Shown here: one piece after another, positions 1 to 64,000 of the stretch
Layout of the letters: each line of letters starts with the position of its first letter
Position numbering within the stretch: the stretch's first letter is position 1
DNA from: Clostridium sp.
Lineage (GTDB): Bacteria; Bacillota; Clostridia; Oscillospirales; Ruminococcaceae
Length of the DNA stretch: 64,000 nucleotides
Assembly (NCBI GenBank): GCA_023664445.1
Contig: JAMPFN010000004.1
Location: 1-64,000 of the forward strand
Reading direction: 5' to 3'
Program-made: the position numbers and the translations under genes
Notes under the pieces: model-generated
Seen by the model: the letters and a program-made list of their open reading frames with translations, nothing else
Told to the model about the DNA's origin: nothing
Database searches by the model: none

Positions 1-2
1 AT

Positions 3-191
3 TATAGCGATACTTTTGATTTTATTGTTAATTCGCCGACAATAGAATCCGAACCTATGAGGCATGGCAAGTGGATTTCTAATGATTATAACCATTTCCA
101 TTGCTCTGAATGCCAACATGAACATGATAATCCTGAATATGTAACGCCCTACTGTCCAATCTGCGGGGCAAAGATGGAGGAAACTTGCTGA
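3..191 (+). CDS. C-terminal part of a zinc-ribbon phage protein (partial at window edge)
   Basis: The frame is open from the window edge to a TGA at 189-191, so the start lies upstream. The visible 62 residues contain HGKW followed by C-x2-C (CSEC) and, about 15 residues on, C-x2-C (CPICGAKM). This two-knuckle zinc ribbon ends many small Firmicutes phage proteins. The fold is visible, but the cellular role is not known. It sits 51 bases ahead of the GNAT-like gene in the same direction. Confidence 0.7.
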   Translation, partial: YSDTFDFIVNSPTIESEPMRHGKWISNDYNHFHCSECQHEHDNPEYVTPYCPICGAKMEETC

Positions 192-242
192 ATGTGAGGA
201 TTGTCCGTATTCAGGTAATTGTGATAAGGAGGTGACAAGGTA

Positions 243-728
243 ATGTTAGTACCTGCTATTTTATATAAGTCTGAGATCATTGCGAGATTTCAGCAAAAAT
301 TTTATACAGAAGATATGTTATTTGAAACTGCAAGTTTGCATAACTGGATACCAAATATTGCAGATGAACAGGATGAAAATGATTATCAATTTGCAATTAT
401 AGATGAAAATGAAAAGCTTATAGGATACTTAGGTTACTACATAGATTGGTACGGATCATGTGCTTCACAGTTCGGATTAATGTCTTTTGACAAAGGAAAT
501 CCTATTGTAGTAATAGATGTTTATAAGACAATTCGCAAATTGATTTATGAGTATAAATTACATAGAATTGAATGGAGAATGGTTGGCGGTAATCCTGTTG
601 AAAGACATTATGATAAAATATGCAACCGCTTCGGTGGAACAAAGCATATTCTAAGAGACGCTATAAAGGACCATAATGGCAATTATCATGATAATATTAT
701 TTATGAGATAATAATGAAAAATTCATAA
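243..728 (+). CDS. Putative GNAT-like N-acetyltransferase
   Basis: 161 residues. The ATG is preceded by a strong GGAGGTGA ribosome-binding site. The central part (IIDENEKLIGYLGYY) resembles the beta strands of the GNAT fold, and the C-terminal third (VYKTIRKLIYEYKLHRIEWRM, then a run ending in RFGG) resembles the helix-strand region that carries the acetyl-CoA pyrophosphate-binding turn. No substrate can be proposed. GNAT-like proteins are common in Clostridia phages. The assignment rests on fold-like pattern only, and a non-enzymatic relative is possible. Confidence 0.45.
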   Translation: MLVPAILYKSEIIARFQQKFYTEDMLFETASLHNWIPNIADEQDENDYQFAIIDENEKLIGYLGYYIDWYGSCASQFGLMSFDKGNPIVVIDVYKTIRKLIYEYKLHRIEWRMVGGNPVERHYDKICNRFGGTKHILRDAIKDHNGNYHDNIIYEIIMKNS

Positions 729-740
729 TTCAATCTGTAA

Positions 741-770
741 GGGTACTGTAAATTGCAGTACCTTTTTATT
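741..770 (+). terminator. Rho-independent terminator
   Basis: GGTACTG (742-748) pairs with CAGTACC (756-762) around a 7-base loop and is followed by TTTTTATT. It closes the GNAT-like gene transcript just before the promoter-like motif at 778. Confidence 0.85.
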
Positions 771-777
771 TAAGCAT

Positions 778-790
778 AATCGTTATTATA
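778..790 (+). promoter_or_regulatory. Early/middle promoter-like motif AATCGTTATTATA
   Basis: Exact copy of a motif found at nine intergenic sites in this window, always oriented toward the next gene. Here it follows a terminator and precedes the gene at 825; GTAGA follows three bases after it, as at the second copy (1701). The promoter function is inferred from position and recurrence. Confidence 0.55.
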
Positions 791-824
791 AATGTAGAAA
801 ACAATCTAAAAGAGGTGTTGTGAG

Positions 825-1013
825 ATGATTGAAGTTAATCATATATGTGATATGTGCGGTAATAAGATGTCACCAATTAAATCTGTAGATGATTTAGTCC
901 CTAAAAGTGCTACACAAGAATGGAACTTGCGTCTATTTGATATTTGTCCAATGTGTGCATTAAAACTTGATAATGAATTTCTCAAAATGAAATTACAACT
1001 TGTAAATGTATAA
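825..1013 (+). CDS. Small zinc-knuckle protein, unknown function
   Basis: 62 residues with two C-x2-C pairs (CDMCGNKM near the N terminus and CPMCALKL near residue 43), compatible with one bound zinc. RBS AGAGGTGTTGTG lies ahead of the ATG. It has its own terminator/promoter boundary on the left and is followed by the YopX gene. I do not recognise a more specific family. Confidence 0.65.
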   Translation: MIEVNHICDMCGNKMSPIKSVDDLVPKSATQEWNLRLFDICPMCALKLDNEFLKMKLQLVNV

Positions 1014-1099
1014 GCATGATGAGTCTGGAGACTATATTATGATCCAAAAGCTAAAGAACAAAACTGGTGGTGTTGCTAAAATGAAAGTAGTTGATAGAT

Positions 1100-1702
1100 A
1101 TGTCAGATAAAATAAGAATAGGTAAATGGAAATTTCACAAGGAACGTAATGGTGATATTACAAGTGGATATGATTATGATTACGGATACACTTGCTCAAA
1201 ATGTGGGTTTGAATTATCAAACAATTGGTATGGGTATGATGAGTTTAACAAATATCCAAGCATAAAATATTGTCCTGAGTGCGGTGCATATATGGGTGGT
1301 TCATATATCATGAATAATACTCCCATAAATTTATGCAGAGCAAAAACCTTATCTGATTTCGGTTGGATTGAAGGTCAATATGTGTATAGATATGCTAAAT
1401 CCGGTAACTTACATCATATTGTGCAAATGGTGGGGGAAGTTGCCATTGATATTAACACCTTATGCGAATTTACAGGTTTAGTAATAAACGGTACAAAAAT
1501 TTATACCGGAGATATATTGAGGTATGAATTGAATATGTATGAGGTTGTTAGGCAAGGTTATAAGTTTAACTTAAAAGGGTTTTATAAATCATCATATGAT
1601 ATTCCGTCTAATGCATTCTCAGAAGGGATTGATAAATTTGATTTAGTCGGTAACATATATGATGATGCTGAGCTGTTGGGAGATAGTTTCTTTATACATT
1701 AA
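1100..1702 (+). CDS. YopX-family phage protein with N-terminal zinc ribbon
   Basis: 200 residues from the ATG at 1100; a TTG three codons upstream (1091) is the alternative start. Residues about 30-65 carry CSKCGFEL and CPECGAYM, a zinc ribbon. The C-terminal half has the YopX signature: CEFTGLVINGTKIYTGDIL, then a beta-rich stretch ending in VGNIYDDAELL. YopX proteins are common in Gram-positive phages but biochemically unassigned. The fusion of a zinc ribbon to YopX is visible in one reading frame. The ribosome-binding site is weak. Confidence 0.7.
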   Translation: MSDKIRIGKWKFHKERNGDITSGYDYDYGYTCSKCGFELSNNWYGYDEFNKYPSIKYCPECGAYMGGSYIMNNTPINLCRAKTLSDFGWIEGQYVYRYAKSGNLHHIVQMVGEVAIDINTLCEFTGLVINGTKIYTGDILRYELNMYEVVRQGYKFNLKGFYKSSYDIPSNAFSEGIDKFDLVGNIYDDAELLGDSFFIH

Positions 1703-1713
1703 TCGTTATTATA
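1701..1713 (+). promoter_or_regulatory. Early/middle promoter-like motif AATCGTTATTATA
   Basis: Second exact copy, overlapping the stop codon of the YopX gene and 49 bases ahead of the gene at 1762. GTAGA again lies four bases downstream. Confidence 0.55.
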
Positions 1714-1761
1714 TACTGTAGATAATCTACATCAATAAACAATATATGGAGGATAATTAAT

Positions 1762-2073
1762 ATGTTTAGTGTAAAATTCAAAGGACTGTACAAGTACCTC
1801 AAGAACAACTGTACCTATTGTGTAGTAGGTTTTGCAAATTACAAGGTATCAGCTGATTCAAAAATTGAACGTATCGTAATTTTAAAGTATGTTAATGACG
1901 CAGAAGGTTTTCATGACAGCAGTATGACCGATGACGCAATTTTATTTCATGAGTTTGTATCAAGCGGTCACTTTATAGAGGTTGATGATCATGGTAATGA
2001 GATTAAAGAGGATGACGCTCCTAAATGTCGTGATGTTGTTGCACCGAATTACACAACATCTATCTGGGATTGA
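1762..2073 (+). CDS. Hypothetical phage protein (103 aa)
   Basis: Strong RBS (GGAGGATAATTAAT before ATG). The beginning (MFSVKFKGLYKYLKNNCTY) is beta-like and the C-terminal third is acidic (HFIEVDDHGNEIKEDDAP). There is no membrane segment or recognised motif. It is separated by four bases from the next gene, so the two are probably translated together. Confidence 0.6.
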   Translation: MFSVKFKGLYKYLKNNCTYCVVGFANYKVSADSKIERIVILKYVNDAEGFHDSSMTDDAILFHEFVSSGHFIEVDDHGNEIKEDDAPKCRDVVAPNYTTSIWD

Positions 2074-2077
2074 GCTT

Positions 2078-2305
2078 ATGGGACGAACATATAGGGTATG
2101 TCCTACATGTGGTATGGTTATTACAAATCCATACCACAAAAATCAAAGAAGATGTAACATCTGTATAATGAGCAGTCCGTATGACTTTACCTTTAAGCAA
2201 GGAAACTGTACAGTTCGGTTACATACAGAATTAATGTCAGATGCACAAATAACTAAGGCAATGCGTAAGTTAATGCCTTTGAGAAGAATAAAAAATTACA
2301 AATAA
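2078..2305 (+). CDS. Small zinc-ribbon protein (75 aa)
   Basis: ATG at 2078, four bases after the previous stop; a longer in-frame extension upstream overlaps the previous gene and is unlikely to be translated. Residues about 8-28 carry CPTCGMVI and a second pair CNIC, a zinc ribbon. The C terminus is basic (RKLMPLRRIKNYK), which would suit nucleic-acid binding. Function unknown. Confidence 0.6.
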   Translation: MGRTYRVCPTCGMVITNPYHKNQRRCNICIMSSPYDFTFKQGNCTVRLHTELMSDAQITKAMRKLMPLRRIKNYK

Positions 2306-2321
2306 TCGGAGATGATTTCAC

Positions 2322-3050
2322 ATGAGATTTATTGAACCAAGCTTTGAGATTCTTTCAGAGGATTTCACCAGAGAAAATGTTTTGAAAACCATTGAGCGTG
2401 CTGCAAGAACCTGTTACAAGTCGGAAGATAAGATTTGTGAAGGTTCAGCTGTAAAAATGCTCAATAACCTTATTAAGAGAGGTCATGAAGCAATGATCGA
2501 GCATGCGCCGAATCTGTCGGTAAGATTTATCTGTGACAGAGGCGTAACTCATGAACTTGTAAGACATAGATTATTTTCATTTGCTCAGGAATCTACACGG
2601 TATGTAAACTACAGCAATAAAGATATGCAGTTTATCATTCCGGAATGGGTAACAGGTAAAGACAGAGAATATATGCTGACCATTGAATTTGATGATTTGA
2701 CCGATTTATTTGAATTACTTACAGATAGCTGTAACAGAATATTTACTGATAGTTGCATTGATGCTGAAATTGTTTATTGTGATTTGGTTGAATGTGGTTG
2801 GAAACCTCAGCAAGCCAGAGCGGTTCTTCCAAATTGTATCAAAACAGAAATTGTTGTTACAGGTAATGTACGTGAATGGAGAAACGCATTCAAGCTTCGT
2901 ACAGACAAAGCGGCACATCCGCAGATGAGAGAGATCATGGTACCGCTGATACGCAAATTAAGTGAGGATATTCCTGAACTTTGGAATGACATCATAATCA
3001 AAAATGACTTATTGACATGGAAACCTGCGTATGAATTATGCAGTAATTAA
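2322..3050 (+). CDS. thyX: Flavin-dependent thymidylate synthase ThyX
   Basis: 242 residues. It methylates dUMP to dTMP using FAD, NADPH and methylene-tetrahydrofolate. The diagnostic RHRxxSxxxxSxRY motif is complete at residues 81-94. The C-terminal segment (TDKAAHPQMREIMVPL) matches the family's conserved substrate-binding helix. The length fits ThyX. It works with the dCMP deaminase on the minus strand at 17663-18136, which supplies dUMP, so the phage feeds its own dTTP pool. The ATG follows GGAGATGATTTCAC. Confidence 0.96.
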   Translation: MRFIEPSFEILSEDFTRENVLKTIERAARTCYKSEDKICEGSAVKMLNNLIKRGHEAMIEHAPNLSVRFICDRGVTHELVRHRLFSFAQESTRYVNYSNKDMQFIIPEWVTGKDREYMLTIEFDDLTDLFELLTDSCNRIFTDSCIDAEIVYCDLVECGWKPQQARAVLPNCIKTEIVVTGNVREWRNAFKLRTDKAAHPQMREIMVPLIRKLSEDIPELWNDIIIKNDLLTWKPAYELCSN

Positions 3051-3061
3051 ACAATAAAAAC

Positions 3062-3114
3062 AAGCCCATTCTTCTAACCTTATATAAGAATATAAAGGTA
3101 AGAAGGATGGGTTT
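3062..3114 (+). promoter_or_regulatory. Late-promoter-like ACCTTATATA nested in a long hairpin
   Basis: ACCTTATATA at 3077-3086 sits inside an imperfect hairpin. AAGCCCATTCTTCT (3062-3075) pairs fully, with two G-U wobbles, with 3101-3114, and an inner ACCTT/AAGGT extends it. The 3' arm contains the ribosome-binding site of the gene at 3118 and is followed by TTTATT. It can act as the thyX terminator for read-through RNA. A transcript starting just after the motif would lack the 5' arm and free the RBS. Confidence 0.6.
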
Positions 3115-3117
3115 ATT

Positions 3118-3348
3118 ATGGATAATTGTTTATGTTTATCATCACCTGATACGGATATATGTTTAAAACCCGGCAATCATGTAAAACTCGGACGATTTGA
3201 ACATGATAGGTGGTTAGTTTCATACGGTTGGTATACATGGGGCGGAAACCGTCCTGTATGTGGCTGGTATCTGGTAAGATGCGGAGATGACATAATAAAA
3301 CCGTTGCAATTACCGGATTTGGACGATATTTATATTATTGAAAATTGA
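3118..3348 (+). CDS. Small GWY-repeat protein, first of a tandem pair
   Basis: 76 residues, directly after the nested hairpin/promoter. Its body (RFEHDRWLVSYGWYTWGG, then GWYLVRCGDDIIKPLQLPDL and DDIYII) aligns with the N-terminal 70 residues of the next protein: the RF-x4-W-x-L/V-x3-GWY, then GWY, P-x-DL-x-DI-x-II pattern is shared. This indicates tandem domain duplication. It lies at the start of the tail-fibre region, so a virion or fibre-associated role is likely but unproven. Confidence 0.6.
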   Translation: MDNCLCLSSPDTDICLKPGNHVKLGRFEHDRWLVSYGWYTWGGNRPVCGWYLVRCGDDIIKPLQLPDLDDIYIIEN

Positions 3349-3360
3349 GAAGTGATTATA

Positions 3361-4125
3361 TTGAATTATATAACTATTCCATATACTTGTCAGCGTTTAT
3401 ATATAGGCAGTATAGTAATAATTGAAAGATTTCCTGATACTAAATGGGTATTACAGAATGGTTGGTATATGTATGAGAATCAGCAATATAATGGATGGTA
3501 TTTTTGTTCTGTACCGACTCGTACATCAATACCGGTTGAAGAAGATGATTTAGTAGATATTAAAATTATATCAGTGGGGCAAAGTAATAATGAATTTTGC
3601 ACACACAATCCATGTGCGTCTATACCTAATCATGTCCACCATTATAAATCTATTGAAAAATATTTACAAGGTGCTTCTTATGTATCAGGACAACTTGTTT
3701 ATTTAATACCTGGTAAACTATATCAAGTTGTTCATAAATTTCGATCAAGTTTAGGAATGTTTGTCGAAGATTGTTTAGATAAAGATGTGAAAAATGGAAA
3801 TTTAATACCAGTTGGACATGATGCTTCTGCTAAGTGCTATGGTCTGAATTTTAAGAGTGTATTTAATAGCGATATTCCAACTATTGAAATGACTAATGAA
3901 TATTTGAACAATATCGGAATAGAACCAACATCAGGTATAACTTTTATAAATACAGATGTTACATCGGTAACATATTTAGAAATATTTATATATACAACAG
4001 TAAATATAGATAATGAGTCTACACTTGTACTTACACAACCTATGAGCAAATATTATTCAAAAAATGAAATAGATGAAAAATTTATATATGCATCAGAAGA
4101 AGATGTCAGAAAGTTATTTGATTAA
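3361..4125 (+). CDS. Tail-fibre-region protein with N-terminal GWY domain
   Basis: 254 residues from a TTG at 3361, chosen because GAGAAGTGATTATA lies at the right distance; GTG at 3352 is the alternative. Residues 1-75 duplicate the preceding small protein. The remainder ends in YYSKNEIDEKFIYASEEDVRKLFD, the kind of C-terminal segment seen in fibre and baseplate accessory proteins of Clostridia phages, and the next protein ends with a similar YATEDEIAALWE. A structural role is inferred from this and from position. Confidence 0.55.
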   Translation: MNYITIPYTCQRLYIGSIVIIERFPDTKWVLQNGWYMYENQQYNGWYFCSVPTRTSIPVEEDDLVDIKIISVGQSNNEFCTHNPCASIPNHVHHYKSIEKYLQGASYVSGQLVYLIPGKLYQVVHKFRSSLGMFVEDCLDKDVKNGNLIPVGHDASAKCYGLNFKSVFNSDIPTIEMTNEYLNNIGIEPTSGITFINTDVTSVTYLEIFIYTTVNIDNESTLVLTQPMSKYYSKNEIDEKFIYASEEDVRKLFD

Positions 4126-4178
4126 TATGGTCTTTTGACTTTATTGATACATTTATTATTTTATAGGAGCTGATTATT

Positions 4179-4718
4179 ATGACAAACAAAATTATTACTC
4201 TTGAAACACTTCAGGCATTTCAGCAAGAAACAAAAGGTTATATTGACCGGCAAGATGGCATTGCAATTAAAGGCGCTAAATATGCTGACAATGTACTTTC
4301 ATTCTATAGGACCGAAGATATGACCGGAGATCCTGATATATCTCTAAATTTTCCTGAAGAAATGTTTCTTGATCAAGCTAAAACTAAACTTGTAAGCAAT
4401 TTTACATGGAGTGATACACTTTATCCGGGATCGACCGATCCAAGTTTGGAAGGTAAATCTGTCCTTATTCTTGCTGTTAAAGGTGATACGTCAGTTGAAT
4501 ATAGTTTTATATCTTTGGATACGCTTATATCCATTTATGTTGGAACTGATACCAATACTGCGACAACAACAGTTGATAACAATAAGATTTCAACTGTTGT
4601 TAAAATTTCAAAAGTAGAAGGGAATATTCTTGAGTCTAATGAAGATGGTTTATATGCAAAGGCAGTAGCTGATCTTACTTATGCGACAGAAGATGAAATA
4701 GCTGCACTTTGGGAATAA
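4179..4718 (+). CDS. Putative tail-fibre-associated structural protein
   Basis: 179 residues, RBS AGGAGCTGATTATT. It begins ITLETLQAFQQETKGYIDRQ, like N-terminal attachment segments of phage fibres. The middle is beta-rich with Thr-rich stretches (GTDTNTATTTVDNNK), and the end is LTYATEDEIAALWE. It is followed by a terminator and then the long fibre gene. No enzymatic motif is visible. Confidence 0.55.
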   Translation: MTNKIITLETLQAFQQETKGYIDRQDGIAIKGAKYADNVLSFYRTEDMTGDPDISLNFPEEMFLDQAKTKLVSNFTWSDTLYPGSTDPSLEGKSVLILAVKGDTSVEYSFISLDTLISIYVGTDTNTATTTVDNNKISTVVKISKVEGNILESNEDGLYAKAVADLTYATEDEIAALWE

Positions 4719-4725
4719 GGATTTT

Positions 4726-4760
4726 AGAGTATCTTCCATATTTGAAGATGCTCTATTTTA
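4726..4760 (+). terminator. Rho-independent terminator
   Basis: AGAGTATCTTC (4726-4736) pairs with GAAGATGCTCT (4744-4754), 11 bp with one G-U, followed by ATTTTAT. It separates the 179-residue protein from the fibre gene. Confidence 0.8.
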
Positions 4761-4780
4761 TAATTAGGAGTGATTATAAA

Positions 4781-6466
4781 TTGGATAAACCAATTTCTTT
4801 AAAAAACTTAATTGCTTACACAAAGGCATTAAAACAAAAAATAGACAAAAAGGTTGATAAAATTTCAGGTAGGGGACTTTCAACCAATGATTTTACAGAC
4901 GACGAAAAAAGCAAGCTTTCGGGAATAGAAGTGGAGGCACAGAAAAACAGTATTACCGGCGTAAAGGGCAATGCGGAAGGCTCATACAGAACAGGAAACG
5001 TTAATCTTACTCTGGCAAATATCGGTGCGGCTTCGGCTTCTCACACTCACAATTACGCAGGCTCTGCAAGCGCAGGAGGGGCGGCAAATTCAGCTGTTAA
5101 GTTAGACGCCTCGGCAGGAACGGCAACACAGCCTATATATTTCAGTGACGGAAAGCCTGCTGCGTGTACGTATACGTTATCTAAAAGCGTTCCGGCAGAT
5201 GCAAAATTTACTGATACTAATACAGTATACACCCACCCTACATCGTCAGGAAATAAGCATATTCCGTCAGGCGGTTCAAGCGGACAAATTTTAAGATGGA
5301 GTGCGGATGGTACAGCGGCATGGGGTGCGGACAATAACACCACATACTCAAACTTCGTTAAGTCAGGCACGGGCGCGAAATCGGGCTTAGTCCCTGCACC
5401 GTCGACTACGGCAGGCACAACGAAGTATCTACGCGAAGACGGGACGTGGCAAGTTCCACCCGATAATAATACTGACACTAAAGTAACAGAAACTAATACT
5501 ACCACGAGTGGGGCATATAGATTACTATTATCTGGTAATGCTAATGATACCACAGAAACAACTACAGCAAGAAAATCGACTAAATTTACAGCCAATCCCT
5601 CAACTGGGGAATTAACAACTTCCAAGATAACATCATCTCTACAATCCTCAACATATCTTGCTGCAAACCAAGGTACGGCAATAATTAATTCCACGGCAGC
5701 AAAAGGATTTAATATGCTTGCAAAAATGAATTCCACTAATGGAGTATTTACTCATGGTGTATATAATGAAGCATATCGGTTTTATTATACGCCAAAAACT
5801 ACAATAGATGCTGGAACAAATAGTGTTAGTAAAACAGTCACATTATTGAATGAGTCTGGGAATACGGAGTTTCCGGGAACAGTCACAGCTTCAACATTCT
5901 CGGGTTCATTATCTGGAAATGCGACCGGAATAAAGGATTATGCTGGATCTACAACAATTTCTATAGGATATTCAGGAGCATCAGCAACAGCCACACAAGC
6001 AACCTATCCAGCGGTTTATACAAGTCTTAGTGGAACTGCGATAAAGGATACGACATGGCCGAATTTTGCAGAAAAATTACAGTCAAGCGGCTATAGTGGT
6101 TTTAAACAAGAGGTTATTTATAGTATATATACAAGCGGACATAGCGCCATATCTTGGGGTAGCACATATAATGAAACGAAAATCACATTAAAAGCAACCA
6201 ACTGGAATGATATCCTGTGGGAATTCTCAATGGGTAATGGAGAGGCTTCATCATCACTACATTATGAATTTACTTGTACAATTCCGGTCAGAATGATAGC
6301 TAATGGGGCAGGTGCGGCTTATATGTATGGTAATGATATGGGTCATGGAATTGCAACTATACGTAAAGACGCCAATACATTAATAATACGCTGGAGCGAA
6401 AGTTATGGGTTATGGTTCAAAAATAACGACGCTTATTTAAGACTTGAGTTGACAAAATTATTATAA
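4781..6466 (+). CDS. Long tail fibre / receptor-binding protein
   Basis: 561 residues from a TTG start preceded by AGGAGTGATTATAAA; a longer in-frame reading from 4709 crosses the terminator and is rejected. Residues 1-35 form a helical attachment segment (LKNLIAYTKALKQKIDKKVDK). The middle has fibre signatures: GLSTNDFTDDEKSKL, HTHNYAG, GGSSGQILRWSADGTAAWG and REDGTWQVPP. The C-terminal ~120 residues (ending YLRLELTKLL) look like a unique receptor-binding head. Bases about 4900-5460 are clearly richer in G+C than the flanks, which suggests a mosaic domain swap. Confidence 0.85.
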   Translation: MDKPISLKNLIAYTKALKQKIDKKVDKISGRGLSTNDFTDDEKSKLSGIEVEAQKNSITGVKGNAEGSYRTGNVNLTLANIGAASASHTHNYAGSASAGGAANSAVKLDASAGTATQPIYFSDGKPAACTYTLSKSVPADAKFTDTNTVYTHPTSSGNKHIPSGGSSGQILRWSADGTAAWGADNNTTYSNFVKSGTGAKSGLVPAPSTTAGTTKYLREDGTWQVPPDNNTDTKVTETNTTTSGAYRLLLSGNANDTTETTTARKSTKFTANPSTGELTTSKITSSLQSSTYLAANQGTAIINSTAAKGFNMLAKMNSTNGVFTHGVYNEAYRFYYTPKTTIDAGTNSVSKTVTLLNESGNTEFPGTVTASTFSGSLSGNATGIKDYAGSTTISIGYSGASATATQATYPAVYTSLSGTAIKDTTWPNFAEKLQSSGYSGFKQEVIYSIYTSGHSAISWGSTYNETKITLKATNWNDILWEFSMGNGEASSSLHYEFTCTIPVRMIANGAGAAYMYGNDMGHGIATIRKDANTLIIRWSESYGLWFKNNDAYLRLELTKLL

Positions 6467-6479
6467 TCAGGAGGAAAAA

Positions 6480-7115
6480 ATGTTTATTAAATTAAACGAA
6501 GATAATTCGATCGATAGTATAATTACTGTTGGTTTACCAAATGAAGAGGACAAATATATCGAGGTCGGCGATATTACGGATGATATTAAAAAAAATATTT
6601 TTTGCTATAAATATATCAATGGGGAGTTCGTTCTTAAAGATAATGCTGATGAAATACAGCTCCGGCGTATTCGCAATGCAAAAATTAATGCGATGAGTAA
6701 CATTTGTCATAATATTATTATTCATGGATTCGATTTTGAAGACGGGCATCACTATTCGTTAAAAGAAAGCGATCAAAATTCATTGAATGTGCTATCTCTT
6801 AAAGCGGCGCAAGGTTTAAATACTGCGTGGCATTATGACGGTGGATATATTAGATTTTATACTCCGGAAGAAATGCTTAAATTGACCGGACATGCCTTTA
6901 GGTTCATCACCTATCATCAAACATATTTCAATCAGTTAAAAGCGATGATCAATAATATGGATAATCTTGATGATATTATTGCAGTACAATATGGCATCGA
7001 ACTTACCGGTGTTTATGCTGAAAACCTTGAAAGAATTACTGATGGTTTCAAGCCGCCTGTAGAATTAATACAAGATTTGATCGATTATGATAGATTATTA
7101 AATGGGTGGATTTGA
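6480..7115 (+). CDS. Putative tail-fibre assembly / DUF4376-like protein
   Basis: 211 residues, RBS GGAGGAAAAA, 13 bases after the fibre gene. The N-terminal 60 residues look like the short beta domain of fibre-assembly proteins. Residues about 62-130 (RRIRNAKINAMSNICHNIIIHGF, then YSLKESDQNSLNVLSLKA) match the pattern of DUF4376-type tail proteins, in which substrate residues alternate with a conserved helix. It probably acts with the upstream fibre. The family name is given from memory of the pattern. Confidence 0.5.
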   Translation: MFIKLNEDNSIDSIITVGLPNEEDKYIEVGDITDDIKKNIFCYKYINGEFVLKDNADEIQLRRIRNAKINAMSNICHNIIIHGFDFEDGHHYSLKESDQNSLNVLSLKAAQGLNTAWHYDGGYIRFYTPEEMLKLTGHAFRFITYHQTYFNQLKAMINNMDNLDDIIAVQYGIELTGVYAENLERITDGFKPPVELIQDLIDYDRLLNGWI

Positions 7116-7334
7116 GTGTGGCTGTAGTGTTATTCATTTATCTATGACGGTACTTGATTTTGAGATTTATCAAGTAGATCAACATATTTTATTTTTTAAC
7201 ACTATTTACTGTTATCACGTTGTTAATGAGTTTATAACTAAATTTATTATAGAAGTACTATCAAAATTAAGAATATAATGTGATTAAACAATCTAACCTT
7301 ATATAAGAGTATAAAGGTAGGAAGGTGTTTTTTG
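7116..7334 (+). promoter_or_regulatory. Intergenic region with late-promoter-like ACCTTATATA
   Basis: No gene is visible here. ACCTTATATA lies at 7296-7305 within an imperfect stem (7293-7303 against 7310-7320, ATA/TAT with ACCTT/AAGGT-like pairing) directly ahead of the gene at 7335. TACTTGAT/ATCAAGTA also forms a short stem near 7152-7177 without a T tract. The arrangement copies that at 3062-3118 almost base for base around the motif. Confidence 0.5.
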
Positions 7335-7952
7335 ATGAATCAATATTTAAATTTAGAGGGGTTTAATACCTTGGTTGATATTATAAAGTCATGTCTGAAA
7401 AAGAAATCTGATGTTGATCATACGCATAATGCATCCGATATCGGAGCGTTGACAGATATACAAATCGGAACTGTTAAAACCGGAGCATCTGGGAGTTCGG
7501 CATCAGTTTCTGCTACTACCAAAGGGTCAGTTTCTATACTTGATTTTACTATTCCGAAGGGAGATAAAGGAGTTAAAGGCGATAGAGGTAATGACGGAAC
7601 AAGTGTTACAATTACAAGTACATCTATAACATATGTGGCATCATCAAGTGGTACAATAATACCTACAACTGCTTGGTCATCTACAATCCCAATAGTGTCA
7701 TCAGGACAATACTTGTGGACAAAAACCGTTGTTAATTATTCAACGGGAGATTCTACAACGTCATATAGTGTATCAAAAAACGGCACAGACGGTAATACTG
7801 CTGATTTGGTAACTCATAGTAGAAATGGTTTAATGTATTCTGTTGATAAAATTAAACTTGATGGATTGCCGAATATAACATATGGTACAGATGATTTGAC
7901 CGCAGGAACTTCATCTCTTACTACTGGCGATATATATTTAGTATATGAATAG
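7335..7952 (+). CDS. Collagen-like tail protein
   Basis: 205 residues; the ATG at 7335 is used, preceded by GGAAGGTG. It contains VDHTHNASDIGA, a short Gly-x-Y stretch (PKGDKGVKGDRGNDG) and a segment typical of Firmicutes phage tail proteins (GTIIPTTAWSSTIP, GQYLWTKTVVNYSTGDSTTSYSVS). It ends MYSVDKIKLDGLPNITYGTDDLT. It is likely a fibre or adhesin-type structural component; the collagen run would trimerise it. Confidence 0.75.
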   Translation: MNQYLNLEGFNTLVDIIKSCLKKKSDVDHTHNASDIGALTDIQIGTVKTGASGSSASVSATTKGSVSILDFTIPKGDKGVKGDRGNDGTSVTITSTSITYVASSSGTIIPTTAWSSTIPIVSSGQYLWTKTVVNYSTGDSTTSYSVSKNGTDGNTADLVTHSRNGLMYSVDKIKLDGLPNITYGTDDLTAGTSSLTTGDIYLVYE

Positions 7953-7963
7953 GAGATGAACAT

Positions 7964-9169
7964 ATGCCAAAAAAAGTTTATGTTGGAATAGGAGATAAAG
8001 CAAAACAAGTTAAGAAGATTTATTTAGGAGTTGACGATAAAGCAAGAAATGTTAAAAAAGGATATGTTGGGGTAAATGGAATTGCAAGACAATTTTGGCC
8101 TAATGAAGATTTACCTATTAAAACTAATACTACTCTAACATTACAACAAGGAAGAGCTTGGATGGGTACTACAACGCTTGGAGAATATGCCGTCTTTGGA
8201 GGCGGTTTGGGTTTTTTTAATGAGTCATCAAATTCGTGGATCTTTGCTCCATCAACAAAAATTGATGCTTTTGATAAAAATTTTGCCCAATATAGTCTAA
8301 CAACAGAAACAGGTTCTGTACCTGCATTAATAAATATTAAGGATAATGCTCTAACAATAGGAGATTATGCTTTATTTGGTGCTAATGGCTCTTCTCATAC
8401 AAATCAAAGTAAACCTATAACAGTATATAATAATTCTCTTTCTCGTTTAAGTCCGATAGAGTTATCTTCACAAAGATATGATGTAGCTTCAACAACCATA
8501 GGAAATTATGCTTTGTTTGGAGGAGGAAATGGGTCGTCAGAAAGTTCAGGTGTAATATCAAATATAGTAGATGCCTATGATAAAAATCTTAGTCATTCAA
8601 CTCCTACTGCATTAGCACAAGAAAGATCGTATGCGGCAGCAACAACAATAGGGGATTATGCATTATTTGGCGGCGGTACTAACAACGGAGCTATAGATAC
8701 AGTAGAAGTTTATGATAAAAACTTAAACAGAACAACTCCTATTTCATCACTTGTTTCTCCATCTTGGGGAGGAGCAGCAACAACAATAGGGGGTTATGCA
8801 TTATTTGGTGGTGGAGTTAGTGATACGATTGGCATTAATGTAGTAACTGCATATGATAATAATTTAAATAGAATAACTCCGACTTATTTATCTGAAAACG
8901 CTTATATGCCTATGGCAACCAATACAAAAAATCATGCTATTTTTATTATAGGACAAAAAGCATCAGCCAATGTTTCTGCAAATTTTACAAATATAATAGA
9001 TCTTTATGATGAAACTCTACAACGTCATAGCTTGAAATCATCAATTAGTGCAGGAGGTATAAGTGGTATTACAATTAAAGATCATTTGCTAATTGGTGGA
9101 GGTTATTATCAAAATAGAGCAAATTCAACTCCTATTTATTATAATAAAATAGAAGTTTATGATATCTAA
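7964..9169 (+). CDS. Kelch-like beta-propeller tail protein
   Basis: 401 residues. The N terminus has three short repeats (KKVYVGIGDKAKQVKK / KIYLGVDDKARNVKK / GYVGVNGIARQFW), a known prefix of Firmicutes phage virion proteins. From about residue 60 onward, at least five repeats follow the pattern xATTIGxYALFGGGxxxxxxxxVxAYDKNLxxxTP, kelch-type blades that would fold as a beta-propeller. It probably binds carbohydrate or protein at the cell surface as part of the tail tip. RBS AGGAGATGAACAT. Confidence 0.75.
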   Translation: MPKKVYVGIGDKAKQVKKIYLGVDDKARNVKKGYVGVNGIARQFWPNEDLPIKTNTTLTLQQGRAWMGTTTLGEYAVFGGGLGFFNESSNSWIFAPSTKIDAFDKNFAQYSLTTETGSVPALINIKDNALTIGDYALFGANGSSHTNQSKPITVYNNSLSRLSPIELSSQRYDVASTTIGNYALFGGGNGSSESSGVISNIVDAYDKNLSHSTPTALAQERSYAAATTIGDYALFGGGTNNGAIDTVEVYDKNLNRTTPISSLVSPSWGGAATTIGGYALFGGGVSDTIGINVVTAYDNNLNRITPTYLSENAYMPMATNTKNHAIFIIGQKASANVSANFTNIIDLYDETLQRHSLKSSISAGGISGITIKDHLLIGGGYYQNRANSTPIYYNKIEVYDI

Positions 9170-9192
9170 CTATCAAAGGAGGAATTTTTAAT

Positions 9193-9537
9193 ATGAAAAT
9201 AATTGAAAAATATACTGGAGAAAAAACTTACATGTACCCTAATGGCACAATTGCAAGTAAAGAAGTTGTTCTTGAAAATACACCCGCAGCTCTTATTTTT
9301 ACACATATAGTAGAAACCGATGAAAACAGGGAAGTAATGTGGGCATTACAAAATCTTTCGGCAATGCGTACAATGTATGGAATAGATTCTGAACTTTCCG
9401 AAGAAGAAGCGATTCTTGCTATTCAAGAGTTTATCAATACTCCCCCAAAAATTGATGATTCTCCAACAGCAGAGGAAAGGATAGCAGCTGCACTTGAATA
9501 TCAAGTTATAGCATCAATGGCAGATATAGAAGAGTAA
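9193..9537 (+). CDS. Conserved tail-region hypothetical protein (114 aa)
   Basis: RBS AAAGGAGGAATTTTTAAT precedes the ATG. It is acidic and largely helical after a short N-terminal beta hairpin (KYTGEKTYMYPNGTIASKEVV). The position immediately before an XkdX-type gene is typical for Clostridia phages. No motif permits a function. Confidence 0.6.
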   Translation: MKIIEKYTGEKTYMYPNGTIASKEVVLENTPAALIFTHIVETDENREVMWALQNLSAMRTMYGIDSELSEEEAILAIQEFINTPPKIDDSPTAEERIAAALEYQVIASMADIEE

Positions 9538-9549
9538 GGAGGAGTTACT

Positions 9550-9678
9550 ATGAATTTTGAAACAATAAAAAAGAATTTTGAACATAATCTTTGGACAGCG
9601 CTTATGGTAAAGATGGCAGTTAAAAAAGGTATTATTTCTAAAGAACAGTATGAAGAAATCACAGGAAACAAGTATTGA
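9550..9678 (+). CDS. XkdX-family small tail protein
   Basis: 42 residues, too short for most gene callers. The product runs MNFETIKKNFEHNLWTALMV and ends KKGIISKEQYEEITGNKY. It fits the XkdX pattern of an N-terminal W/F-x-x-I-K-x-x-Y-x-x-x-L motif followed by G-x-I-[ST]-x-E-x-Y-E-x-I-T-G. The RBS is AAGGAGGAGTTACT. Its TGA overlaps the upstream sequence of the next gene's RBS. XkdX proteins are part of PBSX-like tail modules. Confidence 0.8.
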   Translation: MNFETIKKNFEHNLWTALMVKMAVKKGIISKEQYEEITGNKY

Positions 9679-9692
9679 CAGGAGGAATATTC

Positions 9693-11504
9693 ATGCCCAA
9701 AGAACTTTGGAATGAAGGCAGAGTAGTAGGATATTCAGCATATGAAATGTATGTAAGGCATGCATTAGCTGTTGACCCTGGACATAAACCGGCAAGCGAA
9801 AAAGAATGGCTTGCTTCTATGATGGCTATGGGTTCTTCAATGCTGCTGAAAGTCGGTAAAGACCCTGACGGGACGAGTTATGATACAGTTCATTATAGGG
9901 ATATACCGCTTCCGGCTGATTCAAGACTGTGTGCCGCCAATACTATTACAGCGTCATTATTTGTTGGCAAAAGTGATAAAGCAGATGATAACACTACATC
10001 TGAATGGTGTACAAAGGTGACTGATTATGGTCCGCTGATAAGTAATACATCATCATCTTCCCCTAACGGTACATTAGGATATAGAACTTCTGTTCCATCT
10101 AAGTCAATTAGCAGTAAAATTTTTGATGAATATAAGCAGTCTATCAGAGAGTATGCAAATATAATTGATGGAATTGTTATACAACCGGGAAAATGGGAAC
10201 CAAACCCTGATACGCCTCCTGCAAAGGATTTTGAACCATCATTGTCAGCTGCTCCAATGTTAAGAATTGCATTCCGAAGCCGTGTAACATCAACATTTTA
10301 TATACTGTTTACAGGCTTTACAAACCGTTCGGTAGTTGACGGTCAGACAGGATTCGGTTCAGCTGTGAACACGCCTTCACCGGCAGACGGTGATTTCTTG
10401 GGACCTTGGCAGTTTCCTTGGGCTAATAAAATTATTTTTACTGTACCTTCTGTACTTGCGGAACAATTCAAACCAAACATTGGTGTGAAACAAGGTTCGG
10501 ATGGTAAACCTTTAATCGCTTTTACAGAAGTTGATGATAAACATATCGATGCATTATCTATGGCTGATGAAGTTGGTACATTATATGCTCTGAATGGGAA
10601 TAGTGGTTCTGTTGATTTGGAACTTAAATACAAATCAACTGACAATTACATTTCAAGGTACGAAGGTTCATTTACATGGGAAACCCTTATCAATATGCTT
10701 CATTTTAATAAAAAATGCAGTATAAAATTGGAAATAAAATCGGTTGATCCAAATAATTTTACTGCTATTGATATAACGCCAGTTCTGCTAAACAGCTGTA
10801 CAGATGGTGTATCTGCGCTTTTCAAGTTTGGGAAGGATTCTAAAATAGCACGCCTTAAAATTCCTGATACTGGAGATGGTTGGGATAATTTAGATACTGT
10901 TAAATATGATGGATATTTCAGAATGATAATCAAACTTAACACTACAGAAGTGGGTACTACTTCTAAGTTTACAATAGAATTATGTGCTTTGTTAAAAAAA
11001 GCTATTACATTTATATCTACAGAATCTAATACACGCTGGGATTCAGGATTCTATTGGAGAGGAAATTTTAATAATGATGATATACGACCTATATTTGGTA
11101 CTGAACCTCCCGGATATCAGAGTAACTTAGGAACACCTATAACTAAGACCGGAGTTTGCGAAGGGATAAATAGAAAACTGCATAAAACATTCAAAGCAGA
11201 TTCTACAGGGATTAATTGGGGCTTAGATTTGACGTTTTCAGCTTCACCATTAAGTGGTGATAATAATGATCCTATAGTACTGATTGACAAGAGTTATAAT
11301 TATGGGGGAGATATTGAAAATCCAGGTAATTTATCTTTGATAGTCGGTGCTAATGTTAATAACATAGAATATACGTATAAATCGGCTAATGGAATATCAC
11401 TACGTCCAACTTTATCTGATAGATCCCTTTCACTTGATGAATATACTGAATTGATAGACAATTCTGCAGTTGTACGTAGTTGTAGTGGTGTTTATTCAAT
11501 ATAA
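9693..11504 (+). CDS. Large virion structural protein of the tail-fibre region
   Basis: 603 residues; the ATG at 9693 follows ACAGGAGGAATATTC, and an upstream in-frame TTG at 9675 is rejected. The N terminus (PKELWNEGRVVGYSAYEMYVRHAL, then KPASEKEWLASMMAMGSSMLLK) is a helical block I associate with structural proteins of Firmicutes phages. The rest is beta-rich with no enzyme motif (FYILFTGFTNRSVV, DGDFLGPWQFPWANKIIFTVP). It is a likely baseplate or fibre component by position and composition. Confidence 0.55.
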   Translation: MPKELWNEGRVVGYSAYEMYVRHALAVDPGHKPASEKEWLASMMAMGSSMLLKVGKDPDGTSYDTVHYRDIPLPADSRLCAANTITASLFVGKSDKADDNTTSEWCTKVTDYGPLISNTSSSSPNGTLGYRTSVPSKSISSKIFDEYKQSIREYANIIDGIVIQPGKWEPNPDTPPAKDFEPSLSAAPMLRIAFRSRVTSTFYILFTGFTNRSVVDGQTGFGSAVNTPSPADGDFLGPWQFPWANKIIFTVPSVLAEQFKPNIGVKQGSDGKPLIAFTEVDDKHIDALSMADEVGTLYALNGNSGSVDLELKYKSTDNYISRYEGSFTWETLINMLHFNKKCSIKLEIKSVDPNNFTAIDITPVLLNSCTDGVSALFKFGKDSKIARLKIPDTGDGWDNLDTVKYDGYFRMIIKLNTTEVGTTSKFTIELCALLKKAITFISTESNTRWDSGFYWRGNFNNDDIRPIFGTEPPGYQSNLGTPITKTGVCEGINRKLHKTFKADSTGINWGLDLTFSASPLSGDNNDPIVLIDKSYNYGGDIENPGNLSLIVGANVNNIEYTYKSANGISLRPTLSDRSLSLDEYTELIDNSAVVRSCSGVYSI

Positions 11505-11521
11505 ATATTGTGGAGGATAAT

Positions 11522-11923
11522 TTGAAAATATATATTAAATCTGCAACGCAAGGCAATATGTCTGCCAGTCAACAGGTCAACAGGTTAGGAAAATATCTGT
11601 ACAAGCATCTTGATGGAGCATATAAGTATATGAAATCCGGCAATATGTATGATGTTTACTGCACTTTGCTGTATCAGCTTAAACCAGAATGCGGCGGTAA
11701 AGTCAATGATGTTCAAGAAATGACGATCAATATCAATATTACTACATATCAGAACAAAATCAGAATAAACACAATTGAAATGACACCGGAAGAAAGAACT
11801 CTTGGTTATGACACAATGAAACCCGAAGAAATGAGCGATTTGAAACAGGCGATGGAAATTATCATCTGGAAGGTTGGCAATAAAATCAGGAAGGCTTATA
11901 AAGATTATCTGATCCTTTTCTGA
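11522..11923 (+). CDS. Hypothetical protein with KIYIKSA-type N terminus
   Basis: 133 residues from a TTG at 11522, placed by TGGAGGATAA; an in-frame GTG at 11510 would overlap the RBS. It begins KIYIKSATQGNMSAS, resembling the starts of the proteins at 26304 and 60339. The rest is mixed helix/strand with a basic C terminus (VGNKIRKAYKDYLILF). Function unknown. Confidence 0.55.
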   Translation: MKIYIKSATQGNMSASQQVNRLGKYLYKHLDGAYKYMKSGNMYDVYCTLLYQLKPECGGKVNDVQEMTININITTYQNKIRINTIEMTPEERTLGYDTMKPEEMSDLKQAMEIIIWKVGNKIRKAYKDYLILF

Positions 11924-11956
11924 TTTGAATTTCAAAATATGTGGAGGAATGAGTAA

Positions 11957-12559
11957 ATGGAGATTTCATTTTATCCCAGATGTCAGCTTGGTATGGAAAT
12001 ATATTTTTCTCCTGATTCTGATAAGTTTTCAATAATTAAGCTTGATGATAAGTATTATATCCGCATTAAAAATCCTGAACGGGAGTGGATATATCCTACA
12101 TGGAAAGAGAATAAATTCAGAACATTTGATGAAGCTCAAAGTTGGCTGAGTTTACATGATTGGGAAAGTGCAGATCATGACCATATTAAGTATGATGATT
12201 CTGTATTCATCAATATGGCGTTTACAGCACTTTCGGACAGACAATCTGTATTGGCTGCGATCAATACCAAAAATCTTGCCAATGACCTTGTAAGGGTACG
12301 TTCATCAAACGTCTGGGCATATGGATTGAATATCAAAAACCGAAAGGATAAAACAGGAGATTTATTGGTACAGTTTAAGAATAAAAACGGCGGTGCGGGT
12401 GATGTGTATATCTACTATGATGTTCCTGTTATGATATATCGCCGCTGGCAGTCTGCACCAAGTAAAGGGCATTACTTTTGGGTGTATATAAGAAACAATT
12501 TTAATTACAGCAAGCTGACCGGGGATAAACGCGGAAAGCTTGGAAATGCAGTTAATTAA
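11957..12559 (+). CDS. KTSC-domain protein
   Basis: 200 residues, RBS TGGAGGAATGAGTAA. Residues about 115-190 match the KTSC pattern: SSNVWAYGLNI, then GDLLVQFKNK, YIYYDVPVMIYRRWQSAPSKGHYFWVYIRNNF. The S-x-x-x-x-x-GY, L-x-V-x-F, Y-x-Y-x-x-V-P and A-x-SKG-x-[YF] elements are visible. KTSC is a small domain, often at the C terminus of phage and prophage proteins and suspected of binding a ligand or nucleic acid. The N-terminal half is unassigned. Confidence 0.7.
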   Translation: MEISFYPRCQLGMEIYFSPDSDKFSIIKLDDKYYIRIKNPEREWIYPTWKENKFRTFDEAQSWLSLHDWESADHDHIKYDDSVFINMAFTALSDRQSVLAAINTKNLANDLVRVRSSNVWAYGLNIKNRKDKTGDLLVQFKNKNGGAGDVYIYYDVPVMIYRRWQSAPSKGHYFWVYIRNNFNYSKLTGDKRGKLGNAVN

Positions 12560-12572
12560 GGAGATGGAGTAT

Positions 12573-13034
12573 ATGAAAGTTTATAAGCATAGAATAAGTG
12601 CAGCAACCAATTCCGCACAAGGATCAGGTACTACATATTATTTAGTAACATTCGATCAGATACAAAAATTTTTCAATGGTGAAGATTCTAATGTCTGGAT
12701 AGGAAAATCTTTTGAAGAACTCGGATGGGCCGCTATTGATTTTGACAACAATTTGTTCGGAAGTCAGATTATAGGCGATGACTTGTATATATGTGTTACT
12801 GACGGCAAAGATATTGAGGTTAATGGTGATTTAGTAAATCCGGAAGAAGCTTTGGAGATTTGTGCACCGGATGATCTTTCAGAATATATTAAATCTGCTT
12901 CTAATGGGATTATTCAAAGGTATATCACGGAATATGAAATTGTCATGCCTGATTTTGATAACTGGGCTGCCGACCTTCTTGAAGATAATATCAGCTTTTC
13001 AAGAATGGTATCGGATTTTCATGAATTTGATTAA
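12573..13034 (+). CDS. Hypothetical acidic protein with MKVYKHRISAA N terminus
   Basis: 153 residues; the ATG at 12573 follows AAGGAGATGGAGTAT. It is acidic (many D and E) with an internal SEYIKSASNG stretch resembling the N-terminal tag of its neighbours. It is the last gene before the strong terminator at 13038, so the fibre-region transcript ends here. Function unknown. Confidence 0.55.
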   Translation: MKVYKHRISAATNSAQGSGTTYYLVTFDQIQKFFNGEDSNVWIGKSFEELGWAAIDFDNNLFGSQIIGDDLYICVTDGKDIEVNGDLVNPEEALEICAPDDLSEYIKSASNGIIQRYITEYEIVMPDFDNWAADLLEDNISFSRMVSDFHEFD

Positions 13035-13037
13035 TAA

Positions 13038-13077
13038 AATAATAAGCAAGTCAATATCTACTGACTTGCTTATTATT
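13038..13077. terminator. Strong bidirectional terminator
   Basis: AATAATAAGCAAGTCA (13038-13053) pairs perfectly with TGACTTGCTTATTATT (13062-13077). It is the boundary between the tail-fibre region and the AT-rich accessory cassette. Confidence 0.9.
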
Positions 13078-13134
13078 TATCTCTATAATGTGATCTGCAC
13101 TGAACACTTTTATCATCTTAATTTACCTCATGAC

Positions 13135-13159
13135 ATAGCACAGCCTGTTTTTGTGCTAT
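13135..13159 (+). terminator. Weak terminator-like hairpin
   Basis: ATAGCACA (13135-13142) pairs with TGTGCTAT (13152-13159). The T tract lies within the loop side rather than after the stem, so termination is uncertain. It lies at the left edge of a 963-base stretch (13078-14040) without a protein-coding gene. Confidence 0.35.
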
Positions 13160-13271
13160 AGTAGATTAATAGTGAAAATAAAAAAGTGAATAAAATTAGA
13201 TATGTACCATATAAATTAAATGTGATACCAAACAGCAACTGAAAATTGTGCAAAACGTCTAAAACTCTAAC

Positions 13272-13300
13272 TTGACATATAATTTAAAATATGATATAAT
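13272..13300 (+). promoter_or_regulatory. Consensus sigma70/SigA-type promoter
   Basis: TTGACA (13272-13277), a 17-base spacer and TATAAT (13295-13300): both hexamers are perfect. It drives rightward RNA into the non-coding stretch upstream of the metallo-beta-lactamase-fold gene. Use of the host housekeeping sigma factor sets this cassette apart from the phage-type motifs elsewhere. Confidence 0.8.
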
Positions 13301-13333
13301 AAATAATTGCTTTTTTATATTTGTGTAAATTTG

Positions 13334-13403
13334 AGCTACCTTCGAGAAAATTAATTTTCTCTTGTTTCAATCTTCATGTAGCAAGCCTAATTGAAATTGT
13401 AGC
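13334..13403 (+). ncRNA. Possible pseudoknotted 5' RNA downstream of the consensus promoter
   Basis: About 34 bases after the promoter, GCTAC (13334-13338) can pair with GTAGC (13378-13382, or a second copy at 13399-13403), enclosing the stem-loop GAGAAAATTAATTTTCTC (13344-13361). TTTCAAT (13365-13371) can pair with ATTGAAA (13390-13396), which interleaves with the first stem as an H-type pseudoknot. The following stretch to 13660 is AT-rich and shows no open frame with a ribosome-binding site. RNA function is speculative. Confidence 0.3.
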
Positions 13404-13669
13404 AAAGAAACCCAATATTTTTCCATATCAAGTCGAAAGAAAAGACATAAAATAGCAATAACAATGTAACTATGGGGAATATTTATTAGTGAAATAGTTT
13501 TAATTGTAAGTGGATTTACTATACGTAATTTGTTAATCAATAACAATTAAAAACAGTATACTTTGCAAAAATACAGAAAAAGTACATAATTACTTTCTTG
13601 CTGAATTTTAAACACTTTTGTGCAACCTTACAATTTTTTCGATTTTTCAAGATTTTTTCTCTCAAATAC

Positions 13670-13698
13670 TTGACATTTCCTGAAAAAAGTGATAAGAT
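13670..13698 (+). promoter_or_regulatory. Second sigma70-type promoter
   Basis: TTGACA (13670-13675), 17-base spacer, TAAGAT (13693-13698). It would start the leader RNA that precedes the gene at 14041. Confidence 0.7.
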
Positions 13699-13820
13699 AA
13701 ATGAGTTGATAAGTTTACGCTGTTGTGTGATATAGACAAATTTCTCCTTTGAATTTGTTTATATGCAACAAAATTCAAAAATTAAATACAAATAAAAAGA
13801 ATATGTTAAGTGCATATAGT

Positions 13821-13970
13821 ACCTGAGAAAGCAGGTGGCATGTGAAGCCAGTCATAATATCCTGCCGAGGGAAGTTATAAAAATAAGACCGTTGTGAATG
13901 GATTGATTTCTATAGGGGAAGATGACTTTATTGACTTTTTCATAGAGATAGTTTGAACAACGGTTTTTAT
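13821..13970 (+). ncRNA. Structured leader with transcription attenuator
   Basis: ACCTG/CAGGT (13821-13825 with 13832-13836) competes with GCAGG/CCTGC (13831-13835 with 13861-13865), so two folds are mutually exclusive. TGGC/GCCA (13836-13839 with 13847-13850) forms a small hairpin between them. ACCGTTGT (13888-13895) then pairs with ACAACGGT (13957-13964), followed by TTTTTATT, a terminator ahead of the gene at 14041. The architecture is that of a riboswitch-like or protein-controlled attenuator, but it matches no riboswitch class I know. Confidence 0.5.
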
Positions 13971-14040
13971 TATATAGATTTTATCAAAAGTATTAATTAT
14001 CTGTGGAGTTGGAAAATAACCTAATAATGAAGGTATTGTT

Positions 14041-15471
14041 ATGAGAAGTTGTTTAGAAGGTTTGTGGAGAGAAATTGATCCGCTAATTTCAGAAGTATTG
14101 CATGATGGTAATAATTCAGATTTATGTGGGAAACATAATGATATGCTGAATTTTGTTGCAGAAAAAATTTCTGAAATAATAAATATTGTAAGATATGTAA
14201 ATGAAGGTGATGCAATAACCTTAGAGCATCTATTAGTATTTGCTAATATATTAAAAAACGATACAGATTTACCACTTCACAGATTAACAACAGCAGCAAA
14301 TGCTGCTGTAACCCTTTCGAAAAAATGTAATTTATGTGCTATTTGCCAAAATTGCTCATATAAAAAATATATGTTAATTTTAGAACATAAAATGAACGAA
14401 AGAGCGATTTCACATGGATTAAGCAACTATTTTTCAAAACCTCAGAGAATGTTTTATTATTTATCATTTTATGACAAACTGAAAATGGTAAACAGCTTAG
14501 AAAATAAGATTTTTTGCTTAAAAGGATTTTCTTCTTCAACGCCATTAATACATTCTGCCATTTTTAAGAATGTATGTTATGGAGGAGGAATTTATATTAA
14601 TTTTGGGGGTAAAGGTATTGTCATAGACCCTGGTGTGGATTTTGTGGATACTATGCATAGAATGGGGATATGTATTAGAGATATTGACGCAGTTATTATT
14701 ACACACGCTCACATGGATCATAATGCCGATGCTGATGCACTTTCTTCTCTCAATTATGATTATAATGCTTATATGACGAAATCCTTCTTTGTTGGCAAAT
14801 TACTGGAAAGAACCCAAATGGTGGGTCATGACATAAAATGGATAGTAGATGATTTGGATTGTAATCAATTAGAGAACAATGGAGTACAAAATATTGAGCT
14901 GTTAAGTGAATATAATGAACGTTGTATATTTACCGATAAAAAAAGTATTAAATTACAATTTGTGCAAACGAAGCATATGAAAAATGAAAAAACTTATGGA
15001 ATTAAATTGACATATGAAAATTTTAGTATCGGTTATACTTCTGATACAGCTTATTTAAATGAATTTAATGATTTTTTTGATGATTTAGATGTTTTGATTT
15101 TTAATATCAGTGATATTTATGAGAAAGATGTTATAGGAATAAAAAGCAAACACACACATTTGGGATATAATGGGAGCGTTAGTTTGTTAAAAAATATTCC
15201 TAAGTCACCAAAACTTTCAGTTGTTTCTGAATTTTGCTGTACAAATGGTGATATAAGAGAAAAAATAATCGCAAAAATGAAAGATGATTTGGGTGAGAAA
15301 TTTAAAGGCACTTTACTTCCAGGAGAAATCGGTTTAGTAATTTCAATTCCTGAATTAAAAGTTAGATGCGATATCTGTAGACAATATATTAACCCTGAAA
15401 ATACATACATACTTTCACCAGAACATGAATATGGAAAAATTTCTTTTGTATGTGGAAATTGTTTCAGATAA
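14041..15471 (+). CDS. Metallo-beta-lactamase-fold hydrolase with two zinc-finger extensions
   Basis: 476 residues. Residues about 170-420 form an MBL fold: THAHMDH at 221-227, His312 (TKHMKNEKTYG), Asp335 (YTSDTAY) and the HTH at 371-373. This complete metal-ligand set favours phosphodiesterase or RNase Z-like chemistry. The N-terminal ~150 residues are helical and end in C-x2-C-x2-C-x2-C (Cys96-105). The C terminus adds a second finger (Cys443, Cys446, Cys471, Cys474). MBL enzymes of this style occur in phage-bacteria conflict loci (for example Apyc1 degrades cyclic nucleotides), so a defence or counter-defence role is plausible. The substrate is unknown. It is preceded by an attenuator and followed by three small genes. 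Confidence 0.75.
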   Translation: MRSCLEGLWREIDPLISEVLHDGNNSDLCGKHNDMLNFVAEKISEIINIVRYVNEGDAITLEHLLVFANILKNDTDLPLHRLTTAANAAVTLSKKCNLCAICQNCSYKKYMLILEHKMNERAISHGLSNYFSKPQRMFYYLSFYDKLKMVNSLENKIFCLKGFSSSTPLIHSAIFKNVCYGGGIYINFGGKGIVIDPGVDFVDTMHRMGICIRDIDAVIITHAHMDHNADADALSSLNYDYNAYMTKSFFVGKLLERTQMVGHDIKWIVDDLDCNQLENNGVQNIELLSEYNERCIFTDKKSIKLQFVQTKHMKNEKTYGIKLTYENFSIGYTSDTAYLNEFNDFFDDLDVLIFNISDIYEKDVIGIKSKHTHLGYNGSVSLLKNIPKSPKLSVVSEFCCTNGDIREKIIAKMKDDLGEKFKGTLLPGEIGLVISIPELKVRCDICRQYINPENTYILSPEHEYGKISFVCGNCFR

Positions 15472-15549
15472 ATTTAAAATAGCATTGTTATTAAGTGTGC
15501 TGATAGAATTAAATTGTTTATAATAGAAATAAAACCGGGGTGACATAAA

Positions 15550-15954
15550 ATGGAAGAATATGAATTTATTTTAATCGTGCTTGAAGAGTATTTGTCACAC
15601 TATAATTCTATAGTGACTTGTTTGGAAAATTATGATGCAAAATCTTTTAAAAACGCATATGATGAATTTTTTGAACAATACTTGACGTACAAAGAACTTT
15701 ATGAGAATTTAACAAATGAAAGTGATATGAATGAGGATTGTGAAAGAAATCGATTTAGGTTTTTGCGAGAGAAAGATTTTAAAGGTTTTATTAAAAACTT
15801 AAAGCAACTGGTGCCAAACCATGATATTGAATCAATAATTCAATCTTTCTATTTAGAGGTTAATTCCCAGGATGTAATAAATTTAGAAACAGAGTTGGCC
15901 ATTTATCCATATCTATTAAAGCAAATTAGAAATCAGGAGGAAAATGCATTATGA
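15550..15954 (+). CDS. Small helical protein of the MBL cassette
   Basis: 134 residues, RBS CGGGGTGACATAAA. It is strongly acidic and predicted all-helical (EEYEFILIVLEEYLSHYNS, NLETELAIYPYLLKQIRNQEE). There is no recognised family. The stop overlaps the next ATG in an ATGA arrangement, so it is translationally coupled to the 60-residue gene. It may be a partner or regulator of the MBL enzyme. Confidence 0.6.
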   Translation: MEEYEFILIVLEEYLSHYNSIVTCLENYDAKSFKNAYDEFFEQYLTYKELYENLTNESDMNEDCERNRFRFLREKDFKGFIKNLKQLVPNHDIESIIQSFYLEVNSQDVINLETELAIYPYLLKQIRNQEENAL

Positions 15955-16133
15955 ACATGAAAATTTGGGAGGAACTTGCCTTAATTAGGGAAGCTTTTGA
16001 AAAACAGCCATTACAACGTCTGAAAGTTGAAGAAGACAGAGGTGGATATATTGATAATGAGGAAGAAAACGAAGAGTATAAAGGTAATCTAAAGGATGGT
16101 TTTTATGGTATGTACTGTAAAAGCAGAAAGTGA
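15951..16133 (+). CDS. Small acidic protein of the MBL cassette (60 aa)
   Basis: Starts at the ATG in the ATGA overlap with the previous gene; RBS AGGAGG nine bases upstream. The central acidic run (DNEEENEEYKGN) sits between a helical N terminus and a basic tail (CKSRK). No homologous family is recognised. Overlap and spacing argue for a real operon member. Confidence 0.5.
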   Translation: MNMKIWEELALIREAFEKQPLQRLKVEEDRGGYIDNEEENEEYKGNLKDGFYGMYCKSRK

Positions 16134-16145
16134 AATAAATAAAAT

Positions 16146-16694
16146 ATGGATGAACTTAAAATAATACATGAAACAGAGAAAAAACAATATTGTAAAAACA
16201 TCTATGAAATGTATATCGTAAAAACATCTAAAATTTTAAATGATTGTAAAACGATTGCACTATCTTATAACAGGAAACTACCTATTTCTTGTTATACTAA
16301 TTTCAGAGATGCATTATTTCACTTTAGAAAACTTTATTGTTCTGTTGAGGAAACAGCATTTTTTAATCAGGGGTTTGCCATTAAGGAACACCTAAATCGT
16401 TCAAAATCAGATGCATTGGGTGTGATTTATGGATTATTTTCATTGATTTCTGAGTTACTTGTTACTAATGGAAATTTAGAAAAAACAGATATACTCTTTT
16501 TTAGAAAATGGATGCATAGATTACGAACTGAAAGTCTTCACAAACGTTTGAATGGAATGATGATATTTGATGATTCGCTAAAATTATCAGATGAAACAGC
16601 AATGGCTATGCTTTTAGAATTTTCACATGAAATAATTGAAAGGAATCTGCAATTATTATGTGCAGAATTGTTGTCAAAATATACTCATAAATAA
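16146..16694 (+). CDS. Helical protein, last gene of the MBL cassette
   Basis: 182 residues, mostly helix, with amphipathic stretches (GVIYGLFSLISELLVTNGNLEK, AMAMLLEFSHEIIERNLQLLCAELL). No signal peptide, clear membrane segment or catalytic motif is visible. It lies 12 bases after the previous stop with a weak ribosome-binding site, consistent with coupled translation. It is AT-rich like the rest of the cassette. A short inverted repeat (ATATCAA...TTGATAT near 16696) follows. Confidence 0.55.
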   Translation: MDELKIIHETEKKQYCKNIYEMYIVKTSKILNDCKTIALSYNRKLPISCYTNFRDALFHFRKLYCSVEETAFFNQGFAIKEHLNRSKSDALGVIYGLFSLISELLVTNGNLEKTDILFFRKWMHRLRTESLHKRLNGMMIFDDSLKLSDETAMAMLLEFSHEIIERNLQLLCAELLSKYTHK

Positions 16695-16802
16695 AATATC
16701 AATTTCTCTTGATATATGGATAGATTTAAAAATATGAAAGTCATACATATTTCTAAAATATTGTCAATTTGATATAAATGTGATACTTTTATTAACTAAA
16801 GT

Positions 16803-17537
16803 TTATAAATTCTCCGTTAATCTCTTATGCAAAATTTTTAATGCTTTTGGTAGAGTAGATTTCAAGACATCATAATCGATGGTATATAAATCAGAAAGGT
16901 GACGTAAATCACGGTCTGAGAGCGGTGATTCCTGTTCTATCATTTCCTGAATCAATAATTCTTCAATCAAGTCATACATAGTAGTCTGATAATCTTCAAT
17001 ACTGTGATGGTTATTCGGCGCTTCAAGGTATAATTCAGCATCTGATATATCTGCCGGATAGCTTGCGCCAAGTATGGATTTCAGAGCGTTCATATCATTT
17101 GAAGAAAGCGTTACATTTGTTAAGTCATCATATGTCACAGCAGTCCAGTTTTTGCCGAGCTGTTCTGCTGCTTTCATACAGAGAGTCCGCCTTGATGTAT
17201 AGCTGACAGTACTCAGATTTCTGCGTATTTCTTCCGATAATCTTGGTTTGAAAAATACTGCAAAAGACAGGTCGGCACGGTATTTAGGGGTCCATTTGTA
17301 TTTCCACCACATTCCCATAAATGATAATAATGCTGTCTGAAACTTATCCTCATGCGTTGTATTTTCAACAAACGTTGAAGCTGCTACATAGCCGAAAAAT
17401 GTGTAATTTAATTCTATGATCTCATCACGTATAGATAAACACCTGATCCGTTCTTCCTTTTCATGTGGCAGAGAATCGTATAGTTCATTAGTCCGAGTTT
17501 TGATGTAATTACTGCTGTTTTTCTTGGAATTCGACAT
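16803..17537 (-). CDS. Putative phage sigma-like transcription factor
   Basis: 244 residues, RBS AGGAGGAATCAAA. Residues 33-100 resemble sigma region 2 (RDEIIELNYTFFGYVAASTF, then W-K-Y-K-W-T-P-K-Y-R-A-D-L and RLSEEIRRNLS). Residues 100-145 (SYTSRRTLCMKAAEQLGKNW, then VTYDDL) resemble a region 3-like helical segment. The C terminus is helical and could hold a region 4-like part. It is the only gene behind its own AATCGTTA motif. If correct, it would redirect host RNA polymerase to a phage promoter class. This is fold-pattern inference; a non-sigma helical DNA-binding protein remains possible. Confidence 0.45.
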   Translation of the reverse strand: MSNSKKNSSNYIKTRTNELYDSLPHEKEERIRCLSIRDEIIELNYTFFGYVAASTFVENTTHEDKFQTALLSFMGMWWKYKWTPKYRADLSFAVFFKPRLSEEIRRNLSTVSYTSRRTLCMKAAEQLGKNWTAVTYDDLTNVTLSSNDMNALKSILGASYPADISDAELYLEAPNNHHSIEDYQTTMYDLIEELLIQEMIEQESPLSDRDLRHLSDLYTIDYDVLKSTLPKALKILHKRLTENL

Positions 17538-17570
17538 TTTGATTCCTCCTCGTATAAAATTCCTCTAACT

Positions 17571-17583
17571 ATTTATAACGATT
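17571..17583 (-). promoter_or_regulatory. Early/middle promoter-like motif (AATCGTTATAAAT)
   Basis: Minus-strand copy of the recurrent motif, 34 bases upstream of the sigma-like gene. It lies just past the terminator of the upstream minus-strand operon. Confidence 0.55.
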
Positions 17584-17625
17584 CATGCAGAACAAGTATA
17601 TCAATATATAAAAGGTTATAAAATA

Positions 17626-17655
17626 CCCTCTCAATTATAATAGTGATTGAGAGGG
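17626..17655. terminator. Terminator of the minus-strand replication operon
   Basis: CCCTCTCAAT (17626-17635) pairs with ATTGAGAGGG (17646-17655). On the minus strand the stem is followed by TATTTTATAA. It lies just after the dCMP deaminase stop and ahead of the sigma-like gene's own promoter motif. Confidence 0.85.
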
Positions 17656-17662
17656 ATAGTTT

Positions 17663-18136
17663 TTATATTATCAAGGAAATATGCTTGTCAGGTATGCCAT
17701 ATTTTATAATTTCAACACCGGTAATATCAAACATATTCTTAGCAGCCTTCGTACTGTCTGAATCAGGATATTTATTTTCATAGTAAATAACGGTTGTAAT
17801 ACCGCTTTGTATAATAGCTTTAGCACACTCATTACATGGGTGCATGGTAACATATAATGTACAGCCTTTCAGAGATTTATGACTATTCAGTATAGCGTTC
17901 AATTCGGCATGACATACATATGGATATTTTGTGTCAAGATAATTTCCGTCTCTTGTCCACGGAAAACTGCTGTCATTACCATTCGGCATACCGTTATAGC
18001 CTACTCCGACAATAATATTATCAGAATCCGCAATACAAGCGCCAACCTGGGTATTTGGGTCTTTACTTCTTTGAGCGGCAATCATAGCTACGCTCATGAA
18101 AAATTCTCTCCATGATATGTAATCTTCTCGCTTCAT
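17663..18136 (-). CDS. dCMP deaminase (ComEB-like)
   Basis: 157 residues. Zinc-dependent cytidine/deoxycytidylate deaminase fold: the HAE motif (CHAELNAI) and PCxxC ([10 protein letters not shown]) supply the zinc ligands and the proton-shuttling glutamate. The N terminus ([28 protein letters not shown]) is the typical family opening. It converts dCMP to dUMP for ThyX (2322-3050). Last gene of the minus-strand operon, 13 bases after the primase stop. Confidence 0.93.
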
Positions 18137-18148
18137 GATATTTTCTCC

Positions 18149-19147
18149 TTACACCAATGTTAAAGCCTCAAATTCTTCTTTAGTCAAATCGTTTATGTCT
18201 TTACCGGCAGGTATTCCCTCAAATGACCATACGATAGCGGTATGTTTAAGCGATCTCTTTAACTTTTCAGTTGCTTTTCTTCCAGCATCGTCGGGGTCAA
18301 AGGCTAATATAAATTCATGTACTCCCAACTCCTTTAATTGCTGAATCTGATAAGAATTTCCCGTTCCTAATAAAGCGACAGCAGGCTTACCATATACCCA
18401 GCAAGTAAGGGCGTTGAAACAGCTTTCACATATAATTACAGATTTGCAGTTTTCAGGCAGTTCATATAAACCGTACACAGGTTTTGTAACCCCTGTCGGA
18501 TAATTGAAAAATTTCCCTTGAACAGAACGTCTGCATAAAAACAATGTTTTTCCATCTTTGTTTCTTACAGGAAATGTAATGCATGGAGTAGCCTTTTTTC
18601 TGCCCGGTGCGATCCAGTTTGCGTCATAACCTACATCAAACTTCTCAATAATCTCATCTGTAAGTTTACGTTCATACATATATGGAACTGTAAATCTGTA
18701 TGAAGCTAATTCTTCCTCGCTTACATATTGCTGTTTCGGTTTTGAGAGAGATTGGATATATGATATTGCATACTGCTCATTAAGAGTGTTTATCACGTCT
18801 GACGGTATCAGTAATTCAAAATCATTATCAGCCATTCCATCAAAATCGGGTATGTTTTCAATAAGCCAGTCCATACCTGATTTGCTGATATTTCGGATTT
18901 TAAGCAGATCAGTAATCATTTCAGGAAGTGAATTAGCATAAGAGCAGGTGAAGCAATGAGTCCAGCCTTGAGGGTATTTTCTGCCACCCCTAACTTCTTC
19001 ATGGAGCAGAACTCCGCATGACGGCTTGCGTTCCTTTCCGTCATTGTGAAAAGGGCAGTAAATCTGCATATAATTTCCCACACGTTTATGTGTTTTCAGA
19101 AACCCCAATGATTCAAGTTTCAGAAGTATTTCATATATATCAGCCAT
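18149..19147 (-). CDS. DnaG-like primase (CHC2 zinc finger + TOPRIM)
   Basis: 332 residues. Residues 31-65 form a CHC2-type zinc finger (C31-P-F-H34, a cysteine at about 45, then HCFTC). The TOPRIM part is near residues 230-290, with the acidic residue in VIICESCFNAL and FILAFDPDDAGRKA supplying the DxD metal site. The central RNA-polymerase-like subdomain lies between. It synthesises RNA primers for lagging-strand replication with the helicase encoded immediately upstream (15 bases apart). It is shorter than cellular DnaG because it lacks the helicase-interaction domain. Confidence 0.88.
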   Translation of the reverse strand: MADIYEILLKLESLGFLKTHKRVGNYMQIYCPFHNDGKERKPSCGVLLHEEVRGGRKYPQGWTHCFTCSYANSLPEMITDLLKIRNISKSGMDWLIENIPDFDGMADNDFELLIPSDVINTLNEQYAISYIQSLSKPKQQYVSEEELASYRFTVPYMYERKLTDEIIEKFDVGYDANWIAPGRKKATPCITFPVRNKDGKTLFLCRRSVQGKFFNYPTGVTKPVYGLYELPENCKSVIICESCFNALTCWVYGKPAVALLGTGNSYQIQQLKELGVHEFILAFDPDDAGRKATEKLKRSLKHTAIVWSFEGIPAGKDINDLTKEEFEALTLV

Positions 19148-19161
19148 AGCTTTACCTTTCT

Positions 19162-20505
19162 TTAAAATTCAACATCATCTTCGGTATCATCAAGTACAAT
19201 ATCATTTGTCTGAGAAACTGTTTTTTCAGTATCCAATCCGGGATTAATTACAGGTGTAACAGTACTTCCCGAATTTTCAGCATTGGGAAGAAACTGCATA
19301 TTACCGGTATCAACGTCCCATGAATAACTGAACTCAGGCTTCTGATTACTTGCATTTCTTGATTTTTCAAGACGTATGTCAAGGACGTGCTTATCAAAAA
19401 TCTGCCGCATAGCAAATACCTGTGTGGCAATTCTTGCAGGGTGATCTGAACCCTCAATATTATAAATATTCGGGAAAACTTCTCCCTTGTCATCTTTGTT
19501 ATTCTTGGATTCTCTGTTTGCCTGCATCATTACAACTACAGTACAGCCCATACTTTTACTCAGACGAAACAGATCGGCATTAAGATTTTTATATTTGATA
19601 GAATCGGAATCATTCATACGACCTCTGTAATCCTCCATATATGAAAGTCCGTCTATTACAAGCAGTTTTATACTATGCTTTTTGACTAACTGTTTCAGAT
19701 ATGGTACGGTAACTTTGCCGTCAGGTGCGTCTTTATCCTCTAATATATAAGCCGGCGTTTCTTCCTCTTTCAGACTTTTCAGATATTCATAATATTGTTC
19801 GTTGTATTTGCCTTGATGAAGCTGACTGTTTTTAAAATTTCCTCTCCATGTATCAAAACGCGTACCTAAAAAGCTTGCCTGCATTTCAGGTGAATAATAA
19901 AGAACCGGAAAGCCGTTTTTCTGAGCGGATTCCATCATTCTTGTACCGACCCATGATTTACCCGTATTTGTTCTGGCAACTATAATAACAAGTTCCTCAA
20001 CGGTAGAAAAACCTCCGTACATAACCTTGTCAATTTCGGGAAATCCTGTAGGAATCCTTCTTTGCTTACTGAATTCGATAACTTGTCGGCTTCGCTCTTG
20101 TGAATCCTTTATAAGGTCAAGCGGATCGGATGAATCAAGCATAGCGGCTTTTTCACACTGCCTACCAAGATATGCCCAAGCGTCTGTTACATCTTCCGAA
20201 CCAAGTTCTTTAAGCTTATTGAACGTTTCAAGCAGTATGATATGCTGCTTGTTTTTATTCATTTCTTCTTTCAGATAGACAAGAGGTTCACGTACCTTTA
20301 CAAGTGTAATTTCGGGAAAGCTTGCCTGAAATGTAAAGACATCAGGAACATCATTGTATTTTTCCCTGTGATTCAGTATAAACTGAATATGCGGTCTGAA
20401 TACGGAGTAGTACGAATCATCAAAACCGCACAATGTTTCTATTTCTTCGGGAGATTCAGAGGTGAGAATCTTTGATATGACCTGTAATTCTATTGATGTG
20501 ATCAT
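19162..20505 (-). CDS. DnaB-like replicative helicase
   Basis: 447 residues. RecA-fold ATPase: Walker A in IIVARTNTGKSW near residues 175-186, Walker B in LLVIDGLSYMED, and the later MQANRE and RLEKSRNA (arginine-finger/KxRxG-like) segments. The N-terminal 130 residues are helical as in DnaB. The C terminus is acidic (DDTEDDVEF). It unwinds the fork in partnership with the primase. It overlaps the upstream 195-residue gene by 4 bases (ATGA), so the two are translationally coupled. Confidence 0.87.
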   Translation of the reverse strand: MITSIELQVISKILTSESPEEIETLCGFDDSYYSVFRPHIQFILNHREKYNDVPDVFTFQASFPEITLVKVREPLVYLKEEMNKNKQHIILLETFNKLKELGSEDVTDAWAYLGRQCEKAAMLDSSDPLDLIKDSQERSRQVIEFSKQRRIPTGFPEIDKVMYGGFSTVEELVIIVARTNTGKSWVGTRMMESAQKNGFPVLYYSPEMQASFLGTRFDTWRGNFKNSQLHQGKYNEQYYEYLKSLKEEETPAYILEDKDAPDGKVTVPYLKQLVKKHSIKLLVIDGLSYMEDYRGRMNDSDSIKYKNLNADLFRLSKSMGCTVVVMMQANRESKNNKDDKGEVFPNIYNIEGSDHPARIATQVFAMRQIFDKHVLDIRLEKSRNASNQKPEFSYSWDVDTGNMQFLPNAENSGSTVTPVINPGLDTEKTVSQTNDIVLDDTEDDVEF

Positions 20506-21089
20506 CTGAGCACCGCCTCTCCCAGCATAGACAGCAGTCTTTGATAAAACATTCCGCTGCCTATCAGCGTAGTTAATTTCGGACAGACAATGATAGTAGT
20601 CAATCCCTTGTTCATTCTGTTATGAATGATATTGAGAAGCGTTTGTGCCTGAAAGTCCTTGAATTGAACAAAGTCAAGATTGGATATGATAAGAATTTTT
20701 GCAGCGGCAGTCCATATCTGTTCATATTCAAGCTGTTCGGGAATATCCTTTGCAGACCAGCTTTGCTGTATAGAATCAAGATGATTTGAAAATCTTAAAT
20801 GATATACATTACAGTGCAGACGGTTTCCCTGCCAGTTTTCACAAACCGCACAATATGTAAGCAGCGTTCCCGTTTTAATGGTATTATCGGAAATGACCGT
20901 ACATAGTTTGCCTGACGCTTTGCGGAGTATAGAAACAGTTTTTGCTTTTTCTTTACGAGAAGCACAAAATACTTGATTCTGCATAGAAATATCATTTCTT
21001 TCAAGCAGATATGATGTTTCTACCAATACCGGACATGATTTGTCACAAACCTCTTTAATGCAGCCTGAACCAAAAATACAGTTATTCAC
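20502..21089 (-). CDS. Degenerate helicase-loader-like protein
   Basis: 195 residues. Four cysteines open the protein (MNNCIFGSGCIKEVCDKSCP) and another pair follows (CAVCENW), so it may bind zinc or an iron-sulphur cluster. The C-terminal half has AAA+-like spacing: AAKILIISNLDFVQ (Walker B-like), then LLNIIHNRMNKGLTTIIVCP (sensor 1-like). No Walker A is present. Position directly before DnaB and the overlap suggest a loader or helicase adaptor that has lost ATP binding. This is inference. Confidence 0.45.
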   Translation of the reverse strand: MNNCIFGSGCIKEVCDKSCPVLVETSYLLERNDISMQNQVFCASRKEKAKTVSILRKASGKLCTVISDNTIKTGTLLTYCAVCENWQGNRLHCNVYHLRFSNHLDSIQQSWSAKDIPEQLEYEQIWTAAAKILIISNLDFVQFKDFQAQTLLNIIHNRMNKGLTTIIVCPKLTTLIGSGMFYQRLLSMLGEAVLR

Positions 21090-22198
21090 GGCAGGTCATA
21101 CACCTTTCTGATGATAGGATTTCTTGACTGTAAATATTGGATTCTTGAATTTACACAATGCCTTGCTATATTTTCTGTATCGGTAAATCCGAATTCAGCA
21201 TAGTCTGCCGCAGTTGTAAACAAGGTCACAAACGGTTCAAGCTTTCCGAAAAGAGGATATTTATGCCGGATTTTCAATATATCACGTTCCAGTAAATAAC
21301 GTCTTATAACGTATTCCTTTATAAATTCAGAGGTTTTGGGAATCAACTTACTCTCCGGCAATGTGTCCCATATTTCCAGAGTGTCATGAAGTACGCCGTC
21401 TATCTCAATACTTGAATAAAAACTCAGAAACTGACCGTCTATCTTTCTTTTAAGCCTGTAAAAATGAGGATATCTGATGATATTATCCCTGACCTGCTCT
21501 GCCGTAAATCCTTCTATCGGTATGATTACACCAAGCTTATCATCAAATTCAAGACCGTCAGTCTTTTCATACATTACCGCTGCTCTTGTTCTGACAAAGT
21601 TTCTGGGATATAGATTCATAAAATCGTTTCTTGTCATAAGATCGGCATTTGTTGTTACCGATATATCACGCTGTACTTCCGGAATAATCGGTAATGACGT
21701 GTAAATTGTATACTCCTCACCGTCTTTTACCGTGTCAAGCCAGGGTTTTGTTATGTCAAACGAAGGGATAACAGGTGGTTTAAGAGACAGATCTTCCGTT
21801 GTAGTTGGATAATCTTCTTTCTTGGAAACCTTTACTTCAATTTTGCGAGGCGTGTGCTGAGGTGTTTCAGATTCGGATTCTTCTATGTCCCATATGATAC
21901 TTTTATCATAAATAAATAATTCACCGAGCGCATTCAGCGCTGTTTCGACGTCGATAAATTCAATCTCATTAAATGGATTCAATGGTGTCCAGTTCATGGG
22001 AATCGTATCACCTGAAACAACAATAAAAGATATTGTGTTGAGTATAGAAATAACCTTAGATTTGTAATTTGCAGAATTATGAAAGTGCGCTATAACATAA
22101 TTAACGATTTCGGCATGTATTGTAGAGAGTTTCGCCTTGACTTTAGCAGGATACGGGAGTTTTGCTGTGATCTGTGTAAATGGTATTGAACTTAACAT
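21086..22198 (-). CDS. Replication-operon protein of unknown function (370 aa)
   Basis: RBS AGGAGGAATCATAA. Overlaps the next gene by 4 bases. Residues 120-150 are a charged, Ser/Thr-rich linker between two folded parts. The C-terminal part (ENIIRYPHFYRLKR-like basic stretches and FIKEYVIRRYLLERDILKIRHKYP) is helical and basic. No family is recognised. Tight coupling to helicase and loader-like genes argues for a replication or partitioning role. Confidence 0.55.
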   Translation of the reverse strand: MLSSIPFTQITAKLPYPAKVKAKLSTIHAEIVNYVIAHFHNSANYKSKVISILNTISFIVVSGDTIPMNWTPLNPFNEIEFIDVETALNALGELFIYDKSIIWDIEESESETPQHTPRKIEVKVSKKEDYPTTTEDLSLKPPVIPSFDITKPWLDTVKDGEEYTIYTSLPIIPEVQRDISVTTNADLMTRNDFMNLYPRNFVRTRAAVMYEKTDGLEFDDKLGVIIPIEGFTAEQVRDNIIRYPHFYRLKRKIDGQFLSFYSSIEIDGVLHDTLEIWDTLPESKLIPKTSEFIKEYVIRRYLLERDILKIRHKYPLFGKLEPFVTLFTTAADYAEFGFTDTENIARHCVNSRIQYLQSRNPIIRKVYDLP

Positions 22199-22211
22199 TT
22201 ATGATTCCTCC

Positions 22212-23273
22212 TTATGCAATACAAAGCGATGTTAATACGTCCGGATAAACACGATAATCAAGGTAATCATCAAGTACATTGATATTGAGCTTTTTTATCA
22301 TTTCCCAGACGCCGCATTCATGTAATTTAGCAGAGGGATTGAGGTTTACGTTCTGCAATTCAGAATAACTTTCGTCCCACAGCACGTCCCATAAAACAGC
22401 AGAAGTATTGTTAGCATATACTTTCATTTCTTCTTTCTTTTCTTCGCTTAAATCTTTTTTATTACGGTAAACGGTATTTACTTCATATGGAAGGGCAAAT
22501 TTATCAGCATATTCGCCCTCAACACTGACCTTTTCTATCCATTCATCAAAGGTGCTTATAAATTTTGTCAGAGAATTGTGTTCCATGTGATAGCCAAAAC
22601 ATACGACAATAGCATAGATATACTTGTTGAAATTGACAACAGAATAACGGAATTTGCCCCTTTTATGTAAAATACGGCTGTCAAACCATCTCCAGATAAG
22701 GTCTCTGCACAGGTTTACGGATTTAATATCCGAATGCTGTTCAGCGGATTTTTCCAGTACCTTTGCATAACTTCTCAGCACCGATTTTGCTGTCAGAGGT
22801 GAAATGTGCTCTGCCTTATTCTTGATTTCAGGGAGTACTTCGACCTGTTTAACTTCTTCGGTTTCATTAGATTCAGGTGGATTTTGTGCAGATTCTGATT
22901 CAGGTACAGAATCTTCTTTATCAGGCTTAGTATCTTTTTTTGATTTTTTGACCTTACCAAGCCTTTCGTCCAAAGCTTTACCAATTTTTTCGTCCAGAAC
23001 CTTACCAAGCTTCTCGTCCAAGACTTTATCAAGCTTTTCCTCCAATATTCTGCCGATGGTCTCCTCCAGTTCATTCTTAGTATTTTTAGGTTCTCCTCTG
23101 TTAGGAATAGAGTCAATATTATTTGTGATCATATCGCTTATATCACGTCCCAACTTAGCGATTTCAAGCAGCTGTTCTTTAGTATTTCCATACATTGAAA
23201 CCTTTGATTCCATGCGTTCCGTTACGAATTCCAATACCTTTTCCATGTGTTTTTTAGCTCCAGATGTAGTCAT
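22212..23273 (-). CDS. Protein with octad repeats and coiled coil (353 aa)
   Basis: RBS GGAGGAATTAAA. Residues about 71-103 hold four 8-residue repeats (EEKLDKVL / DEKLGKVL / DEKIGKAL / DERLGKVK), encoded by an imperfect 24-base tandem repeat near 22960-23060. They are followed by a Lys/Glu-rich low-complexity linker (about 105-150) and a folded, Trp-containing C-terminal domain (LCRDLIWRWFDSRILHKRGKFRYSV). It looks like an oligomeric protein with an elongated stalk. Function unknown. It overlaps the upstream gene by 4 bases. Confidence 0.55.
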   Translation of the reverse strand: MTTSGAKKHMEKVLEFVTERMESKVSMYGNTKEQLLEIAKLGRDISDMITNNIDSIPNRGEPKNTKNELEETIGRILEEKLDKVLDEKLGKVLDEKIGKALDERLGKVKKSKKDTKPDKEDSVPESESAQNPPESNETEEVKQVEVLPEIKNKAEHISPLTAKSVLRSYAKVLEKSAEQHSDIKSVNLCRDLIWRWFDSRILHKRGKFRYSVVNFNKYIYAIVVCFGYHMEHNSLTKFISTFDEWIEKVSVEGEYADKFALPYEVNTVYRNKKDLSEEKKEEMKVYANNTSAVLWDVLWDESYSELQNVNLNPSAKLHECGVWEMIKKLNINVLDDYLDYRVYPDVLTSLCIA

Positions 23274-23758
23274 TTTAATTCCTCCAATTTCTTTGATAAA
23301 CTTACATATATTTTATTGAATATTTCAGCCAGCTTAGGACCGGCAGGGAGTTTTTTTCCTGATGCTTTCTCCATTTTCTCAAGAGCGTCCCATATGATTT
23401 CCCTAAGATTCAGCATTTTCTGATATTCAGAGTAAAAGTCAAACAGGGTATTTCCGATTTCCGTCTTTTGGTTGTAACAAATTACCAATACGTTTTCCAG
23501 TGTGATGTGATAGACTTTTACAGGTTTCAGAGTTGCCGCCATAGTCTGCCACGAAGTGTAATAATCTCCTTCCTGCATACCGTCTTTTTTGAGAAAACGT
23601 ATCCATGCTTTGAACGGCTTTTTTATCTGCAGTTTCTCATGCAGCCATTCAGCGTCTACTACCCATGGCATTTCCGGACATATCTCATGGTCTAACCTCT
23701 CAACCTCCGGATAGATATGATCATAAGTAAATTTGGAAAGTTCTTCATATGTTCTCAT
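23270..23758 (-). CDS. First gene of the minus-strand replication operon (162 aa)
   Basis: Starts MRTYEELSKFTYDHIYPEVERLDHE; RBS AAAGGAGATTTTTATA. Mixed alpha/beta with a helical C terminus rich in Lys and Leu (EKMEKASGKKLPAGPKLAEIFNKIYVSL). No recognised family. It is preceded by two AATCGTTA-type motifs, so it is the promoter-proximal gene of the seven-gene run that ends at the dCMP deaminase. Confidence 0.55.
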   Translation of the reverse strand: MRTYEELSKFTYDHIYPEVERLDHEICPEMPWVVDAEWLHEKLQIKKPFKAWIRFLKKDGMQEGDYYTSWQTMAATLKPVKVYHITLENVLVICYNQKTEIGNTLFDFYSEYQKMLNLREIIWDALEKMEKASGKKLPAGPKLAEIFNKIYVSLSKKLEELK

Positions 23759-23804
23759 TATAAAAATCTCCTTTTGGAATTTTGATGTTTTTTGTCTGCT
23801 ACAA

Positions 23805-23887
23805 TATAATAACGATTTACTCTGTTTAAATCCTTAAATTGGCATTTTAAACTTGGATATAACAGGCCTGCATATACTATAACGATT
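23805..23887 (-). promoter_or_regulatory. Two tandem early/middle promoter-like motifs
   Basis: The minus strand reads AATCGTTATTATA at 23805-23817 (exact) and AATCGTTATAGTA at 23875-23887. They are the only doubled copies in the window, and both point into the replication operon. Confidence 0.55.
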
Positions 23888-24249
23888 CATTGTAATTTTA
23901 TTTTTTTGGTTTATAAAAAGATTTTTCAGAAAAAGTATATAGTATTTTATAATTATTTATTTTTTATTTTATATTATTTTGTATTTGTATTTTATATTAT
24001 ATATTATATATAGGCGAAAATCCTCATTTTTGAAGAAATTTAATGTTTAAAATTCTCCAAAAATGAGGTTTTTAATTTTGAATATTAAAATTTAATAATT
24101 TAAAATTATACAAAAGAATATTTTTTACTTCTGATAATGTGAAATATAATCATATGGAAAATTCAATTTGTATATTTTTATTTTGAAATGATCTAATTTT
24201 ACAAGTTTTAAAGTTTAAATCTTTATTTTTATGAAATTCTAATATAGAA
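23888..24249. other. AT-rich non-coding stretch with a long hairpin; candidate origin region
   Basis: No gene is visible between the replication operon and the next minus-strand gene. 23890-24015 is nearly pure A/T with runs of TTTTATATTATT-like sequence. CCTCATTTTTG (24022-24032) pairs perfectly with CAAAAATGAGG (24058-24068); flanking A and T runs extend the stem, which could be a bidirectional terminator. AT-richness beside primase/helicase genes fits a DNA-unwinding element, but no DnaA boxes or iterons were recognised. Confidence 0.35.
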
Positions 24250-24283
24250 AACCCGACTGAATCTTAATAAAATCAGTCGGGTT
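24250..24283. terminator. Bidirectional terminator
   Basis: AACCCGACTGA (24250-24260) pairs with TCAGTCGGGTT (24273-24283). The minus-strand exit is TTTTCTATATT. It ends the minus-strand gene at 24288. Confidence 0.88.
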
Positions 24284-24287
24284 GATT

Positions 24288-25051
24288 TTAGTTGTTATTA
24301 ATACCATAACCACATCTATATGGCTCACACGTCTTAAATATATCAATAGAAATCCTACACTTTGACATTATACCATCGTTGTATAGAAATTTACAATATG
24401 CAGGACATGAGAAATTAGCTTTATACTCTCTCATGGCACGTTTGCGTTCTTCTTCAGCTTTTTCTTGTTCTAATTTTTTATTGTATCTTTCTAAAACTTC
24501 TACCATATCTGTATCCGAGTCATTCATTATATTAATAATTTGACCTAATTGCTCGGGTTTAAAATTGTATTTATTGATTATAAATGGATTGCTGTTTTTT
24601 AACAAAACGTTCATTGTATTTTGTATATTTTCAAATTTTTCAACCACCTCCTTATGAGTAGTGGTCATTGATGAATCATATAAAAGTTTTCCATTAAATT
24701 CACTCCATAAATAAGTATAAATCATAGTATCATCATATGACATATTAATTTGTTGAGTTGCATAGTATTTTGTAAAACGTAAAAACGAATAACCCATCCA
24801 TATATATTTAGTTTTAGGAGCAATTCCATTAAAAATACTATTTGAAAAGGCTCTGATTATAGAACCAGTATTTTGGGAATAGTCAAATAATTCATATACT
24901 AAATATTGGACATTGGTATTTATTTTTGAAGTTATAGTTGGATCTGTTACTTCAGCTGTATATGTAATATAGAATCCGCAACTTTATTTCCACATTTGCT
25001 GCAGAATTTAGCACCTTCCGATAATTTATTACCACAATATGTGCAGAACAT
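24288..25051 (-). pseudogene. Zinc-ribbon protein gene interrupted by a frameshift
   Basis: A strong RBS (TTGGAGGAAGAATAATT) precedes an ATG at 25049-25051. It encodes MFCTYCGNKLSEGAKFCSKC..., a double C-x2-C zinc ribbon, but that frame stops after 34 residues. The reading continues in the -1 frame from about 24985: SCGFYITYTAEVTDPTIT..., open to 24288. The last 169 residues (from an internal ATG at 24797) include an acidic/basic coiled coil (KKLEQEKAEEERKRAMREYK) and a Cys-rich tail. A one-base indel near 24980 would restore a ~250-residue protein. No slippery heptamer is obvious, so mutation or sequencing error is more likely than programmed shifting. Confidence 0.6.
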
Positions 25052-25053
25052 AA

Positions 25054-26061
25054 TTATTCTTCCTCCAATTTAATAGGCATTTTCAGCAGTTTATCAAGTT
25101 CAAGAGAATTAATTGCTATGCCGTTGTTGCACGACATCATAATTTCCTGTCCCACTTCACTGCTGAGGTATTTTTTAATGTAATACGGGTCGGATTTTTC
25201 TTCATTGATCTCAAACACATAAAGTCTGCCGACAGCGATAACAGTTTTATTGTCGGGGATTTCCGCAACAGCAACTTTTAAAGGTCTGCCGATTTTGGAA
25301 ATTATAATATTATGATTTTTTACCTGATGATTCAGATAAGACTCCCTGCACTCCGACAGATACGGCAGATTCATATCAATTTCACCATTGATCATATGTC
25401 TGGCTTCAATATACTGATAGTCGGTAGGCATATCAGAGTGAAGTTTTTCTTTTTCCTCCGGTCTGAGCTGCAAGCCGCATATAACAGGCGGTTTAATTAG
25501 CGAACCGAACTCCACAGCATTTTCATAGCGTTTTAAAACTTTCAGATAGTATCTCGGACTCAAGTCATACTTTTCTTTCATAATCGTTTCACATGGAATT
25601 TTGCTGCTGAATTCCGATTCTTCGGAACTTAAAGAAACGATAGAATTAATATCTTCTTCCGTAAGAATATTCTTTGTTTTATCATCAGAGTGATATATCT
25701 GTGCGGCGTCTGTCATTTTTACCGACTGATTATCACAGCTGAAAACAAGCATTAAAAGCGGTATGCCTGTATCATCAAGCAGCTTCATTGGCAGAAGGAT
25801 AACTGATTCAAGCAGACCTTTGTCAATAATTGCTTTTCTGAGGGATTCACCTCTGATTTCATAAGAAAATCTCGGAAATACCGTTAAAACTTTCTTTTCA
25901 TCGGGCTTTAGTCCAAGCAGTTCCGACATACATTCATCAGTTTCATATACATGATCTGATTGGTTTGAATCTCCCCCTAACTTGTCAATAAGCTTAAGTA
26001 CAGATTCAGGAAGCATAATTTTTTCTTTGTGTTTTTTCGATAATGGTCTTTGGATTTCCAT
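25054..26061 (-). CDS. Truncated HsdM fused to an HsdS-like target-recognition domain
   Basis: 335 residues. Residues 60-115 match the distal part of type I methyltransferases (RFSYEIRGESLRKAIIDKGL, LESVILLPMKLLDDTGIPLLMLVFS). Residues 190-330 resemble a specificity-subunit TRD (EARHMINGEIDMNLPYLS, IIISKIGRPLKVAVAEI, YYIKKYLSSEVGQ, GIAINSLELDKLLKMPI). The SAM-binding motif I and the catalytic NPPY/NPPF motif are absent, so it should not methylate DNA alone. It may be a decoy, a regulator, or a subunit borrowing a host enzyme. It overlaps the RBS of the downstream frameshifted gene. Confidence 0.6.
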   Translation of the reverse strand: MEIQRPLSKKHKEKIMLPESVLKLIDKLGGDSNQSDHVYETDECMSELLGLKPDEKKVLTVFPRFSYEIRGESLRKAIIDKGLLESVILLPMKLLDDTGIPLLMLVFSCDNQSVKMTDAAQIYHSDDKTKNILTEEDINSIVSLSSEESEFSSKIPCETIMKEKYDLSPRYYLKVLKRYENAVEFGSLIKPPVICGLQLRPEEKEKLHSDMPTDYQYIEARHMINGEIDMNLPYLSECRESYLNHQVKNHNIIISKIGRPLKVAVAEIPDNKTVIAVGRLYVFEINEEKSDPYYIKKYLSSEVGQEIMMSCNNGIAINSLELDKLLKMPIKLEEE

Positions 26062-26084
26062 TTTTAACTCCTTAAATTTTGTGT

Positions 26085-26122
26085 ATAACGAACAAAAATA
26101 TATAACTGTTTTTGTTCGTTAT
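26085..26122. promoter_or_regulatory. Perfect inverted repeat upstream of the HsdM/HsdS-like gene
   Basis: ATAACGAACAAAAA (26085-26098) and TTTTTGTTCGTTAT (26109-26122) are 14-base perfect arms around a 10-base AT-rich spacer, centred about 40 bases ahead of the minus-strand start at 26061. Position and symmetry suggest an operator for autoregulation. A methylation or recognition site is an alternative. Confidence 0.5.
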
Positions 26123-26222
26123 TAAGTATAGCATATCTGGAAATAAAATGCAATCCGCATAACTTATAAATTTATTTAATGGTACTGTGTATATTTTCAA
26201 CAAATATAAATTTAACTCTTTC

Positions 26223-26281
26223 AATCGTTATAATAAGTGTAATCAAATAAACCTTATATATCATTGAGATCAAATTCTCAA
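26223..26281 (+). promoter_or_regulatory. Both phage motifs in tandem, with hairpin
   Basis: AATCGTTATAATA (26223-26235) is followed 15 bases later by ACCTTATATA (26251-26260) and then by the hairpin TTGAGA/TCTCAA (26264-26269 with 26276-26281). This is the only place where the two motif classes occur together; both point at the gene at 26304, suggesting expression in two phases. Confidence 0.55.
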
Positions 26282-26303
26282 AAAAACAGGAGTTGAATTA
26301 ATT

Positions 26304-26657
26304 ATGAAAATTTATGTAAGAGCGGCTAAAAGACCAGATTGGATGCCAAAAAACATGTTTACAGAAGCTGAACTTCAGCAAAATAAGTTGCACAGAAAGA
26401 TGTTGCACGAACTTGACCGCATACCAGACATTCTTGTGGGAGTTGCAGAAACTTCTGAGGAATGGTATGATTTAATTGGTGATATTGACCAAGAAACTGA
26501 TTACAATAAAATTCTTGCAATTGCTGAGGATGCTCTTGATGTTGACTATGAAATCTGGGAAGCTGATGACTTAATTAGATCCTATAATACACTGAAATTC
26601 ATTGTATCTGATGTATATGATCTGCTCGATGAATATAAAAATATGAATGATCTATAA
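26304..26657 (+). CDS. Small acidic protein with MKIYVRAA N terminus
   Basis: 117 residues, RBS AACAGGAGTTGAATTAATT. It starts MKIYVRAAKRPDWMPKN, the same type of opening as the proteins at 11522 and 60339. The remainder is acidic and helical (ETDYNKILAIAEDALDVDYEIWEADDL). It is a lone plus-strand gene inside a minus-strand island, with two promoter motifs and its own terminator. Function unknown. Confidence 0.6.
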   Translation: MKIYVRAAKRPDWMPKNMFTEAELQQNKLHRKMLHELDRIPDILVGVAETSEEWYDLIGDIDQETDYNKILAIAEDALDVDYEIWEADDLIRSYNTLKFIVSDVYDLLDEYKNMNDL

Positions 26658-26675
26658 AATTTCCTACTATATGAG

Positions 26676-26716
26676 AAAAATAACCTGCTGAATTTGATAC
26701 TCAGTAGGTTATTTTT
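26676..26716. terminator. Bidirectional terminator between convergent genes
   Basis: AAAAATAACCTGCTGA (26676-26691) pairs with TCAGTAGGTTATTTTT (26701-26716), 16 bp with one G-U wobble and A/T tracts on both sides. It serves the plus gene at 26304 and the minus mrr gene. Confidence 0.9.
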
Positions 26717-26724
26717 ACCTTATA

Positions 26725-27627
26725 TTATTCATAATTTTCAAAGTATTTTTTATCAACTGTATATACAATTTCTTTAGATACACCAATTTCATATTGAAGA
26801 ATCAAATCAATAAGCTTATCGCCATCAATGAGATTGATTTCTTTGTTTTGATCCTTGCTACTGGCTGCTTCTCTTGCCTCTTTTGTGAAATAGCTTGTTG
26901 TAATAAAAAGACCTCTATTGATGTTAATAGGAAGTGATCCCCTAAAAGCTTGAATTGCTTGAGATGTAATGCTTTTAGAACTTTTGTATTTTTTGCACTG
27001 GAAAGCAATTAAATCACTAAATATTTGAGGCTCATCTATAGATAGTCTGCATGTTCCATCAATACCATGATCCCGTGACTTAGATGTTAGCTCAATATTG
27101 ACAAGTCCACATTTTCTAAGAATATGTGCACATAAACTCTCAAATTTATAGGGATCCATGTTGACTAATGCCTCCCGTACCTGTTCTCGCCAAGGGGCGG
27201 CATCTGGAGCACTCATGATATAATCATTAACTATATCAGTATCTATAGCTACTGTATCTGCATTTTCTATTGATGAATAAGGCACTTGTTTTAATGACAT
27301 TGCAAGTTCAATAACATCATCTGTTAAATCAGAAAAGGAAATGTATTTACTGGTGATACTCCATGTTCTATTGCTTATATTGTTGATAACTTTTGCTTTT
27401 TTCAATGCTGTTCTTGCCCATGCAAGTCTATATTCAAGTTCAGTTTGATTATTTCTTATATGGGGAACTTCAGTTATTTCAGATGACAAGTTCATAATGC
27501 TGATAACCTTGTCACAAATCTCACTATTTGTAGCTACACCACCGAGAAATTTTAATGCTTTAAATGTTGGATTGATTAGACTTCTTATATCCGGAACATC
27601 AGCAAGTTCAGATTTCTTTTTTGCCAT
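26725..27627 (-). CDS. Mrr-family type IV restriction endonuclease
   Basis: 300 residues from the ATG at 27627, preceded by AAGAGGTGTGAC; an in-frame ATG 10 codons upstream has no RBS. The N-terminal ~110 residues form a winged-helix domain (LINPTFKALKFLGGVATNSE, ELEYRLAWARTALKKAKVI, NRTWSIT). The C-terminal Mrr nuclease domain has LCAHILRKCG, then DHGIDG and IAFQCKKYK, the D...QxK form of the PD-(D/E)XK site. Mrr proteins cut modified DNA. In a phage this would act against other phages or the host. It has a probable own promoter (TTATAAT about 30 bases upstream of the start). Confidence 0.85.
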   Translation of the reverse strand: MAKKKSELADVPDIRSLINPTFKALKFLGGVATNSEICDKVISIMNLSSEITEVPHIRNNQTELEYRLAWARTALKKAKVINNISNRTWSITSKYISFSDLTDDVIELAMSLKQVPYSSIENADTVAIDTDIVNDYIMSAPDAAPWREQVREALVNMDPYKFESLCAHILRKCGLVNIELTSKSRDHGIDGTCRLSIDEPQIFSDLIAFQCKKYKSSKSITSQAIQAFRGSLPININRGLFITTSYFTKEAREAASSKDQNKEINLIDGDKLIDLILQYEIGVSKEIVYTVDKKYFENYE

Positions 27628-27929
27628 GTCACACCTCTTAAAATATTTTTTGATCATTATAACTAAAATATCAGAGCAATTTTAGCTTATCTTGTATAAT
27701 TATATCAGATTCTGTATAAAATGTCTATTCGCATTATAGCTATAAAAATAATTATCTATTTAGTTGTATTTTACAAAATTAACTATGATATTTTATTCGT
27801 TAAGAACAAAAATTATCCTCTATGAGAATTAAATTAATTTCATGGAGGATATTTTTTAGTTTTATAGTAAGAATCACAATTCAAATTTCATATCAATCCT
27901 ATATATTGAGGAGTAAGGCTATGTCTCTT
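27628..27929. terminator. Non-coding gap with bidirectional terminator and mrr promoter region
   Basis: ATCCTCTATGA (27815-27825) pairs with TCATGGAGGAT (27840-27850), 11 bp with one G-U, and is followed by ATTTTTT on the plus side and AATTTTTG on the minus side. It ends the minus-strand rtcB transcript. Between it and mrr lie AT-rich sequence and a TATAAT-like element pointing at mrr. Nothing else was seen in this 302-base gap. Confidence 0.75.
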
Positions 27930-28100
27930 CTAATAATCATCAATCTCTGAACCTTTGTGTTTAGGATGCCTTTGGTAATCCTTAATACTCTTTTCCTTAC
28001 GTGTAACAGGGTTTACGTTTCCCCAATCACAGCGTTTTTGAGCGTTAAGCTTCTTTTGTTCCTTTTTACTCATTTTTTCATAGGGTATAAATTTTTCCAT
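27930..28100 (-). CDS. Small basic protein downstream of rtcB (56 aa)
   Basis: Begins MEKFIPYEKMSKKEQKKLNA and continues with CDWGNVNPVTRKEKSIKDYQ, ending KGSEIDDY. RBS AAAAGGTGAGAGAT. It starts five bases after the rtcB stop, so it is probably co-transcribed. I associate this type of short, Lys-rich protein with a WG-x-x-NPVTRK core with Lachnospiraceae and Oscillospiraceae genomes. Function unknown. Confidence 0.65.
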   Translation of the reverse strand: MEKFIPYEKMSKKEQKKLNAQKRCDWGNVNPVTRKEKSIKDYQRHPKHKGSEIDDY

Positions 28101-28105
28101 ATCTC

Positions 28106-29230
28106 TCACCTTTTCTTATGTGCAAATTCTCCGGCTTTAAAGTTGTAGATAGGCTTTATCACCTTATCAACGGTTACTGTGTCCACAATATTTTCCATGA
28201 TCTCATCCATAGATTTGTAGGTCATTGGGCATTCATCAAGTGTTTCAGCAGAAACAGTCGTAGAGAAAATGCCGTTCATTTCCTTTTTGAATTCCGATAC
28301 CGTAAACATATTTTTTGCCTCAGAACGGCTGTACCTTCTGCCAGCACCATGAGGCGCTGAACAATTCCAGTCGGTATTTCCAAGCCCTGTGCAGATAAGA
28401 CTTCCGTCGCGCATATTCATTGGTATCAGCAGCTTTTCACCTTTTTGAGCAGACACAGCGCCTTTCCTCAAAATCATATTTTTGATGTCAATGTAGTTGT
28501 GTATTGTCTCAAAGCTGTCCGTTTCATGCAGTTTCATACCGTCAAGAATAACTTCCTTGATGATCTGTCTGTTAAGAGCTGCGAACTGCTGCATGATCTC
28601 CATATCGTGCAGATAGTCAGCCATATTCTGTTCTGACAGCGGTGCAAGCTCATATGGTATCTCATTCTGAGAACGTCCGCCGATCGAATCATAAGCGATT
28701 TTTTGATAATATTCGGCAACCTGTTTTCCAAGATTACGGCTGCCTGTGTGGATAACAAGATAAAGCTGTTCACCGTCTGTGTCAACTTCAATAAAGTGAT
28801 TTCCACCGCCCAAACTGCCCAGACTTTGTTTCGCTCTGCGTGTATCGACCTGCTTATAGCATAGAATTTTTTCAATATCAATTGTTTCGTGGATACGGTG
28901 AGGCACTTCTCTGACATCTCTTCCATATGGAATATTTTTCTGGATAAAACTGTCGAGCTTAGGCAGATCGATCCGCTTTTCTTTCAGAAGAACCGTCAGC
29001 ATTCCGCAGCCTATATCAACGCCCACAAGATTTGGCACAACATGATCGCTGATAGTCATGGTCGTACCGATAGTGCATCCTGCTCCTGCATGGCAATCAG
29101 GCATAATGCGTATCTTGCTGCCCTTTGAATGCTCTTGATTACAGAGAGCTTCTATCTGACCGCTTGCAGACGGTTCAAGTTCATTTGTAAATACCCTTGC
29201 GGTATTGTATTTTCCGTTTATTTCAAACAT
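28106..29230 (-). CDS. rtcB: RtcB RNA ligase
   Basis: 374 residues. GTP- and Mn-dependent ligase joining 2',3'-cyclic phosphate or 3'-phosphate RNA ends to 5'-OH ends. All signature motifs are present: MPDCHAGAGCTIG (residues 43-55, metal-binding DCH), GVDIGCGM, GGGNHFIEV, HTGSRNLG, APHGAGRRYSR (the histidine that becomes guanylylated) and the terminal KPIYNFKAGE. It likely repairs tRNAs cut by host anticodon nucleases, by analogy with T4's repair enzymes. No archease gene is adjacent. Confidence 0.95.
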   Translation of the reverse strand: MFEINGKYNTARVFTNELEPSASGQIEALCNQEHSKGSKIRIMPDCHAGAGCTIGTTMTISDHVVPNLVGVDIGCGMLTVLLKEKRIDLPKLDSFIQKNIPYGRDVREVPHRIHETIDIEKILCYKQVDTRRAKQSLGSLGGGNHFIEVDTDGEQLYLVIHTGSRNLGKQVAEYYQKIAYDSIGGRSQNEIPYELAPLSEQNMADYLHDMEIMQQFAALNRQIIKEVILDGMKLHETDSFETIHNYIDIKNMILRKGAVSAQKGEKLLIPMNMRDGSLICTGLGNTDWNCSAPHGAGRRYSRSEAKNMFTVSEFKKEMNGIFSTTVSAETLDECPMTYKSMDEIMENIVDTVTVDKVIKPIYNFKAGEFAHKKR

Positions 29231-29274
29231 ATATCTGTCCTTTCAATCAGTAATTATTATATCAAAGCTTTATT

Positions 29275-29811
29275 TTAATGCTTATATTCGTCTTTTATCA
29301 AATCAAATAAAGAATGTTCGGTTTTCTTTATGTCTGATATTTTTCTATACTTTTTAATAGCGTTAATTAATTTCGGAAAGTCGTCAAAATATGCCCTTAC
29401 AAATTCATATGACTTTATATTTTTATACTTGAGGATACTTTTGCAAAATTCACTGGGTTTTATTTTTGACTTTTTATATTCATCATATCTGTTTTCATTG
29501 AAAATTATAAGCATTTCAATTTCAGGGGCCGTAATAATATTAACAACATTAACCTTATGTATGTATGCCTTACTGAGTTTGAAAGCTTCCTTCTTAGAAT
29601 CAAGTATTCGAAATACAGTAACCTTATCATCAAAGCCTTTGGATAAGTATTTCTTTTCAAAAGTATCTGCTTTACGGCATCTCAATACTTTTTCATCAAG
29701 AAGCTGCTCACGTTCAAAAATCAAGCAGTGATTATCCAGTAAAATATCAATCACTGCTGTTTCAGAATTACCTTCCGCTATACAGGCTATATAACCGCTT
29801 ATATCAAGCAT
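29275..29811 (-). CDS. Effector-like partner of the adjacent ABC ATPase (TOPRIM/RloB-like)
   Basis: 178 residues. The opening (SGYIACIAEGNSETAVIDILLD) resembles a TOPRIM-like acidic start with E in GNSE; HxDSR-like ILDSKKEAF and the NIITAPEIEMLIIFNE block follow, and SKIKPSEFCKSIL comes later. This pattern is shared by small proteins coded next to AAA_15/AAA_21 ATPases in Firmicutes abortive-infection loci (AbiL/RloB style). It overlaps the ATPase gene by 8 bases. The nuclease function is inferred. Confidence 0.5.
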   Translation of the reverse strand: MLDISGYIACIAEGNSETAVIDILLDNHCLIFEREQLLDEKVLRCRKADTFEKKYLSKGFDDKVTVFRILDSKKEAFKLSKAYIHKVNVVNIITAPEIEMLIIFNENRYDEYKKSKIKPSEFCKSILKYKNIKSYEFVRAYFDDFPKLINAIKKYRKISDIKKTEHSLFDLIKDEYKH

Positions 29812-30985
29812 ATCCTTTTTCCTCCTTGGATATGAGATCGGCGATATTCTTTTTTAAACATAAATACGCATTGTATGCCGGTGTTGTTCCCTCAAGATAA
29901 CCGCTGTTAAACACTTCGCTTTTCTTTATGTCATTTCTTTTTAAAATGTCCGAAAGATTTTCTATAAATATTCCATTCCTGTTTCTTGTAATAAAAATGC
30001 TGTCATTTCTGTCAAATTCATCAAGCAATTCGGAATAATGTGTAGAAAAAATCAGCATACTGCCTTTCTTGTTTAATGTGGTATCCATGAAAAATCGGAT
30101 CAGCGTTGCAACAATTTCTCTGTTGAAATGATTTTCTATTTCATCGATCACAAGATATCCTCCGTGTTCTAAGGTAAAGGCAGCAAGCGTAAAGGTGATT
30201 ATTCCTTTTATAGTTCCGGAAGATAAATATTGATTCAATTCCAATGGGTTTGACAGGATTATCTCATTTTTGTTTTTGAATTTGAGACGGATAATATTTT
30301 TTTCTTTATTGTTAGATATTGATAATTTTTCAATTGTCGGATCAAGAAATGTGATTATTTCCGGTGAGATATCCCCCGATAACGCAAGAATATTTAAATT
30401 TGTAAATGATAACAGATTTGATATATACAGATGATTATTGTTTTTCTTGTTATAAGCAATAATGATACTTATATCGTTAGGTAAATATTCTTCATTGTTA
30501 TTTCTTGTTGACATAAGATCACTATCTGTAAATTCAGTAAGGGAAGCTTTAGACGTTGTTTTAGAAACCGGTTTTATCCAAAGTTTTTCTGAGCTTATAT
30601 AATAATTCATACCAATTTCATTCTGTTGATCTGCGGTGATCACTGTTTCTAATTTTCCTATTTCATTATCAGAATAGAAAAATGTAGTTATCGTTGCTTC
30701 TTCACATTCCCTGAGAATATCATTGACGCCTATGTGGTTGATAGACCTGTTATCAAGAATATTTAACGCAAGGAGTATTACTTTTAAAGCAGAAGTTTTA
30801 CCGGAAGCATTTATACCAACAATCGCATTAGCGGGATTCATATAGAAGTTGTGCTTCTCATGTAATCTGTATAAATATTCCTTATCATATTCGTCTACAC
30901 GTTGTTTTGCATAAAAATCAAAGGAAACTTCTTTATCTGTTTGGAAAAGCGGAATACCTTTTACTGTTATTTTGAGTACTTTCAT
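29804..30985 (-). CDS. ABC/SMC-like AAA_15 ATPase of a two-gene abortive-infection-like system
   Basis: 393 residues. Walker A in AIVGINASGKTSALKVI (about residues 54-70), signature-like LSSGTIKGI, Walker B YLVIDEIENHFN and H-loop ISTHYSELL-type segment (LIFSTHYSELLDEF). The inserted central region replaces a long coiled coil. It is the sensor/ATPase half of OLD/RloA/AbiLi-type systems, in which the ATPase controls a toxic partner; here that is the overlapping downstream gene. An imperfectly spaced inverted repeat lies upstream. Confidence 0.7.
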   Translation of the reverse strand: MKVLKITVKGIPLFQTDKEVSFDFYAKQRVDEYDKEYLYRLHEKHNFYMNPANAIVGINASGKTSALKVILLALNILDNRSINHIGVNDILRECEEATITTFFYSDNEIGKLETVITADQQNEIGMNYYISSEKLWIKPVSKTTSKASLTEFTDSDLMSTRNNNEEYLPNDISIIIAYNKKNNNHLYISNLLSFTNLNILALSGDISPEIITFLDPTIEKLSISNNKEKNIIRLKFKNKNEIILSNPLELNQYLSSGTIKGIITFTLAAFTLEHGGYLVIDEIENHFNREIVATLIRFFMDTTLNKKGSMLIFSTHYSELLDEFDRNDSIFITRNRNGIFIENLSDILKRNDIKKSEVFNSGYLEGTTPAYNAYLCLKKNIADLISKEEKGYA

Positions 30986-31009
30986 AATGCACCTCGTTAA
31001 TTCATCAGC

Positions 31010-31034
31010 ATAAAAACGAATTTAACGTTTTTAT
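31010..31034. promoter_or_regulatory. Inverted repeat upstream of the ABC-ATPase gene
   Basis: ATAAAAACG (31010-31018) and CGTTTTTAT (31026-31034) are perfect 9-base arms, 25 bases ahead of the minus-strand start at 30985. It could be an operator or the terminator of the upstream operon (genes 31121-32289), since a T tract follows the second half on the minus strand only weakly. Confidence 0.4.
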
Positions 31035-31120
31035 CTACTCTATAATAATATTATATCATACTTTTTAATAAATATCAACTCGAATTTTGTTTTTATTAAC
31101 AATTTTTATAGATGATTTTT

Positions 31121-31624
31121 CTATATCATATCAGCATAAACAATACGCTCCTGATAACTCGGAACATAGCTTGGTTCAGCAAGATTTTCTTTTGTATCGT
31201 AGAAACCGTCAAAAAATGCTTCTATATTTGATTCATATTCATCAGGTGCATCAGTGATAAATAAAGCTTCAACGTTCCACAGGAAAATCATAAGTTCCCA
31301 GTTTGTATATTGAGAATACATTTTTGATTTTCTGGATAAAAAGCTATCTAATGCCTTAGCTTCTTGTTTACTTATATCCCAAAATTTAAATCCGTCCGAA
31401 TGTTTAATCACTTCAAATTTCTTGATTCCGAGACGTATTACTTTATCTGCTTTATTGTAACCGCTTGCATTGTAGAACTTAAAATATGGATTTCCCTTTC
31501 TACCTGAGTCTGGATTTACATAAACACAATATCCAAATTTATCCGTATCACGACTTCTGCCGATTTGTGCCATACTCATTATCGGTTCTTTGTAATCGGA
31601 CGGATACACAGTAAATTTTTTCAT
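31121..31624 (-). CDS. Third gene of an HTH-led operon (167 aa)
   Basis: Starts MKKFTVYPSDYKEPIMSMAQIGRSRD; RBS TGAGGTGATGTG. Residues 25-75 contain FGYCVYVNPDSGRKGNPYFKFYNA, a beta-rich core, and the C terminus is acidic and ends YQERIVYADMI. No catalytic motif is recognised. It follows the 142-residue gene by 11 bases and an HTH gene before that, an order common in toxin/defence-like cassettes, though no toxin family can be named. Confidence 0.5.
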   Translation of the reverse strand: MKKFTVYPSDYKEPIMSMAQIGRSRDTDKFGYCVYVNPDSGRKGNPYFKFYNASGYNKADKVIRLGIKKFEVIKHSDGFKFWDISKQEAKALDSFLSRKSKMYSQYTNWELMIFLWNVEALFITDAPDEYESNIEAFFDGFYDTKENLAEPSYVPSYQERIVYADMI

Positions 31625-31635
31625 ATCACATCACC

Positions 31636-32064
31636 TCAATATTCATCATTCAGAACAGCTTCAATAGCATCATCCATAGAATATTTTTTCTTGACTACTA
31701 AACGAATTATCATTGCTAAGTCAGATGAATCAATTTCTCCATTCCAGTGCATAAGTAGTGGTTCTTGAAATTCTTCAATAAATTCAACAGCTTCTTTTGA
31801 GTATTTGAATTTCTGGATTTTTCGTGAATCTGCATTGACTATTTCTGCTTTTCCGTTTGAATTAAGCATAATATCAAGCTGTATTCCGTTTGCTTTTGGT
31901 TTAAATCTCGGATTATTATGTCCTACATTTCTATCGCTGCCGATTTCATCTACCCATAATTCAAAAGGCTGTCCAATCTTATTAGGCTTAAGATTAGCCA
32001 TTCCATAGATTGAAGAAACGCCATTAATTACATCTTCTTCAATGTATCTTTTATAAATTTTCAT
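31636..32064 (-). CDS. Second gene of an HTH-led operon (142 aa)
   Basis: Begins MKIYKRYIEEDVINGVSSIYGMANLK; RBS TGAGGTGACATT. Central region FELWVDEIGSDRNVGHNNPRFK followed by GIQLDIMLNSNGKAEIV is beta-rich. The C terminus is helical (DLAMIIRLVVKKKYSMDDAIEAVLNDEY). I do not recognise the family. The N terminus resembles the MKIY-type openings seen at 11522, 26304 and 60339. Confidence 0.5.
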   Translation of the reverse strand: MKIYKRYIEEDVINGVSSIYGMANLKPNKIGQPFELWVDEIGSDRNVGHNNPRFKPKANGIQLDIMLNSNGKAEIVNADSRKIQKFKYSKEAVEFIEEFQEPLLMHWNGEIDSSDLAMIIRLVVKKKYSMDDAIEAVLNDEY

Positions 32065-32076
32065 AATGTCACCTCA

Positions 32077-32289
32077 TTAGTCTTTATCATCCTCAACATA
32101 TTCTAAAATGTCACCGGGCTGACATTTAAGGAATCTGCACAGCTTACCGATCGTACGGGTGTCAATGTGACCGCCGTTCTTTATACTTACCCATGACGCC
32201 TGACCTATAACTTTCTCTTTCCTCATTGTATTGGAATTGATATGCTTTTCATTGCAGATTTTCAGAAGTTTTGAATAGCTGATACCCAT
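32077..32289 (-). CDS. XRE/YozG-like HTH transcriptional regulator
   Basis: 70 residues from the ATG at 32289, placed by TGGAGGAATAATTATT; a longer frame from 32424 has no RBS. SYSKLLKICNEKHINSNTMR, then ASWVSIKNGGHIDTRTIGKL and CRFLKCQPGDILEYV give the five-helix Cro/CI layout, ending in the CQPGDILEY motif typical of YozG-type regulators. It heads the operon with the two genes to its left and probably represses it. Confidence 0.8.
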   Translation of the reverse strand: MGISYSKLLKICNEKHINSNTMRKEKVIGQASWVSIKNGGHIDTRTIGKLCRFLKCQPGDILEYVEDDKD

Positions 32290-32487
32290 AATAATTATTC
32301 CTCCATTTGACTTAACAACATAACTTGCATTTATATTATATCGTACCTGATTTAAAAATACAATCGACGCATTCACCAATATTTGATAATTATTTTTGGT
32401 CGTTTCGTCGATTGAAATTCGCATTTATTTACGATATTATAAAAACACAGCCAATCACCAACAATTGAGCGGCTGATAAATAAAACT

Positions 32488-32509
32488 GCTGACCTATCGG
32501 CAATACGGG
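32488..32509 (+). repeat. 22-base direct repeat, copy 1
   Basis: The sequence starts GCTGACCTATCGG and ends CAATACGGG. It matches 32942-32963 at 21 of 22 positions (C versus G at the sixth base). The two copies flank the nested palindrome and the small gene at 32760. Confidence 0.75.
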
Positions 32510-32542
32510 GAAATATTCCGCAGTACGTCTGAGATCAGATTA

Positions 32543-32660
32543 AAAGCGTACACATTTACCGGTAAATACAATTTTTAATATATGAATGGAACTCATTTAA
32601 TTGCTTAATGAGTCTTAAGTTCATGCAAACTTGTATTTTTAAAGTAAATGTGTACGCTTT
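32543..32660. repeat. Large nested palindrome at the strand-switch
   Basis: Outer arms AAAGCGTACACATTTAC (32543-32559) and its exact complement (32644-32660) are 17 bp. Inner arms AAATACAA/TTGTATTT (32564-32571 with 32631-32638) and ACTCATT/AATGAGT (32591-32597 with 32607-32613) continue the fold. It lies in the 470-base gap between the divergent HTH operon and the plus-strand genes, with ATTTTATTGTG after it. A replication-origin structure, long terminator or structured RNA are the options. Confidence 0.7.
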
Positions 32661-32703
32661 ATTTTATTGTGTTTTCACAAATTTTAGTGATTAAAATACA
32701 ATA

Positions 32704-32716
32704 AATCGTTATTAAA
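32704..32716 (+). promoter_or_regulatory. Early/middle promoter-like motif (AATCGTTATTAAA)
   Basis: Copy of the recurrent motif 44 bases after the palindrome and 44 bases ahead of the gene at 32760. It is the likely entry point for the plus-strand transcript 32760-33635. Confidence 0.5.
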
Positions 32717-32759
32717 CAGTAAGATAACCATATCAAAAATCCAAAAAGGAGAATGTCTG

Positions 32760-32933
32760 ATGAAAAGAACTGTGATTTACCGTGTTCCATGTCCGTATAA
32801 CAATAATAAGATCTTCCTCATCAAGAGATACCCTTGCGGTCACTACTATCTGAATCAAGAAGTTTGGGGACATGTTTTCAATCGCCGTTATGTAAGAACA
32901 TCAAGAAGATGGATAGAAGAAATGCTTAAATAG
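32760..32933 (+). CDS. Small basic protein (57 aa)
   Basis: Begins MKRTVIYRVPCPYNNNKIFL and ends RYVRTSRRWIEEMLK; RBS AAAAAGGAGAATGTCTG. The middle (YPCGHYYLNQEVWGHVFNRR) is rich in aromatic and basic residues. No family is recognised. The same CATATCAAAAA...AAAAGGAGAA leader type precedes this gene and those at 33012 and 33792. Confidence 0.65.
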   Translation: MKRTVIYRVPCPYNNNKIFLIKRYPCGHYYLNQEVWGHVFNRRYVRTSRRWIEEMLK

Positions 32934-32941
32934 CCCGATTT

Positions 32942-32963
32942 GCTGAGCTATCGGCAATACGGG
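32942..32963 (+). repeat. 22-base direct repeat, copy 2
   Basis: Same as 32488-32509 with one change. Here CCCG...CGGG and TTGC...GCAA allow a short hairpin followed by TAAAAAATAAT, in the gap before the gene at 33012. Confidence 0.75.
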
Positions 32964-33011
32964 TAAAAAATAATATCTAACATATCAAAAACCTAAAAAG
33001 GAGAAATTACC

Positions 33012-33635
33012 ATGAAAAATCAATTTAATGATACCCTTAACCTTTTCAAATCCGGTCTTACGGATTCGGCTTACAGCACCTATTGGGAATGGATGTTAAT
33101 TCCTGATAATTTGAAGGCAGCTGCTTTATACGTCAATTTCTATGATGAGATCACACTTGCATGGAGTAAGACCAGAAAGCCGTTTGTGGAAGAAGAAACT
33201 GCCGTTTCTACTCTGATGCAGTACATTATCAAGAATGTGGAGATCATCAAGGATAATAGGAAGAGATTTACACCTAACTATCTGTATAAAGTTGCATTCA
33301 ACGCCTTTTATCCGTTGGGTAGAATCAAGCGTGACATAGATATCTGGGAGAACCGCAGAAGTATGTATCGATCCGTTGAATTTGAAGATGTTGACGATCC
33401 TGACAATACCTATTATTCACATGAAAATTGTTTGGATAAAAGCTATACTGTTGATGATTACCATGAGGATAACAAACTGCTTTATGTGTGGGCTGTGATT
33501 GATTCCTGTGATGATGAAACCAAAAGGGTAATTGAATCTCTGATCGGAGGTAAGAAACTTGGTAAAAGACTTGCAGAAAAGTCACCTGAAATTATCTCAT
33601 TACTTAAAATTAAGCTTAGTAAAATCTTAAATTAG
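33012..33635 (+). CDS. Paralogous protein A (207 aa), possibly sigma-like
   Basis: Shares with the next gene the block LKAAALYVNFYDEITLAWSK, then VSTLMQYIIKNV, the YLYKVAFNAF segment and a C-terminal GGKKLGKRLAEKSPEIISLL. The helical arrangement around YVNFYDEITLAW and YLYKVAFNA is loosely like sigma region 2, but no region 4 is seen. The AAAAAGGAGAAATTACC RBS is shared with its paralog. It probably arose by tandem duplication. Function unknown. Confidence 0.55.
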   Translation: MKNQFNDTLNLFKSGLTDSAYSTYWEWMLIPDNLKAAALYVNFYDEITLAWSKTRKPFVEEETAVSTLMQYIIKNVEIIKDNRKRFTPNYLYKVAFNAFYPLGRIKRDIDIWENRRSMYRSVEFEDVDDPDNTYYSHENCLDKSYTVDDYHEDNKLLYVWAVIDSCDDETKRVIESLIGGKKLGKRLAEKSPEIISLLKIKLSKILN

Positions 33636-33709
33636 TGTCTTGAACAAATGTTTGTGTAAAGATGCATTCTAATACATGAATAATTGAACAAGTGAACACA
33701 AAATTATTG

Positions 33710-33720
33710 AATCGTTAATA
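33710..33720 (+). promoter_or_regulatory. Early/middle promoter-like motif (AATCGTTAATA)
   Basis: Copy of the recurrent motif, with GTAGA five bases downstream as at 778 and 1701, 72 bases ahead of the gene at 33792. Confidence 0.45.
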
Positions 33721-33791
33721 GTCATGTAGACTTTAATTATATATAAGTTTATCATATCAAAAACCATACATATCCAAAAGGAGAAATTATT

Positions 33792-34643
33792 ATGAATCAG
33801 TTTGTTGAAACCAGAAACCTGTTTGCAAATACATTGTGTGCCGTTTGTGTAGAATGTCCGATTACATATGACAAATGGCTTGCAATAGGAAATGACCTGA
33901 AAGCAGCCGCACTGTTTGTGAATTTCTATGATGAGATCACGCTTGCATGGTCAAAGGCTAAGAGCGAGTTTACTCCTGATGAAAACGGTGTGTCAACTGT
34001 AATGCAGTATCTTATCAAAAACGTTCCGATCATTATGTCCGACCCTAAAAAGTACGATCCTAAGTACATCTACAGAGTTGCATACAACAGTATGGGTTGT
34101 CTGAGACGTGTGCAGCGTGACGCAGATCATTACAATCTTACAATGAGCAACTATGTATCCTGTGATGAAAATGATGAATTCGACCTGTTTTCCACTATGA
34201 TAGGAGATGATTCAGATATGCTTGACACAACCTCCCGCAGAAGATATTCGGCGGAGATAGATATAATAATTGATAATCTTGACGATGACGCTAAAAAGTT
34301 TGTTGAATATCTTCTCGGCAGTAAAACACTTGGTAAACGTGTTGAAGCTAAACGTGAACAGATCATTTCCGAACTCCGTAATAAGTTTGGCAAATACAGA
34401 AATACATATTGTGGATCAAAACCTGATGATACGGTTCGTTTCGGAAGAATATTCAAACATGATGATGAAATTGAATCTGCTGTTGTGGAAATGACAGACG
34501 GTTCTAAGGCAACATATTACGGCGAAACAAGAGTTACCGCTAACGGCAATATCAAGATCGTTTTCTTCGGGGACAAGCAGGATTATATTGTCCCTCTGAA
34601 AATAGCAAGAAATCTTAAAGTGATCGATGTTGAGTGGTATTAA
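33792..34643 (+). CDS. Paralogous protein B (283 aa) with extra C-terminal domain
   Basis: Residues 1-195 match protein A (NDLKAAALFVNFYDEITLAW, VSTVMQYLIKNVPII, YIYRVAYNSM, LLGSKTLGKRVEAKREQII). The last ~85 residues (VRFGRIFKHDDEIESAVVEM, then ETRVTANGNIKIVFFG) add a beta-rich domain missing from A. RBS AAAAGGAGAAATTATT. The extra domain suggests that the two copies have diverged in function. No enzyme motif is visible. Confidence 0.55.
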   Translation: MNQFVETRNLFANTLCAVCVECPITYDKWLAIGNDLKAAALFVNFYDEITLAWSKAKSEFTPDENGVSTVMQYLIKNVPIIMSDPKKYDPKYIYRVAYNSMGCLRRVQRDADHYNLTMSNYVSCDENDEFDLFSTMIGDDSDMLDTTSRRRYSAEIDIIIDNLDDDAKKFVEYLLGSKTLGKRVEAKREQIISELRNKFGKYRNTYCGSKPDDTVRFGRIFKHDDEIESAVVEMTDGSKATYYGETRVTANGNIKIVFFGDKQDYIVPLKIARNLKVIDVEWY

Positions 34644-34747
34644 TGCGGACAAGCTTCCGCTCCATATAATCGATGACGTTGATGCAGAAGATAGGGTGTA
34701 ACGAAATGTGACACCTCCTGGCGGTAAACAATAAGGGAGTAAAGAAA

Positions 34748-35557
34748 ATGAATTTTGAGTTAAGTCCAATTGAAAGAAATGGTCAGAGGGTACTGACCAC
34801 AGCACAGCTTGCAGAGGCTTATGAAACTACCAACAGACGTATTTCAGAAAACTTCAATGCTAATAAGGAGAGGTACATAGAGGGTAAGCACTACTATTGC
34901 TTGACAGGTGATGATTTAAAAGAATTTTTGCAGTACGGAATTTCCGTATCACAAAATCCAAGTAAAATCCGTATTCTTTATCTTTGGACAGAAAAAGGAG
35001 CATTGCTCCACGCAAAAAGTCTTAATACCGATAAGGCGTGGGAAGTTTATGATTTTCTTGTTGAGAATTACTTCAATGGTAAAGCGACATCACAGATTAC
35101 AGATGAAGAATTTATAGCAGCTGCTGTTCTTAAAGCTCAGGCGTTGCTCGAGGTGAAGAATAAGAAGATTTCACAGCTTACTACCGAAAATGCAATACAG
35201 AAGCAACAGATTGCAGAGTTACAACCTAAAGCAAGCTATTATGACATAATTTTAAATTGTAAAGATTTAGTATCCGCAACAATTATTGCTAAAGATTATG
35301 GAAAATCAGCTCAGTGGTTAAATTCATATTTACATGATAAGAAGATTCAGTATAAGCAAGGCGGAATCTGGATTTTGTATCAAAAGTACGCAGAAAATGG
35401 TTACACTTGTACCAAAACGCATGATGTGATAGATATTATCGGTGAACATCACGCCCGAGTACATACGTATTGGACACAGAAAGGCAGATTATTCATCTAT
35501 GATCTGCTGAAAACAGATGATATATTTCCGATTATAGAAAGAACAAAAACAACATAG
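34748..35557 (+). CDS. Phage antirepressor (ORF6N-type N domain + ANT/KilAC C domain)
   Basis: 269 residues. The N-terminal ~100 residues (LSPIERNGQRVLTTAQLAEA, ISENFNANKERYIEGKHYY, LYLWTEKGALLHAKSLNT) are the ORF6N/KilA-N-like DNA-binding domain. A coiled-coil linker (VKNKKISQLTTENAIQKQQI) leads to the ANT domain (LQPKASYYDIILN, YGKSAQWLNSYLHDKKIQY, WTQKGRLFIYDLL). Such proteins inactivate phage or host repressors or act as regulators. Presence suggests temperate ancestry or competition with prophages. Confidence 0.88.
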   Translation: MNFELSPIERNGQRVLTTAQLAEAYETTNRRISENFNANKERYIEGKHYYCLTGDDLKEFLQYGISVSQNPSKIRILYLWTEKGALLHAKSLNTDKAWEVYDFLVENYFNGKATSQITDEEFIAAAVLKAQALLEVKNKKISQLTTENAIQKQQIAELQPKASYYDIILNCKDLVSATIIAKDYGKSAQWLNSYLHDKKIQYKQGGIWILYQKYAENGYTCTKTHDVIDIIGEHHARVHTYWTQKGRLFIYDLLKTDDIFPIIERTKTT

Positions 35558-35588
35558 CTACCCGATTATTCAGAATTACAACAGACCG

Positions 35589-35601
35589 AATCGTTATTAA
35601 C
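35589..35601 (+). promoter_or_regulatory. Early/middle promoter-like motif (AATCGTTATTAAC)
   Basis: Copy of the recurrent motif 87 bases ahead of the SSB-like gene. The transcript would begin in a short imperfect hairpin (TATAGGCAGT...ACTACCTATA, 35603-35637). Confidence 0.5.
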
Positions 35602-35675
35602 TATAGGCAGTAAGGAAACACTTCCCGACTACCTATAATATCAATACACATCAATATTCCAGGAGGTATATTATT

Positions 35676-36347
35676 ATGGCATTTAAAACAGTAGAACAGT
35701 ATCATGAGGAAAAGTACGGCGGAAAGTTCGTTCTTCAGAATGACGGCGATTTTGCAGACGTTATCTTTCTGTATCAGTCCACTAAGGACGTACTTATAGC
35801 AGATGTTCACTACATCAAGTCAGATGAATATTCCGGTTACGTTCACTGCAACGGCGGAGGCTGTCCGGCTTGTGCAAAGGGTATTCGTGTACAGAGCAAG
35901 CTTTTCATTCCTGTTTACAACATTCAGGCAGGCGAAATTCAGTTCTGGGACAGAACCACAAGATTTGAACCAAAGCTCCACGGAGATGTTTTTAAAAACT
36001 ATCCTAACCCTTCGGATTTTGTGTTCAGAATTACACGTCACGGCGCTGCTAATGACAGAAACACGACCTATCAGATAATTGCAGTCGGTAATAATAACGT
36101 GAAATCTTATGCCGATATTCTTACTGAGTTCAACGCAAAATTCCCCGATTACTATGAAAATGTATGCAGAGATGTTGACGCTTCCACGTTGTCAGTATGG
36201 GTAAACAATGCTAATTCCAACAGTACCGGTTCTTCTATGCCGGACTATGTGGCAACTCCCAGGATCACGCCTGATTATTCATCAGCTGAACTTCCCGATC
36301 CGATACTTTCAGATGAAGAAATTGACGGAGACGTTGATTTCAACTAA
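35676..36347 (+). CDS. gp32-like single-stranded DNA-binding protein
   Basis: 223 residues, RBS CAGGAGGTATATTATT. A zinc knuckle (VHCNGGGCPACAKGI) precedes an OB-fold-like segment (LFIPVYNIQAGEIQFWDRTT, FVFRITRHG, TYQIIAVG). The C terminus is a disordered linker ending in an acidic tail (PILSDEEIDGDVDFN), the feature used by SSBs to contact replication proteins. It stands directly before the polymerase. Assignment to the T4 gp32 type rests on the zinc knuckle, domain order and acidic tail. Confidence 0.7.
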   Translation: MAFKTVEQYHEEKYGGKFVLQNDGDFADVIFLYQSTKDVLIADVHYIKSDEYSGYVHCNGGGCPACAKGIRVQSKLFIPVYNIQAGEIQFWDRTTRFEPKLHGDVFKNYPNPSDFVFRITRHGAANDRNTTYQIIAVGNNNVKSYADILTEFNAKFPDYYENVCRDVDASTLSVWVNNANSNSTGSSMPDYVATPRITPDYSSAELPDPILSDEEIDGDVDFN

Positions 36348-36356
36348 AGTACTCAT

Positions 36357-36391
36357 ATCCTTGTCATATCAATAACAGGTATGACAAGGAT
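36357..36391 (+). terminator. Terminator-like hairpin between SSB and polymerase
   Basis: ATCCTTGTCATA (36357-36368) pairs perfectly with TATGACAAGGAT (36380-36391), followed by TTTTG. The short T tract suggests partial read-through, which would make SSB more abundant than polymerase. Confidence 0.65.
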
Positions 36392-36411
36392 TTTGTGAAA
36401 GGAGGTTTCTT

Positions 36412-38952
36412 ATGGGATTATTTAACAAAATGCAGTTGGAGAAAATAAATGCGGCTGCAAAGAAAAGTCAGCAGCTTGCAGAACCCAAAAAATCCGTTTC
36501 AAGAAAAACCATGAATAGCGAATTGAACCAGATTTCCGAAAGCGTAAAAGAGTATTTCAAGGATTCAAAAGCAGAGCTTATCACAACGGAGAAACAATTA
36601 CATGATTACATAACCCAAATGATAAAAGCCGGTATTGGCGGTATAGATACTGAAACAACAGGTCTTGACCGCCAGAAAGATCGTATTGTAGGCGTGTGTC
36701 TTTATTATCCCGGCGGTGTGGAAGTGTATATACCCAGCAAACATATTGTTCCACTGTTTGACGAGCCATATAAAAATCAGTTGGAATATGAAAAAATAGG
36801 GCATGAGCTGCAGAGACTTGTTGAAGCAAAAACAAAACTTGTATTTGCAAATGCCGACTTCGACCTTTCCTTTATATACAAAGATTTAAAGGTTGATCTG
36901 ATTGACAACTGTTTCTATGACGTTATTATCGCATGGCGGTGTCTTAAGGAAAATGAACGTGATAATTCCCTTAAAGGGTTATATAATAAGTATCCGCTGA
37001 AAGGTAAAGGAGACCCTATGAAATTCAAGGATTTCTTTTCGCCTGAGCTGTTTCCTTATTGTAAGCCTGATGTTGCAAAGCTTTATGCGGCAAACGACGC
37101 TAAAATCACATATGAACTTTTCTTGTGGCAGCTGCCGTATCTGAGAAAAGATAATCCTAAGTGTAAAAAACACAAGTTTGAAGCTATTGCCGATCTGGTA
37201 TGGGGCGTTGAGTTTCCTATGATCGGTATTTGTCAGCGTATGCACCGCAGAGGTATTTATCTTGAACAATCTGTAGCAGATATGCTTAAAAGAAAATATC
37301 TTCCGCAATGTGATGAAGAACATAAAAAGCTTCGTCATATGGTACAGGAATTAATGGAATCGCCTAAGCATTCGGCAACTGCTAAACCGCCGTTTTCAAG
37401 TGCGTCGGAGTTTAATCCTAATTCTGTACCGCACGTCAAATGGCTTTGCTATGACTTATTAAAGCTTGACGGCGGTAAAAAGGGTGGAACAGGTAAAGAA
37501 ATACTTGAAACGTTCAATCTGCCTGTTACAAAACAAATACTGAAATGCAGAAGTCTGGTTACTCTTATAGGTACTTTTGTTGAAAAACTGCCAAACAACG
37601 TTTCTGAAGACAGCAGAATACATTGTCAGTTCAAACAGATGGGAGCAGATTGTGTAGTTGGTGACACAATTATTGCAACAAATAAAGGATATAGAAAACT
37701 ATCTGAAATTTGTAAACCTGCGGAAAAATCTATAGGTAATCATATTGATGTAGGGGGAATTAAGGTTTGGAACTGCAATCAGGAACTTGAAGATGTCCAG
37801 AGCGTAATTACATTCAAGCAATATCCTACAATAAAAATTACTACTCAGTATGGATTTTCAATTGAAGGTACGTATAATCATCCGGTTATGATATCTAAAT
37901 ATACACAGGCTGATTATCTTCGTAACAGAAGTAATAAAGTAATACGAACATTTTGGGAAGGCAGATTCTTTAAGCAATTGTGTGATATAAATGTTGGCGA
38001 CATTATTGAAATTCCTTGCAATTATCAATGCAACGGAGAATATCAGCCTACTAATTTTGAGAATATCGATACAATAAATGCAAAGAAGAATATAGTTTGT
38101 CCGGATACATATACAGAGGAATTTGCTGAGTTTTTAGGAATGTATCATGCTGATGGAACTTCAAGATATAAAGACGGTACTTATGAGATTGCTATTCATA
38201 ATGATGATACTGATGTTATATCAAATGTTGACAGACTGGCTGAAAAACTTTTTCACAGCAAAACAAGTCATTATAAAGACAAACGGCCAAAGCACGGTGC
38301 ATCAACTTATATTCATGGAAAACAACTTTCCTGCATGGACAATGTATTGACACATGGCGCTTTAAATAAAAAAATTCCTGATGCAATATGGATATCCCCG
38401 GTATCTGTAATAAATTCCTACATTAAAGGAATGACATTAGATTCTACAGTCGCAAGACGTAAGAGTGGCGCAGTGACATTTGAAATAACAGTTATGGACA
38501 TGGTAGATTCACGATTAATTCAGATGCATTTAGCATCTCAGGGAATTTTATGCAGTATTCAGAATAAATTAAATCCTAAAACAGGTAATCATTTTCAAAG
38601 ATTGAAATTTGGTCCTTATGCTTATGATAAATTTAAGGAAACGATTGGATTCATAGAATCTAAGAAATATGTCAAGGATTCATACCCAAATAGTAAAAAC
38701 AGATCGAGAACAAAGCGAATTGATAATTCATTTTTTGTTGCAGTAAAAAAGATTGAGTATGGGACTAATGATGTATATGACCTTCACATTCCAGGCACTC
38801 ATTCATTTATCAGCAATGGGATTATCAGTCATAATACCGGCAGAATGTCGAGTGCCTCCCCAAATATGCAGAATATTCCAAGTCGTGCCAATGACATAAG
38901 GCATATGTTCAGAGCAACACCGGGATATGTTCTTTTATCCTCAGACTACAGT
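36412..38952 (+). CDS. polA: Family A DNA polymerase, exon 1 (contains an intein)
   Basis: 847 codons, RBS GAAAGGAGGTTTCTT. Residues 80-230 carry a 3'-5' exonuclease (GIDTETTGLD = Exo I, NADFDLSFI = Exo II, YAANDAKITYELF = Exo III). The polymerase palm starts after an in-frame intein (residues 414-808): GRMSSASPNMQNIPSR and LLSSDYS, the first half of motif A. The frame stops at once after DYS because a group I intron begins. Joined to 40161-40850 and 41209-41757 it gives 1259 residues, or 864 after intein removal, a normal size for phage Pol I. Confidence 0.93.
37651..38835 (+). mobile_element. Intein with LAGLIDADG homing endonuclease in the polymerase
   Basis: 395 residues. Starts with Cys in CVVGDTIIATNKGYRKLSEI (block A), has GTYNHPVM-type block B, and ends VYDLHIPGTHSFISNGIISHN followed by Thr as the +1 nucleophile. 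LGMYHADGTS and KGMTLDSTVA are the two LAGLIDADG-type helices, so it should be self-mobile. It is inserted between GAD and TGRMSS, the conserved TGR motif of family A polymerases. Confidence 0.93.
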
Positions 38953-39400
38953 TAATTGTTGGCGGTAGTCTATAATATAAACTCGGCTAAATCGGTGAAA
39001 GCCTTATAATTCGGTTCACTTATAAGGTCAATACCGAGCAAGTCATATGAATTTATGACATGTGTAGAGAGCATAGAAAGCTATATATTTTCCATTCAGA
39101 GAAATCTGTAAATACTGTTAATAAGCAAATTTACTTATATAAACGGCAGGGAAAGTTGAAAATAAGGTACTTTAATAAGTACACGAAGCAAGTATAGTAT
39201 AGCCCAAGTGGGTTAGCATATAGATGATATTAGTCTATAATAAGTCTATTAAATAGAAACACCGAGCTCAGTGTTGAAACGGTAACAGCTCTGCATTGAG
39301 AAGATGTGCTCCGATCCTCATGGTAACATGAGAAGTATTTAACGAATACGATCATATATCTTGTTGTAAGATACTTGCTGTAATCTATCCTGTTGATAAA

Positions 39401-39438
39401 ACCTTATATAAACTATGAGGTGATTCATATGATAGTTT
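39401..39438 (+). promoter_or_regulatory. Late-promoter-like motif in a hairpin covering the endonuclease RBS and start
   Basis: ACCTTATATA (39401-39410) runs straight into AAACTAT (39410-39416), which pairs with ATAGTTT (39432-39438). The stem encloses GAGGTGATT and the ATG at 39429. In long RNA the RBS is hidden; RNA starting just after the motif would lack the 5' arm. T4 intron endonuclease genes use exactly this logic. Confidence 0.6.
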
Positions 39439-40148
39439 ACACTATTACAAATAAAATAAACGGTATGAAATATGTAGGCTGTACTGAACGTTCAATAAAT
39501 CTTAGAATGGATGGACATAGAGCAGCATGCAAACGTGGAGTAAAATTTAAATTATATAACGCAATTCGTGAGTATGGGTGGGAGAATTTTGAAGTCAAAG
39601 TTATTGATTCTTCCGCTAAAAACAGAGATGAGTTGTACAAATTAGAATCTTATTATGTAGAGAAATTTGATTCAATTAATAATGGATATAATATGATACC
39701 TGGCGGAGATTATAATCCTATGGATAATAAAGAAGTAGCAGATAAGCATGATAAGATAATGAGATTAGAACGTGTCCGTTCAGAAATCTCTAACTCCATG
39801 ACAGCATACAGAAAAGAAAATCCATTTACATATGAGCATAGAATAGGACTTTCAAATCAAAAACGTGAATTCTATGCTTCTGAGAAAGGTAAAGCCTTAC
39901 TTGCAAAAATGGCAGCTGAACGTCAATCGAAAATAGATGCGGGTATAAAATTAAGACATTTTCAACCTGTACATTGTATTGATGAGCAAGGAAAGATAAT
40001 TGAATCATTTAAATCAATTACAGAAGCTGCAAATTGGTGGGCGAATAATTCAGATGTTTGTACTACACATGATGGATATACAACAAAGATAAGACGTTCA
40101 AATCAACAGAACCGTTATTATCACGGTTTAAAATGGATATATGATTAA
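39429..40148 (+). CDS. GIY-YIG homing endonuclease of intron 1
   Basis: 239 residues. The GIY-YIG module is at the N terminus: VYTITNKINGMKYVGCTERS (GIY...YIG equivalent: VYT-x10-KYVG), R-M-x-G-H helix, ESYYVEKF (the catalytic Glu) and NNGYNMIPGG. The C-terminal part has repeated DNA-binding modules (EHRIGLSNQKREFY, then VHCIDEQGKIIESFKSITEA NUMOD-like and LKWIYD). It would cut an intronless polymerase allele to promote intron homing. Confidence 0.92.
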   Translation: MIVYTITNKINGMKYVGCTERSINLRMDGHRAACKRGVKFKLYNAIREYGWENFEVKVIDSSAKNRDELYKLESYYVEKFDSINNGYNMIPGGDYNPMDNKEVADKHDKIMRLERVRSEISNSMTAYRKENPFTYEHRIGLSNQKREFYASEKGKALLAKMAAERQSKIDAGIKLRHFQPVHCIDEQGKIIESFKSITEAANWWANNSDVCTTHDGYTTKIRRSNQQNRYYHGLKWIYD

Positions 40149-40160
40149 AATATTTAACCG

Positions 40161-40850
40161 CAGCAAGAACCAAAATTAACCGCATATGTGTCACAAGACC
40201 CGAACATGATCAAGTCTTTTCAGGAAAATAAAGATATATACAGCTTTATTGCTGCTATAGCTTTTAATAAGACTTATGAAGAATGTAAGGAATTTACTCC
40301 AACGGGTGAATACAATCCGGAGGGTAAAGCAAGAAGAACAGAAGCAAAATCAGTGGTCCTTGGCATCCTTTACGGTCGTTCTATACCAAGTATAGCCGAT
40401 CAGTTATACAGTCGAGAGGACTGGTCAGATGAAAAGAAAGTCAAACAGGCACAATACGTGTATGATTCTGTACTGAACGCTTTTCCGGCTTTAAGAGAAT
40501 TTATGGTAAGTTCTCAGAGCTTTGCCAAAAAGCATGGGTATGTTGAAACGATTTTAGGCAGAAGAAGACATATTCCTGATATGATGCTGCCTGATTTTGA
40601 ATTTGTTCCTATGACAGGATACGTGAATCCCGATATTGACCCGCTTGATATAAATACTCTGAATGGTGGGAATGAGATTCCGAAACGAATTCAGGAAGCT
40701 CTTTACAAGGAATTGACTTCTTATAAATATTTCGGACAAGTTGCAAAGCGTATAAAACAGCTTGCGGAAAATGAACATATCAAGGTGATCAATAACAGAT
40801 TTAAAATTTCAGAAGCAACAAGACAGATTTGTAACTCGATCATACAGGGT
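40161..40850 (+). CDS. polA: Family A DNA polymerase, exon 2
   Basis: 230 codons. Opens QQEPKLTAYVSQDPNMIKSF, the second half of motif A. It contains the O-helix/motif B region (TEAKSVVLGILYGRSIPSIA, matching R-x3-K-x6-YG) and ends NSIIQG, where the motif before QGSAAD is cut by intron 2. The start follows directly from the intron boundary, so no ribosome-binding site is expected. Confidence 0.9.
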
Positions 40851-41208
40851 GAACCAAACCGGTTAAACTGCCCATTTGCTGTAAACTGCATTACTCACAG
40901 GTGTGTAGCTTAAAGCTATGCTAACGGTATCAGTTGAATAAGACCTCTGACCCAAGTGTTACAACAAGATGTCAGATGTTATCAAAGGACGAAGCCGCTG
41001 ACTAAGAGAACCTACGGTCCTGAAATATGGATAGCAGGTAATACCGTGTTACTTATTTAGAGAAAGTAGGACAGCTCTAAATAAAAATGTACAGACTAAT
41101 TCAATTAATGAATGTAGGACGGAAGATGAGTTACCGTCCGAATAGTGCAACTCAATGTAAATTGAGAAGAGATAGTCGGGAACTTATTGAAAAATAAGTG
41201 GCGGTCTG
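40851..41208 (+). mobile_element. Group I intron 2 in the polymerase gene (ORF-less)
   Basis: 358 bases. The exon ends CAG GGT (terminal T) and the intron ends in G before AGT GCC GCC GAT, restoring QG-SAAD. The core AGAAGAGATAGTCGGGAAC near 41163-41181 matches the group I S element (P7), and GGACGAAGCCGCTGACTAAG lies upstream. No endonuclease gene is present, so it is not self-mobile unless helped in trans. Confidence 0.88.
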
Positions 41209-41757
41209 AGTGCCGCCGATCTTACGAAACTTGCAATGCTCAAGGTCGAAAGCGATGAGGAATGGAAAAAATTAGGTGGGAGAATCCTTGTACCCGTTCA
41301 TGATGAACTTATTGCAGAAGTTCCGATCGAACATTGGAAAGAGGGCGGCGAAAGGCTGAGTCAGCTTATGTGCGAAGCCGCAAGCTTTTTACCGTTTTCA
41401 ATCAAGTGTGATGTAACCACTACTTACAGATGGTACGGATTGGAATATCCTTGTCCGTATAAACAGCCTGAAATCATCCACAACATAACAGATGAATCTG
41501 AGATCAACTGGATTCTCTATCATCTGTTTGAGGTTGGCTATGAGCTGCCTGTTTACAAGGGAGAAAACGGAGAGAAACCGGAAGGTGATGCTGCATTGGG
41601 TATCAGCGGAATCTTAAGTGAAACTGCATTATCCCACATTCAGGATTACTGCAATCGTTATAATATAACAGAGGATGAATTTATTCATCATATTCATACA
41701 AAGGTGCATACCGGTTCTGCACCGATAAGGAATTATACTTTAAAGAACTATAAATAA
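41209..41757 (+). CDS. polA: Family A DNA polymerase, exon 3
   Basis: 182 codons plus stop. Begins SAADLTKLAMLKVE and contains motif C as ILVPVHDELIAEVP (the catalytic VHDE). The last ~90 residues after the palm are an extension (NITDESEINWILYHLFEVGY, then VHTGSAPIRNYTLKNYK) beyond the usual end of Pol I, possibly for contact with a partner such as the clamp. Confidence 0.9.
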   Translation, partial: SAADLTKLAMLKVESDEEWKKLGGRILVPVHDELIAEVPIEHWKEGGERLSQLMCEAASFLPFSIKCDVTTTYRWYGLEYPCPYKQPEIIHNITDESEINWILYHLFEVGYELPVYKGENGEKPEGDAALGISGILSETALSHIQDYCNRYNITEDEFIHHIHTKVHTGSAPIRNYTLKNYK

Positions 41758-41768
41758 TGGAGGGTTTT

Positions 41769-41918
41769 ATGAAACTTTATTATCTTATGAAAAAACCGTT
41801 AGACGAGATACTTCACGAATGTGAAGTATTATCAATAAAACCAATTGCTGATGAAAAAGGCAATATCATTAAGATTATTGTAGAGTATGCTTCACCTGAT
41901 AATAAAAGTCAGCACTAA
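41769..41918 (+). CDS. Small protein between polymerase and clamp (49 aa)
   Basis: MKLYYLMKKPLDEILHECEV at the N terminus, KIIVEYASPDNKSQH at the end; RBS AATGGAGGGTTTT. It lies 12 bases after the polymerase stop and 28 bases before the clamp start. No recognisable domain; its conserved operon position suggests an accessory replication factor. Confidence 0.6.
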   Translation: MKLYYLMKKPLDEILHECEVLSIKPIADEKGNIIKIIVEYASPDNKSQH

Positions 41919-41945
41919 AATTCTAAATTAGGAGGTAGTTTATAT

Positions 41946-43052
41946 ATGAAATTCACAGTAAGTACAAAACCGTTGAAAAACGGCGTTAATCTTTGCATTA
42001 TTGACGCAAATGTAATGGAGCATTATACCAAAAGTAAGCTGGTTCAGATCACAGCGGACACTGAAACGCTGCGTATCAATCATGCGGCGAATTTAATTCT
42101 TTCAGAGGTGACTTTTAAGGGTATAGGCGAGGGCGAATCTGCTTCTATTATGGTTGATCCGCTTATGTTCAGAAAGCTCATATCAACATTCACTGCTCCG
42201 CAGGTCGAGTTTGAGTTTACAGGTAATGCTTTGATACTCCATGACGGCAAATCATCATTTTCCTTGCCTATGCGTGCCGATACGTCAGAAGCTCAGCTCC
42301 CTATGCCGAATGTTGTAACAGAAGACGACGTTTTGTCAGGCAGTGATATTTTAATATCGGAATGGAAATTCATCAAGGACTACCAGATGTATGCCAAAGG
42401 TAATTCTGATAAGAATGTGATCTATAATTATGTCTGGGTAAGCGAAAATGGTGATGTGCTTGTCGGCAACTTTGCAGAGAGTCTTTTTACACATTCGACG
42501 GTAAGCAAACTTGGTAAAACCTGTCTGTTGACAGATACGATCATTAATCTGTTCAACTCTCTGCCAGAAGGTGCAAAAATCATCAATAAAGGTTCTGCAT
42601 ATTCAATAGCCGTTTCTACAGACGGTTATAAATACATATCTGAGTTTACGCCTTTATATGAATCAGAGGAAAACGGCGATTACAATTCTGAGATCATTAT
42701 AGGTATGATGAATGCAGACGAAGCCAATATTTCCAAGGTAAACACTGCTGATTTTATCAAAATACTCAATCAGGCAGTTCTGCTTACTACGGAAAAAATA
42801 CCTATAATAAAATACACATTTGAAAAGAATCAGATAACATTTAAGGATTCAAAGGTAAATGCTGCAATTTCCGTAGAAGGCGGACCTGAAACTCCTTATA
42901 CGCTGGACTTTTCAGCAAAAACCTTGAAGTCAGTAATTTCCAATTGCCCTGATTCTACAATCAGCATCAGTCCTACTTTTAATGACGGTGAGGTTGTCGG
43001 AATCAATATTTCAAGCGGCAATCTTACATTAGTCCTTGCGGGTATGGAATAA
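41946..43052 (+). CDS. dnaN: Beta sliding clamp (DnaN-like)
   Basis: 368 residues, RBS AGGAGGTAGTTTATAT. DnaN-type layout of three repeated domains: FEFTGNALILHDGKSSFSLP in domain 1, NGDVLVGNFAESLF in domain 2 and VVGINISSGNLTLVLAGME at the C terminus, corresponding to the M-P-M-R/L end of bacterial clamps. The ring tethers the phage polymerase and possibly other clamp-bound factors. The ATGG of its last codons overlaps the next gene by one base. Confidence 0.85.
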   Translation: MKFTVSTKPLKNGVNLCIIDANVMEHYTKSKLVQITADTETLRINHAANLILSEVTFKGIGEGESASIMVDPLMFRKLISTFTAPQVEFEFTGNALILHDGKSSFSLPMRADTSEAQLPMPNVVTEDDVLSGSDILISEWKFIKDYQMYAKGNSDKNVIYNYVWVSENGDVLVGNFAESLFTHSTVSKLGKTCLLTDTIINLFNSLPEGAKIINKGSAYSIAVSTDGYKYISEFTPLYESEENGDYNSEIIIGMMNADEANISKVNTADFIKILNQAVLLTTEKIPIIKYTFEKNQITFKDSKVNAAISVEGGPETPYTLDFSAKTLKSVISNCPDSTISISPTFNDGEVVGINISSGNLTLVLAGME

Positions 43053-43822
43053 TGGGATTTCGTGAAGTTAATTTTGGTTCGCTCGCAAAATTCAATTCTG
43101 CGGTAAGCAGTCAGTTCATTTCATTCTATGAGGAAGCTGTAATAAAAAGAATACAGAATGAAAGTGTCGGTGTAAAAAACTGCACTTTCGCTCCCTCCTG
43201 CATGAGGTGCGACCGTAAATCATGGTTCAGACTTCGCGGAACAGAAACTGATTTTATTGATAAACCCGATATCGGACTTGATTTTCGTGCAAAAGTCGGT
43301 ACGGCAAGGCACATAGAGATACAAACTACTCTCAAAAATGCTTTGGGCAAGGATTGGCTTGATGTGGGCGAATATTTAAAGGATAATTCCATGCCGTATG
43401 AATATGAACTGACGCAAAACAATATGGAAACTCTTATACACATAAAAGAACCGCCTGTCCGGTTTGCCTGTGACGGAATACTGAGATTTTCCGATACTTT
43501 ATTCCTTTTAGAAATAAAAACTGCCGATTACAGCAGCTGGTCTGAACTTATGAATCCGAAAGATGTTCACATGGATCAGATAAAATGCTATGCTGCACTG
43601 CTTAATATTCATGATGTTCTTGTTCTTTATGAGGACAGGCAGAACGGCAGTTTAAAGTGCTATCAAATAAATATAACAGATGAAGATTTTCAAGCTGTTT
43701 TCAGTAAATTTGATTATGTGCAGAAAATGGTCAAAGCAAATTTAGCTCCGGAACGTCTGCCGAACGGTGACTATTTATGCAAAAATTGTGAGTATAAAGA
43801 AAAATGTAAGGAGTGGGGTTAA
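43052..43822 (+). CDS. Cas4/RecB-like PD-(D/E)XK exonuclease
   Basis: 256 residues. Nuclease motifs: VGTARHIEIQ (G-x-x-x-H), CDGILRF (D), LLEIKTA (E-x-K) and QIKCYAALL (Q-x3-Y). Cysteines at CMRC near the N terminus and CKNCEYKEKC at the C terminus match the Fe-S cluster of Cas4/AddB-type nucleases. It probably resects DNA ends during recombination-dependent replication, next to RecA and the clamp. Nothing near it suggests CRISPR adaptation. Confidence 0.8.
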   Translation: MGFREVNFGSLAKFNSAVSSQFISFYEEAVIKRIQNESVGVKNCTFAPSCMRCDRKSWFRLRGTETDFIDKPDIGLDFRAKVGTARHIEIQTTLKNALGKDWLDVGEYLKDNSMPYEYELTQNNMETLIHIKEPPVRFACDGILRFSDTLFLLEIKTADYSSWSELMNPKDVHMDQIKCYAALLNIHDVLVLYEDRQNGSLKCYQINITDEDFQAVFSKFDYVQKMVKANLAPERLPNGDYLCKNCEYKEKCKEWG

Positions 43823-43825
43823 TCT

Positions 43826-45781
43826 ATGACTCTTGCAAATAAATATCGTCCAAAATCCTTTGAAGATGTTTGCGAACAGGGATTAGTAACAAATATCCTC
43901 AGCAATATGTGCAGATCAGAACTGGCTAACAGAAATTTTCTGCTTATAGGTCCTGCGGGTACAGGAAAAACAACACTTGCCAGAATCATTGGCAATACGC
44001 TAAATGAAGGCGAATGTGAACCAATTGAAATTGACGCCGCTTCAAACAGCGGTGTTGACGCTATGCGTGACATTGTGGGTGAAGCCCGGTCATATCCTAT
44101 CGGGAATAAGTTTAAAATCTTTATAATAGACGAATGTATGACAGGTGATACTGAAATACTTACAAATTTTGGGTACAAGAGAATGGACAATCTGAATGAA
44201 TCAGATTTAATTGCTCAATACACAGATAATGGAAATATTGAGTTTGTGAAACCAATTAGATTGATAAAAAAACATTTTGAGGGAGATTTGGTTTGTTGGC
44301 AGCCAATACAAGGACATACTATAAAAATGACACCACATCATGTACAACCCTTGCATTTTGTAAAGTCTAATTCTATAAAAGAATCTTATATTAAAGATGT
44401 TAAGTTTAATCAGGCGAACGAACTTATTGTTGCAGGAAATGGTATAGGAAATTCATCTGAACTGTCCCCAATGGACAGATTGGCCATTGCGAGTCAAGCT
44501 GACGGATGTATTCAGTTTGAGAGCAGTACATATAATATGTGGTTAATCTCTTTGAAAAAGCAAAGAAAAATAGAAAGAATACTTAATTTGTTTAAGGAAG
44601 CAAATGTTGAATACAATGAAATTTCTTCGATACGTCCGGATGTTAGAAGATTTACATATAAAATGCCTAAGACGGTTTCAAAGAAGCTTTCTTCTTACTT
44701 CTCTTTAGATTTTAACTATGATAGAGCAAGACAATTTATTGAAGAAGTACAAAAATGGGATGGATATGTATCTCTGAACTATATCGAATACTTATCTATC
44801 GTAAAAGAAAATACAGATTTTGTATCAGCAGTTGCTACGTTAGGAGGCTATTCTTGCAAACAGGTTGTGGTACATGATAGCCGAAAAGAAACATATAAGG
44901 ATACGCATAAGGTCTTTATGTATGATACCGTATATAGAGGATGTCAACGTATACAAAAAACCATTACTAAAGAATATTTTAATGGAAATGTTTATTGTGT
45001 TGAAGTTCCATCACATAAAATTATTGTACGTGCAGAAGGATTTACTTTTGTTACTGGTAATTGTCATGCGCTTAGCTCTGCTGCGTGGCAGAGCTTGCTG
45101 AAAGTGCTTGAGGAATCTCCGGCACGAAGTGTGTTCATCTTCTGCACGACCAATCCTGAGAAAATTCCCAATACTATTATATCTCGTGTGCAGACATTTC
45201 AGCTTTCAAAAATCAGCCTGAACGGAATTTACAACCGGCTTATTCATGTGCTGAAAAACGAAAATACATCGGGACGTAATATAATTTATTCGGATGACGG
45301 AGTTATGTTTATTGCAAAGCTTGCAAACGGCGGTATGCGTGACGCTTTGACTTTGCTTGATAAAGTTCTTGTCTATTCAAATGACATCAATTCTAAAACT
45401 GTAACAGAAGCGCTGAACTTGCCGAATTATGATAATTATTTTGATTTGCTCAGTGCAGTCGCCAAGAAAGATAATACCGTAATTTCGTCTGTAATTCATG
45501 ATGTGTATAATTCCGGCGTTAATTTTGTTAAGTGGTTTGAGGATTTTCATTCTTTTGTAATGAATATTGTGAAATATATTTTCTTACAGGATATCAATAA
45601 AACCATGATACCGGTACATTATCAGGATAAGATAAGTAAGTACGGTTCTTCTCATTCGACGGTTTGTCTGAGACTTGCAAATAAACTGCTGAATCTTAAT
45701 CAGGAACTCCGTACCACAAATTATCAGCAGGAAATAGCATTGACATATTTATGTTCTGCTCCCACACAAAAGAAACAGTAG
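43826..45781 (+). CDS. dnaX: Clamp-loader gamma/tau subunit (contains an intein)
   Basis: 651 residues as read. AAA+ motifs: YRPKSFEDVCEQ, Walker A GPAGTGKTT (42-50), Walker B FIIDE interrupted after residue 103 by a 309-residue intein, then CHALSSAAWQSLLKVLEESP, sensor 1 FIFCTTNPEKI and SRVQTFQLSKI. Without the intein the protein is 342 residues, a gamma-length DnaX without tau extension. It works with delta (48025) and delta-prime (48942) to load the clamp. Confidence 0.92.
   Translation: MTLANKYRPKSFEDVCEQGLVTNILSNMCRSELANRNFLLIGPAGTGKTTLARIIGNTLNEGECEPIEIDAASNSGVDAMRDIVGEARSYPIGNKFKIFIIDECMTGDTEILTNFGYKRMDNLNESDLIAQYTDNGNIEFVKPIRLIKKHFEGDLVCWQPIQGHTIKMTPHHVQPLHFVKSNSIKESYIKDVKFNQANELIVAGNGIGNSSELSPMDRLAIASQADGCIQFESSTYNMWLISLKKQRKIERILNLFKEANVEYNEISSIRPDVRRFTYKMPKTVSKKLSSYFSLDFNYDRARQFIEEVQKWDGYVSLNYIEYLSIVKENTDFVSAVATLGGYSCKQVVVHDSRKETYKDTHKVFMYDTVYRGCQRIQKTITKEYFNGNVYCVEVPSHKIIVRAEGFTFVTGNCHALSSAAWQSLLKVLEESPARSVFIFCTTNPEKIPNTIISRVQTFQLSKISLNGIYNRLIHVLKNENTSGRNIIYSDDGVMFIAKLANGGMRDALTLLDKVLVYSNDINSKTVTEALNLPNYDNYFDLLSAVAKKDNTVISSVIHDVYNSGVNFVKWFEDFHSFVMNIVKYIFLQDINKTMIPVHYQDKISKYGSSHSTVCLRLANKLLNLNQELRTTNYQQEIALTYLCSAPTQKKQ
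44135..45061 (+). mobile_element. Intein inside the clamp-loader Walker B motif
   Basis: 309 residues from Cys104 (CMTGDTEILTNFGYKRMDNL, block A) to Asn412 (FTFVTGN) with Cys as the +1 residue. Block B-like PHHVQPLHF and LAGLIDADG-type LAIASQADGCIQF and EVQKWDGYVSL are present. The penultimate residue is Gly rather than His before Asn. It splits the DE of Walker B from CHAL, the most conserved part of the ATPase. Confidence 0.92.
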
Positions 45782-45790
45782 GTGAAAACT

Positions 45791-46351
45791 ATGATAAATA
45801 TAAATGAAGCATTTGAATCCTCTAAGGAAGATATAGAGGCAGTATCAGAGTGGTGTGAAAAGGTATATCATAATAATTTTGAAAGTCATTTCACAGAATC
45901 ACGCTGCTTATTTGAAAGGCTCAAATCCAAAACTCATCCGATTACTGACGAAGAACTCAGCTGGATTTTGATTACACTTCCTATTGATCTGTTTGAAGCG
46001 TCTGAATCATTGAACAGACTGAAAATAAATCAGGAAGTGGCAAAGCTGAAGTATAAGCAGAATGAAGCTGAGTTTATGAAAAAATCTACAGCAAAATCAG
46101 TGACTCAGAAAAGGGACGAAGCGGCAGTTCAAATGCTTGATGATAAACTGCTGATATTGGCATACGACTCTGTTATATCAAGAGTTGAAAGTGAGATTTC
46201 TTTATCAAGAGAACTGATCATGGGCGCTAAGAAAATATGGGACGCAAGAAGAAAAACCGACAGTGTTATGCCTGTTGGCGAAGTGAATACGCCCGACGCT
46301 CCATTACCTGATTATCAAAATAAAAAGTACATTCACGGAGGTACATATTAA
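45791..46351 (+). CDS. Putative recombination mediator (UvsY-like by position)
   Basis: 186 residues from the ATG at 45791, preceded by TAGGTGAAAACT; GTG at 45782 is an alternative. All-helical, with LNRLKINQEVAKLKYKQNEAEF and YDSVISRVESEISLSRELIMGAKKIWDARR. Charge pattern, size and position immediately before recA (stop and start overlap by one base) recall T4 UvsY, which loads the recombinase on SSB-coated DNA. No sequence match to UvsY itself is claimed. Confidence 0.45.
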   Translation: MININEAFESSKEDIEAVSEWCEKVYHNNFESHFTESRCLFERLKSKTHPITDEELSWILITLPIDLFEASESLNRLKINQEVAKLKYKQNEAEFMKKSTAKSVTQKRDEAAVQMLDDKLLILAYDSVISRVESEISLSRELIMGAKKIWDARRKTDSVMPVGEVNTPDAPLPDYQNKKYIHGGTY

Positions 46352-47550
46352 TGTCTTCATATGCTGATATTATCAAGAAAAAGTCGAAAGAATGGGAATG
46401 CCCCGGACTTATGGACGCTGCAAGGGCTGTAAGGGGTGATAAGATACCCTTTTCATCTCCATTAATGAACTGGTGTACATATGGCGGTATTCCAAGATAT
46501 AAGATCACTGAGTTTTTTGGTGAGCCGGGCGGGGGTAAGACGACAACCGCTGTTGATATTTGTAAAAATGCAATTGAGATTTTTCATAATGAGTATAATG
46601 CTGAAATTGATAGATTGCGTGAGGAAATTTCAAAAGGTTCTAAAACTGCCGATGGAGAACTTGAAGATTTGACGGAAATAGGACCTAAAAAAGTTCTTTA
46701 TATTGATTTGGAGCACGCCTTTGATGGAAAGTGGGCTGAAACGCTGGGTATATCAAAATCCGATATGGATATAATGCAGCCGCCAAATGTGGTTGCTGAA
46801 GATATTTTGCAGACATTACAAGAAATTGTAGAAACAGGTGAGGTCGGATTAGTTGTTCTTGATTCTATACCGTCACTTGTAACACAAAAAGAACTTGAAA
46901 AGAAATATGGTGGAAAAAATGTTGCACCGCTTGCCGGATTGCTTACCATTTTTTTCAGAAAGATCATTTCCTTACTGACAAGATATAAGTGTACATTACT
47001 TATGATCAATCAGATAAGAGATAATTTAAATAATCCATATGTTGTAAGTACTCCTGGCGGAAGAGCACCTAAGTTTTATGCTTCTCTCCGTATACAGTTC
47101 CGTATAGGTAAGCCTGTTGATTTTCTTGGAAACGAACTTCCCATGAATACCGAAAATCCGGCTGGCTATCTGGTTGTCGCTTCACTGGTAAAACAAAAAT
47201 CAGCGCCTTGGGACAGGAAACAAGGCACATATTACCTTATGTGTCAAAGTGGGATCAGACCGGATTTTGACTATGCTCTGCTTGCAATCAATAAATACAA
47301 TATTATCCAAAAATCCGGCGCATGGTTTACCGTATGCGACCCTTATACCGGCGAGGTGCTTATGGACAATACATTGGACAAGCCTAAACCGATCAAATTG
47401 AACGGTCTTGCAAAAGTGTATGATTTTCTGAACAGTCATCAGGAATATTATCAAAAGGTTCAGAAGTTTATCCTTGACGATATAAACGGTAAAACGGATA
47501 TAAATGAACCGGCGGAGGGCTCGGACTATGAGTACAATGAAACCGACTAA
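46351..47550 (+). CDS. recA: RecA/UvsX-type recombinase
   Basis: 399 residues, RBS ACGGAGGTACATATTA. Walker A GEPGGGKTT (57-65), Walker B LVVLDSIPSLV, L1/L2-like VAPLAGLLTIFFRK and LLMINQIRDNL, then STPGGRAPKFYASLRIQ. It pairs homologous strands during recombination-dependent replication. An inserted segment (about residues 90-120, NAEIDRLREEISKGSKTADG) follows Walker A. The acidic C-terminal tail matches RecA regulation by its tail. Confidence 0.93.
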   Translation: MSSYADIIKKKSKEWECPGLMDAARAVRGDKIPFSSPLMNWCTYGGIPRYKITEFFGEPGGGKTTTAVDICKNAIEIFHNEYNAEIDRLREEISKGSKTADGELEDLTEIGPKKVLYIDLEHAFDGKWAETLGISKSDMDIMQPPNVVAEDILQTLQEIVETGEVGLVVLDSIPSLVTQKELEKKYGGKNVAPLAGLLTIFFRKIISLLTRYKCTLLMINQIRDNLNNPYVVSTPGGRAPKFYASLRIQFRIGKPVDFLGNELPMNTENPAGYLVVASLVKQKSAPWDRKQGTYYLMCQSGIRPDFDYALLAINKYNIIQKSGAWFTVCDPYTGEVLMDNTLDKPKPIKLNGLAKVYDFLNSHQEYYQKVQKFILDDINGKTDINEPAEGSDYEYNETD

Positions 47551-48013
47551 ATATTACAGCAATAAACAGGAACATATGATAGCCGACTGCCTTGGGTGGT
47601 CGGTTGTTGCTGCGAGCGGCGCAAGACGCTTTGAACCGGGTGACATTCGTTCTGATGATTATTTAGGAGAGTGCAAAACACACATGTCGGAACAGTCCGA
47701 TATTGTGATATATAAAGATGTATGGAGAAAAATTTCGTCAGAAGCCGTATCTGTAATGAAACGTCCTGTTTTGTTTGTGGATAACGGTACACAAAAAATA
47801 AAGAATACATGGTGTGTGACTCCGGAACGGTTTTTACCGGATAAACGTCATATTCAATGTGATATTATGATGAGGGAATCTGAAACAAAGCTTTCATTTC
47901 CGCATGAAAAATGGAATGGTATACTCGACAACGGCTGCGCTTCATTTAAGATAAACGGCGAATCGTTATTATTAATGAAGTTGGAAACCTTCAAAAATTT
48001 ATTTCAGGAATAG
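47528..48013 (+). CDS. PD-(D/E)XK Holliday-junction-resolvase-like nuclease
   Basis: 161 residues; the ATG at 47528 follows CGGAGGG inside the recA end, and the longer frame from 47504 lacks an RBS. Catalytic residues: E15 (NKQEHMIADCLGW), D39 (EPGDIRSDDY) and E48-x-K50 (LGECKTH). The compact size and GAR-x-x-E-x-GD pattern resemble archaeal Hjc and phage resolvases. It would trim recombination or packaging intermediates. Overlap with recA (23 bases) suggests coupling. Confidence 0.75.
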   Translation: MSTMKPTKYYSNKQEHMIADCLGWSVVAASGARRFEPGDIRSDDYLGECKTHMSEQSDIVIYKDVWRKISSEAVSVMKRPVLFVDNGTQKIKNTWCVTPERFLPDKRHIQCDIMMRESETKLSFPHEKWNGILDNGCASFKINGESLLLMKLETFKNLFQE

Positions 48014-48024
48014 AGGTGACATAG

Positions 48025-48945
48025 TTGCTTAGTATTCAAGAGGTCGGGCAGCAGGTGCTTACAGGCAAGCCCAAAAGCTTTTATATCTTTATAGGAGAAG
48101 AATACGGGATAAAAGAAAAGTATCTTGACAATCTGAAAAATCATTATCAGGATTCGTCTGAAATCAGTAAAGTATCTGAATTATTTGAGATCATGAACCA
48201 TAAGCGGATAATTCCGTTGCAGCCAAAACTGTATATTGCAAGATATGACGAAGAATTTATTCAGAATATGGATAAGAACACTGCTGCTGTTATTTCAAAA
48301 ATGGAATCCAAGATAATAGGTACTCTCGTATGCGTCTATGAGCTGCCGAAACACGTCAATAAGTGTTTAAAATATCTTCCCGATCATACTGTTTCATTTG
48401 ACGGCATAAACAGCAATTTCATAAAAAAGTATCTTACAGTGGATTTTCCTTCTCTGGAAAGCAGTCTGATAGATTTTTCAGTTCAGCTGCATAAGGACTA
48501 TAAAAGCGCTTATAATGCCTGTATCAGTTTAAGTAATGCCGATACAGATGTGCTGACAAAATATAACGGTACTGAGCTTTCAAAGGCATTAGGTACAAGT
48601 TTTTCAGCGTCGGAGAGTCAGTTCAGGCAAGGTATAGCCTCAAGGAATTTCGGATATTGTCTTTCGGTGGTAGATAATTATAACGGCGATCTTAATTTGC
48701 TGATATATACGTTTCTTTCAACCATGATAGACTTAGAAAAATTGCTGAGTAATCCGAAACAGCAGTCGGATCTAAGCAAATACAATAAGTGTTGGAATAT
48801 TGCAGATGTATATAATATGTTTATGAATGTGTATAACGAACTGGAAAAGTCCAGATCGATTTCGACATATGATGTTTACACAAGACTTGTTTATCTGATA
48901 AGCATACTGCAATTTTCACCCGTACCGGAGGTCGATGCTATATGA
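48025..48945 (+). CDS. Clamp-loader delta subunit (HolA-like)
   Basis: 306 residues from a TTG start with AGAGGTGACATAG upstream. The N-terminal SFYIFIGEEYGIKEKYLDNL, the strand LYIARYDEEF and the helical C-terminal collar (ALGTSFSASESQFRQGIASR, LLIYTFLSTMIDLEKLL) match HolA architecture, a degenerate AAA+ without Walker motifs. It opens the clamp. It overlaps the delta-prime gene by 4 bases. Confidence 0.65.
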   Translation: MLSIQEVGQQVLTGKPKSFYIFIGEEYGIKEKYLDNLKNHYQDSSEISKVSELFEIMNHKRIIPLQPKLYIARYDEEFIQNMDKNTAAVISKMESKIIGTLVCVYELPKHVNKCLKYLPDHTVSFDGINSNFIKKYLTVDFPSLESSLIDFSVQLHKDYKSAYNACISLSNADTDVLTKYNGTELSKALGTSFSASESQFRQGIASRNFGYCLSVVDNYNGDLNLLIYTFLSTMIDLEKLLSNPKQQSDLSKYNKCWNIADVYNMFMNVYNELEKSRSISTYDVYTRLVYLISILQFSPVPEVDAI

Positions 48946-49724
48946 ATCTTATAAATCAGCAGAAAGTTATTCCCGAACTTGCCAAATTAGCCGAAAGCAG
49001 ACGGCATAATGTTCTGATTTCCGGAACAGAGGGCTGCGGTAAAACTTATCTTGCAAGGCTTTATGCAAAACAGTTGGGCATAGAGGATTTTATAATTGCA
49101 GAATCAAAGGTGTCATCTGTAAAGGAAGCGATAGATACTTGTATGAATCTGCATACTCCGATCGTTCTTTGTATCGAAAACCTCGATTTAGGAGTAAATG
49201 CCGTTTCCTATGCTATTTTGAAATTTCTGGAAGAACCTTCTGAAAACGTATATATTGTTGTTACATGCAGAAATGTAAAGGGTATTCCGGACACTATTTT
49301 GAGCCGGTGCGTATCTCTGACATTATCTCCTATGGCAAAGACGGATATTTTGCTGTATGCTAAGGAGCAGAATGCAGTACAGTTCGCTCAGGTATATAAA
49401 GATAGGGTGCTTTGGGAATGTGTAAAATCTATCGGCGACGCAGATAAAGTACTTGGTCTGACCGCTTTACAGATAAGTTATTTTAAAAATTTACAGAGCC
49501 TTTTAAATGGTAAAAGTACAGTATCTGATATAATTTGGAAACTGCAAAAATTTCCTGATGGTACGGCAGCTCCGATTGAAATTACAATAAGATACCTGAT
49601 GTACAGCATAAAGTCAAGCGTTGTATTTACAGCTTGTCATAAATGCTTAACAGCGCTTTCAAACGGAAAAATAGGAACACATGCAATTCTTGCAAGGTTT
49701 GTCTTTGAATTAAAATATACATAA
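48942..49724 (+). CDS. Clamp-loader delta-prime subunit (HolB-like)
   Basis: 260 residues. Walker A-like SGTEGCGKTYLARLYA (residues about 27-42), Walker B-like VLCIENLDL (D-E to E-N), sensor 1 YIVVTCRNVKGIP and the SRC motif ILSRCVSLTLSP, whose Arg is the arginine finger. Walker B lacks the canonical DE, consistent with the weak ATPase of delta-prime. Together with 43826 and 48025 the phage has a complete loader. Confidence 0.8.
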   Translation: MNLINQQKVIPELAKLAESRRHNVLISGTEGCGKTYLARLYAKQLGIEDFIIAESKVSSVKEAIDTCMNLHTPIVLCIENLDLGVNAVSYAILKFLEEPSENVYIVVTCRNVKGIPDTILSRCVSLTLSPMAKTDILLYAKEQNAVQFAQVYKDRVLWECVKSIGDADKVLGLTALQISYFKNLQSLLNGKSTVSDIIWKLQKFPDGTAAPIEITIRYLMYSIKSSVVFTACHKCLTALSNGKIGTHAILARFVFELKYT

Positions 49725-49738
49725 AGGAGTCATAAAAA

Positions 49739-50884
49739 ATGAATAAGAAAGAAGTATCAGAACTCAGAAGAAATTTTTCACCCGAACAGGGTCTGCTTGT
49801 TATGAACCGTGTGCTTACAGTTGTTGTAAATCCCAATTCCGATTCCGGCAAGGTATGCTACCATAATGTAAGTTCAGGCGTCACAATGAGCGAGTATGAA
49901 AGGGACGTTTACTTTGAAACGCTGAAAAATGTTCTGAGCACAAAGGTAGGCAAAAAGCTTGTTGAGTATAAATTCCCGAATACCGCTTACGGCGAAGGTG
50001 AACCTCAGAATATTCTGTATAACATCATTCAGTCCGGCTTTACTGACGCTAAAGATACGGAAAGCTTTATTGATCAGATAGTTGATAATATCGATAGTAT
50101 GCAGCCGTACACTATTATATCATCACACTGTACATATACGGTATTTAACAAAAACAAGGCTGATGAAACTGAGAAATATTCCTCTGAGGAATACAAGTTT
50201 ATTATCACGGCTATTTGCCCGATAAAAAGCGGTGACAATACATTTGCATATAATTTTGCAAATAATGAGTTTATCAGCAGCAAAGAAAATAAGCTTGTCA
50301 TAAACAAAACGCCTGCGGACGGTTTTATTTTCCCCGCTTTTAATGACCGAAGCTCTGATGTAAACAGCGTTATGTATTACTGCAATAAACCCAAAGAGCC
50401 GAATGTATCTGTTATAGAAGGCGTTCTTGGATGTGATTTCAGATTTTCTCCGGATACTGAAATGGAATACTATAAGACTATTCTGAAAACATTCTTTGAA
50501 AATAAGCTTTCATATGAGATCATTCTTGCTATGGAGAATGAGATTAAAATGTTTATTGAAAGAAATGACGGTTCGACAGAAATTCCTATGATTTATCAAA
50601 GAGATTTTCGCAATATGCTGGAAAGCGTATATGAGCAGTTTGATCTTGATGAAGATAAGCTTACATCATTCGATGAATTTTATCATGAGCTTGTCGGTGA
50701 AAGAGTACCGCTGACCGCCGCTAATCTTATAGATAATAAGATTCTGATCGAAGCAAACGGAGTTACCTTGAATATTAAGGATTCTGACGCTTGCCGAATT
50801 GAGTCTGCCGATTCATCAACCGGAAGAATAATTATTAATATCACAGAACCGACTTATGAGATCAACGGCATGACTATCAAATGA
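49739..50884 (+). CDS. DUF4317-family protein
   Basis: 381 residues, RBS AAAGGAGTCATAAAAA. Starts MNKKEVSELRRNFSPEQGLL, the recognisable DUF4317 opening, and keeps its pattern (EYERDVYFETLKNVLSTKVGKKL; CPIKSGDNTFAYNFANNEF; EGVLGCDFRFSPDTEMEYYK). DUF4317 proteins occur in Clostridia genomes and phages without known function. It ends with a strong terminator and so closes the replication/recombination transcript. Confidence 0.8.
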   Translation: MNKKEVSELRRNFSPEQGLLVMNRVLTVVVNPNSDSGKVCYHNVSSGVTMSEYERDVYFETLKNVLSTKVGKKLVEYKFPNTAYGEGEPQNILYNIIQSGFTDAKDTESFIDQIVDNIDSMQPYTIISSHCTYTVFNKNKADETEKYSSEEYKFIITAICPIKSGDNTFAYNFANNEFISSKENKLVINKTPADGFIFPAFNDRSSDVNSVMYYCNKPKEPNVSVIEGVLGCDFRFSPDTEMEYYKTILKTFFENKLSYEIILAMENEIKMFIERNDGSTEIPMIYQRDFRNMLESVYEQFDLDEDKLTSFDEFYHELVGERVPLTAANLIDNKILIEANGVTLNIKDSDACRIESADSSTGRIIINITEPTYEINGMTIK

Positions 50885-50897
50885 TAGTGGTAATCAG

Positions 50898-50931
50898 AAT
50901 AACGGTGCAGTCTTACAGCTGTACCGTTATT
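50898..50931. terminator. Terminator after the DUF4317 gene
   Basis: AATAACGGTGCAG (50898-50910) pairs with CTGTACCGTTATT (50919-50931), one mismatch, followed by TTTTA. It separates replication from head genes. Confidence 0.85.
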
Positions 50932-50940
50932 TTTATAAAA

Positions 50941-51025
50941 ACCTTATATATAGTAAACGACAAAGTCTTTTGGCGTTTACTATTTGCCGATTTGCACGAA
51001 GCGAACGGAGTGAGCGAATGTGCAA
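50941..51025 (+). promoter_or_regulatory. Late-promoter-like motif followed by two hairpins
   Basis: ACCTTATATA (50941-50950) abuts TAGTAAACG (50951-50959), which pairs perfectly with CGTTTACTA (50974-50982). A second stem TTGCAC/GTGCAA (50992-50997 with 51020-51025) encloses GAAGCGAACGGAGTGAGCGA. It is the promoter-like site at the head of the structural module. Confidence 0.6.
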
Positions 51026-51075
51026 GGCATTTTAAATAATTGTTTTATAGTAACTTATGTATGGAAGTGATAAAA

Positions 51076-51477
51076 ATGAATTATGACAATCATTTCAAAC
51101 TCTATCCGTATGATGAAGCGTTGACTCATTCCGTAGTCATCAACAGCAATCAGCTTGATTTTTATATGTGGTTTGAAATGCCGCATCATCTTGCAAAGTA
51201 CTTGTCTTTGTTTGATATTACTGAAATGAAATCAGATTCGGAATCAGTCAAAATCGATTTTGTCAGAAAGGTAAAACGTGAGCACAAAAAGCCCTGGATA
51301 TCTGCTGAAACAGAATTATTCAACACCAAACCGGGTTATCACATATATAAATTTTCGTTTTATGATACTGAAATGAATACCACATTATCGCTTTATTTTT
51401 CATATCATATCCAAACGGACGATCCGGATAAATCTTCATATATCTACATGAAAAGAGAGGAGAACAGCAATGGGTAA
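51076..51477 (+). CDS. First gene of the head module, unknown function (133 aa)
   Basis: ATG at 51076, RBS GGAAGTGATAAAA; in-frame ATG/TTG codons upstream are less well placed. Beta-rich (HFKLYPYDEALTHSVVINSN, KYLSLFDITEM, YHIYKFSFYDTEMNTTLSLYFSYHI). It overlaps the next gene by 8 bases. No family recognised; likely a head or DNA-packaging accessory. Confidence 0.55.
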   Translation: MNYDNHFKLYPYDEALTHSVVINSNQLDFYMWFEMPHHLAKYLSLFDITEMKSDSESVKIDFVRKVKREHKKPWISAETELFNTKPGYHIYKFSFYDTEMNTTLSLYFSYHIQTDDPDKSSYIYMKREENSNG

Positions 51478-52231
51478 AGCTTACATTTCCGGAAGTTGTA
51501 AACCGGCAATTTACAGTTCAAAATTATTCAGATCAAGCAGCCGGAAAGAAAAAATCAGAGCGTCTTTAGAAAGTCCTGTAAATGCCGAACTGATAAAACA
51601 GCTTGACGAATATATAGGCGATGAATATAAACCAAAAAATACACCTGAAAAGGCTGATAAGTCAGCGGAAGATGAATTTTTTGAAAACGATCAGGGCAAT
51701 AATGACAGTTCTTCTGAAACATCTGAATCTGCTTCACATGGTGGAAGTAATTTCGGTTTATCTGAAAAATATGGAGACGATCTTGACGCCGAGGGCGCTG
51801 CCGCATTTGATGATACTCAAGTTTCAGAATCAGATGAATCCGAAGAAACTGACGATTCGGATAGTTCGACGGAAGCTTCTGTTAATATCAATAAGCCGTA
51901 TATTCAGGCTGATACTATCGTAACAAAGCCTTTTGTTGAAAATCATGTAACACTCAGCGGTCTTGCAGGTGAATTAAAAGGAACTCTTAATGCAAGAGCG
52001 GATACGTCAGGTGTTGTACGTGTTTCCGTAAAAAATGACGAAGTTTGGATTTACTACAATGATAATACCAATCTTAACAATGTTATGTCGCCTGTTATTG
52101 AGATCATAAATGCCGCAAATTATCAGTATTTAATATTCAACCGTCTTGCGAGGACTGATAATGCAATTGTATTTACAATAAACTGCAACGACACTTTAAA
52201 TTTGGTGGAGTCGGTAAATAATGAAGAATAA
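51470..52231 (+). CDS. Head-module protein with acidic Ser/Asp/Glu-rich linker (253 aa)
   Basis: RBS GAGGAGAACAGCA. Residues 1-45 are basic, residues 50-145 are low-complexity and highly acidic (SESDESEETDDSDSSTEAS), and 150-253 form a beta-rich domain (VTLSGLAGELKGTLNARADT, VWIYYNDNTNLN, AIVFTINCNDTLNLV). The acidic linker would be disordered. No family recognised; scaffold-like or regulatory roles are possible. Confidence 0.5.
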   Translation: MGKAYISGSCKPAIYSSKLFRSSSRKEKIRASLESPVNAELIKQLDEYIGDEYKPKNTPEKADKSAEDEFFENDQGNNDSSSETSESASHGGSNFGLSEKYGDDLDAEGAAAFDDTQVSESDESEETDDSDSSTEASVNINKPYIQADTIVTKPFVENHVTLSGLAGELKGTLNARADTSGVVRVSVKNDEVWIYYNDNTNLNNVMSPVIEIINAANYQYLIFNRLARTDNAIVFTINCNDTLNLVESVNNEE

Positions 52232-52547
52232 GCTGCCTGTTACAGAAGAACTTGATTTTCATTATCTTTTAAGCTTAATGCCGCCATTGAAAGGCGTACC
52301 GGAATTTCAGTGGCTGCCCGAATTATTTTCTATTGTTGGATATGAAAGTCTGATAACATTATGTAAATTTGCGGGCGGTGAAACAATTAAAATTCCTACT
52401 ATAGAGGAACTTTCTGATTGTATTGAAGCTTTGCAGTGCTTTTATGATTTGCATATAAAGCATATAATTACAGAATCTGTGATACCGTTAAATCTTAAGG
52501 CATTGGTTGATAAAATCAAAGAGGTGTATGATGCTGACAACAGTTAA
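52221..52547 (+). CDS. Hypothetical head-module protein (108 aa)
   Basis: Overlaps the previous gene by 11 bases. MKNKLPVTEELDFHYLLSLM start, helical (EFQWLPELFSIVGYESLITL, ELSDCIEALQCFYDLHIKHI). No motif. One of five short, overlapping genes leading to the terminase, the position in which small-terminase and head accessory genes are usually found. Confidence 0.55.
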   Translation: MKNKLPVTEELDFHYLLSLMPPLKGVPEFQWLPELFSIVGYESLITLCKFAGGETIKIPTIEELSDCIEALQCFYDLHIKHIITESVIPLNLKALVDKIKEVYDADNS

Positions 52548-52788
52548 GAAAGCATTGAAAGATATTCCTGATATTGATTTCAAAGAGTATTTTCAGCGGT
52601 TTATATTTTCAGTACAGGATTCAAATATAGAAGCTGAGCTGCACTTCCTTTTAAAATATAATCAGTTAAATACTAATATGATGCAGAATTTAATACAAAA
52701 TACATATGAAAGGTTGGAGTTCTTACATGATAAAAACAGCGTCGGTATTGCAGAGGGCTTACAACAGACTTTATGCGGAATTCCGTAA
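52531..52788 (+). CDS. Hypothetical head-module protein (85 aa)
   Basis: Start taken at ATG 52531 (MLTTVKKALKDIPDIDFKEY), with GAGGTG about 5 bases upstream. The end overlaps the next gene by 62 bases in another frame, an unusually long overlap. Helical (YFQRFIFSVQDSNIEAELHF, NMMQNLIQNTYERLEFLHDK). Function unknown. Confidence 0.5.
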   Translation: MLTTVKKALKDIPDIDFKEYFQRFIFSVQDSNIEAELHFLLKYNQLNTNMMQNLIQNTYERLEFLHDKNSVGIAEGLQQTLCGIP

Positions 52789-53047
52789 CTATATATGGAA
52801 TTTCAGCGATATTGAAGCTTTAGCCGATTTAGAAACAGAAGTTTATCAGATATTTCCGGACATGGATAAAATGAAAGCAAAATTCAAAAAACTTAAACGT
52901 CAGATCTCTTCTGCAAACGTGTATCGTGAAGATGAAGATCTGAAAAATTCATTTGAAGAGTTTGAAGAAGAAATGGACAGTGTTCAGGATATTTATGCAA
53001 ATATCAAATCATTCAAAGAGGTGGTTTTAAATGAAAATGACGATTAA
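52727..53047 (+). CDS. Helical head-module protein (106 aa)
   Basis: ATG at 52727 (MIKTASVLQRAYNRLYAEFR), RBS GGTTGGAGTTCTTAC inside the preceding gene. Coiled-coil-like throughout (PDMDKMKAKFKKLKRQISSA, LKNSFEEFEEEMDSVQDIYA). Overlaps the next gene by 17 bases. Function unknown. Confidence 0.5.
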   Translation: MIKTASVLQRAYNRLYAEFRNYIWNFSDIEALADLETEVYQIFPDMDKMKAKFKKLKRQISSANVYREDEDLKNSFEEFEEEMDSVQDIYANIKSFKEVVLNENDD

Positions 53048-53237
53048 AAAGAATGTACATAATACTTCTAAACCAAAAGGTATCAGAGCAGCTTCACAAG
53101 CTAAAAGTGATTATGAGGAAGCTGCTGAGTATATTCAGTGTGCGATATCAGTCTTAGGTAAAGCGGCACGCAGGTCTGATGTGCTTGCAAGCGAATCCAT
53201 TGCTAATCTGAGCGTTGTGCTGATGGATCTGAAATAA
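53031..53237 (+). CDS. Hypothetical small protein (68 aa)
   Basis: RBS AAGAGGTGGTTTTAA. N terminus basic (MKMTIKKNVHNTSKPKGIRA), remainder helical (YEEAAEYIQCAISVLGKAAR). No recognised family. Part of the overlapping run before the terminase. Confidence 0.5.
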   Translation: MKMTIKKNVHNTSKPKGIRAASQAKSDYEEAAEYIQCAISVLGKAARRSDVLASESIANLSVVLMDLK

Positions 53238-53252
53238 CCGGAGGTGTGTCAG

Positions 53253-53774
53253 ATGAACGTCAAAACTTTTGATAGTTCAGATAATACTGTATATGATAAT
53301 TTATATCAGCGACAGAAAGAAAACGCATCAAAAATGCGTACCGCTATGCTTGCATTATCAAGCGAAAACGGAGTAACGACACGTCAGGCTATTCAGGAAA
53401 TAACAAGCATGAGGATATATCATCAGCTTGTCAGGATAATCCGATATACGGAGCTTATGGATAAACTTGAAAATAAGCTGTATGAATCCATAGAATATTC
53501 AATTGACAATGCAAACAGTTCCGACCCGTCAACATGGGCGGCTCTGCTTTCAATTCAAGAGAAATTACAGAAGTCTATGATCGAATCGCATAAGCTTCTT
53601 CAGCCGTATCTTGATATACAAGACCTTGCAGTTGTAGACCTGGCAAGCACAAAGGTTGATACATCTTCCGTATCGCCTATAATGAATCCGGAAGACAGAG
53701 ATAAGTTAAGGTCAAACGCACAGGCAGTTCTTAAACAGCTTCAATTATCAGGCGGTGACGCTGATGGTCAATGA
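53253..53774 (+). CDS. Candidate small terminase subunit by position
   Basis: 173 residues from ATG 53253, RBS CCGGAGGTGTGTCAG. All-helical (NLYQRQKENASKMRTAMLAL; TRQAIQEITSMRIYHQLVRI; MDKLENKLYESIEYSID) and ends 11 bases inside the large terminase gene. A helical oligomer directly before terL is the usual TerS profile, but no DNA-binding HTH is clearly visible, so this is inference from context. Confidence 0.4.
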   Translation: MNVKTFDSSDNTVYDNLYQRQKENASKMRTAMLALSSENGVTTRQAIQEITSMRIYHQLVRIIRYTELMDKLENKLYESIEYSIDNANSSDPSTWAALLSIQEKLQKSMIESHKLLQPYLDIQDLAVVDLASTKVDTSSVSPIMNPEDRDKLRSNAQAVLKQLQLSGGDADGQ

Positions 53775-55683
53775 AAAAACTTATGATGAGCTTCCGGAAA
53801 GGATAGGCAACATTTTTGAATCATGCACCAAAGAAGAACAAAAGATACTTCTTGAAATACTGTCTGAACTTAGTACGACAGGCGAATCAGAAACATACAA
53901 TAAGCTGTGGCTTGCCGATTACAAGGAAATACCGGTTGACATCGATACGTTTCTTAATGCAGACGCTTATCTTGGGCGTACAAACCGTAACGGACAGGCA
54001 GTATATCCATTCTGGCGGAAAGAATTGAGAAATGTTTTCGGCGCAGGTAATAAATATCATGAATGGATTCTGACCGGCGCTACACGTATAGGCAAAACGT
54101 CAACTGCTATTGCCGCAACCGCATATATGCTGTACAGGCTTATGTGTCTGCGTGACCCTCAGAAATTCTTTGGTAAGAAAGATATCTCAAAATTCTCTAT
54201 ATTGTTTTTCAATATCACCAAAGACCTTGCTAAAGGCGTTGCATTCAGAGAGTTTAATGATACTCTGAAAGAAAGTCCATGGTTTAATGCGCATGGCACA
54301 TTTTCAAAAAGCGAAAGGGATTTTTATTACATACCGGAAGGCGGTAAGATATCTATCGACTATGGCTCTGACAGCTCACATGGACTTGGAAAGCAGGTAT
54401 TTTGTGCCGTAATGGACGAATGTAATTTTAGCCAGGCAGGTATAAAAGATGTGCAGAAAGCTAAAGCTCATATGAAAGAAACCTATAATACCGTTTCTGC
54501 GCGTATTAAAGGTACTTTTAAGCATGGCGGTGAAGTATTTGGAAAAATCTTTGCAGTAAGTTCAAAACGCAGCGACAGTGATTTCATGGAAGCTTATGTC
54601 AAAGAACAGCTTGATGCAGGCGCAGGCGAACATATGTACATATCAGATGCTCCGCAGTGGGAAGTACTGCCGCCTGAAACATTTTCAACTGAAAGATTTT
54701 CTATTGCAGTCGGAGGACGGAATCAGAAAAGCTTTGTTATACCTGATAATCAGAACTTTCCGGAAGCGATAGCTGATTTGAAGTCACAGGGATATATGAT
54801 ACTGAGTCCGCCAATGGACATGAAATCTGATTTTCTTGCTGATTTTAACGTTGCTCTCAGAGATTTAGCCGGGATAGCGGTAGTGGGAGCTATGTCATTT
54901 ATTACACAGGAATCGTTAAATAAGTGTATAAGCAGATCAAGAAGAAATCCCTTTTATTCGGATATTCTCCAGATCGGCATACAAAGCAGTTATACCATTG
55001 AAGAATACTTCCATGTGGAGGAAGTACCGGAAGTATTTAAAAGAACTCCGATATTCATTCACCTTGACTTGTCGCTTGTGACCGACAGAACCGGTATTTC
55101 AGGCGGAGGAATAACAGGACGTAAGGATATATTGGGTGAGGACGGAAAAAAGGTTTCTCAGCCGTTTTTAAGTCATATGTTTTCAGTTGCCCTTGAAGCT
55201 CCGAGAGGTGATAAAATCCCATATTCCAAGATAGTGGCTTTTATATGCTGGCTAAGGAGACAAGGATTCAATATAGCCGGAATAAGCCGCGATCAGTTTC
55301 AGAGCGAGTATTTGGCACAGCAGCTTGAAGCAGAAGGATTTACGGTAGACAAGCTGTCGCTTGACCGTACGCCTGACGGATATATAGCGTTGCGTTCTGT
55401 AACATTGGAAGAACGTATAGATATGCTTGACAGTAAGCTTTTACAAGATGAGCTGATCCATCTGCAAAGAGACGCTGTGACAGGCAAGGTGGATCATCCG
55501 GTTGGCGGCAGCAAAGATTTGGCGGATTCATATGCGGGCTGGGTGTGGAATGCCTTACAGCACAATCTGGGAATTATCATTCCGGCTAAAACAAAAATAT
55601 CGGCTATCAAAGCAGTTAATGGAAAACGCAGACCGGCAGGCTCTGATCTGCCGAGTATGTTTTCAAATTTATATAAAAGATGA
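53764..55683 (+). CDS. terL: Terminase large subunit
   Basis: 639 residues from ATG 53764 (RBS GGCGGTGACG). ATPase: Walker A TGATRIGKT (104-112), Walker B CAVMDE with Asp218-Glu219. Nuclease domain in the C-terminal half: HLDLSLVTDRTGISGGG (first acidic residue), GISRDQFQSEYLAQQLEA and a late DHPVGGSKDLADSYAG with the last Asp residues. It cuts and pumps DNA into proheads. Size is typical of myovirus terminases. Confidence 0.93.
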   Translation: MVNEKTYDELPERIGNIFESCTKEEQKILLEILSELSTTGESETYNKLWLADYKEIPVDIDTFLNADAYLGRTNRNGQAVYPFWRKELRNVFGAGNKYHEWILTGATRIGKTSTAIAATAYMLYRLMCLRDPQKFFGKKDISKFSILFFNITKDLAKGVAFREFNDTLKESPWFNAHGTFSKSERDFYYIPEGGKISIDYGSDSSHGLGKQVFCAVMDECNFSQAGIKDVQKAKAHMKETYNTVSARIKGTFKHGGEVFGKIFAVSSKRSDSDFMEAYVKEQLDAGAGEHMYISDAPQWEVLPPETFSTERFSIAVGGRNQKSFVIPDNQNFPEAIADLKSQGYMILSPPMDMKSDFLADFNVALRDLAGIAVVGAMSFITQESLNKCISRSRRNPFYSDILQIGIQSSYTIEEYFHVEEVPEVFKRTPIFIHLDLSLVTDRTGISGGGITGRKDILGEDGKKVSQPFLSHMFSVALEAPRGDKIPYSKIVAFICWLRRQGFNIAGISRDQFQSEYLAQQLEAEGFTVDKLSLDRTPDGYIALRSVTLEERIDMLDSKLLQDELIHLQRDAVTGKVDHPVGGSKDLADSYAGWVWNALQHNLGIIIPAKTKISAIKAVNGKRRPAGSDLPSMFSNLYKR

Positions 55684-55698
55684 AAGGTAGGATTTTTT

Positions 55699-57258
55699 AT
55701 GAACATGAGAAACCTTCTCAAACCTGGAGATTTTGCATTGTTGATACCAAACGGTATTCAGTTGACATTACAGTACAATGTATCGGGTAATTTAGAAAAG
55801 GTATATACAGGTTTTTTATCAGACAGAACTGATAAAACAGGTGAATTGATTGAAGTGCTTATTAATAATAATGTGCTCCCCTGTAAGATACATATAACCA
55901 AAGGAACAAGCTGGATAAGAGGCGTATTTTATACCGATAAGCAGTTTTCTTCATCAGGCGTTCTGCCGAAAGCTGTTGAATGCGAAATGATAAAGGAATT
56001 TACTAAAAATCCCGCTTTATTCAAGTTTTATGCTGCGACAATCGAAAGTACAGCGCTTTCATTCAGAGGTTCAACGCCTGTACGTCAATGCCTCTCAATG
56101 GCAAAGTTTGATATTCTTCCCGGTTGGCTTGTACCCTATAACATATCCGAAAAAACAGTGAAAGACTGGATAAGCACGCCTCAATACATATTCAGTCCGA
56201 TAGTTACCGATTATATTGTTTTCCATGATGATGTTGTCTACGTATTATCAACAGGGCTTAAACAATGTAAGATAGAAAGTGTGGAGAATTATGTTGACTA
56301 TAACGGTTATTTAAAATCAAAGATCAATGTTATGTCTCCTCAAAAGACTGTATATACGGATTATTCAGATGTTGTAAGAATGAATATCCGCAAAAATTCT
56401 GTTGTGATATTTGATAATGAGGATGAAATAGTTTCATGCAGAAATGAGAGCAGAACAAGGTCATACAGTAAAACTATCACATGCCCGTACTGCGGTAAAG
56501 TATATAACGTTCCGGACAGCGGATATACAGCTTGTCCCGATATACATTGCCCGTCAAAGCTTTTGAGAAATATCAAACAGTTTATCAGCATACTTAAACT
56601 GCCTGAATATGACAATAATGTTATATCGGCATGGCTGAAAAATCATGATGTGACTTGTATTCCCGACTTGCTCCTTCTCGACGAATATAAGGATATAAAA
56701 ATTGAGATTTCAATATCTGATTTATTACGAGCATTAGTCCCTACATCTATTATTCCTGATGAAGATGTGTTTATAACATTTGCAGTCGCCTGTTCAAACA
56801 CAGAATCTACATTCAGGTACTACATTGAAAATTCTGATAAAATATCCGCTGATCTGGGTGTACAGCACAAAGATCTTGATAAGCTTGTTATGTGGTTGTC
56901 CGACAACTGCAATATTTCAGATATCATTACCGTTATGGGATCACCGCAGATAAGCCTTACAACGTCTAAAAAGAAGTTTGAGGGAGCGCCTGTTTTCCGC
57001 AATAAGACCATTTATCTTACTGGTACGTTTATCAGAGGTTCGGTAGGTGAGATCGCTTCAATACTCCAAAGCTATTCGGCAAGCGTAACGACTCAGTTTT
57101 CAAATATCGTGGACTGCGTTATTGTCGGAGGTACAAGGGAAAATATAGACGGCAAGTCGATCCGTTCTGCCCAAACGCTCAACAAGCCGATCATAGATGA
57201 AGATGATTTCTTTACCCAATATGAAATCGATGAAGATTTACGTAATAACCTTGTATAA
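55699..57258 (+). CDS. NAD+-ligase-derived protein lacking the catalytic lysine (Zn finger + BRCT)
   Basis: 519 residues. The C terminus follows bacterial LigA order: four-Cys zinc finger (CPYCGKVY...CPDIHCPSKL, residues about 260-290), HhH-like segment, and BRCT domain (FRNKTIYLTGTFIRGSVGEI, VDCVIVGGTRENIDGKS, about 430-505). The N-terminal ~150 residues (IQLTLQYNVSGNLEKVYTGF, NNNVLPCKIHI, WIRGVFYTD) keep the shape of an adenylation domain but begin after the KxDG motif, which is absent. It cannot self-adenylate as seen. It lies between terL and portal, a packaging position; a nick- or end-sensing role in packaging is possible. Confidence 0.75.
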   Translation: MNMRNLLKPGDFALLIPNGIQLTLQYNVSGNLEKVYTGFLSDRTDKTGELIEVLINNNVLPCKIHITKGTSWIRGVFYTDKQFSSSGVLPKAVECEMIKEFTKNPALFKFYAATIESTALSFRGSTPVRQCLSMAKFDILPGWLVPYNISEKTVKDWISTPQYIFSPIVTDYIVFHDDVVYVLSTGLKQCKIESVENYVDYNGYLKSKINVMSPQKTVYTDYSDVVRMNIRKNSVVIFDNEDEIVSCRNESRTRSYSKTITCPYCGKVYNVPDSGYTACPDIHCPSKLLRNIKQFISILKLPEYDNNVISAWLKNHDVTCIPDLLLLDEYKDIKIEISISDLLRALVPTSIIPDEDVFITFAVACSNTESTFRYYIENSDKISADLGVQHKDLDKLVMWLSDNCNISDIITVMGSPQISLTTSKKKFEGAPVFRNKTIYLTGTFIRGSVGEIASILQSYSASVTTQFSNIVDCVIVGGTRENIDGKSIRSAQTLNKPIIDEDDFFTQYEIDEDLRNNLV

Positions 57259-57276
57259 TAACAGGCGGTGAAAATT

Positions 57277-58770
57277 ATGAGAAGTCATTTAATAAGTAAA
57301 CTTTGGTCATTTACAAAGAAACCTAAAGCAAGACCATCATTTTTAAGATACATTGCTTCCGGTTCTTTTGTAAAAATGTCCGATCTGAGAAATAATTCAG
57401 GTGTTTCAGATATAAGGACAAAAATAGAAACAATGCGTTCTCTGGCAGAAGATGCCCAGATCAAAACCGCTTTATCATATTATGCAACAGATTCTACGAC
57501 TACCAATACAGCCGGACAGATAATATGGGCAACATCTGATAATGAGGAAATTGCCAATATAATCAATGCTCTTTTCAAGAAGTGGAATATCGATCTGTAC
57601 GTCCGTGACCATATACTTGAGCTTGCAACGATAGGAAATCTGTATATACCTACTACGGAAATGTACAGGGATTTTTCCAAAAATACAATTAAATACGGAG
57701 TGGCATTGGATAATAATACTATCCCTGATGATGATTTTGATATTGTTCCGTCATATAAAATTCCGCCGGAGGATATTATCCATATATGGTTTCAGGGTGA
57801 ACCAAAGGGTTATATTTATCAGACTGATGAAAAGATACAGGATTACATTACATATCCAGAATCAGCGGTAATACATTTTTCATTGGGTGGTCTGCTGGGT
57901 GATTATACAATTGATACTATCGATACAAACGGAAATCCTCAGACCTTTGATATTCAATTTGCAGAACCGCTTCTTGACGGCGCTGTTTCCCCTACGACTA
58001 CTTTGAATCTGCTTGAAGACGCAACGCTTCTGTCATCATTTATCCGCGTCATAAAGTTTGTAAATGTAGACTGTGATGATGTTGAAGATGAAACAGAGAT
58101 ACAGAATATTCTTCAGCAGTTTAAAGACGCTATCGAACAGCAGTTGAGTATAAATACGGCAACAGGCGATATTCAGAGCTTTTTAAATCCTCAGAGTCCG
58201 AATAATTTTATATACATTCCGAAAGTAAAAGGGCAGGACGCAATATCCATTACTGATCTGAATATGACTGAAAATACAGATGCCGATAACAAGCTGCTTG
58301 ATTATTTTCAGAATAAAAAGCTTTCGGTATTGGGTATTCCGAAGGAAGCTTTGAACTTTACGGCAACCGAGGGACTTGGTAATGCAGGTACTGTTATGTC
58401 GCAGCGTTCGGCTTTATACGCAAATATCCTTGAAAGGCTTATGACTGCATATAAGAATGGGTGGACTCAGGCATTGAATATATATTTCAAGGAACATAAC
58501 ATGAGCGGTTTCATTGATAAGTTTGAGCTGCACATGAATCCTATTGTCACAACTCAATTGACTGTTCAGTTTGAAAAACGCGACGCTGCAATAAATCAGG
58601 CTTCAACATTGCTGCAGCTTATGAAAGACGCAGGCGTTACCGACAGTAAACCTATTCTCAAAGCATTTACAGAAATTCTCTCTGAGGTATTTCCGCAAAT
58701 GGGCGCTGAAGCTGTAAACTGGGATATAAATGTTGACGACAGTTCCGGAGGTGATTCAAGTGAATTCTGA
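57277..58770 (+). CDS. Portal protein (T4 gp20-like)
   Basis: 497 residues from ATG 57277 (RBS AGGCGGTGAAAATT). LRNNSGVSDIRTKIETMRSL, then LFKKWNIDLYVRDHILELAT, GNLYIPTTEMYRD, YPESAVIHFSLGGLLGD and KLLDYFQNKKLSVLGIPKEAL (AGLGNAGTVMSQRSALYANI) match T4-type portals. The dodecamer forms the DNA entry vertex and docks the terminase and tail. It overlaps the next gene. Confidence 0.88.
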   Translation: MRSHLISKLWSFTKKPKARPSFLRYIASGSFVKMSDLRNNSGVSDIRTKIETMRSLAEDAQIKTALSYYATDSTTTNTAGQIIWATSDNEEIANIINALFKKWNIDLYVRDHILELATIGNLYIPTTEMYRDFSKNTIKYGVALDNNTIPDDDFDIVPSYKIPPEDIIHIWFQGEPKGYIYQTDEKIQDYITYPESAVIHFSLGGLLGDYTIDTIDTNGNPQTFDIQFAEPLLDGAVSPTTTLNLLEDATLLSSFIRVIKFVNVDCDDVEDETEIQNILQQFKDAIEQQLSINTATGDIQSFLNPQSPNNFIYIPKVKGQDAISITDLNMTENTDADNKLLDYFQNKKLSVLGIPKEALNFTATEGLGNAGTVMSQRSALYANILERLMTAYKNGWTQALNIYFKEHNMSGFIDKFELHMNPIVTTQLTVQFEKRDAAINQASTLLQLMKDAGVTDSKPILKAFTEILSEVFPQMGAEAVNWDINVDDSSGGDSSEF

Positions 58771-59116
58771 TAGATCGGTTTCTCTCGCGAATACTTTTTT
58801 CAGTGAGCTGAAGCAGTATAACAGCACCAATTTCAAGGCTTTGCATACCGCCAAGCTCGATGTTAATGATCCGGGAGTTATAAAGGCTTTCAGCAGTGTG
58901 ATAACGCGTTTTTTCATATTTTGTGAAAAGCATCCGGAACTGTCGGACATTGACAAAAGAATCCTGTACTTTCAGCTTAAAATCGATATGATCGCAAGAT
59001 TCTTTGCAAAATATCCTGACACCAATACTGATGATCTGGTAGCTTTTCAGACAGAACTTCGCTATTATGTAAAAGAAAGCGGTGATGATAATGAACAGAA
59101 TGCCGCTCCGGTATAA
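58760..59116 (+). CDS. Small head/neck-region protein (118 aa)
   Basis: GTG start at 58760, strongly supported by CCGGAGGTGATTCAA; overlaps portal by 11 bases. Helical (VSLANTFFSELKQYNSTNFK, VIKAFSSVITRFFIFCEKHP, RILYFQLKIDMIARFFAKYP). No family recognised. Confidence 0.55.
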   Translation: MNSDRSVSLANTFFSELKQYNSTNFKALHTAKLDVNDPGVIKAFSSVITRFFIFCEKHPELSDIDKRILYFQLKIDMIARFFAKYPDTNTDDLVAFQTELRYYVKESGDDNEQNAAPV

Positions 59117-59702
59117 AATTTCAGACTGGCATCAGCTGACAGAGATCAAATCCAACAACAGCCGTGATTTATTTATATCCGTTGCTGATTTTATTCAGGA
59201 CAACAGGTTAAATGGGATGTGTATACAAGTCAATCACAAAGCTTTTGGCGTTCTCTTTGCCTGTCTTGTCAATGCACATGGCACAATGATCTCAGAACTC
59301 GGCGAAAATCTTGTTTATGAACTGACTCCAAAGCAAATAGTTTTGCAGCTGAAAACATTCGGTTTCATTGTTACATATGAACCTAATAAGCATATTTCCG
59401 GAAGTCAGCTTGCCTTTCTTATGCAGTTACAGGGATTGGGATATGATAAACTGAGAATACTGAATGTCCGGCGTACTGAAAATGGAGTAAAAGTATTTAA
59501 ATGGCGTGTGGTTGCTTTTAATATCAAAGAAAATCCGGAATGGATAAACAATGGCTACTCCCCTTCTGAAAAAGAATATGAAACAGCATTAAAAAATGGA
59601 AGTTGTTTCAATGTTTCGGCTTTATGTAAAGAAAAAAATTGGTCATGGTCTTGGCTTGACTATGTTGCTAATATTTCTGATATATTGGAGGATAATGCAT
59701 GA
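59091..59702 (+). CDS. Structural-module protein (203 aa)
   Basis: ATG at 59091 (MNRMPLRYKISDWHQLTEIK), RBS GCGGTGATGATA, overlapping the previous gene by 26 bases. Alpha/beta with conserved-looking FGVLFACLVNAHG and NPEWINNGYSPSEKEYETAL; the C terminus has WSWSWLDYVANISDILED. Probably neck, tail or baseplate related by position; function unknown. Confidence 0.5.
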   Translation: MNRMPLRYKISDWHQLTEIKSNNSRDLFISVADFIQDNRLNGMCIQVNHKAFGVLFACLVNAHGTMISELGENLVYELTPKQIVLQLKTFGFIVTYEPNKHISGSQLAFLMQLQGLGYDKLRILNVRRTENGVKVFKWRVVAFNIKENPEWINNGYSPSEKEYETALKNGSCFNVSALCKEKNWSWSWLDYVANISDILEDNA

Positions 59703-60235
59703 GTGTAAATTTAATCGGACCTGATATACAGTTAATGCGTAAGCGTTATGACGAGGCGCTGCAGATGCAGGGGATCACCTGTAAATATCAGTTTCCGAAT
59801 CTTCCCGATACTAATGCACAGGGCGAAGCTGTTATTGACAGTTATTCAGAAATGATTGAAACCCAGATATTCTTTGAAAGCGCTCCTAAGCTGAAAACTT
59901 ACAAGCGTTTAGGCTGGGTAGTTGAGAATGATAAAGATTTACCGTTTTTGATCCACTGCAGTTTTCATCTGCCGAATTTGCAGAAAGATTCTCTTTTTCA
60001 TATTTCAGGGCAATATACAGGTATGCCCGATAGAATATTCCGTGTCACGGAACTTACATGCGATATGCAGGCGCCCGATCATATGATTGCGCAGGTAGTG
60101 CCTGTTTATGACAAACAGACTGTGGGCAGAACAAAGAAGGAAATCGAGAAAACATTTAGTAAATCGAATTATTTCCTGCAATCGCCTACAGATTACCGTG
60201 GAAATTATATCAGTGAACAGGACGGAGAAAGATGA
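59699..60235 (+). CDS. Putative neck/head-completion protein (178 aa)
   Basis: Overlaps the previous gene by 4 bases (ATGA). LIGPDIQLMRKRYDEALQMQ opening, then beta-rich (IETQIFFESAPKLKTYKRLG, FLIHCSFHLPNLQ, FHISGQYTGMPDRIFRVTEL). The order portal - small genes - this - sheath suggests a connector protein. No motif proves it. Confidence 0.45.
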   Translation: MSVNLIGPDIQLMRKRYDEALQMQGITCKYQFPNLPDTNAQGEAVIDSYSEMIETQIFFESAPKLKTYKRLGWVVENDKDLPFLIHCSFHLPNLQKDSLFHISGQYTGMPDRIFRVTELTCDMQAPDHMIAQVVPVYDKQTVGRTKKEIEKTFSKSNYFLQSPTDYRGNYISEQDGER

Positions 60236-60259
60236 TATACGAAATATTTGTGAAAATTC

Positions 60260-60288
60260 TTTACAAATATTCAGGTTTACGATATAAT
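60260..60288 (+). promoter_or_regulatory. Sigma70-type promoter
   Basis: TTTACA (60260-60265), 17-base spacer, TATAAT (60283-60288), 50 bases ahead of the gene at 60339. It gives this gene expression independent of the structural operon. Confidence 0.7.
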
Positions 60289-60338
60289 GATAATATCAAA
60301 GAAGTTTTAAACCACAAAATCTATCAGGGAGGTCATAA

Positions 60339-60893
60339 ATGAAAATATATATCAGAAGTTCTGAACAAATGGGAGAATTAGCAAATGAATATGTCGTTGA
60401 TGTTTACTATGACGTGCCTGATGAATCCGTATGGTCTGTAATATCAGCCGGAATTACTCCTGTTGCTTGGGGAGATAACAGAGTTGATGAGCAGGCATTA
60501 GCAGATTATGACGCTTTTGTCGATAATGTTTATGCGGCGCTTTGCGCATTTTTTGATGTAGTAGATATTGAAGAAAGCAATAGGAGCGATACATCTTGGT
60601 ACTTCTGGCTATATGCTAAAAACAACGATGGTGATGTTGCAACAAAATTTATTATCAGATTACGTCTTTCAGATCATGAATATCCTGCACGTCACAGAGT
60701 GCAAGACGAAAAAGCATATGTTGAAAAGAAAGCACAAACATATAAACGGCCTGCTGAAAAGAAGTTTCAAGAATGGAAAATAAAAAATATAACTGTGAAT
60801 GGGAAAAAATATTCAAGTTATGATGAAGCAGAAGACGCCATTTATGATGAATTAGAAGCCTACAGTAAAAAGATGTATAACAAAGGAAACTGA
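60339..60893 (+). CDS. Protein with MKIYIRSS N terminus inside the structural module (184 aa)
   Basis: RBS AGGGAGGTCATAA. Begins MKIYIRSSEQMGELANEYVV, like the proteins at 11522 and 26304. Middle: VWSVISAGITPVAWGDNRVD, SWYFWLYAKNNDGDVATKFI and a positively charged KKAQTYKRPAEKKFQEWKIK stretch; acidic, helical end. It has its own housekeeping promoter and is followed by a late motif and terminator hairpin, so it looks like an inserted moron gene. Confidence 0.6.
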   Translation: MKIYIRSSEQMGELANEYVVDVYYDVPDESVWSVISAGITPVAWGDNRVDEQALADYDAFVDNVYAALCAFFDVVDIEESNRSDTSWYFWLYAKNNDGDVATKFIIRLRLSDHEYPARHRVQDEKAYVEKKAQTYKRPAEKKFQEWKIKNITVNGKKYSSYDEAEDAIYDELEAYSKKMYNKGN

Positions 60894-60897
60894 TAAA

Positions 60898-60946
60898 ACC
60901 TTATATAACAGTGATAGCCTGAAAACAGGTTGTCACTGTTATTTTT
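60898..60946 (+). promoter_or_regulatory. Late-promoter-like motif overlapping a terminator hairpin
   Basis: ACCTTATATA (60898-60907) runs into AACAGTGATAGCCTG (60907-60921), which pairs over 15 bp (two G-U) with 60926-60940 across an AAAA loop, followed by ATTTTTA. RNA from upstream terminates here; RNA starting after the motif would lose the 5' arm and read into the gene at 60961. Confidence 0.65.
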
Positions 60947-60960
60947 ATAGTAATTGGCAG

Positions 60961-61587
60961 GTGATAATTATTTTATACCTATATGATAATGCGGTATGTG
61001 AAGATTTAAGAAACAGCTTTAATCCCGAACACGTTGATGATCCTGTTGTAAAGGTAGCCGCACCGGAACAGGTCATAGGTCTTGCGGCACAGATACACAA
61101 TGATGAAATAAAATTTCCTATAGTGGCGCTTACAAGGAAAGAGGATATTCAGATCGACAACAGCAGAATGAATTTTACATGGACACATAAAGGAATCCAA
61201 TCTGTATTAGACCCTAAGACCAATAACTTATATTATGAAAAAGTCATACCTATCAAGCTGGCATATTCTCTGACAGTTCTTACAACTAATACTGCCGATA
61301 TGGACGAGCTTATAAGAGAATTGCTGTTCAAATATATTGATATGTATTTTCTTACAATAAAGCTTCCTTATGAATGTGAAAGAAAAGTCAGATTTGGTAT
61401 CAGCATAAGGTCTGAATCCGATATTGAACGTTCTTCCGGAAATCTTGAATATATAGAAAGCGGTAAACTGTATCAGTCAATAATACCTTTGGATTGTGAA
61501 GGCTGCGTCTATGTAAGCTATACTCCCGCACATTTAAAGCGGTCGGTATATGAGATAGAAGCTGTTCTGCCGCATCAAAACAAATAA
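60961..61587 (+). CDS. Putative tail-terminator/neck protein (208 aa)
   Basis: Begins GTG ATA ATT ATT TTA TAC; the AGGTGATAATTAT upstream of TTA makes the exact start uncertain (GTG 60961, or a rare ATT). Alpha/beta: EKVIPIKLAYSLTVLTTNTA, MDELIRELLFKYIDMYFLTI, KVRFGISIRSESDIERSSGN. It lies just before the sheath gene, where tail-terminator genes of myoviruses often sit. Role inferred from that. Confidence 0.5.
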   Translation: MIIILYLYDNAVCEDLRNSFNPEHVDDPVVKVAAPEQVIGLAAQIHNDEIKFPIVALTRKEDIQIDNSRMNFTWTHKGIQSVLDPKTNNLYYEKVIPIKLAYSLTVLTTNTADMDELIRELLFKYIDMYFLTIKLPYECERKVRFGISIRSESDIERSSGNLEYIESGKLYQSIIPLDCEGCVYVSYTPAHLKRSVYEIEAVLPHQNK

Positions 61588-61624
61588 ACCTTATATATAA
61601 ATATAAATCCTGCGAGGTGATATT
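61588..61624 (+). promoter_or_regulatory. Late-promoter-like ACCTTATATA before the sheath operon
   Basis: ACCTTATATA at 61588-61597; AATAT/ATATT (61600-61604 with 61620-61624) can enclose the GCGAGGTGAT ribosome-binding site of the gene at 61628. The hairpin is the weakest of the seven. Confidence 0.5.
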
Positions 61625-61627
61625 ATT

Positions 61628-61855
61628 ATGATCTACAAAAATGTATCTCACGCCACAAAAACCTTTCATGGCGTTGAATTTAATCCCAGTGATGTAAAAG
61701 AAGTTGACGGATATATAAACTATCCGGGTTTTATACGCAGTTCAAAAAGCGAACTTAATGAATTTAACAAGCCGACAGCTTCAGCCAAGAAATCATCAAA
61801 GACTACAGCGGTTAAAGAGGAGGTAAAATCTGATGGCACAAATAGTGATAAATGA
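61628..61855 (+). CDS. Small protein preceding the tail sheath (75 aa)
   Basis: MIYKNVSHATKTFHGVEFNP start, RBS GCGAGGTGATATTATT. The first ~50 residues form a small beta-like unit (KEVDGYINYPGFIRSSKS). The C terminus is a low-complexity Lys/Ser/Thr tail (ASAKKSSKTTAVKEEVKSDG). It overlaps the sheath gene by 23 bases. Function unknown. Confidence 0.6.
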   Translation: MIYKNVSHATKTFHGVEFNPSDVKEVDGYINYPGFIRSSKSELNEFNKPTASAKKSSKTTAVKEEVKSDGTNSDK

Positions 61856-63938
61856 GATCAGCCAGAACTATACATATAACACCGGAAATAATTCATTTGC
61901 AACGGTAGCCTTGCCTATTACAGCAATGTGGGGTCCGGGATATACCGAACCCACCGATTCAGGAATGACTATTGATGAAATGCTGGAAGTTACAAAGTGG
62001 ACGCATTTTCCGGCAACACAAGCAGGTCTTGAATCGTTTGTATCGACCTATAGAGGACCTTCCTCAAATTACAAACTTGCAAATGACTATTCATATCAGA
62101 TGGCAATGACGCTTTTGACTGCCGGTTATGATGTTCTTACATGCAGAGTTTGTCCCGGTACGTATGCTGAGGCTGCATTGAACCTATCAAAAAAATCGGA
62201 TCAAGGTTCCCACTTTACAATTCAGGCAAAATATCCCGGAACTTTCGGAAACAAGCTTAAAGTAAAGCTGACAAGAGCAAAAAATGGGACATATTGGAAT
62301 CTTGTAACTTATGTTATGGATACATCCGGAATACAGACAGCGGTAGAAAATCTCGTGTTTGTTTTTGATATAAATAATTCTACTGATTCAATTCCGCATA
62401 TTGATGAAATAGATTCAAAATTTCTGAGGATAATAACCGATATAACTACTGATGACTTTGACGATAATACAGCTAAGGTAGACTTTATGTTGGGTGATTT
62501 AAACCTGAATAAAGAACTTGATGCTGACGATTTACGTATATTAAAAGATTATTTAATCGGGAAGTCTACATTAAGCGGTGTTCAATGGGATATTGCTGAC
62601 ATTCATAAAGATGGCAGCCTAAATGTTTTTGACAGTATGGCATTGGATCATCATATAAAAGAAGGTATAGATCCTGGCGTTGTTGGTACAGGTTCAATAG
62701 GTGATATTTCAGTAATGCTTACCGGCGGCACCGATTTTAATTTATCTGATGCTAAAACTGTGGAAAAAGCATGGGAAAAAGCTAAAGAATATGCTGAACA
62801 GAGATATACAGGAAGTAAAATCGGCGATACAAACGTTGGCGTAGGTTATTCAAATAACTGTCAATATCTGAATGGGTTTAATATAAAAACTTCTACTATT
62901 GATATAGTTACAGCACAAACTCAGATGTATAAAGAGTGGATATATAATGCCGCATTTATAGTGTATGATCTGCTTCAGGATAAACTCAATTACAATCCGC
63001 AAAGAATTATAAGTCCGGGTTGGGACGATCAGGATATATGCAGCTTGACGCATACTTCCGATTCAGTAAAAATTACGGATATATCACCGCTTCATGTAAA
63101 AATAATGGAAACAGCATACTACAGCAGATGTGCGACCGGTATGATCGATATTCCTAAATCTGAAAAGCGTTCATGCATACATAATGAAGATGATACTGAC
63201 GATCCGGGATATGCACAAATGCTTGCAAGAATTGCTTCTGACTGGATGAGTAATGATATAAACGGTCCTCTCTACACATCACATTCCGCATTGTTTGCAC
63301 CGTGGGGACAGTATAAATATGTCGGTACGGGCAAGCAGAATGCGGCGTCGCCTTCATTTCTGGCTCTTATGATACAGAGAGCACAGATACTTAATCAGCC
63401 TTTGCAGTATGAATGGGCATTGCCTACTAACAGACGGCATAATCTGAAAGTCGGTAAAATGGATTATGAAGTTCCTAAGAAGCTGCTTGATAAATGGCAG
63501 AAGCTTGACGGCGTAGGCGTGAACGTCATAACGGTAATACCGGAATTGGGATTGAATATATGGGGTAATTCAACATTGTTTGAAGTGCCTCCGGCTACAT
63601 ATCAGGCTCTTGCAAACTTATCAACACGCTACCTTGTAAATGCCGTTGAAAACATTGCTTACATATGCGGTTTATCCATTACATTCCAGTATAACAATGT
63701 TCAGGCATACAATAAGTTCTATGCCGGAGTAACACCGCTGCTCGATACAATGAAGAATGTGGGAGCAATTGATGATTACTATGTCAAAATGGCAGCTGAC
63801 ATCAATGGTCTTGATCAGGTAAATGCAAATACGGTTATCGGTAAGATATATCTTGTAATAAACGGCGTGATCAATGATATTTACATTGACCTTATCGCAT
63901 TGCCGCCTGGAGTTGACCTTGATCAGTATAAATCTTAA
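61833..63938 (+). CDS. Tail sheath protein carrying a dockerin-like insertion
   Basis: 701 residues, RBS AGAGGAGGTAAAATCTG. Residues 1-210 and 290-701 match contractile-tail sheath proteins: TYRGPSSNYKLANDYSYQMAM, the CRVCPGTYAEAAL core, and the C-terminal STRYLVNAVENIAYICGLSI, FQYNNVQAYNKFYAGVTPLL. Inserted at about residues 219-281 is a dockerin-type duplication: loop 1 GDLNLNKELDADDL (D222, N224, N226, D230, D233) and loop 2 ADIHKDGSLNVFDS (D256, D260, N264, D267), each followed by a helix. It implies calcium-dependent binding to a cohesin. Confidence 0.9.
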   Translation: MAQIVINEISQNYTYNTGNNSFATVALPITAMWGPGYTEPTDSGMTIDEMLEVTKWTHFPATQAGLESFVSTYRGPSSNYKLANDYSYQMAMTLLTAGYDVLTCRVCPGTYAEAALNLSKKSDQGSHFTIQAKYPGTFGNKLKVKLTRAKNGTYWNLVTYVMDTSGIQTAVENLVFVFDINNSTDSIPHIDEIDSKFLRIITDITTDDFDDNTAKVDFMLGDLNLNKELDADDLRILKDYLIGKSTLSGVQWDIADIHKDGSLNVFDSMALDHHIKEGIDPGVVGTGSIGDISVMLTGGTDFNLSDAKTVEKAWEKAKEYAEQRYTGSKIGDTNVGVGYSNNCQYLNGFNIKTSTIDIVTAQTQMYKEWIYNAAFIVYDLLQDKLNYNPQRIISPGWDDQDICSLTHTSDSVKITDISPLHVKIMETAYYSRCATGMIDIPKSEKRSCIHNEDDTDDPGYAQMLARIASDWMSNDINGPLYTSHSALFAPWGQYKYVGTGKQNAASPSFLALMIQRAQILNQPLQYEWALPTNRRHNLKVGKMDYEVPKKLLDKWQKLDGVGVNVITVIPELGLNIWGNSTLFEVPPATYQALANLSTRYLVNAVENIAYICGLSITFQYNNVQAYNKFYAGVTPLLDTMKNVGAIDDYYVKMAADINGLDQVNANTVIGKIYLVINGVINDIYIDLIALPPGVDLDQYKS

Positions 63939-63953
63939 TGAAATACAAACAAT

Positions 63954-63995
63954 AAAAGGAAGTCATCTATTACTACAAATAGATGACTTCCTTTT
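63954..63995. terminator. Terminator after the tail sheath gene
   Basis: AAAAGGAAGTCATCTATT (63954-63971) pairs perfectly with AATAGATGACTTCCTTTT (63978-63995) around a 6-base loop. It acts in both directions. A strong stop directly after the sheath gene suggests that the tube gene, if adjacent, is transcribed separately. Confidence 0.92.
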
Positions 63996-64000
63996 AAGTT

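Follow-up and report, generated by a model that had tools for sequence, protein, structure and literature searches.

Predicted late promoters with inferred starts inside RNA hairpins in a group of uncultured gut and rumen phages

Background

Late promoters lying inside hairpins that hide a ribosome-binding site are described for phage T4 genes e, soc, 49, 25, and 26, for I-TevI, I-TevII, and I-TevIII, for segB, and for mobE of Aeh1 in the sections of two publications cited here (PMC2988022, PMC3014915). The T4 hairpin-gated late genes have so far been treated as separate cases. For Staphylococcus phage K and Kayvirus, the cited part of PMC7698491 describes late promoters of the form TGTTATATTA, with a long −10 box, no −35 element, and a start 6 bp after the box.

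Here, the layout recurs across an uncultured phage group, in a precise register, in a terminator version, and at a second promoter class. As in T4, so far as those sections describe it, the late promoter lies in or beside the 5′ arm, the long early RNA would hide the ribosome-binding site, and the short late RNA would lack the arm. The group differs from T4 in its promoter motif (AACCTTNTATA, not TATAAATA), in the lack of a gp55 match, and in phage lineage. With Kayvirus, as portrayed in the cited part, it shares a long −10 box without a −35 element and an equal start spacing, whereas the motif differs and the hairpin arms open 23–30 nt before the start in phage K compared to 4–9 nt in the group. 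Ordinary intrinsic terminators located ahead of a promoter likewise put a stem and a U-run behind the preceding gene; unlike these, the terminator version found here has the inferred start inside the stem and would act on incoming RNA only.

Source sequences and promoter motifs

The window, i.e., the whole stretch of DNA that was analysed (64,000 nucleotides), comprises bases 1-64000 of contig C102 (68,180 bases) within a 2.83-Mb bacterial assembly. It is part of a contractile-tailed phage; its genes include those for a terminase, a tail sheath, tail-fibre-like proteins, a DNA polymerase in pieces, and a clamp loader that carries an insert. Another contig of the same assembly, C146 (63,710 bases), carries nine further exact copies of AACCTTNTATA, all on the coding strand, as well as tail-tube-like and major-head-like genes, and is probably a second contig of this phage or of a very similar one. 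Judged by the sheath protein, relatives are virus contigs of IMG/VR and contigs from three named bacterial assemblies, among them that of Ruminococcus callidus ATCC 27760, which has this sheath gene on a contig of 144,696 bases. Named phage records gave no match in a nucleotide search with window positions 1-20000 or in a protein search with the sheath. The group consists of large, little-known, uncultured gut and rumen phages. The tail sheath (61833-63938) has a dockerin type I Pfam match at residues 220-275 (E 3.8e-5, above the cut-off), and the host of the phage with this sheath is probably Ruminococcus-like. The clamp-loader gene (43826-45781) is interrupted at residues 104-411 by some 300 aa with profile matches to unrelated phage genes, probably an intein.

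Motifs were surveyed in 21 contigs or contig pieces, namely the contig of the window, C146, and 19 from relatives. The 174 copies of AACCTTNTATA are strongly biased in strand (167 on the coding strand versus 7 on the opposite one), and the motif is real. Of the coding-strand copies, 128 intergenic ones (two of them identical copies, G003 and G006) were analysed, and 39 inside open reading frames, including the window site at 50940, were set aside. Counting the first A as 0, the intergenic sites have T or C at position 15 in 107 cases and a purine (A/G) at position 16 in 114, and no fixed letters were found in the 15 bases 5′ of the motif. This pyrimidine-then-purine step suggests that transcription starts 6 nt past AACCTTNTATA, at position 16, and the motif would then act as a late promoter of extended −10-like type that lacks a −35 element. 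The second motif, AATCGTTAT, occurs 183 times in coding direction versus 17 times opposite, and its 136 intergenic sites have T at position 15 in 104 cases and a purine at position 16 in 124, matching the first motif in both step and distance. In C102 and C146, AACCTTNTATA is followed by tail-tube, major-head, and sheath-operon genes and AATCGTTAT by genes for helicases, an SbcC-like protein, a single-strand-binding protein, and a DNA methyltransferase; by this gene content, "late" and "earlier" appear to be reasonable names for the two. Copies of the second motif in the window are:

778, 1701, 26223, 32704, and 35589: promoter-like motif AATCGTTAT, start spacing as for the late motif; precedes replication-type genes in the phage group

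A late sigma factor was sought on C102 and C146 and no Sigma70_r2/r4 match was obtained; the gp55 search gave no match below E 0.1 (best E 0.11, on other contigs). The T4 late box TATAAATA was rejected as the motif of the window, where 14 plus-strand and 5 minus-strand copies lie scattered. In several relatives, AACCTTNTATA recurs within coding sequence, some 420–430 bases ahead of the start of a gene; in C146, the gene downstream of such a copy is major-head-like.

Hairpins at the seven sites of the window

The late motif is present at seven places in the window, all on the plus strand, which a sequence-only reading had already linked to hairpins. For each inferred start, ddG was determined as the folding energy lost on cutting the RNA there. 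Two controls were applied: the upstream and downstream halves were exchanged among sites (swap; 50940 is absent there, being filed as inside an open reading frame), and the best of the hairpins that open near the motif was compared with 60 dinucleotide shuffles per site at all seven sites (shuffle). The sites are, with ddG in kcal/mol:

3076-3086, plus strand: late motif AACCTTATATA; inferred start 3092; ddG −19.8; swap p 0.00; shuffle p 0.00
7295-7305, plus strand: late motif AACCTTATATA, before a tail-fibre-like gene; inferred start 7311; ddG −3.3; swap p 0.43; shuffle p 0.17; hairpin within chance
26250-26260, plus strand: late motif AACCTTATATA, short hairpin; inferred start 26266; ddG −2.8; swap p 0.50; shuffle p 0.53; within chance
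39400-39410, plus strand: late motif AACCTTATATA; inferred start 39416; ddG −12.1; swap p 0.00; shuffle p 0.00
50940-50950, plus strand: late motif AACCTTATATA, hairpin alongside at about 50949-50984; inferred start 50956; ddG −4.3; shuffle p 0.12; within chance
60897-60907, plus strand: late motif AACCTTATATA; inferred start 60913; ddG −9.9; swap p 0.00; shuffle p 0.00
61587-61597, plus strand: late motif AACCTTATATA, before the sheath operon; inferred start 61603; ddG −1.1; swap p 0.77; shuffle p 0.42; hairpin within chance

The sequence-only reading had placed a hairpin at all seven motifs, each making a switch between a long and a short transcript, and had proposed this as a genome-wide rule. 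Its observation is partly confirmed, being real and over-extended. The hairpins at 3062-3114, 39410-39438, and 60907-60940 exceed both the shuffles and the swaps, with ddG from −9.9 to −19.8; the other four (ddG −1.1 to −4.3) stay within the range of shuffled sequence (p 0.12–0.53). What it had said of the 3′ side holds at the three confirmed sites, where a ribosome-binding site (3062-3114, 39410-39438) or a terminator (60907-60940) is found. Sequence evidence speaks well for the switch at three of the seven sites and, over the group, at about 30% of the late sites (38/128). As a genome-wide rule it fails: 90 of the 128 late sites are without a strong straddling hairpin (ddG ≤ −8), and only 2 of 13 orthologous sites at the sheath operon pass the threshold. 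The start-in-hairpin layout is gene-specific, applying to about a third of the predicted late starts. The three hairpins and their neighbouring genes are:

2322-3050, plus strand: thyX, ThyX thymidylate synthase (PF02511 E 4.5e-44, phrog_85), the gene upstream of 3062-3114
3062-3114, plus strand: start-straddling hairpin; 3′ arm has ribosome-binding site AAGGA at about 3103-3107
3118-3348, plus strand: 76-aa protein of an uncharacterised family ("KLGRF...GWYSWGGNRPVCGWYL"), with orthologues in relatives and no Pfam or PHROG match
36412-38955, 40188-40913, 41236-41757: DNA polymerase A gene in three open reading frames (DNA_pol_A pieces)
39410-39438, plus strand: hairpin region enclosing ribosome-binding site GAGGT at about 39417-39421 and the start codon at 39429
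39429-40148, plus strand: GIY-YIG homing endonuclease (PF01541 E 5.2e-8), in the segment splitting the DNA polymerase gene
60905-60942, plus strand: intrinsic-terminator-like hairpin; 5′ arm opens 8 nt before the inferred start, which lies inside the stem

At 3062-3114 and 39410-39438, the layout is that of the T4 type, with the late promoter in or against the 5′ arm and the ribosome-binding site on the 3′ side, and co-oriented genes (thyX and DNA polymerase, respectively) lie upstream of the genes at 3118 and 39429. The short RNA is predicted to free the ribosome-binding site at both, the probability of being unpaired rising from 0.00 in the long RNA to 0.52 (3062-3114) and 0.55 (39410-39438). 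At 60905-60942, a stem of −24.4 kcal/mol is directly followed by a U-run; truncation at the inferred start reduces it to −12.6 kcal/mol, and the last 8 nt up to the former stem end become unpaired.

The endonuclease splitting the DNA polymerase (replication) gene resembles in outline the T4 I-TevI arrangement as sketched in the cited sections. No Rfam intron was found, and an Rfam scan of the window returned zero matches at gathering scores and one sub-threshold match (41052-41203). The first DNA polymerase open reading frame contains an intein-like domain, and the endonuclease occupies the first gap. The promoter regions 3074-3106 and 7293-7325 are near-identical over about 33 bases, with the upstream 5′ arm missing from the latter. 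At 50949-51020, another inverted repeat comes after the hairpin beside the late motif; this stretch has no clear ribosome-binding site and no U-run.

Hairpin excess across the phage group

Mean ddG over the 128 intergenic late sites is −5.78, compared to −3.35 in shuffles with the motif fixed and about −3.5 in swaps, and 27 sites reach p ≤ 0.01 in the shuffle test. The excess grows with the threshold: 38 sites are at ddG ≤ −8 (the two swap controls give 8.7 and 8.5), 17 at ≤ −12 (1.2 and 1.0 by swap), and 10 at ≤ −15 (0.2 by swap). Along the sequence, the ddG profile of these sites has its maximum at 0 to +6 relative to the inferred start, whereas control leaders without either motif (n = 645) have no peak at the corresponding position. 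Hairpins are in excess in these control leaders too (78 of 645 reach −8 versus 27 by their own swaps), and the late sites stand above them with an odds ratio of 3.1 (p 2e-6). As a held-out set, a dozen more pieces of relatives' contigs, 536,829 bases in all, were fetched later and treated with the same definitions; some come from contigs that had already contributed other stretches to the analysis (G405, G407). In this set, 4 of 12 late sites (0.8 expected, p 0.007) and 6 of 47 second-motif sites (2.1 expected, p 0.017) reach −8. The motif, its strand bias, the T/C-purine step, the hairpin excess and its replication, and the alternation at one orthologous gene (see below) are all computed properties of the sequences.

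This simple statistic, which measures how much folding energy a cut at the start removes, recovered known T4 cases. Among 32 T4 TATAAATA sites used as a positive control, the four lowest ddG values belong to two gene e sites, one I-TevII site, and one I-TevIII site, and the hairpins of these three genes are published cases in the cited sections (PMC2988022, PMC3014915). At the same threshold, 5/32 T4 sites are counted versus 38/128 in the phage group, and the terminator form was not seen among the T4 late sites. In phage K, 4 of 10 exact TGTTATATTA sites are straddled at ddG ≤ −12, three of them with a U-run. One phage K late motif (L182, record position 111932) lies within a hairpin inside the GenBank-annotated terminator 111908-111962, and another (L177, about 37049) within a hairpin just upstream of the annotated holin gene.

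Effects on ribosome-binding sites were scored at the 110 of 128 sites with a recognisable site downstream of the start and near a gene (18 unscored). Mean predicted openness rises from 0.262 in the long RNA to 0.475 in the short RNA; changes of at least 0.4 are gains at 28 sites and losses at none, and changes of at least 0.25 are gains at 40 and losses at 2. By its predicted working, this ribosome-site form would be a T4-type device, yet it is not filed as a T4 late promoter because the promoter differs and there is no gp55 match.

Inferred starts inside predicted terminators and explanations for them

Terminator-like hairpins near starts were pooled (51 late, 69 second motif). Those wholly upstream within 60 nt (28 late, 34 second motif) form a separate group, and those wholly downstream within 60 nt are few (3 late, 2 second motif). 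At 24 sites (8 late, 16 second motif), including 60905-60942, the inferred start lies 4–9 nt inside the stem of a predicted intrinsic terminator, a stable stem directly followed by a U-run. The 5′ arms thus begin in a cluster at −9 to −4, a six-base window picked after inspection of the histogram, against backgrounds of 0.98 and 1.2 (Poisson p 9e-6 for late and 3e-13 for second-motif sites). In the held-out set, 1/3 late and 2/14 second-motif terminator-like hairpins fall into this register. The presence of the terminator form at the second promoter class AATCGTTAT had been missed in the sequence-only reading.

Cutting at the inferred start lowers the mean stem stability from −18.1 to −7.1 kcal/mol. 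Between what remains of the stem and its former end, a median of 7 nt are then unpaired; the exception among the 24 truncated terminators is a single one that refolds with no gap. An intrinsic terminator requires a stem that adjoins the U-run, and the short RNA with its gap should therefore read past. Of the two forms, the start-in-terminator one, predicted for both promoter classes, is the less familiar; a search of the open-licence literature found no phage case of a promoter inside a terminator, which does not imply absence from print.

We consider it likely that at roughly a third of its sites the late promoter AACCTTNTATA starts inside a hairpin that silences or terminates the long RNA and leaves the short RNA free, with start sites, timing, and effects on termination and translation being predicted from sequence. 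Earlier RNA from upstream promoters would carry the whole hairpin. Where the 3′ arm holds the ribosome-binding site, this long RNA would stay untranslated; where a U-run follows, it would be terminated there. RNA begun at the late promoter would lack part or all of the 5′ arm, so that the ribosome-binding site would be exposed, or only the upper stem would form, about 7 nt from the U-run, and termination would not occur. The promoter would thereby be insulated from read-through at no cost to itself. If true, the genes that must be kept silent in early RNA could be read from sequence alone, and promoter, insulator, and timing device would be combined in a single short element.

Three other explanations are less probable. 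Compact genomes might merely place the upstream gene's terminator and the following promoter together in a single short gap, with no regulatory value; this would fit the position of the 24 sites, of which 22 come after a co-oriented gene, 17 of them within 60 nt. We nevertheless regard it as unlikely, as the overlap occurs in one precise register (−9 to −4), terminators wholly downstream are almost absent, ordinary upstream terminators form a group of their own, and the ribosome-site form is left unexplained. Saving of space and insulation are compatible, and packing may coexist with insulation. Still less credence is given to the hairpins being 5′-end stabilisers of late mRNA, relevant in the short RNA only: although an upper stem (mean −7.1 kcal/mol) persists at the 5′ end of the short RNA, or close to it, in the terminator form, the pairing that reaches 4–9 nt upstream of the start and the U-run after it would be absent from, or useless to, that RNA, and where the hairpin hides a ribosome-binding site, the short RNA no longer has the stem and the site opens. 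That the inverted repeats are DNA operators for a phage regulator rather than RNA elements is very improbable: they overlap the promoter start region, and T4 I-TevI represses its own late promoter via an overlapping operator according to the cited section of PMC2988022, but the repeat sequences vary by site and phage while the pairing persists, and the terminator forms have their U-run on one strand only (0/24 pass the terminator test on the opposite strand).

Variation among orthologous genes

The gene for the 76-aa protein allowed comparison across phages. At E 1e-25, 22 distinct loci were obtained, of which one (L200) was dropped as it has no motif; the remaining 21 include five with variant motifs. 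A straddling hairpin (ddG −8 or better) is present at 11 of them. An intrinsic terminator lies within 130 nt upstream at 9 of the 10 hairpin-less loci versus 1 of the 11 with a hairpin (Fisher p 3.5e-4), an alternation that had been spotted by eye in some of these sequences before testing and that concerns related loci (the L199 and L201 proteins are nearly identical). On the family tree, which is poorly resolved, the hairpin label is scattered (7 changes versus 7.3 when shuffled), and the sequence of the arms varies between phages. Among loci with an exact or near-exact motif, 10/16 reach −8 versus 12.5% of within-family swaps.

We lean, by a little, towards the view that a start inside a terminator is a self-exempting insulator at two promoter classes (late genes and replication genes), and that at a given gene evolution swaps freely among a terminator-embedded start, a hairpin over the ribosome-binding site, and a terminator standing separately upstream. 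As a general law, exclusivity of hairpin and terminator finds no support beyond the 76-aa gene: it is weak over all late sites (26/12 versus 53/37, p 0.33; second motif p 0.13) and absent over gene families (stratified z −0.7). Counts of straddling hairpins per family, with up to one mismatch allowed in the motif, are:

76-aa gene: 9/12
GIY-YIG: 4/5
about 108-aa family: 6/12
sheath-operon leader gene: 2/13
947-aa family: 0/9

Follow-up and report, generated by a model that had tools for sequence, protein, structure and literature searches.

The 64,000-nucleotide stretch of Clostridium sp. DNA analysed here (the window) carries a phage cargo operon that is likely to be governed by an attenuator of the L10 type, one either taken from the leader of a bacterial rplJL operon or evolved in the manner of such a leader (Table 1). 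The cassette is a real phage cargo (moron-like) insertion between conserved phage genes and, by analogy with the Bacillus subtilis leader, its four genes are probably gated by free L10(L12)4.

Table 1. Features of the cargo block and its boundaries (positions in the window)
Feature	Position	Strand	Remarks
Inserted cargo block, moron-like	13035..16802	.	Not present in the relative phage G688
Left terminator-like hairpin, 17 bp	13037..13078	+	-21.2 kcal/mol
Promoter P1, TTGACA-17-TATAAT, extended -10 (TG)	13272..13300	+	12/12 consensus positions
Promoter P2, TTGACA-17-TAAGAT, TG	13670..13698	+	10/12 consensus positions
L10-leader-like attenuator	13804..13978	+	RF00557 42.9 bits, E 2.5e-5; second-best RF00557 place of the genome after rplJ
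L10-binding-type core (anti-antiterminator)	13816..13880	+	Kink-turn AGAAAG/CCGAGG; stem GCAGG 13831-13835/CCUGC 13861-13865; unpaired UAA
Antiterminator, 10 bp	13848..13901	+	Predicted fold; 13848-13850 and 13852-13858 with 13891-13897 and 13899-13901
Intrinsic terminator with an outer stem of 9 bp and a U-rich tail	13887..13965	+	-23.2 kcal/mol
MBL-fold hydrolase of 476 aa; N-terminal part helical and lacking relatives, zinc-ribbon-like C-terminal end	14041..15471	+	PF12706
134-aa protein	15550..15954	+	No family match
60-aa protein, overlapping the preceding gene	15951..16133	+	No family match
182-aa protein, predicted all-helical (low confidence)	16146..16694	+	No family match
Right edge, convergent gene	16803-17537	-	

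An inserted block with its own promoters

In the relative phage G688 the two genes that flank the cassette lie only 25 bp apart (at 47845/47871), which reveals a clean insertion of ~3.8 kb; this is the one informative relative for the empty site, and the cassette genes were found in neither G687 nor G688. An extra block with its own promoter, attenuated leader and terminator that is missing from a relative qualifies as moron-like, and the autonomous block proposed in the preliminary description is borne out, together with the bounds assigned to it, i.e., a terminator to the left and a strand switch to the right. The base-composition shift claimed for the block is real (GC of 27-30% within 13001-17000, compared with about 36% in the surroundings) but not exclusive to it, positions 24001-25000 (25%) and 26001-28000 (30%) of the window also being low. 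Similarly, two perfect or near-perfect promoters are present as described, but only P1 is notable, because promoter-like sites in total are no commoner than in shuffled sequences (31 observed versus 33.3). The non-coding stretch at 13306-13700 folds in an ordinary manner (z -0.58 versus shuffles), and the leader at 13704-14045 is more stable than its shuffles (z -2.26).

The leader resembles that of rplJ

Across positions 13000-14100 the ribosomal protein L10 leader family (RF00557) is the sole Rfam match, at a score 1.1 bits short of the gathering cut-off of 44 bits; among 295 genomes of the order, 252 had a match, 215 had one above the cut-off and 37 of the 252 had none above it. In the genome-wide rankings by RF00557 and by R1, a core-only model, rplJ came first and the window leader second. 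The R1 score of 22.4 bits (the genome's next being 13.5) is not decisive alone, since a false R1 match reached 33 bits inside a coding gene (L138; a second false match, L142, likewise lies within a coding gene). The kink-turn core, UAA and stem of the RF00557 type are present in the leader, and the inner stem shows covariation across 10 leaders. Counting against an L10 assignment are an A-G mismatch in the outer stem and the location of the core about 110 nt beyond P2, farther than in other mobile copies and with an extra hairpin in between. The leader precedes the MBL gene rather than rplJ, tblastn returned no rplJ downstream of it, and no RF00557 match was found in the relatives G687 and G688.

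According to fold predictions, the three elements of the Bacillus subtilis rplJL attenuator, namely an anti-antiterminator, an antiterminator and a terminator, can all form in the leader, and the latter two are predicted to be mutually exclusive and to occur in the required order. The antiterminator is the minimum-energy fold of a transcript lacking the 3' arm of the terminator, while in the unforced fold an alternative structure is 3.6 kcal/mol better than the anti-antiterminator, on energies that exclude protein binding and the kink-turn. The attenuated leader of the preliminary description is supported, but its L10 type had gone unrecognised.

A survey of 396 genomes for the core pattern, a stringent one, yielded 107 matches in 106 genomes, as opposed to 1 for the reversed-pattern control, the source genome alone having two matches. 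Of 37 matches examined, rplJ lay downstream in 36, the sole exception being the window leader. It is extremely improbable that the L10 match arose by chance in an AT-rich stretch. A 33-bit chance match does exist in coding sequence among hundreds of genomes (L138 above), but the leader is situated between promoter and gene with its terminator in register, and the exact pattern (13826-13870) occurs once in the window, in none of 20000 shuffled versions of the region and otherwise, in 36 of 36 places examined, ahead of rplJ. It is also unlikely that the element is a former L10 leader whose attenuator now responds to another signal or to none, as the sub-cut-off Rfam score, changed loop, outer-stem mismatch and extra 5' hairpin might suggest, given that the GA/GA nucleotides of the kink-turn, the UAA and the inner stem are all retained and that AGAAAG occurs naturally in 7 rplJ leaders (all 7 other examined matches with this variant precede rplJ).

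Several further candidates were discarded or set aside. RF00557 matches without rplJ at L080, L082, L084, L085 and L086 were attributed to chance, having neither the core pattern nor an R1 match. The first viral pattern scan singled out 8 contigs, of which only L094 proved to be a leader; the 21 contigs of the third scan were dropped, their matches all lying inside open frames of >=90 codons and none exceeding 15 bits with R1. Leaders at contig ends (L076, L083 in G105 and L140 in G765), together with L052 in G068 and L136 in G937, were left uncounted, as neither rplJ nor any other gene could be read downstream of them.

The proteins encoded by the cassette

The first gene encodes a member of the MBL superfamily (PF12706, 59.1 bits, cut-off 27), in which, as had been described, all metal ligands are kept: HxHxDH (222-227), which we take to be the MBL metal-ligand motif, H312, D335 and H373, as read from the sequence. 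Of the two Cys4 fingers attributed to it, the C-terminal one (CX2C-X24-CX2C) is present, but the CX2CX2CX2C at the N-terminus does not amount to a classical finger. An AlphaFold model had a mean pLDDT of 63.8, higher within the MBL domain. The protein resembles, in sequence, an uncharacterised TPR-MBL-zinc-ribbon type, its closest relatives being such proteins in bacterial genomes.

The preliminary description also raised an Apyc1-type activity. That the hydrolase is an anti-CBASS/Pycsar phosphodiesterase and the block a counter-defence module we consider highly unlikely: phmmer does link the protein to Apyc1 (7u2s, E 4.3e-6) and Foldseek ranks Apyc1 12th, but YhfI and an ELAC homologue fit the fold better, the Apyc1 family PF23023 scores 30 bits against a curated cut-off of 50, and the nearest sequence relatives are the bacterial proteins, with none found in phages, plasmids or viral contigs.

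The remaining three genes are tightly coupled (a 4-nt overlap between the 134-aa and 60-aa genes and 12 nt between the 60-aa and 182-aa genes) and without recognisable family, as proposed, since none of their products matched Pfam or NCBIfam above cut-off. The single-sequence AlphaFold model of the 182-aa protein had a mean pLDDT of 49.8 and was set aside, and among 290 genomes this protein was found in its own genome only, plus one weak match with stops; the L078 cassette's third protein looked similar to it by eye, but blastp, phmmer and hhalign did not reproduce this. Co-occurrence of all four genes elsewhere, the absence of which the preliminary description had named as a ground for refutation, did not materialise: only partial, MBL-domain relatives were detected in 295 genomes of the order and 398 of the phylum. 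The operon as a whole had no relative in these searches, hence no conservation of the leader with these four genes, and the core was absent from 36 loci of MBL relatives.

A proposed switch and the question of conflict

The leader of B. subtilis rplJL is bound by L10(L12)4 with a Kd of 33 nM (PMC4538822), and the on/off logic proposed here is inferred from that work. When free L10(L12)4 is plentiful the core would be held, the terminator would form and the MBL-134-60-182 genes would be off; when free L10 is scarce, whether because rRNA is being made rapidly or because rplJL is no longer expressed during host shut-off, the antiterminator would allow the operon to be read, so that it would sense ribosome-supply status. 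The products, a hydrolase and three small proteins, would most likely constitute a growth-control or defence/toxin-antitoxin-like module, which is the weakest step of the scheme.

Ribosomal protein leaders are known for acting as private feedback loops of ribosomal operons. Other L10-type leaders (L094, RF00557 37.2 bits; L143, R1 28 bits) lie upstream of two divergent copies of a Panacea toxin-antitoxin-like operon, in which a SocA_Panacea protein is encoded together with a coiled-coil membrane partner; yet others precede a three-gene cassette in two genomes (L075, L078), which is also present without the leader on a Monoglobus plasmid, and a cassette of two genes in a prophage (L194-L196; R1 29.4 bits). 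A search of viral contigs with an alignment of the Panacea partner returned only the query itself. Other L10-type-leader operons carry small membrane proteins, and such proteins are a common make-up of conflict modules. No report of L10 leaders on non-ribosomal genes was found in the literature libraries searched.

A conflict function of the block, as advanced in the preliminary description, is plausible because other L10-type leaders precede toxin-antitoxin-like operons, even though the four-gene co-occurrence failed. That the attenuator merely couples a harmless gene, for lysogenic conversion or metabolism, to the production of ribosomes is somewhat unlikely: PADLOC defence models matched none of the four proteins (0/4 at E up to 1) and the MBL relatives are scattered over many phyla with no known role, but the two Panacea antitoxin-domain operons and the small membrane proteins behind other such leaders speak for a conflict role.

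That an L10-type leader heads a phage cargo operon, and that at least three further, unrelated accessory operons have one too, suggests that mobile elements sense how ribosome assembly stands in the host. Small-gene cassettes that are otherwise mysterious would thereby gain an input signal that is concrete and can be tested; an L10 core outside rplJ may serve as a search handle for more of them. We advance only tentatively, and with some doubt, the broader notion that, on repeated occasions in the phages and mobile elements of Clostridia-type bacteria, conflict modules have been placed downstream of an RNA that copies the L10-binding site, the sensed signal being free ribosomal stalk protein. 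If true, such modules would switch when the rRNA/ribosomal-protein balance is upset, e.g., by starvation or host shut-off by another phage, and toxin-antitoxin or defence operons would have a trigger of a new kind.

Comparison with known systems

The window leader shares with RF00557 and the B. subtilis rplJL leader the kink-turn and UAA core, antiterminator, U-tract terminator and attenuation layout, and differs in its downstream phage cargo, AGAAAG core variant, long nested terminator and sub-gathering score. With the anti-Pycsar enzyme Apyc1 the window MBL protein has the fold and full ligand set in common, alongside a weak sequence match, whereas it falls below the family cut-off, carries extra N-terminal and C-terminal parts and is closer to bacterial TPR-MBL proteins. 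These TPR-MBL-zinc-ribbon proteins (L005, L013-L015, L017, L019, L020) share its GGGY..KGIVIDPG.DF and HLG..G-type motifs and, in L013-L015, the CX2C ... CX2C end; in the window protein, however, a helical region with CX2CX2CX2C replaces the N-terminal TPR, and their loci, unlike the window operon, have no L10 leader nearby. Finally, the Panacea (PanAT) toxin-antitoxin systems (PMC8832971), in whose main text the words 'leader' and 'ribosomal protein' are absent, resemble the L094 and L143 operons, both of which have a SocA_Panacea protein and a membrane coiled-coil partner, whereas the window operon lacks a Panacea domain.

An inserted cassette with an MBL gene

Bases 1-64000 of the 68,180-base contig (assembly size 2.83 Mb) encode a phage DNA polymerase, clamp loader, terminase, ligase and tail sheath, and contain neither a tRNA nor an Rfam family at gathering score. 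Two related viral contigs were selected by their terminase (76-78% identity), of which only G688 spans the cassette region; the other, G687, aligns with the right part of the window only (from about 51470), so that the empty site is supported by a single relative. In G688, the genes flanking the block (window 12540-13034 and 16803-17537, with 45% and 67% identity, respectively) lie 25 bp apart, and neither G687 nor G688 contains a match to any of the four cassette genes. The cassette is therefore an insertion, which upholds its reading as a moron in the preliminary description; the cassette itself, as first observed, is likewise borne out. Immediately left of the insertion, positions 11957-12559 encode a KTSC-domain protein (PF13619, 41.9 bits), and a deoxycytidylate deaminase-type protein of the phage (PF00383, 94 bits) is encoded at 17663-18136.

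The MBL protein matches PF12706 (59 bits) and scores below the cut-off of the Apyc1 family, and the Apyc1-type activity raised earlier is thus not supported. Its nearest relatives, with at most 45% identity over part of the domain, are long proteins in which an N-terminus, TPR-like or other, accompanies an MBL domain, several of them with a CX2C...CX2C end. An AlphaFold model (nine sequences; mean pLDDT 63.8, with higher values in the MBL domain) returned as best PDB matches YhfI (6kns) and an ELAC homologue (1zkp), followed by an arylsulfatase, Apyc1 and RNase Z. No relatives were found of the 182-aa protein among 290 order genomes, viral contigs and plasmids, nor of the 134-aa and 60-aa proteins, which were compared with the two related phages and with family libraries only, in agreement with the earlier view that the three small genes belong to no recognisable family.

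The cassette leader resembles ribosomal protein L10 leaders

The attenuated leader predicted earlier corresponds to a full-length match, terminator included, to the ribosomal protein L10 leader RF00557 at 13804-13978 (42.9 bits, E 2.5e-5), which adds putative L10-type control as a new point; nothing else was returned by an Rfam scan of 13000-14100 at E up to 1. As this score falls just short of formal family membership, the leader is termed L10-leader-like, and it is putatively built for L10-leader action. RF00557 occurs at one other place in the assembly, the host rplJ leader (62.4 bits), with rplJ- and rplL-like frames downstream.

Because the RF00557 model contains the terminator and U tract, a core-only model (R1) was built from 27 leaders, 26 of them confirmed upstream of rplJ by tblastn; all 27 were selected for AGACAG and CCGAGG, and those letters are consequently invariant in R1. 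In the genome, R1 ranks the rplJ leader first (46.4 bits, a training sequence), followed by the window site (22.4) and a next hit at 13.5. When run on 27 test sources, R1 recovered the mobile-element leaders as well as the seven rplJ leaders kept out of its training set, and it gave no hit (E up to 1) on five RF00557 suspects without the core, seven chance-pattern contigs and a Monoglobus locus.

A stringent core pattern (AGAMAG..GG, gap, TAA, 2-4, CC..CCGAGG), loosened by M for C to admit the window's own variant, matches the window once, at 13826-13870, and none of 20000 shuffles of 13078-14040. Over 396 phylum genomes it gave 107 matches in 106 genomes (reversed control, 1), the window's genome being the only one with two. 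Among 37 matches inspected, 36 lie upstream of rplJ and the remaining one is that of the window, whose AGAAAG variant (versus AGACAG) also occurs in seven of these 36 rplJ leaders. Ten leaders (the window, four rplJ, four mobile-element and one contig-end) were aligned, and 92% of stem cells are paired versus 82.6% in shuffles; covariation scored higher than in any of 500 shuffles, which ignore relatedness, and slid structures also score far lower. A near-perfect L10 core (33 bits) that is a chance match lies within a coding gene of genome G693 (L138, about 1501-1569, minus strand), a caution against scanning with the core alone.

Other non-ribosomal L10-type leaders

RF00557 matched 252 of 295 order genomes, and the seven with more than one match were re-examined; R1 matched 255 of 297 family genomes, and four of the five with two matches were re-examined together with four others. 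For viral contigs, three pattern scans were added to both surveys. The leaders in G193 (39.7 bits) and G221 (41.1 bits) precede a membrane-type, a 105-aa and a 179-181-aa protein. A 39.6-kb contig (L094) with transposase-like and relaxase-like genes, read by eye, carries a leader of 37.2 bits, and G937 one of 28 bits by R1; each precedes a SocA_Panacea protein (52.9 and 30.5 bits, respectively; cut-off 25.7) and membrane-type proteins that are related between the two loci (pairwise E 3e-8). One prophage-like element (L194-L196) has a leader of 29.4 bits by R1, followed by a membrane-type and a second small protein, adjoining putative lysis genes read by eye. Consensus promoters (TTGACA-17-TATAAT) were read from sequence in L094 and L194. 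No rplJ lies downstream of these leaders, as judged by tblastn (L075, L078, L094 and L143, the loci of G193, G221, L094 and G937) or by reading (L194). Five further leaders, L076 and L083 (G105), L140 (G765), L052 (G068) and L136 (G937), lie at contig ends, with the downstream gene missing, and were left unassigned; the two G105 contigs stop at nearly the same leader, a repeat-like behaviour. Single cases of non-ribosomal leaders may reflect assembly contamination.

The three-gene cassette of G193/G221 also occurs on Monoglobus pectinilyticus plasmid NZ_OY725727.1 (L089, 5046-6552; third protein 34% identical), where no L10 leader was found, showing that leader and cargo are separable.

PADLOC gave marginal matches only (at most 14.6 bits) for proteins of the G193/G221, L094/G937 and L194-L196 operons. 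Since the Panacea domain is described as neutralising membrane-disrupting toxins, among others (PMC8832971), the L094/G937 operons are likely toxin-antitoxin pairs; a conflict role may be proposed for the operon of the cassette by analogy only.

Proposed switch and comparison with Bacillus subtilis

L10 or rplJ leader terms occur in PMC4538822 and PMC3766115, among others, and searches of the open PMC library turned up no paper that places an L10 leader ahead of non-ribosomal genes. A long AT-rich hairpin at 13716-13768, between promoter P2 and the L10 core, may influence the switch; no counterpart of it was noted in the remaining mobile-element leaders. When folded unforced and with protein left out, the leader favours an alternative to the core by 3.6 kcal/mol.

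Alternative structures of the cassette leader
Feature	Position	Role	Basis
Core stem (anti-antiterminator)	13831-13835/13861-13865		predicted fold
Antiterminator	13848-13858 pairs with 13891-13901	sequesters UAA and part of terminator 5' arm	predicted fold
Terminator	13887-13965		predicted fold

In B. subtilis, L10(L12)4 binds the anti-antiterminator, comprising a kink-turn and UAA, and thereby promotes termination (PMC4538822). Predicted folds indicate that the window leader can form the same three structures as its B. subtilis counterpart, and L10(L12)4 would accordingly be expected to act in the same direction, towards termination.

Follow-up and report, generated by a model that had tools for sequence, protein, structure and literature searches.

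An RNA leader homologous to the L10 leaders of ribosomal operons, a strong intrinsic terminator and a gene for an MBL-fold protein follow one another within a phage-borne accessory cassette in the window, i.e. the whole analyzed stretch of 64,000 nucleotides. The most plausible explanation, to which we assign a probability of about 60%, is that the cassette carries a captured, working L10(L12)4-type attenuator in front of the MBL-fold gene. This explanation is supported by a full-length match to the Rfam model of L10 leaders, one of two in the assembly; by the second-best score in the assembly with a model of the leader core; by the closest known leaders being those of rplJ; by the strength of the terminator and the correct order of elements before the gene; and by the presence of the same core, outside ribosomal operons, before mobile or toxin-antitoxin-like operons. 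The initial annotation had described two mutually exclusive stems with a common GCAGGT strand, followed by a terminator and the gene, and all these pieces are present where it placed them. From its interpretation as ligand- or protein-controlled attenuation the protein-controlled part stands, whereas the ligand part finds no support and no ligand riboswitch family was matched.

The same annotation could assign the leader to no known class. This is contradicted by the match to RF00557 (L10_leader) at positions 13804-13978 of the forward strand, which covers the whole model (model positions 1-138 of 138) with 42.9 bits (E 2e-5 in the 901 nt of a permissive scan of 13200-14100). An Rfam match had been named there as grounds for refutation, and the one found is just short of the curated cut-off of 44. 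Since the score is 1.1 bits under this value, a scan at curated cut-offs alone misses the leader and yields no match in the 64-kb window; the leader is L10-leader-like and is not filed as a member of RF00557. Across the whole assembly this model has two matches only, the true rplJ-rplL leader with 62.4 bits and the leader studied here, which precedes the MBL gene and not rplJ-rplL, the assembly's own rplJ leader being located elsewhere.

The RF00557 score is not decisive by itself, as 43.0 bits are reached by a chance terminator of one class genome (L218), a match that also speaks for the alternative of an ordinary terminator with an accidental upstream similarity. For this reason we constructed a core-only model, R1, that leaves out the terminator and is based on 41 ribosomal rplJ leaders, with the window excluded. 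In the 2.8-Mb assembly R1 ranks the true rplJ leader first (41.9 bits) and the window second (23.5), and the next match, at 14.8, is noise; the core without the terminator thus remains 9 bits above genome noise, whereas R1 has no match in L218 even when E values up to 10 are allowed. The decoys, 842 kb in all, were mostly chosen for the pattern AGCAGG...CCTGCCGAGG (in viruses mostly a chance pattern) and supplemented with two related phages; in them the best core among the matches listed scores 20.9 and none equals that of the window. An accidental origin of the similarity is therefore improbable.

By direct alignment, the closest leaders are the rplJ leaders L025 and L030 from another family of the same order, and the core alignment to them scores 63.5 versus a maximum of 42.0 over 200 shuffled cores. 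In the 41 rplJ leaders the stem is paired in 99.0% of cells, with three pairs changed on both sides, and sliding the partner strand lowers pairing to 20-57%; the covariation score is higher than in all 500 shuffles, a result to be read with the caveat that kin sequences can exceed shuffles without any structure. The covariation check proposed in the initial annotation thus comes out positive for the stem in rplJ leaders. It does not extend to orthologous phage leaders, because the collections searched hold no leader of a homologous MBL gene to compare.

All elements of the leader lie on the forward strand. A start of transcription is predicted near 13705 from a sigma-70-like promoter-like site, TTGACA-17-TAAGAT with an extended -10 element, at 13670-13698 (10/12 consensus match), although promoter-like matches are not enriched in the region overall (23 found vs 21.9 expected). 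In the fold of 13705-13975, the leader begins with a long 5' hairpin at 13717-13769, and the entire leader is more stable than its shuffles (z -3.17). The predicted L10-binding-type core, or anti-antiterminator, occupies 13818-13876 and consists of CC/GG, the AGA kink-turn strand, the GCAGG/CCTGC stem, UAA and CGAGG. The stem is complete (GCAGG 13831-13835 with CCTGC 13861-13865); UAA (13855-13857) is located within CATAATA (13853-13859), 5' of the 3' strand of the stem, and CGAGG (13866-13870) is intact. A single invariant base has changed: the AGACA strand reads AGAAA, where all 41 aligned rplJ leaders have C.

A second hairpin, seen in the sequence and in the minimum-energy fold, is formed by ACCTG (13821-13825) and CAGGT (13832-13836) at 13821-13836. 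It excludes the GCAGG/CCTGC stem, since the strand GCAGGT (13831-13836) is common to both, and it forms in competition with the L10-type hairpin. These 5 base pairs have no statistical weight by themselves; the GCAGG/CCTGC hairpin does carry weight, because the L10 leader is matched along with the flanking AGA, UAA and CGAGG motifs, and it is predicted to be the stem of the L10-binding hairpin, with UAA and then CGAGG following. The intrinsic terminator at 13885-13968, with the outer stem ACCGTTGT (13888-13895) and ACAACGGT (13957-13964) and a subsequent T tract, ends 72 nt upstream of the start codon (ATG, 14041). Its fold of -25.1 kcal/mol compares with -13.2 +/- 2.6 in 200 shuffles, none of which is as stable (z -4.63), and chance does not explain this stability.

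In B. subtilis, according to PMC4538822, the target of L10(L12)4 is a kink-turn hairpin in which UAA is unpaired and which acts as anti-antiterminator; its binding by L10(L12)4 (Kd of 33 nM for the rplJ leader) blocks the antiterminator and promotes the terminator. The phage leader shares with the rplJL leader the kink-turn-type hairpin with UAA, CGAGG, the downstream intrinsic terminator, its own promoter and considerable length; it differs in the changed invariant base, in having no supported antiterminator and in the score just under the cut-off. By homology, L10 binding, a similar direction of control and its use by the phage may be suggested for the leader in the window, and the host L10(L12)4 complex is the expected effector, by analogy with the mechanism described in PMC4538822. 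An excess of free host L10(L12)4, when there is little new 23S rRNA to bind, would lead to its binding to the kink-turn/UAA hairpin at 13818-13876; the bound complex would hold this hairpin against the competing folds, the terminator at 13885-13968 would form and the MBL gene would be off. Uptake of L10(L12)4 by ribosome assembly would let the hairpin open into the competing folds, with read-through and expression of the MBL gene. Such control would not be autogenous, because the gene behind the leader is a phage MBL gene and not rplJ-rplL, and would act in trans, with a host protein as regulator and an MBL protein instead of L10 as the product of the regulated gene.

Several observations weaken the explanation by a captured attenuator: the score below the cut-off, the C to A change in AGACA, the lack of an MBL homologue with a similar leader in the collections searched, the preference of the lone RNA for the competing fold and an antiterminator not above chance. 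In the protein-free RNA the competing fold is favored over the L10-type hairpin by 3.5-6 kcal/mol; the free B. subtilis leader is also loosely folded by in-line probing, as reported in PMC4538822. The putative antiterminator at 13850-13927, taken from the minimum-energy fold of nascent chains ending at 13930-13945, pairs 13850-13877 with 13904-13927 by 19 bp in four helices, which is no better than in shuffles (p 0.41, or 0.33 with a longer strand), and we do not claim it. Apart from the missing homologue, the same observations would fit a degenerate leader derived from rplJ, which would bind L10 weakly and act as a constitutive partial terminator that keeps MBL expression low. Against such a relic speak the intact stem pairs, UAA and CCGAGG and the strong terminator. 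Furthermore, the antiterminator test often misses normally placed leaders, as only 19 of 43 rplJ leaders (17 with the longer strand) reach p 0.05, so that 24 and 26, respectively, of these leaders in their working position fail it. Degeneration is thus a serious but rather unlikely alternative to a captured, working attenuator.

The 476-aa protein encoded at 14041-15471 of the forward strand combines a helical N-terminal part, an MBL fold with the motif THAHMDH and C-terminal CxxC pairs. It matches PF12706 (Lactamase_B_2, 6.1e-16) and PHROG 392. The nearest solved structures by sequence are 8gyg, whose chain is called arylsulfatase, and 7u2s (Apyc1, 4.3e-6), whereas the Pfam Apyc1 family PF23023 gives 30 bits versus a cut-off of 50, below membership; matches to RNase Z are weak and partial. 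AlphaFold applied to the single sequence gives a mean pLDDT of 33. The protein shares the MBL fold and the THxHxDH motif with Apyc1 and RNase Z-like MBL phosphodiesterases and differs from them by an extra N-terminal part of about 175 aa and a Cys-rich C-terminus.

This Apyc1-like domain, together with the overlapping stems and the terminator, is what could favor an attenuator or riboswitch for another ligand or protein, for instance a signal nucleotide that the MBL enzyme would destroy, with the L10 likeness arising by convergence. The idea that the leader senses such a nucleotide was put forward in the initial annotation and finds no support: nothing reaches the Rfam cut-off for a ligand riboswitch in the 64 kb, L10_leader is the one family below E 1 in the permissive scan of 13200-14100, no other being near significance, and the sequence gives no sign of a ligand pocket. 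A convergent origin is also hard to reconcile with the second-best L10-type core of the whole assembly, and we consider a sensor of this kind very improbable.

The closest MBL domains detected belong to TPR-MBL proteins (L004 and L005) from the same bacterial order, for which tblastn gives 25% identity to the phage protein along 188 aa and 38% along 103 aa. Unlike the phage protein, they have a TPR N-terminus; an L10-type core, sought as CCGAGG in L10-type context, is absent from the 13-16 kb around them. In these genes (L004:535-2823 and L005:640-2754), the same MBL subtype as in the phage gene is joined to a different N-terminal domain. Among 394 genomes of the order, 101 matched the protein, except for the window itself only weakly in the MBL domain. 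No MBL homologue with a leader was found by pattern scans of viral and genome contigs or by tblastn in phages and plasmids, and neither of two related phage contigs encodes the MBL protein.

The window belongs to a contig of 68,180 bases (C102) in a bacterial assembly of 2.83 Mb (G000). This contig is identified as phage by its terminase large subunit, DnaB-like helicase and split family-A DNA polymerase. The moron-like accessory cassette at 13035-16802 includes promoters, the leader, the MBL gene and three small forward-strand ORFs encoding 134 aa (15550-15954), 60 aa (15951-16133) and 182 aa (16146-16694), the first and third with no family found. In a related phage contig (G395, locus L198) with a 78% identical terminase, 26 bp separate the homologues of the two genes that flank the cassette (12540-13034 and 16803-17537), which identifies 13035-16802 as an insertion that contains promoters, a leader and a terminator of its own. 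The cassette has a GC content of 28.0%, its flanks 34.8% and 37.5%. Upstream of the leader promoter, the forward strand contains a promoter-like site with a perfect consensus, TTGACA-17-TATAAT with an extended -10 element, at 13272-13300 (12/12). About 370 nt between this site and the leader promoter at 13670 contain no clear ORF.

L10 leaders are counted among the leaders of ribosomal operons in PMC3766115. A strict core pattern occurs in GTDB species genomes in at least 115 stretches, 80 of which were examined as loci: L10 or L12 is encoded within 1.5 kb downstream in 76, the locus ends within 99-280 nt in three, and one is non-ribosomal, so that among the matches listed ribosomal genes follow the core in 76 of 77 assessable loci. 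Among 40 further hand-picked matches 38 are ribosomal; the other two, picked as suspected chance matches, are coding-like sequences that are not followed by L10 or L12. As nearly all copies precede L10 or L12, the core motif marks L10 leaders well. A broader pattern is present in 218 of 388 genomes of the order (about five matches in the reversed control) and at more than one place in three of them only (G193, G361 and G386), the second places in G361 and G386 being due to chance. Judged from context, second RF00557 matches in L181, L218-L224, L183 and L185 are also chance, and second rplJ-type copies in G105, G230 and G437 are ribosomal duplicates; L340 is a coding sequence with a GC-rich chance pattern.

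Non-ribosomal copies of the L10-type leader are rare. In L277 (JAFQOD010000072.1), the core precedes a gene for an ImmA/IrrE-like Peptidase_M78 protein (PF06114, 9.5e-18) and a membrane protein, on an island that also has genes for a recombinase and for a helicase-like protein, the latter resembling type I restriction in our reading. In two species of one genus, orthologous loci (L179 and L176) have the core before genes for a four-helix membrane protein of 156 aa and proteins of 104 and 179 aa. In L202, an IMG/VR contig, the core follows a perfect TTGACA-17-TATAAT promoter and precedes a gene for a SocA/Panacea antitoxin (PF13274, 8.6e-14) and one for a 369-aa protein that looks membrane-bound; Panacea is treated as a toxin-antitoxin domain in the excerpts of PMC8832971 and PMC10440598. 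The relaxase-like and transposase-like genes of this contig cast doubt on its phage nature, and it is perhaps not a phage. Open frames in L202:1-800 contain repeated VAPYVGAWIEI and SHPTWVRGLK, suggestive of a CRISPR array on the contig that carries the Panacea operon with its L10 leader.

R1 scores of these leaders are 32.5 (L277), 31.9 (L202), 28.4 (L179) and 27.9 bits (L176). Like the window, all four have the core before a mobile or toxin-antitoxin-like operon; they differ from it in a 4-7-nt loop before UAA and an intact AGACAG, whereas the window has a long loop and AGAAAG. Relatives of the Panacea protein are found in nine phage records. The 179-aa protein of L179 matched one of 197 genomes, namely its own; no relatives were found in plasmids for the 156-aa protein of L179 or the second protein of L202, nor in plasmids or phages for the 217-aa protein of L277.

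Ribosomal-protein leaders have been described as feedback devices of ribosomal operons. It is possible, and we propose it tentatively, that phages and other mobile elements repeatedly capture the L10(L12)4 leader as a sensor of host ribosome assembly that gates conflict genes, these being toxin-antitoxin operons (Panacea, ImmA/IrrE) elsewhere and a phage MBL effector or counter-defence enzyme here. If so, through the use of a ribosomal-protein leader in trans the supply of ribosomes would feed directly into the phage-host conflict; free L10(L12)4, as a readout of stalled ribosome assembly, would time the genes of mobile elements. Searches of the open-access literature, which leaves out subscription papers, listed no description of an L10 leader before non-ribosomal genes, and this is weak evidence of novelty.

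Other loci of the phage contig also deserve mention. The family-A DNA polymerase gene (36412-41757) contains an intein and is split into three pieces, 36412-38955, 40188-40913 and 41236-41757. The first gap is occupied by an ORF for a GIY-YIG endonuclease (39393-40148) and the second is about 320 nt long; the gaps look like two introns, and a permissive Rfam scan of 38900-41300 gives no known intron class. The clamp-loader ATPase gene (43826-45781) has DNA_pol3_delta2/AAA matches at both ends only and appears to be interrupted in frame by the intein-like stretch between them. The phage also encodes an RtcB RNA ligase (28106-29230; PF01139, 1.8e-64), and at 29275-30985 an AAA_21 ATPase, putatively AbiEii-like, is located beside a 178-aa ORF, with which it may form a phage-borne defence pair.

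Follow-up and report, generated by a model that had tools for sequence, protein, structure and literature searches.

The closest described system is I-TevI of the phage T4 td intron, for which RNA structure hides the ribosome binding site (RBS) on early and middle transcripts, while RNA made from a late promoter omits the 5' part of this structure (PMC2988022, PMC3014915, PMC3073962). Loss of the RBS structure harms splicing (PMC3014915). Precedents for this type of control include I-TevI, I-TevII, I-TevIII, segB and Aeh1 mobE (PMC2988022), and RBS hiding is also used by free-standing endonuclease genes (PMC3014915, PMC2988022). In the T4 late-gene, segB and mobE cases that have been worked out, the late promoter is located inside the 5' strand of the RBS structure (PMC3014915, PMC2988022). 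RBS hiding combined with an internal late promoter has previously been worked out in T4-like phages. In addition, Bacillus phages SPO1, Bastille and their relatives carry group I introns in their DNA polymerase genes, and many of these introns encode homing endonucleases; the available part of the source on these introns describes mostly HNH-class enzymes in the polymerase introns of Bastillevirinae, and promoter or RBS control of the Bacillus phage introns is not described in it (PMC11878797).

The locus described here is an intron within the gene for the family A DNA polymerase of a gut-type phage, in a window of 64,000 bases (the whole stretch of DNA analysed, C102:1-64000, on a contig of 68,180 bases from a 2.8 Mb assembly). 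Like the Bacillus phage introns it resides in a polymerase gene, but it encodes a GIY-YIG enzyme. As in the T4 td intron with I-TevI (and also I-TevII and I-TevIII), the RBS of this enzyme is predicted to be sequestered on RNA that begins upstream (PMC2988022, PMC3014915), and, as for T4 I-TevI, a putative late promoter overlaps the 5' side of the structure, so that late RNA would free the RBS. Unlike in I-TevI, the promoter consensus is AACCTTNTATA rather than TATAAATA, the motif itself is the arm that pairs with the Shine-Dalgarno sequence (SD), the host gene is DNA polymerase A, and the ORF follows the intron core and stops 12 nt short of the 3' splice site, whereas the I-TevI ORF is located in P6. 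Furthermore, no I-TevI-like operator resembling the homing site was found over the promoter (best 20-nt match 13-14, p 0.17-0.48), an element that is known for I-TevI and is unnecessary for the hairpin mechanism. Hiding of the RBS on long RNA is also shared with T4 e, soc and 49 and with Aeh1 mobE and T4 segB (PMC3014915, PMC2988022), but here the late promoter consensus already contains the SD complementarity, which is therefore seen again at several late genes. We class the locus as a variant of I-TevI-like control in an unrelated phage group, since the promoter consensus here serves as the anti-SD arm itself.

Genes in the window include those for a T4-type portal, tail sheath, terminase, UvsX-like recombinase, clamp loader and family A DNA polymerase; the portal, the tail sheath and the other phage genes therefore assign it to a contractile-tailed phage. 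Another contig of the same assembly, C146, has a tail tube gene and nine of the 24 late promoter motifs of the assembly, all nine on the same strand (L303-L306), and is probably a second contig of this phage. Close relatives of the phage were found only among uncultured viral contigs: no close isolate was present in the phage collection searched, and none of 295 sampled genomes of the same order was a further carrier of the enzyme or the intron.

Table. Features of the intron locus and of related loci; positions refer to the window unless a locus is named.
Feature	Position	Strand	Basis
Intron 1 (group I-like), family A DNA polymerase gene	38953..40160	+	Boundaries deduced from exon frames, polymerase family matches and relatives
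Intron core, 3' half: AAGAUnUnnUCCGA segment with adjoining stems	39197..39349	+	Covariance model R1
Outer stem, 5' side, reaching the start codon region	39380..39396	+	Minimum free energy fold
Phage late promoter motif AACCTTATATA	39400..39410	+	Motif statistics, gene context
5' arm ACCUUAUA, within the promoter motif	39401..39408	+	Predicted fold
5' repeat AAACTAT of the initial annotation	39410..39416	+	Unsupported as stem
3' arm UAUGAGGU, SD-containing	39414..39421	+	Predicted fold
Putative late transcript start	39415..39417	+	Y-R initiator signature, 72 motif sites
SD GAGGTG	39417..39422	+	Sequence
Outer stem, 3' side, over the start codon and codons 2-4	39425..39440	+	Minimum free energy fold
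GIY-YIG homing endonuclease ORF, 239 aa (ATG at 39429-39431)	39429..40148	+	PF01541, E 5.2e-8
3' repeat ATAGTTT of the initial annotation	39432..39438	+	Unsupported as stem
AATCGTTAT copies	778, 1701, 17575(-), 23809(-), 23879(-), 26223, 32704, 35589, 41653, 47961		
Free-standing GIY-YIG cassettes, TTGACA-17-TATAAT-like promoter inside RBS hairpin	L026, L027, L034, L035, L175, L197, L203, L209		
Polymerase restart/TAG sites	L026 6700-6780, L034 6700-6760, L042 6774-6780, L188 5994-6000, L200 5994-6000		

Intron 1 is inserted between exon 1, which ends at 38952 (...GACTACAGT), and exon 2, which starts at 40161 (CAGCAAGAACC), and it splits polymerase motif A (DYS|QQEPK) at a codon boundary where its relatives also carry an intron. 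Nine ORF-less intron cores can be aligned over their whole length, and in 38 of the 78 predicted pairs of this alignment both bases have changed while pairing is preserved. Judged by its sequence, intron 1 has the features expected of a group I core, namely a P1-type pairing (exon CUAC with intron GUAG), U at the 5' splice site (the last base of exon 1 is T), G as the last base of the intron, and an S-like AAGAUAUAGUCC segment, in the form of AAGATATAGTCC in the relatives and AAGATGTGCTCC in the window. The AAGATATAGTCCGA of the relatives (AAGATGTGCTCCGA in the window) resembles the S segment that is conserved in group I introns. Rfam group I models gave no match to intron 1 at either the gathering or a relaxed threshold, and it is therefore termed a divergent group I-like intron, an Rfam match being a test against a library and not a defining feature of group I introns. 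The Rfam search was replaced by the alignment of relatives and by our own covariance model of the 3' half of the core (R1). This model, which has the window among its training members, finds L020 (5.9e-19) and L159 (3.7e-16), both outside the training set, and finds nothing in loci of a distant polymerase clade that have GIY-YIG cassettes. Intron 1 thus appears to be a structured RNA that is conserved and bears hallmarks of group I introns, and self-splicing is predicted.

Aligned with its relatives, the endonuclease keeps Y4, Y15, G17, R26, H30, E73 and N88, and the residues that are invariant across six intron relatives are intact in the window ORF. In most relatives the ORF occupies an early intron loop, and its stop codon falls within the conserved GTGTAGAG of the core. 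The control region next to the start travels with the ORF, as AACCTTATAT or a similar sequence also precedes the start in L016, L020, L022 and L028. The endonuclease cassette is found in two different intron loops, with the motif in front both times.

The promoter motif AACCTTNTATA occurs nine times in the window against an expectation of 0.26, a count reached by none of 100 shuffles, and 18 of its 24 copies in the 2.8 Mb assembly are located on two phage-like contigs. With one mismatch allowed, AACCTTATATA shows strand counts of 7:22, 2:27, 18:4 and 21:1 in relatives, and the strands are more balanced for the reversed pattern. Genes downstream of the motif include those for portal, tail fibre and tail tube, and the sole late motif between 35.7 and 50.9 kb, where the replication genes reside, is the intron copy. 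On these statistics and gene contexts we take AACCTTNTATA to be a real, phage-specific promoter motif. The fifth and sixth bases after TATA show a Y-R step (60 of 72 and 62 of 72 motif sites), which may be read as an initiator; initiator spacing of this kind matches T4 late promoters. The start that we infer for late transcripts (Table) lies downstream of ACCUUAUA, so late RNA would lack the 5' arm of the SD hairpin. Another motif, AATCGTTAT, is present ten times in the window against 1.3 expected, precedes several other genes including replication genes, and is also enriched upstream of genes in the relatives G298 and G299; it is probably an early or middle promoter.

In RNAs that begin upstream of the motif, ACCUUAUA is predicted to pair with UAUGAGGU in a stem of -6.4 kcal/mol with a five-nt loop. 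The probability of this stem is ~0.92-1.0 for RNA starts at 39300, 39340, 39380 or 39398, and the predicted SD accessibility in such RNAs is 0.00-0.06. RNA that starts at 39415 or 39417 lacks the 5' arm, and in it the SD is predicted to be largely free, with SD bases 0.1-0.85 open and the start codon 0.82-0.98 open; for a start at 39416 the start codon is predicted to be partly paired, which counts against a switch. A larger fold across 39380-39440 has z = -3.9, with none of 200 shuffles as stable, and its z of -4.4 places the start region in the bottom 1% when compared with 391 gene starts from these phages. The outer stem of this larger fold is one of alternative folds. The ACCU/AGGU part of the pairing is already given by the sequences of the motif and of the SD, and SD occlusion in comparison with shuffled upstream sequence was not significant per locus; this per-locus shuffle test was replaced by the fold z-scores over the 391 gene starts and by the comparison of long and late RNA.

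The predicted switch appears partly conserved among the intron relatives. All eight stem pairs are kept in L028 (ACCUUGUA/UAUGAGGU) and L022 (ACCUUUAA/UUGGAGGU), and in L022 pairs 6 and 7 have changed on both sides. The predicted SD accessibility in long and late RNA is 0.00/0.79 for the window, 0.00/0.65 for L022 and 0.02/0.69 for L028, and in L016 the SD is predicted to be hidden through another pairing (0.01/0.38). L020 has the motif and no predicted switch (0.86/0.62), and L023, L024, L030 and L031 have neither the exact motif nor a strong SD block. The late motif of the subclade of L022 and L147 was searched for and none was clearly identified, so AACCTTTAATA in L022 may or may not be the late promoter of its phage.

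In the distant polymerase clade, the same GIY-YIG family is present in the polymerase locus and the intron core is absent. All 12 cassettes examined there, several of which are close relatives of one another and not independent, have a TTGACA/TATAAT-like promoter with 17-nt spacing (10-12 of 12 matches). In the nine cassettes with an SD, the predicted transcript start is 0-2 nt upstream of the SD, and the RBS of eight of these nine folds with z of -3.5 to -6.4. The late-motif introns and the sigma-70-like cassettes together mean that one layout, with the promoter within the 5' side of an RBS structure and the predicted start at the SD, recurs with two unrelated promoter types, which suggests that homing endonuclease genes have repeatedly been silenced on the RNA of their host genes and provides testable cases outside T4.

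The computed features, namely the motif and its genome-wide use, the predicted hairpin, the predicted effect of the start site and the partial conservation, lead us to consider it fairly probable that the intron endonuclease has its own late promoter, with its SD locked on upstream RNA and freed on late RNA. For transcription start, timing, translation block and benefit to splicing, we infer the following course. The polymerase pre-mRNA, made early from an upstream start, would carry the promoter motif as RNA, and ACCUUAUA would fold back onto UAUGAGGU, so that ribosome binding would be blocked and the intron left free to fold and splice. Late RNAs would begin at the SD itself and, without the 5' arm, could be translated to give the endonuclease late in infection.

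Two other views of the local structure were considered. The initial annotation had proposed that the start codon is hidden in a hairpin of AAACTAT and ATAGTTT, after the design of I-TevI. The placement of the repeats on either side of GAGGTG and ATG is as it described, and AACCTTATATA does directly precede the 5' repeat, abutting it with a 1-nt overlap. Late RNA would lose the 5' arm of this stem as well. However, the stem (-2.6 kcal/mol) would leave the SD and ATG in a 15-nt loop, and its pairing probability is 0.00 for RNA starts at 39300-39398, where another stem is predicted, and 0.07 for a start at 39409. Perfect 7-nt repeats around SD and start are near chance, being found at 5.6% of the 391 gene starts and in 4.9% of sequences obtained by shuffling this region, and the repeat is not visible in L028, whose start region is the most similar among the relatives; the ground for refutation that the initial annotation had named, lack of conservation in related introns, applies to this stem. 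The stem was rejected on its probability and near-chance frequency, and it is scarcely credible as the regulatory hairpin; it would only loop out the RBS, whereas in the predicted stem the SD is paired to the promoter motif. The broader comparison with I-TevI holds for the GIY-YIG intron gene, the late motif and, according to the folding model, an RBS hidden on upstream RNA, but not for the hairpin named. It is also very improbable that the predicted stem is a part of the ribozyme, such as a P9-type peripheral helix, rather than a regulator of translation. Its position downstream of the core and upstream of the 3' splice site would suit such a helix, but the core is complete without it, it is absent from the ORF-less L017, and in relatives the motif and SD stem move with the ORF to another intron loop.

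A more general explanation is that AACCTT happens to complement SDs, which would produce a hairpin at any close gene without special regulation of the intron gene; translation of read-through RNA would nonetheless remain poor. Among 44 late-motif genes from six phages (motif within 62 nt of the start), the SD is on average 0.25 accessible in long RNA and 0.49 in late RNA, and at 32 of the 44 its accessibility is below the level obtained when the letters of the motif are shuffled; the AACCTT-SD complementarity thus acts widely. Equally strong motif-SD stems are found at several non-intron late genes (L134, L131, L129). The match between motif and SD is not significantly better than with permuted partners (p = 0.15), a result that also favours a by-product, and we do not claim co-adaptation of motif and SD. 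Nevertheless, three intron genes are among the four with the shortest motif-to-start distances (28-30 nt), the larger fold at intron genes also reaches the start codon, the L022 stem has two-sided base changes, and the same layout surrounds an unrelated promoter in the distant clade. We consider a by-product unlikely. A tentative further idea, which we regard as rather unlikely, is that AACCTTNTATA doubles as an anti-Shine-Dalgarno element in this phage group, by which read-through RNA would lock the next gene and near late genes, including the intron endonuclease gene, would be translated solely from their own late transcript.

Other insertions and breaks were observed in the polymerase gene and its neighbourhood. 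A second, ORF-less intron of the polymerase gene is located at 40900-41205; its 3' part has 73-88% identity to pieces of Bacillus phage G and of Enterocloster, Enterococcus, Staphylococcus and Fusobacterium phages, which makes a wide spread of this intron probable, and it shows only weak similarity to RAGATH-7. The polymerase also contains an intein (36412-38955) with a Pfam Intein_splicing match, and the DnaX-like clamp loader (43826-45781) has an apparent intein inserted between CMTGDTEIL and FVTGNCHA. Just before motif A, four relatives carry an intein-like (Hint-like) segment of ~65 aa (L020 4690-4920, L021 5670-5907, L022 4640-4860, L159 2030-2250), the frame of which ends at a stop located among the codons for motif A (UGC UGA C in L022, UUC UGA C in L159); this may reflect a split gene, a frameshift or a degenerate intein. 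The second polymerase piece of the distant clade begins anew, from an SD and ATG of its own, immediately upstream of motif A, and DYS and QQEPK are separated by TAG plus 3-5 bases (6, 7 or 8 nt in total), which needs recoding or removal.
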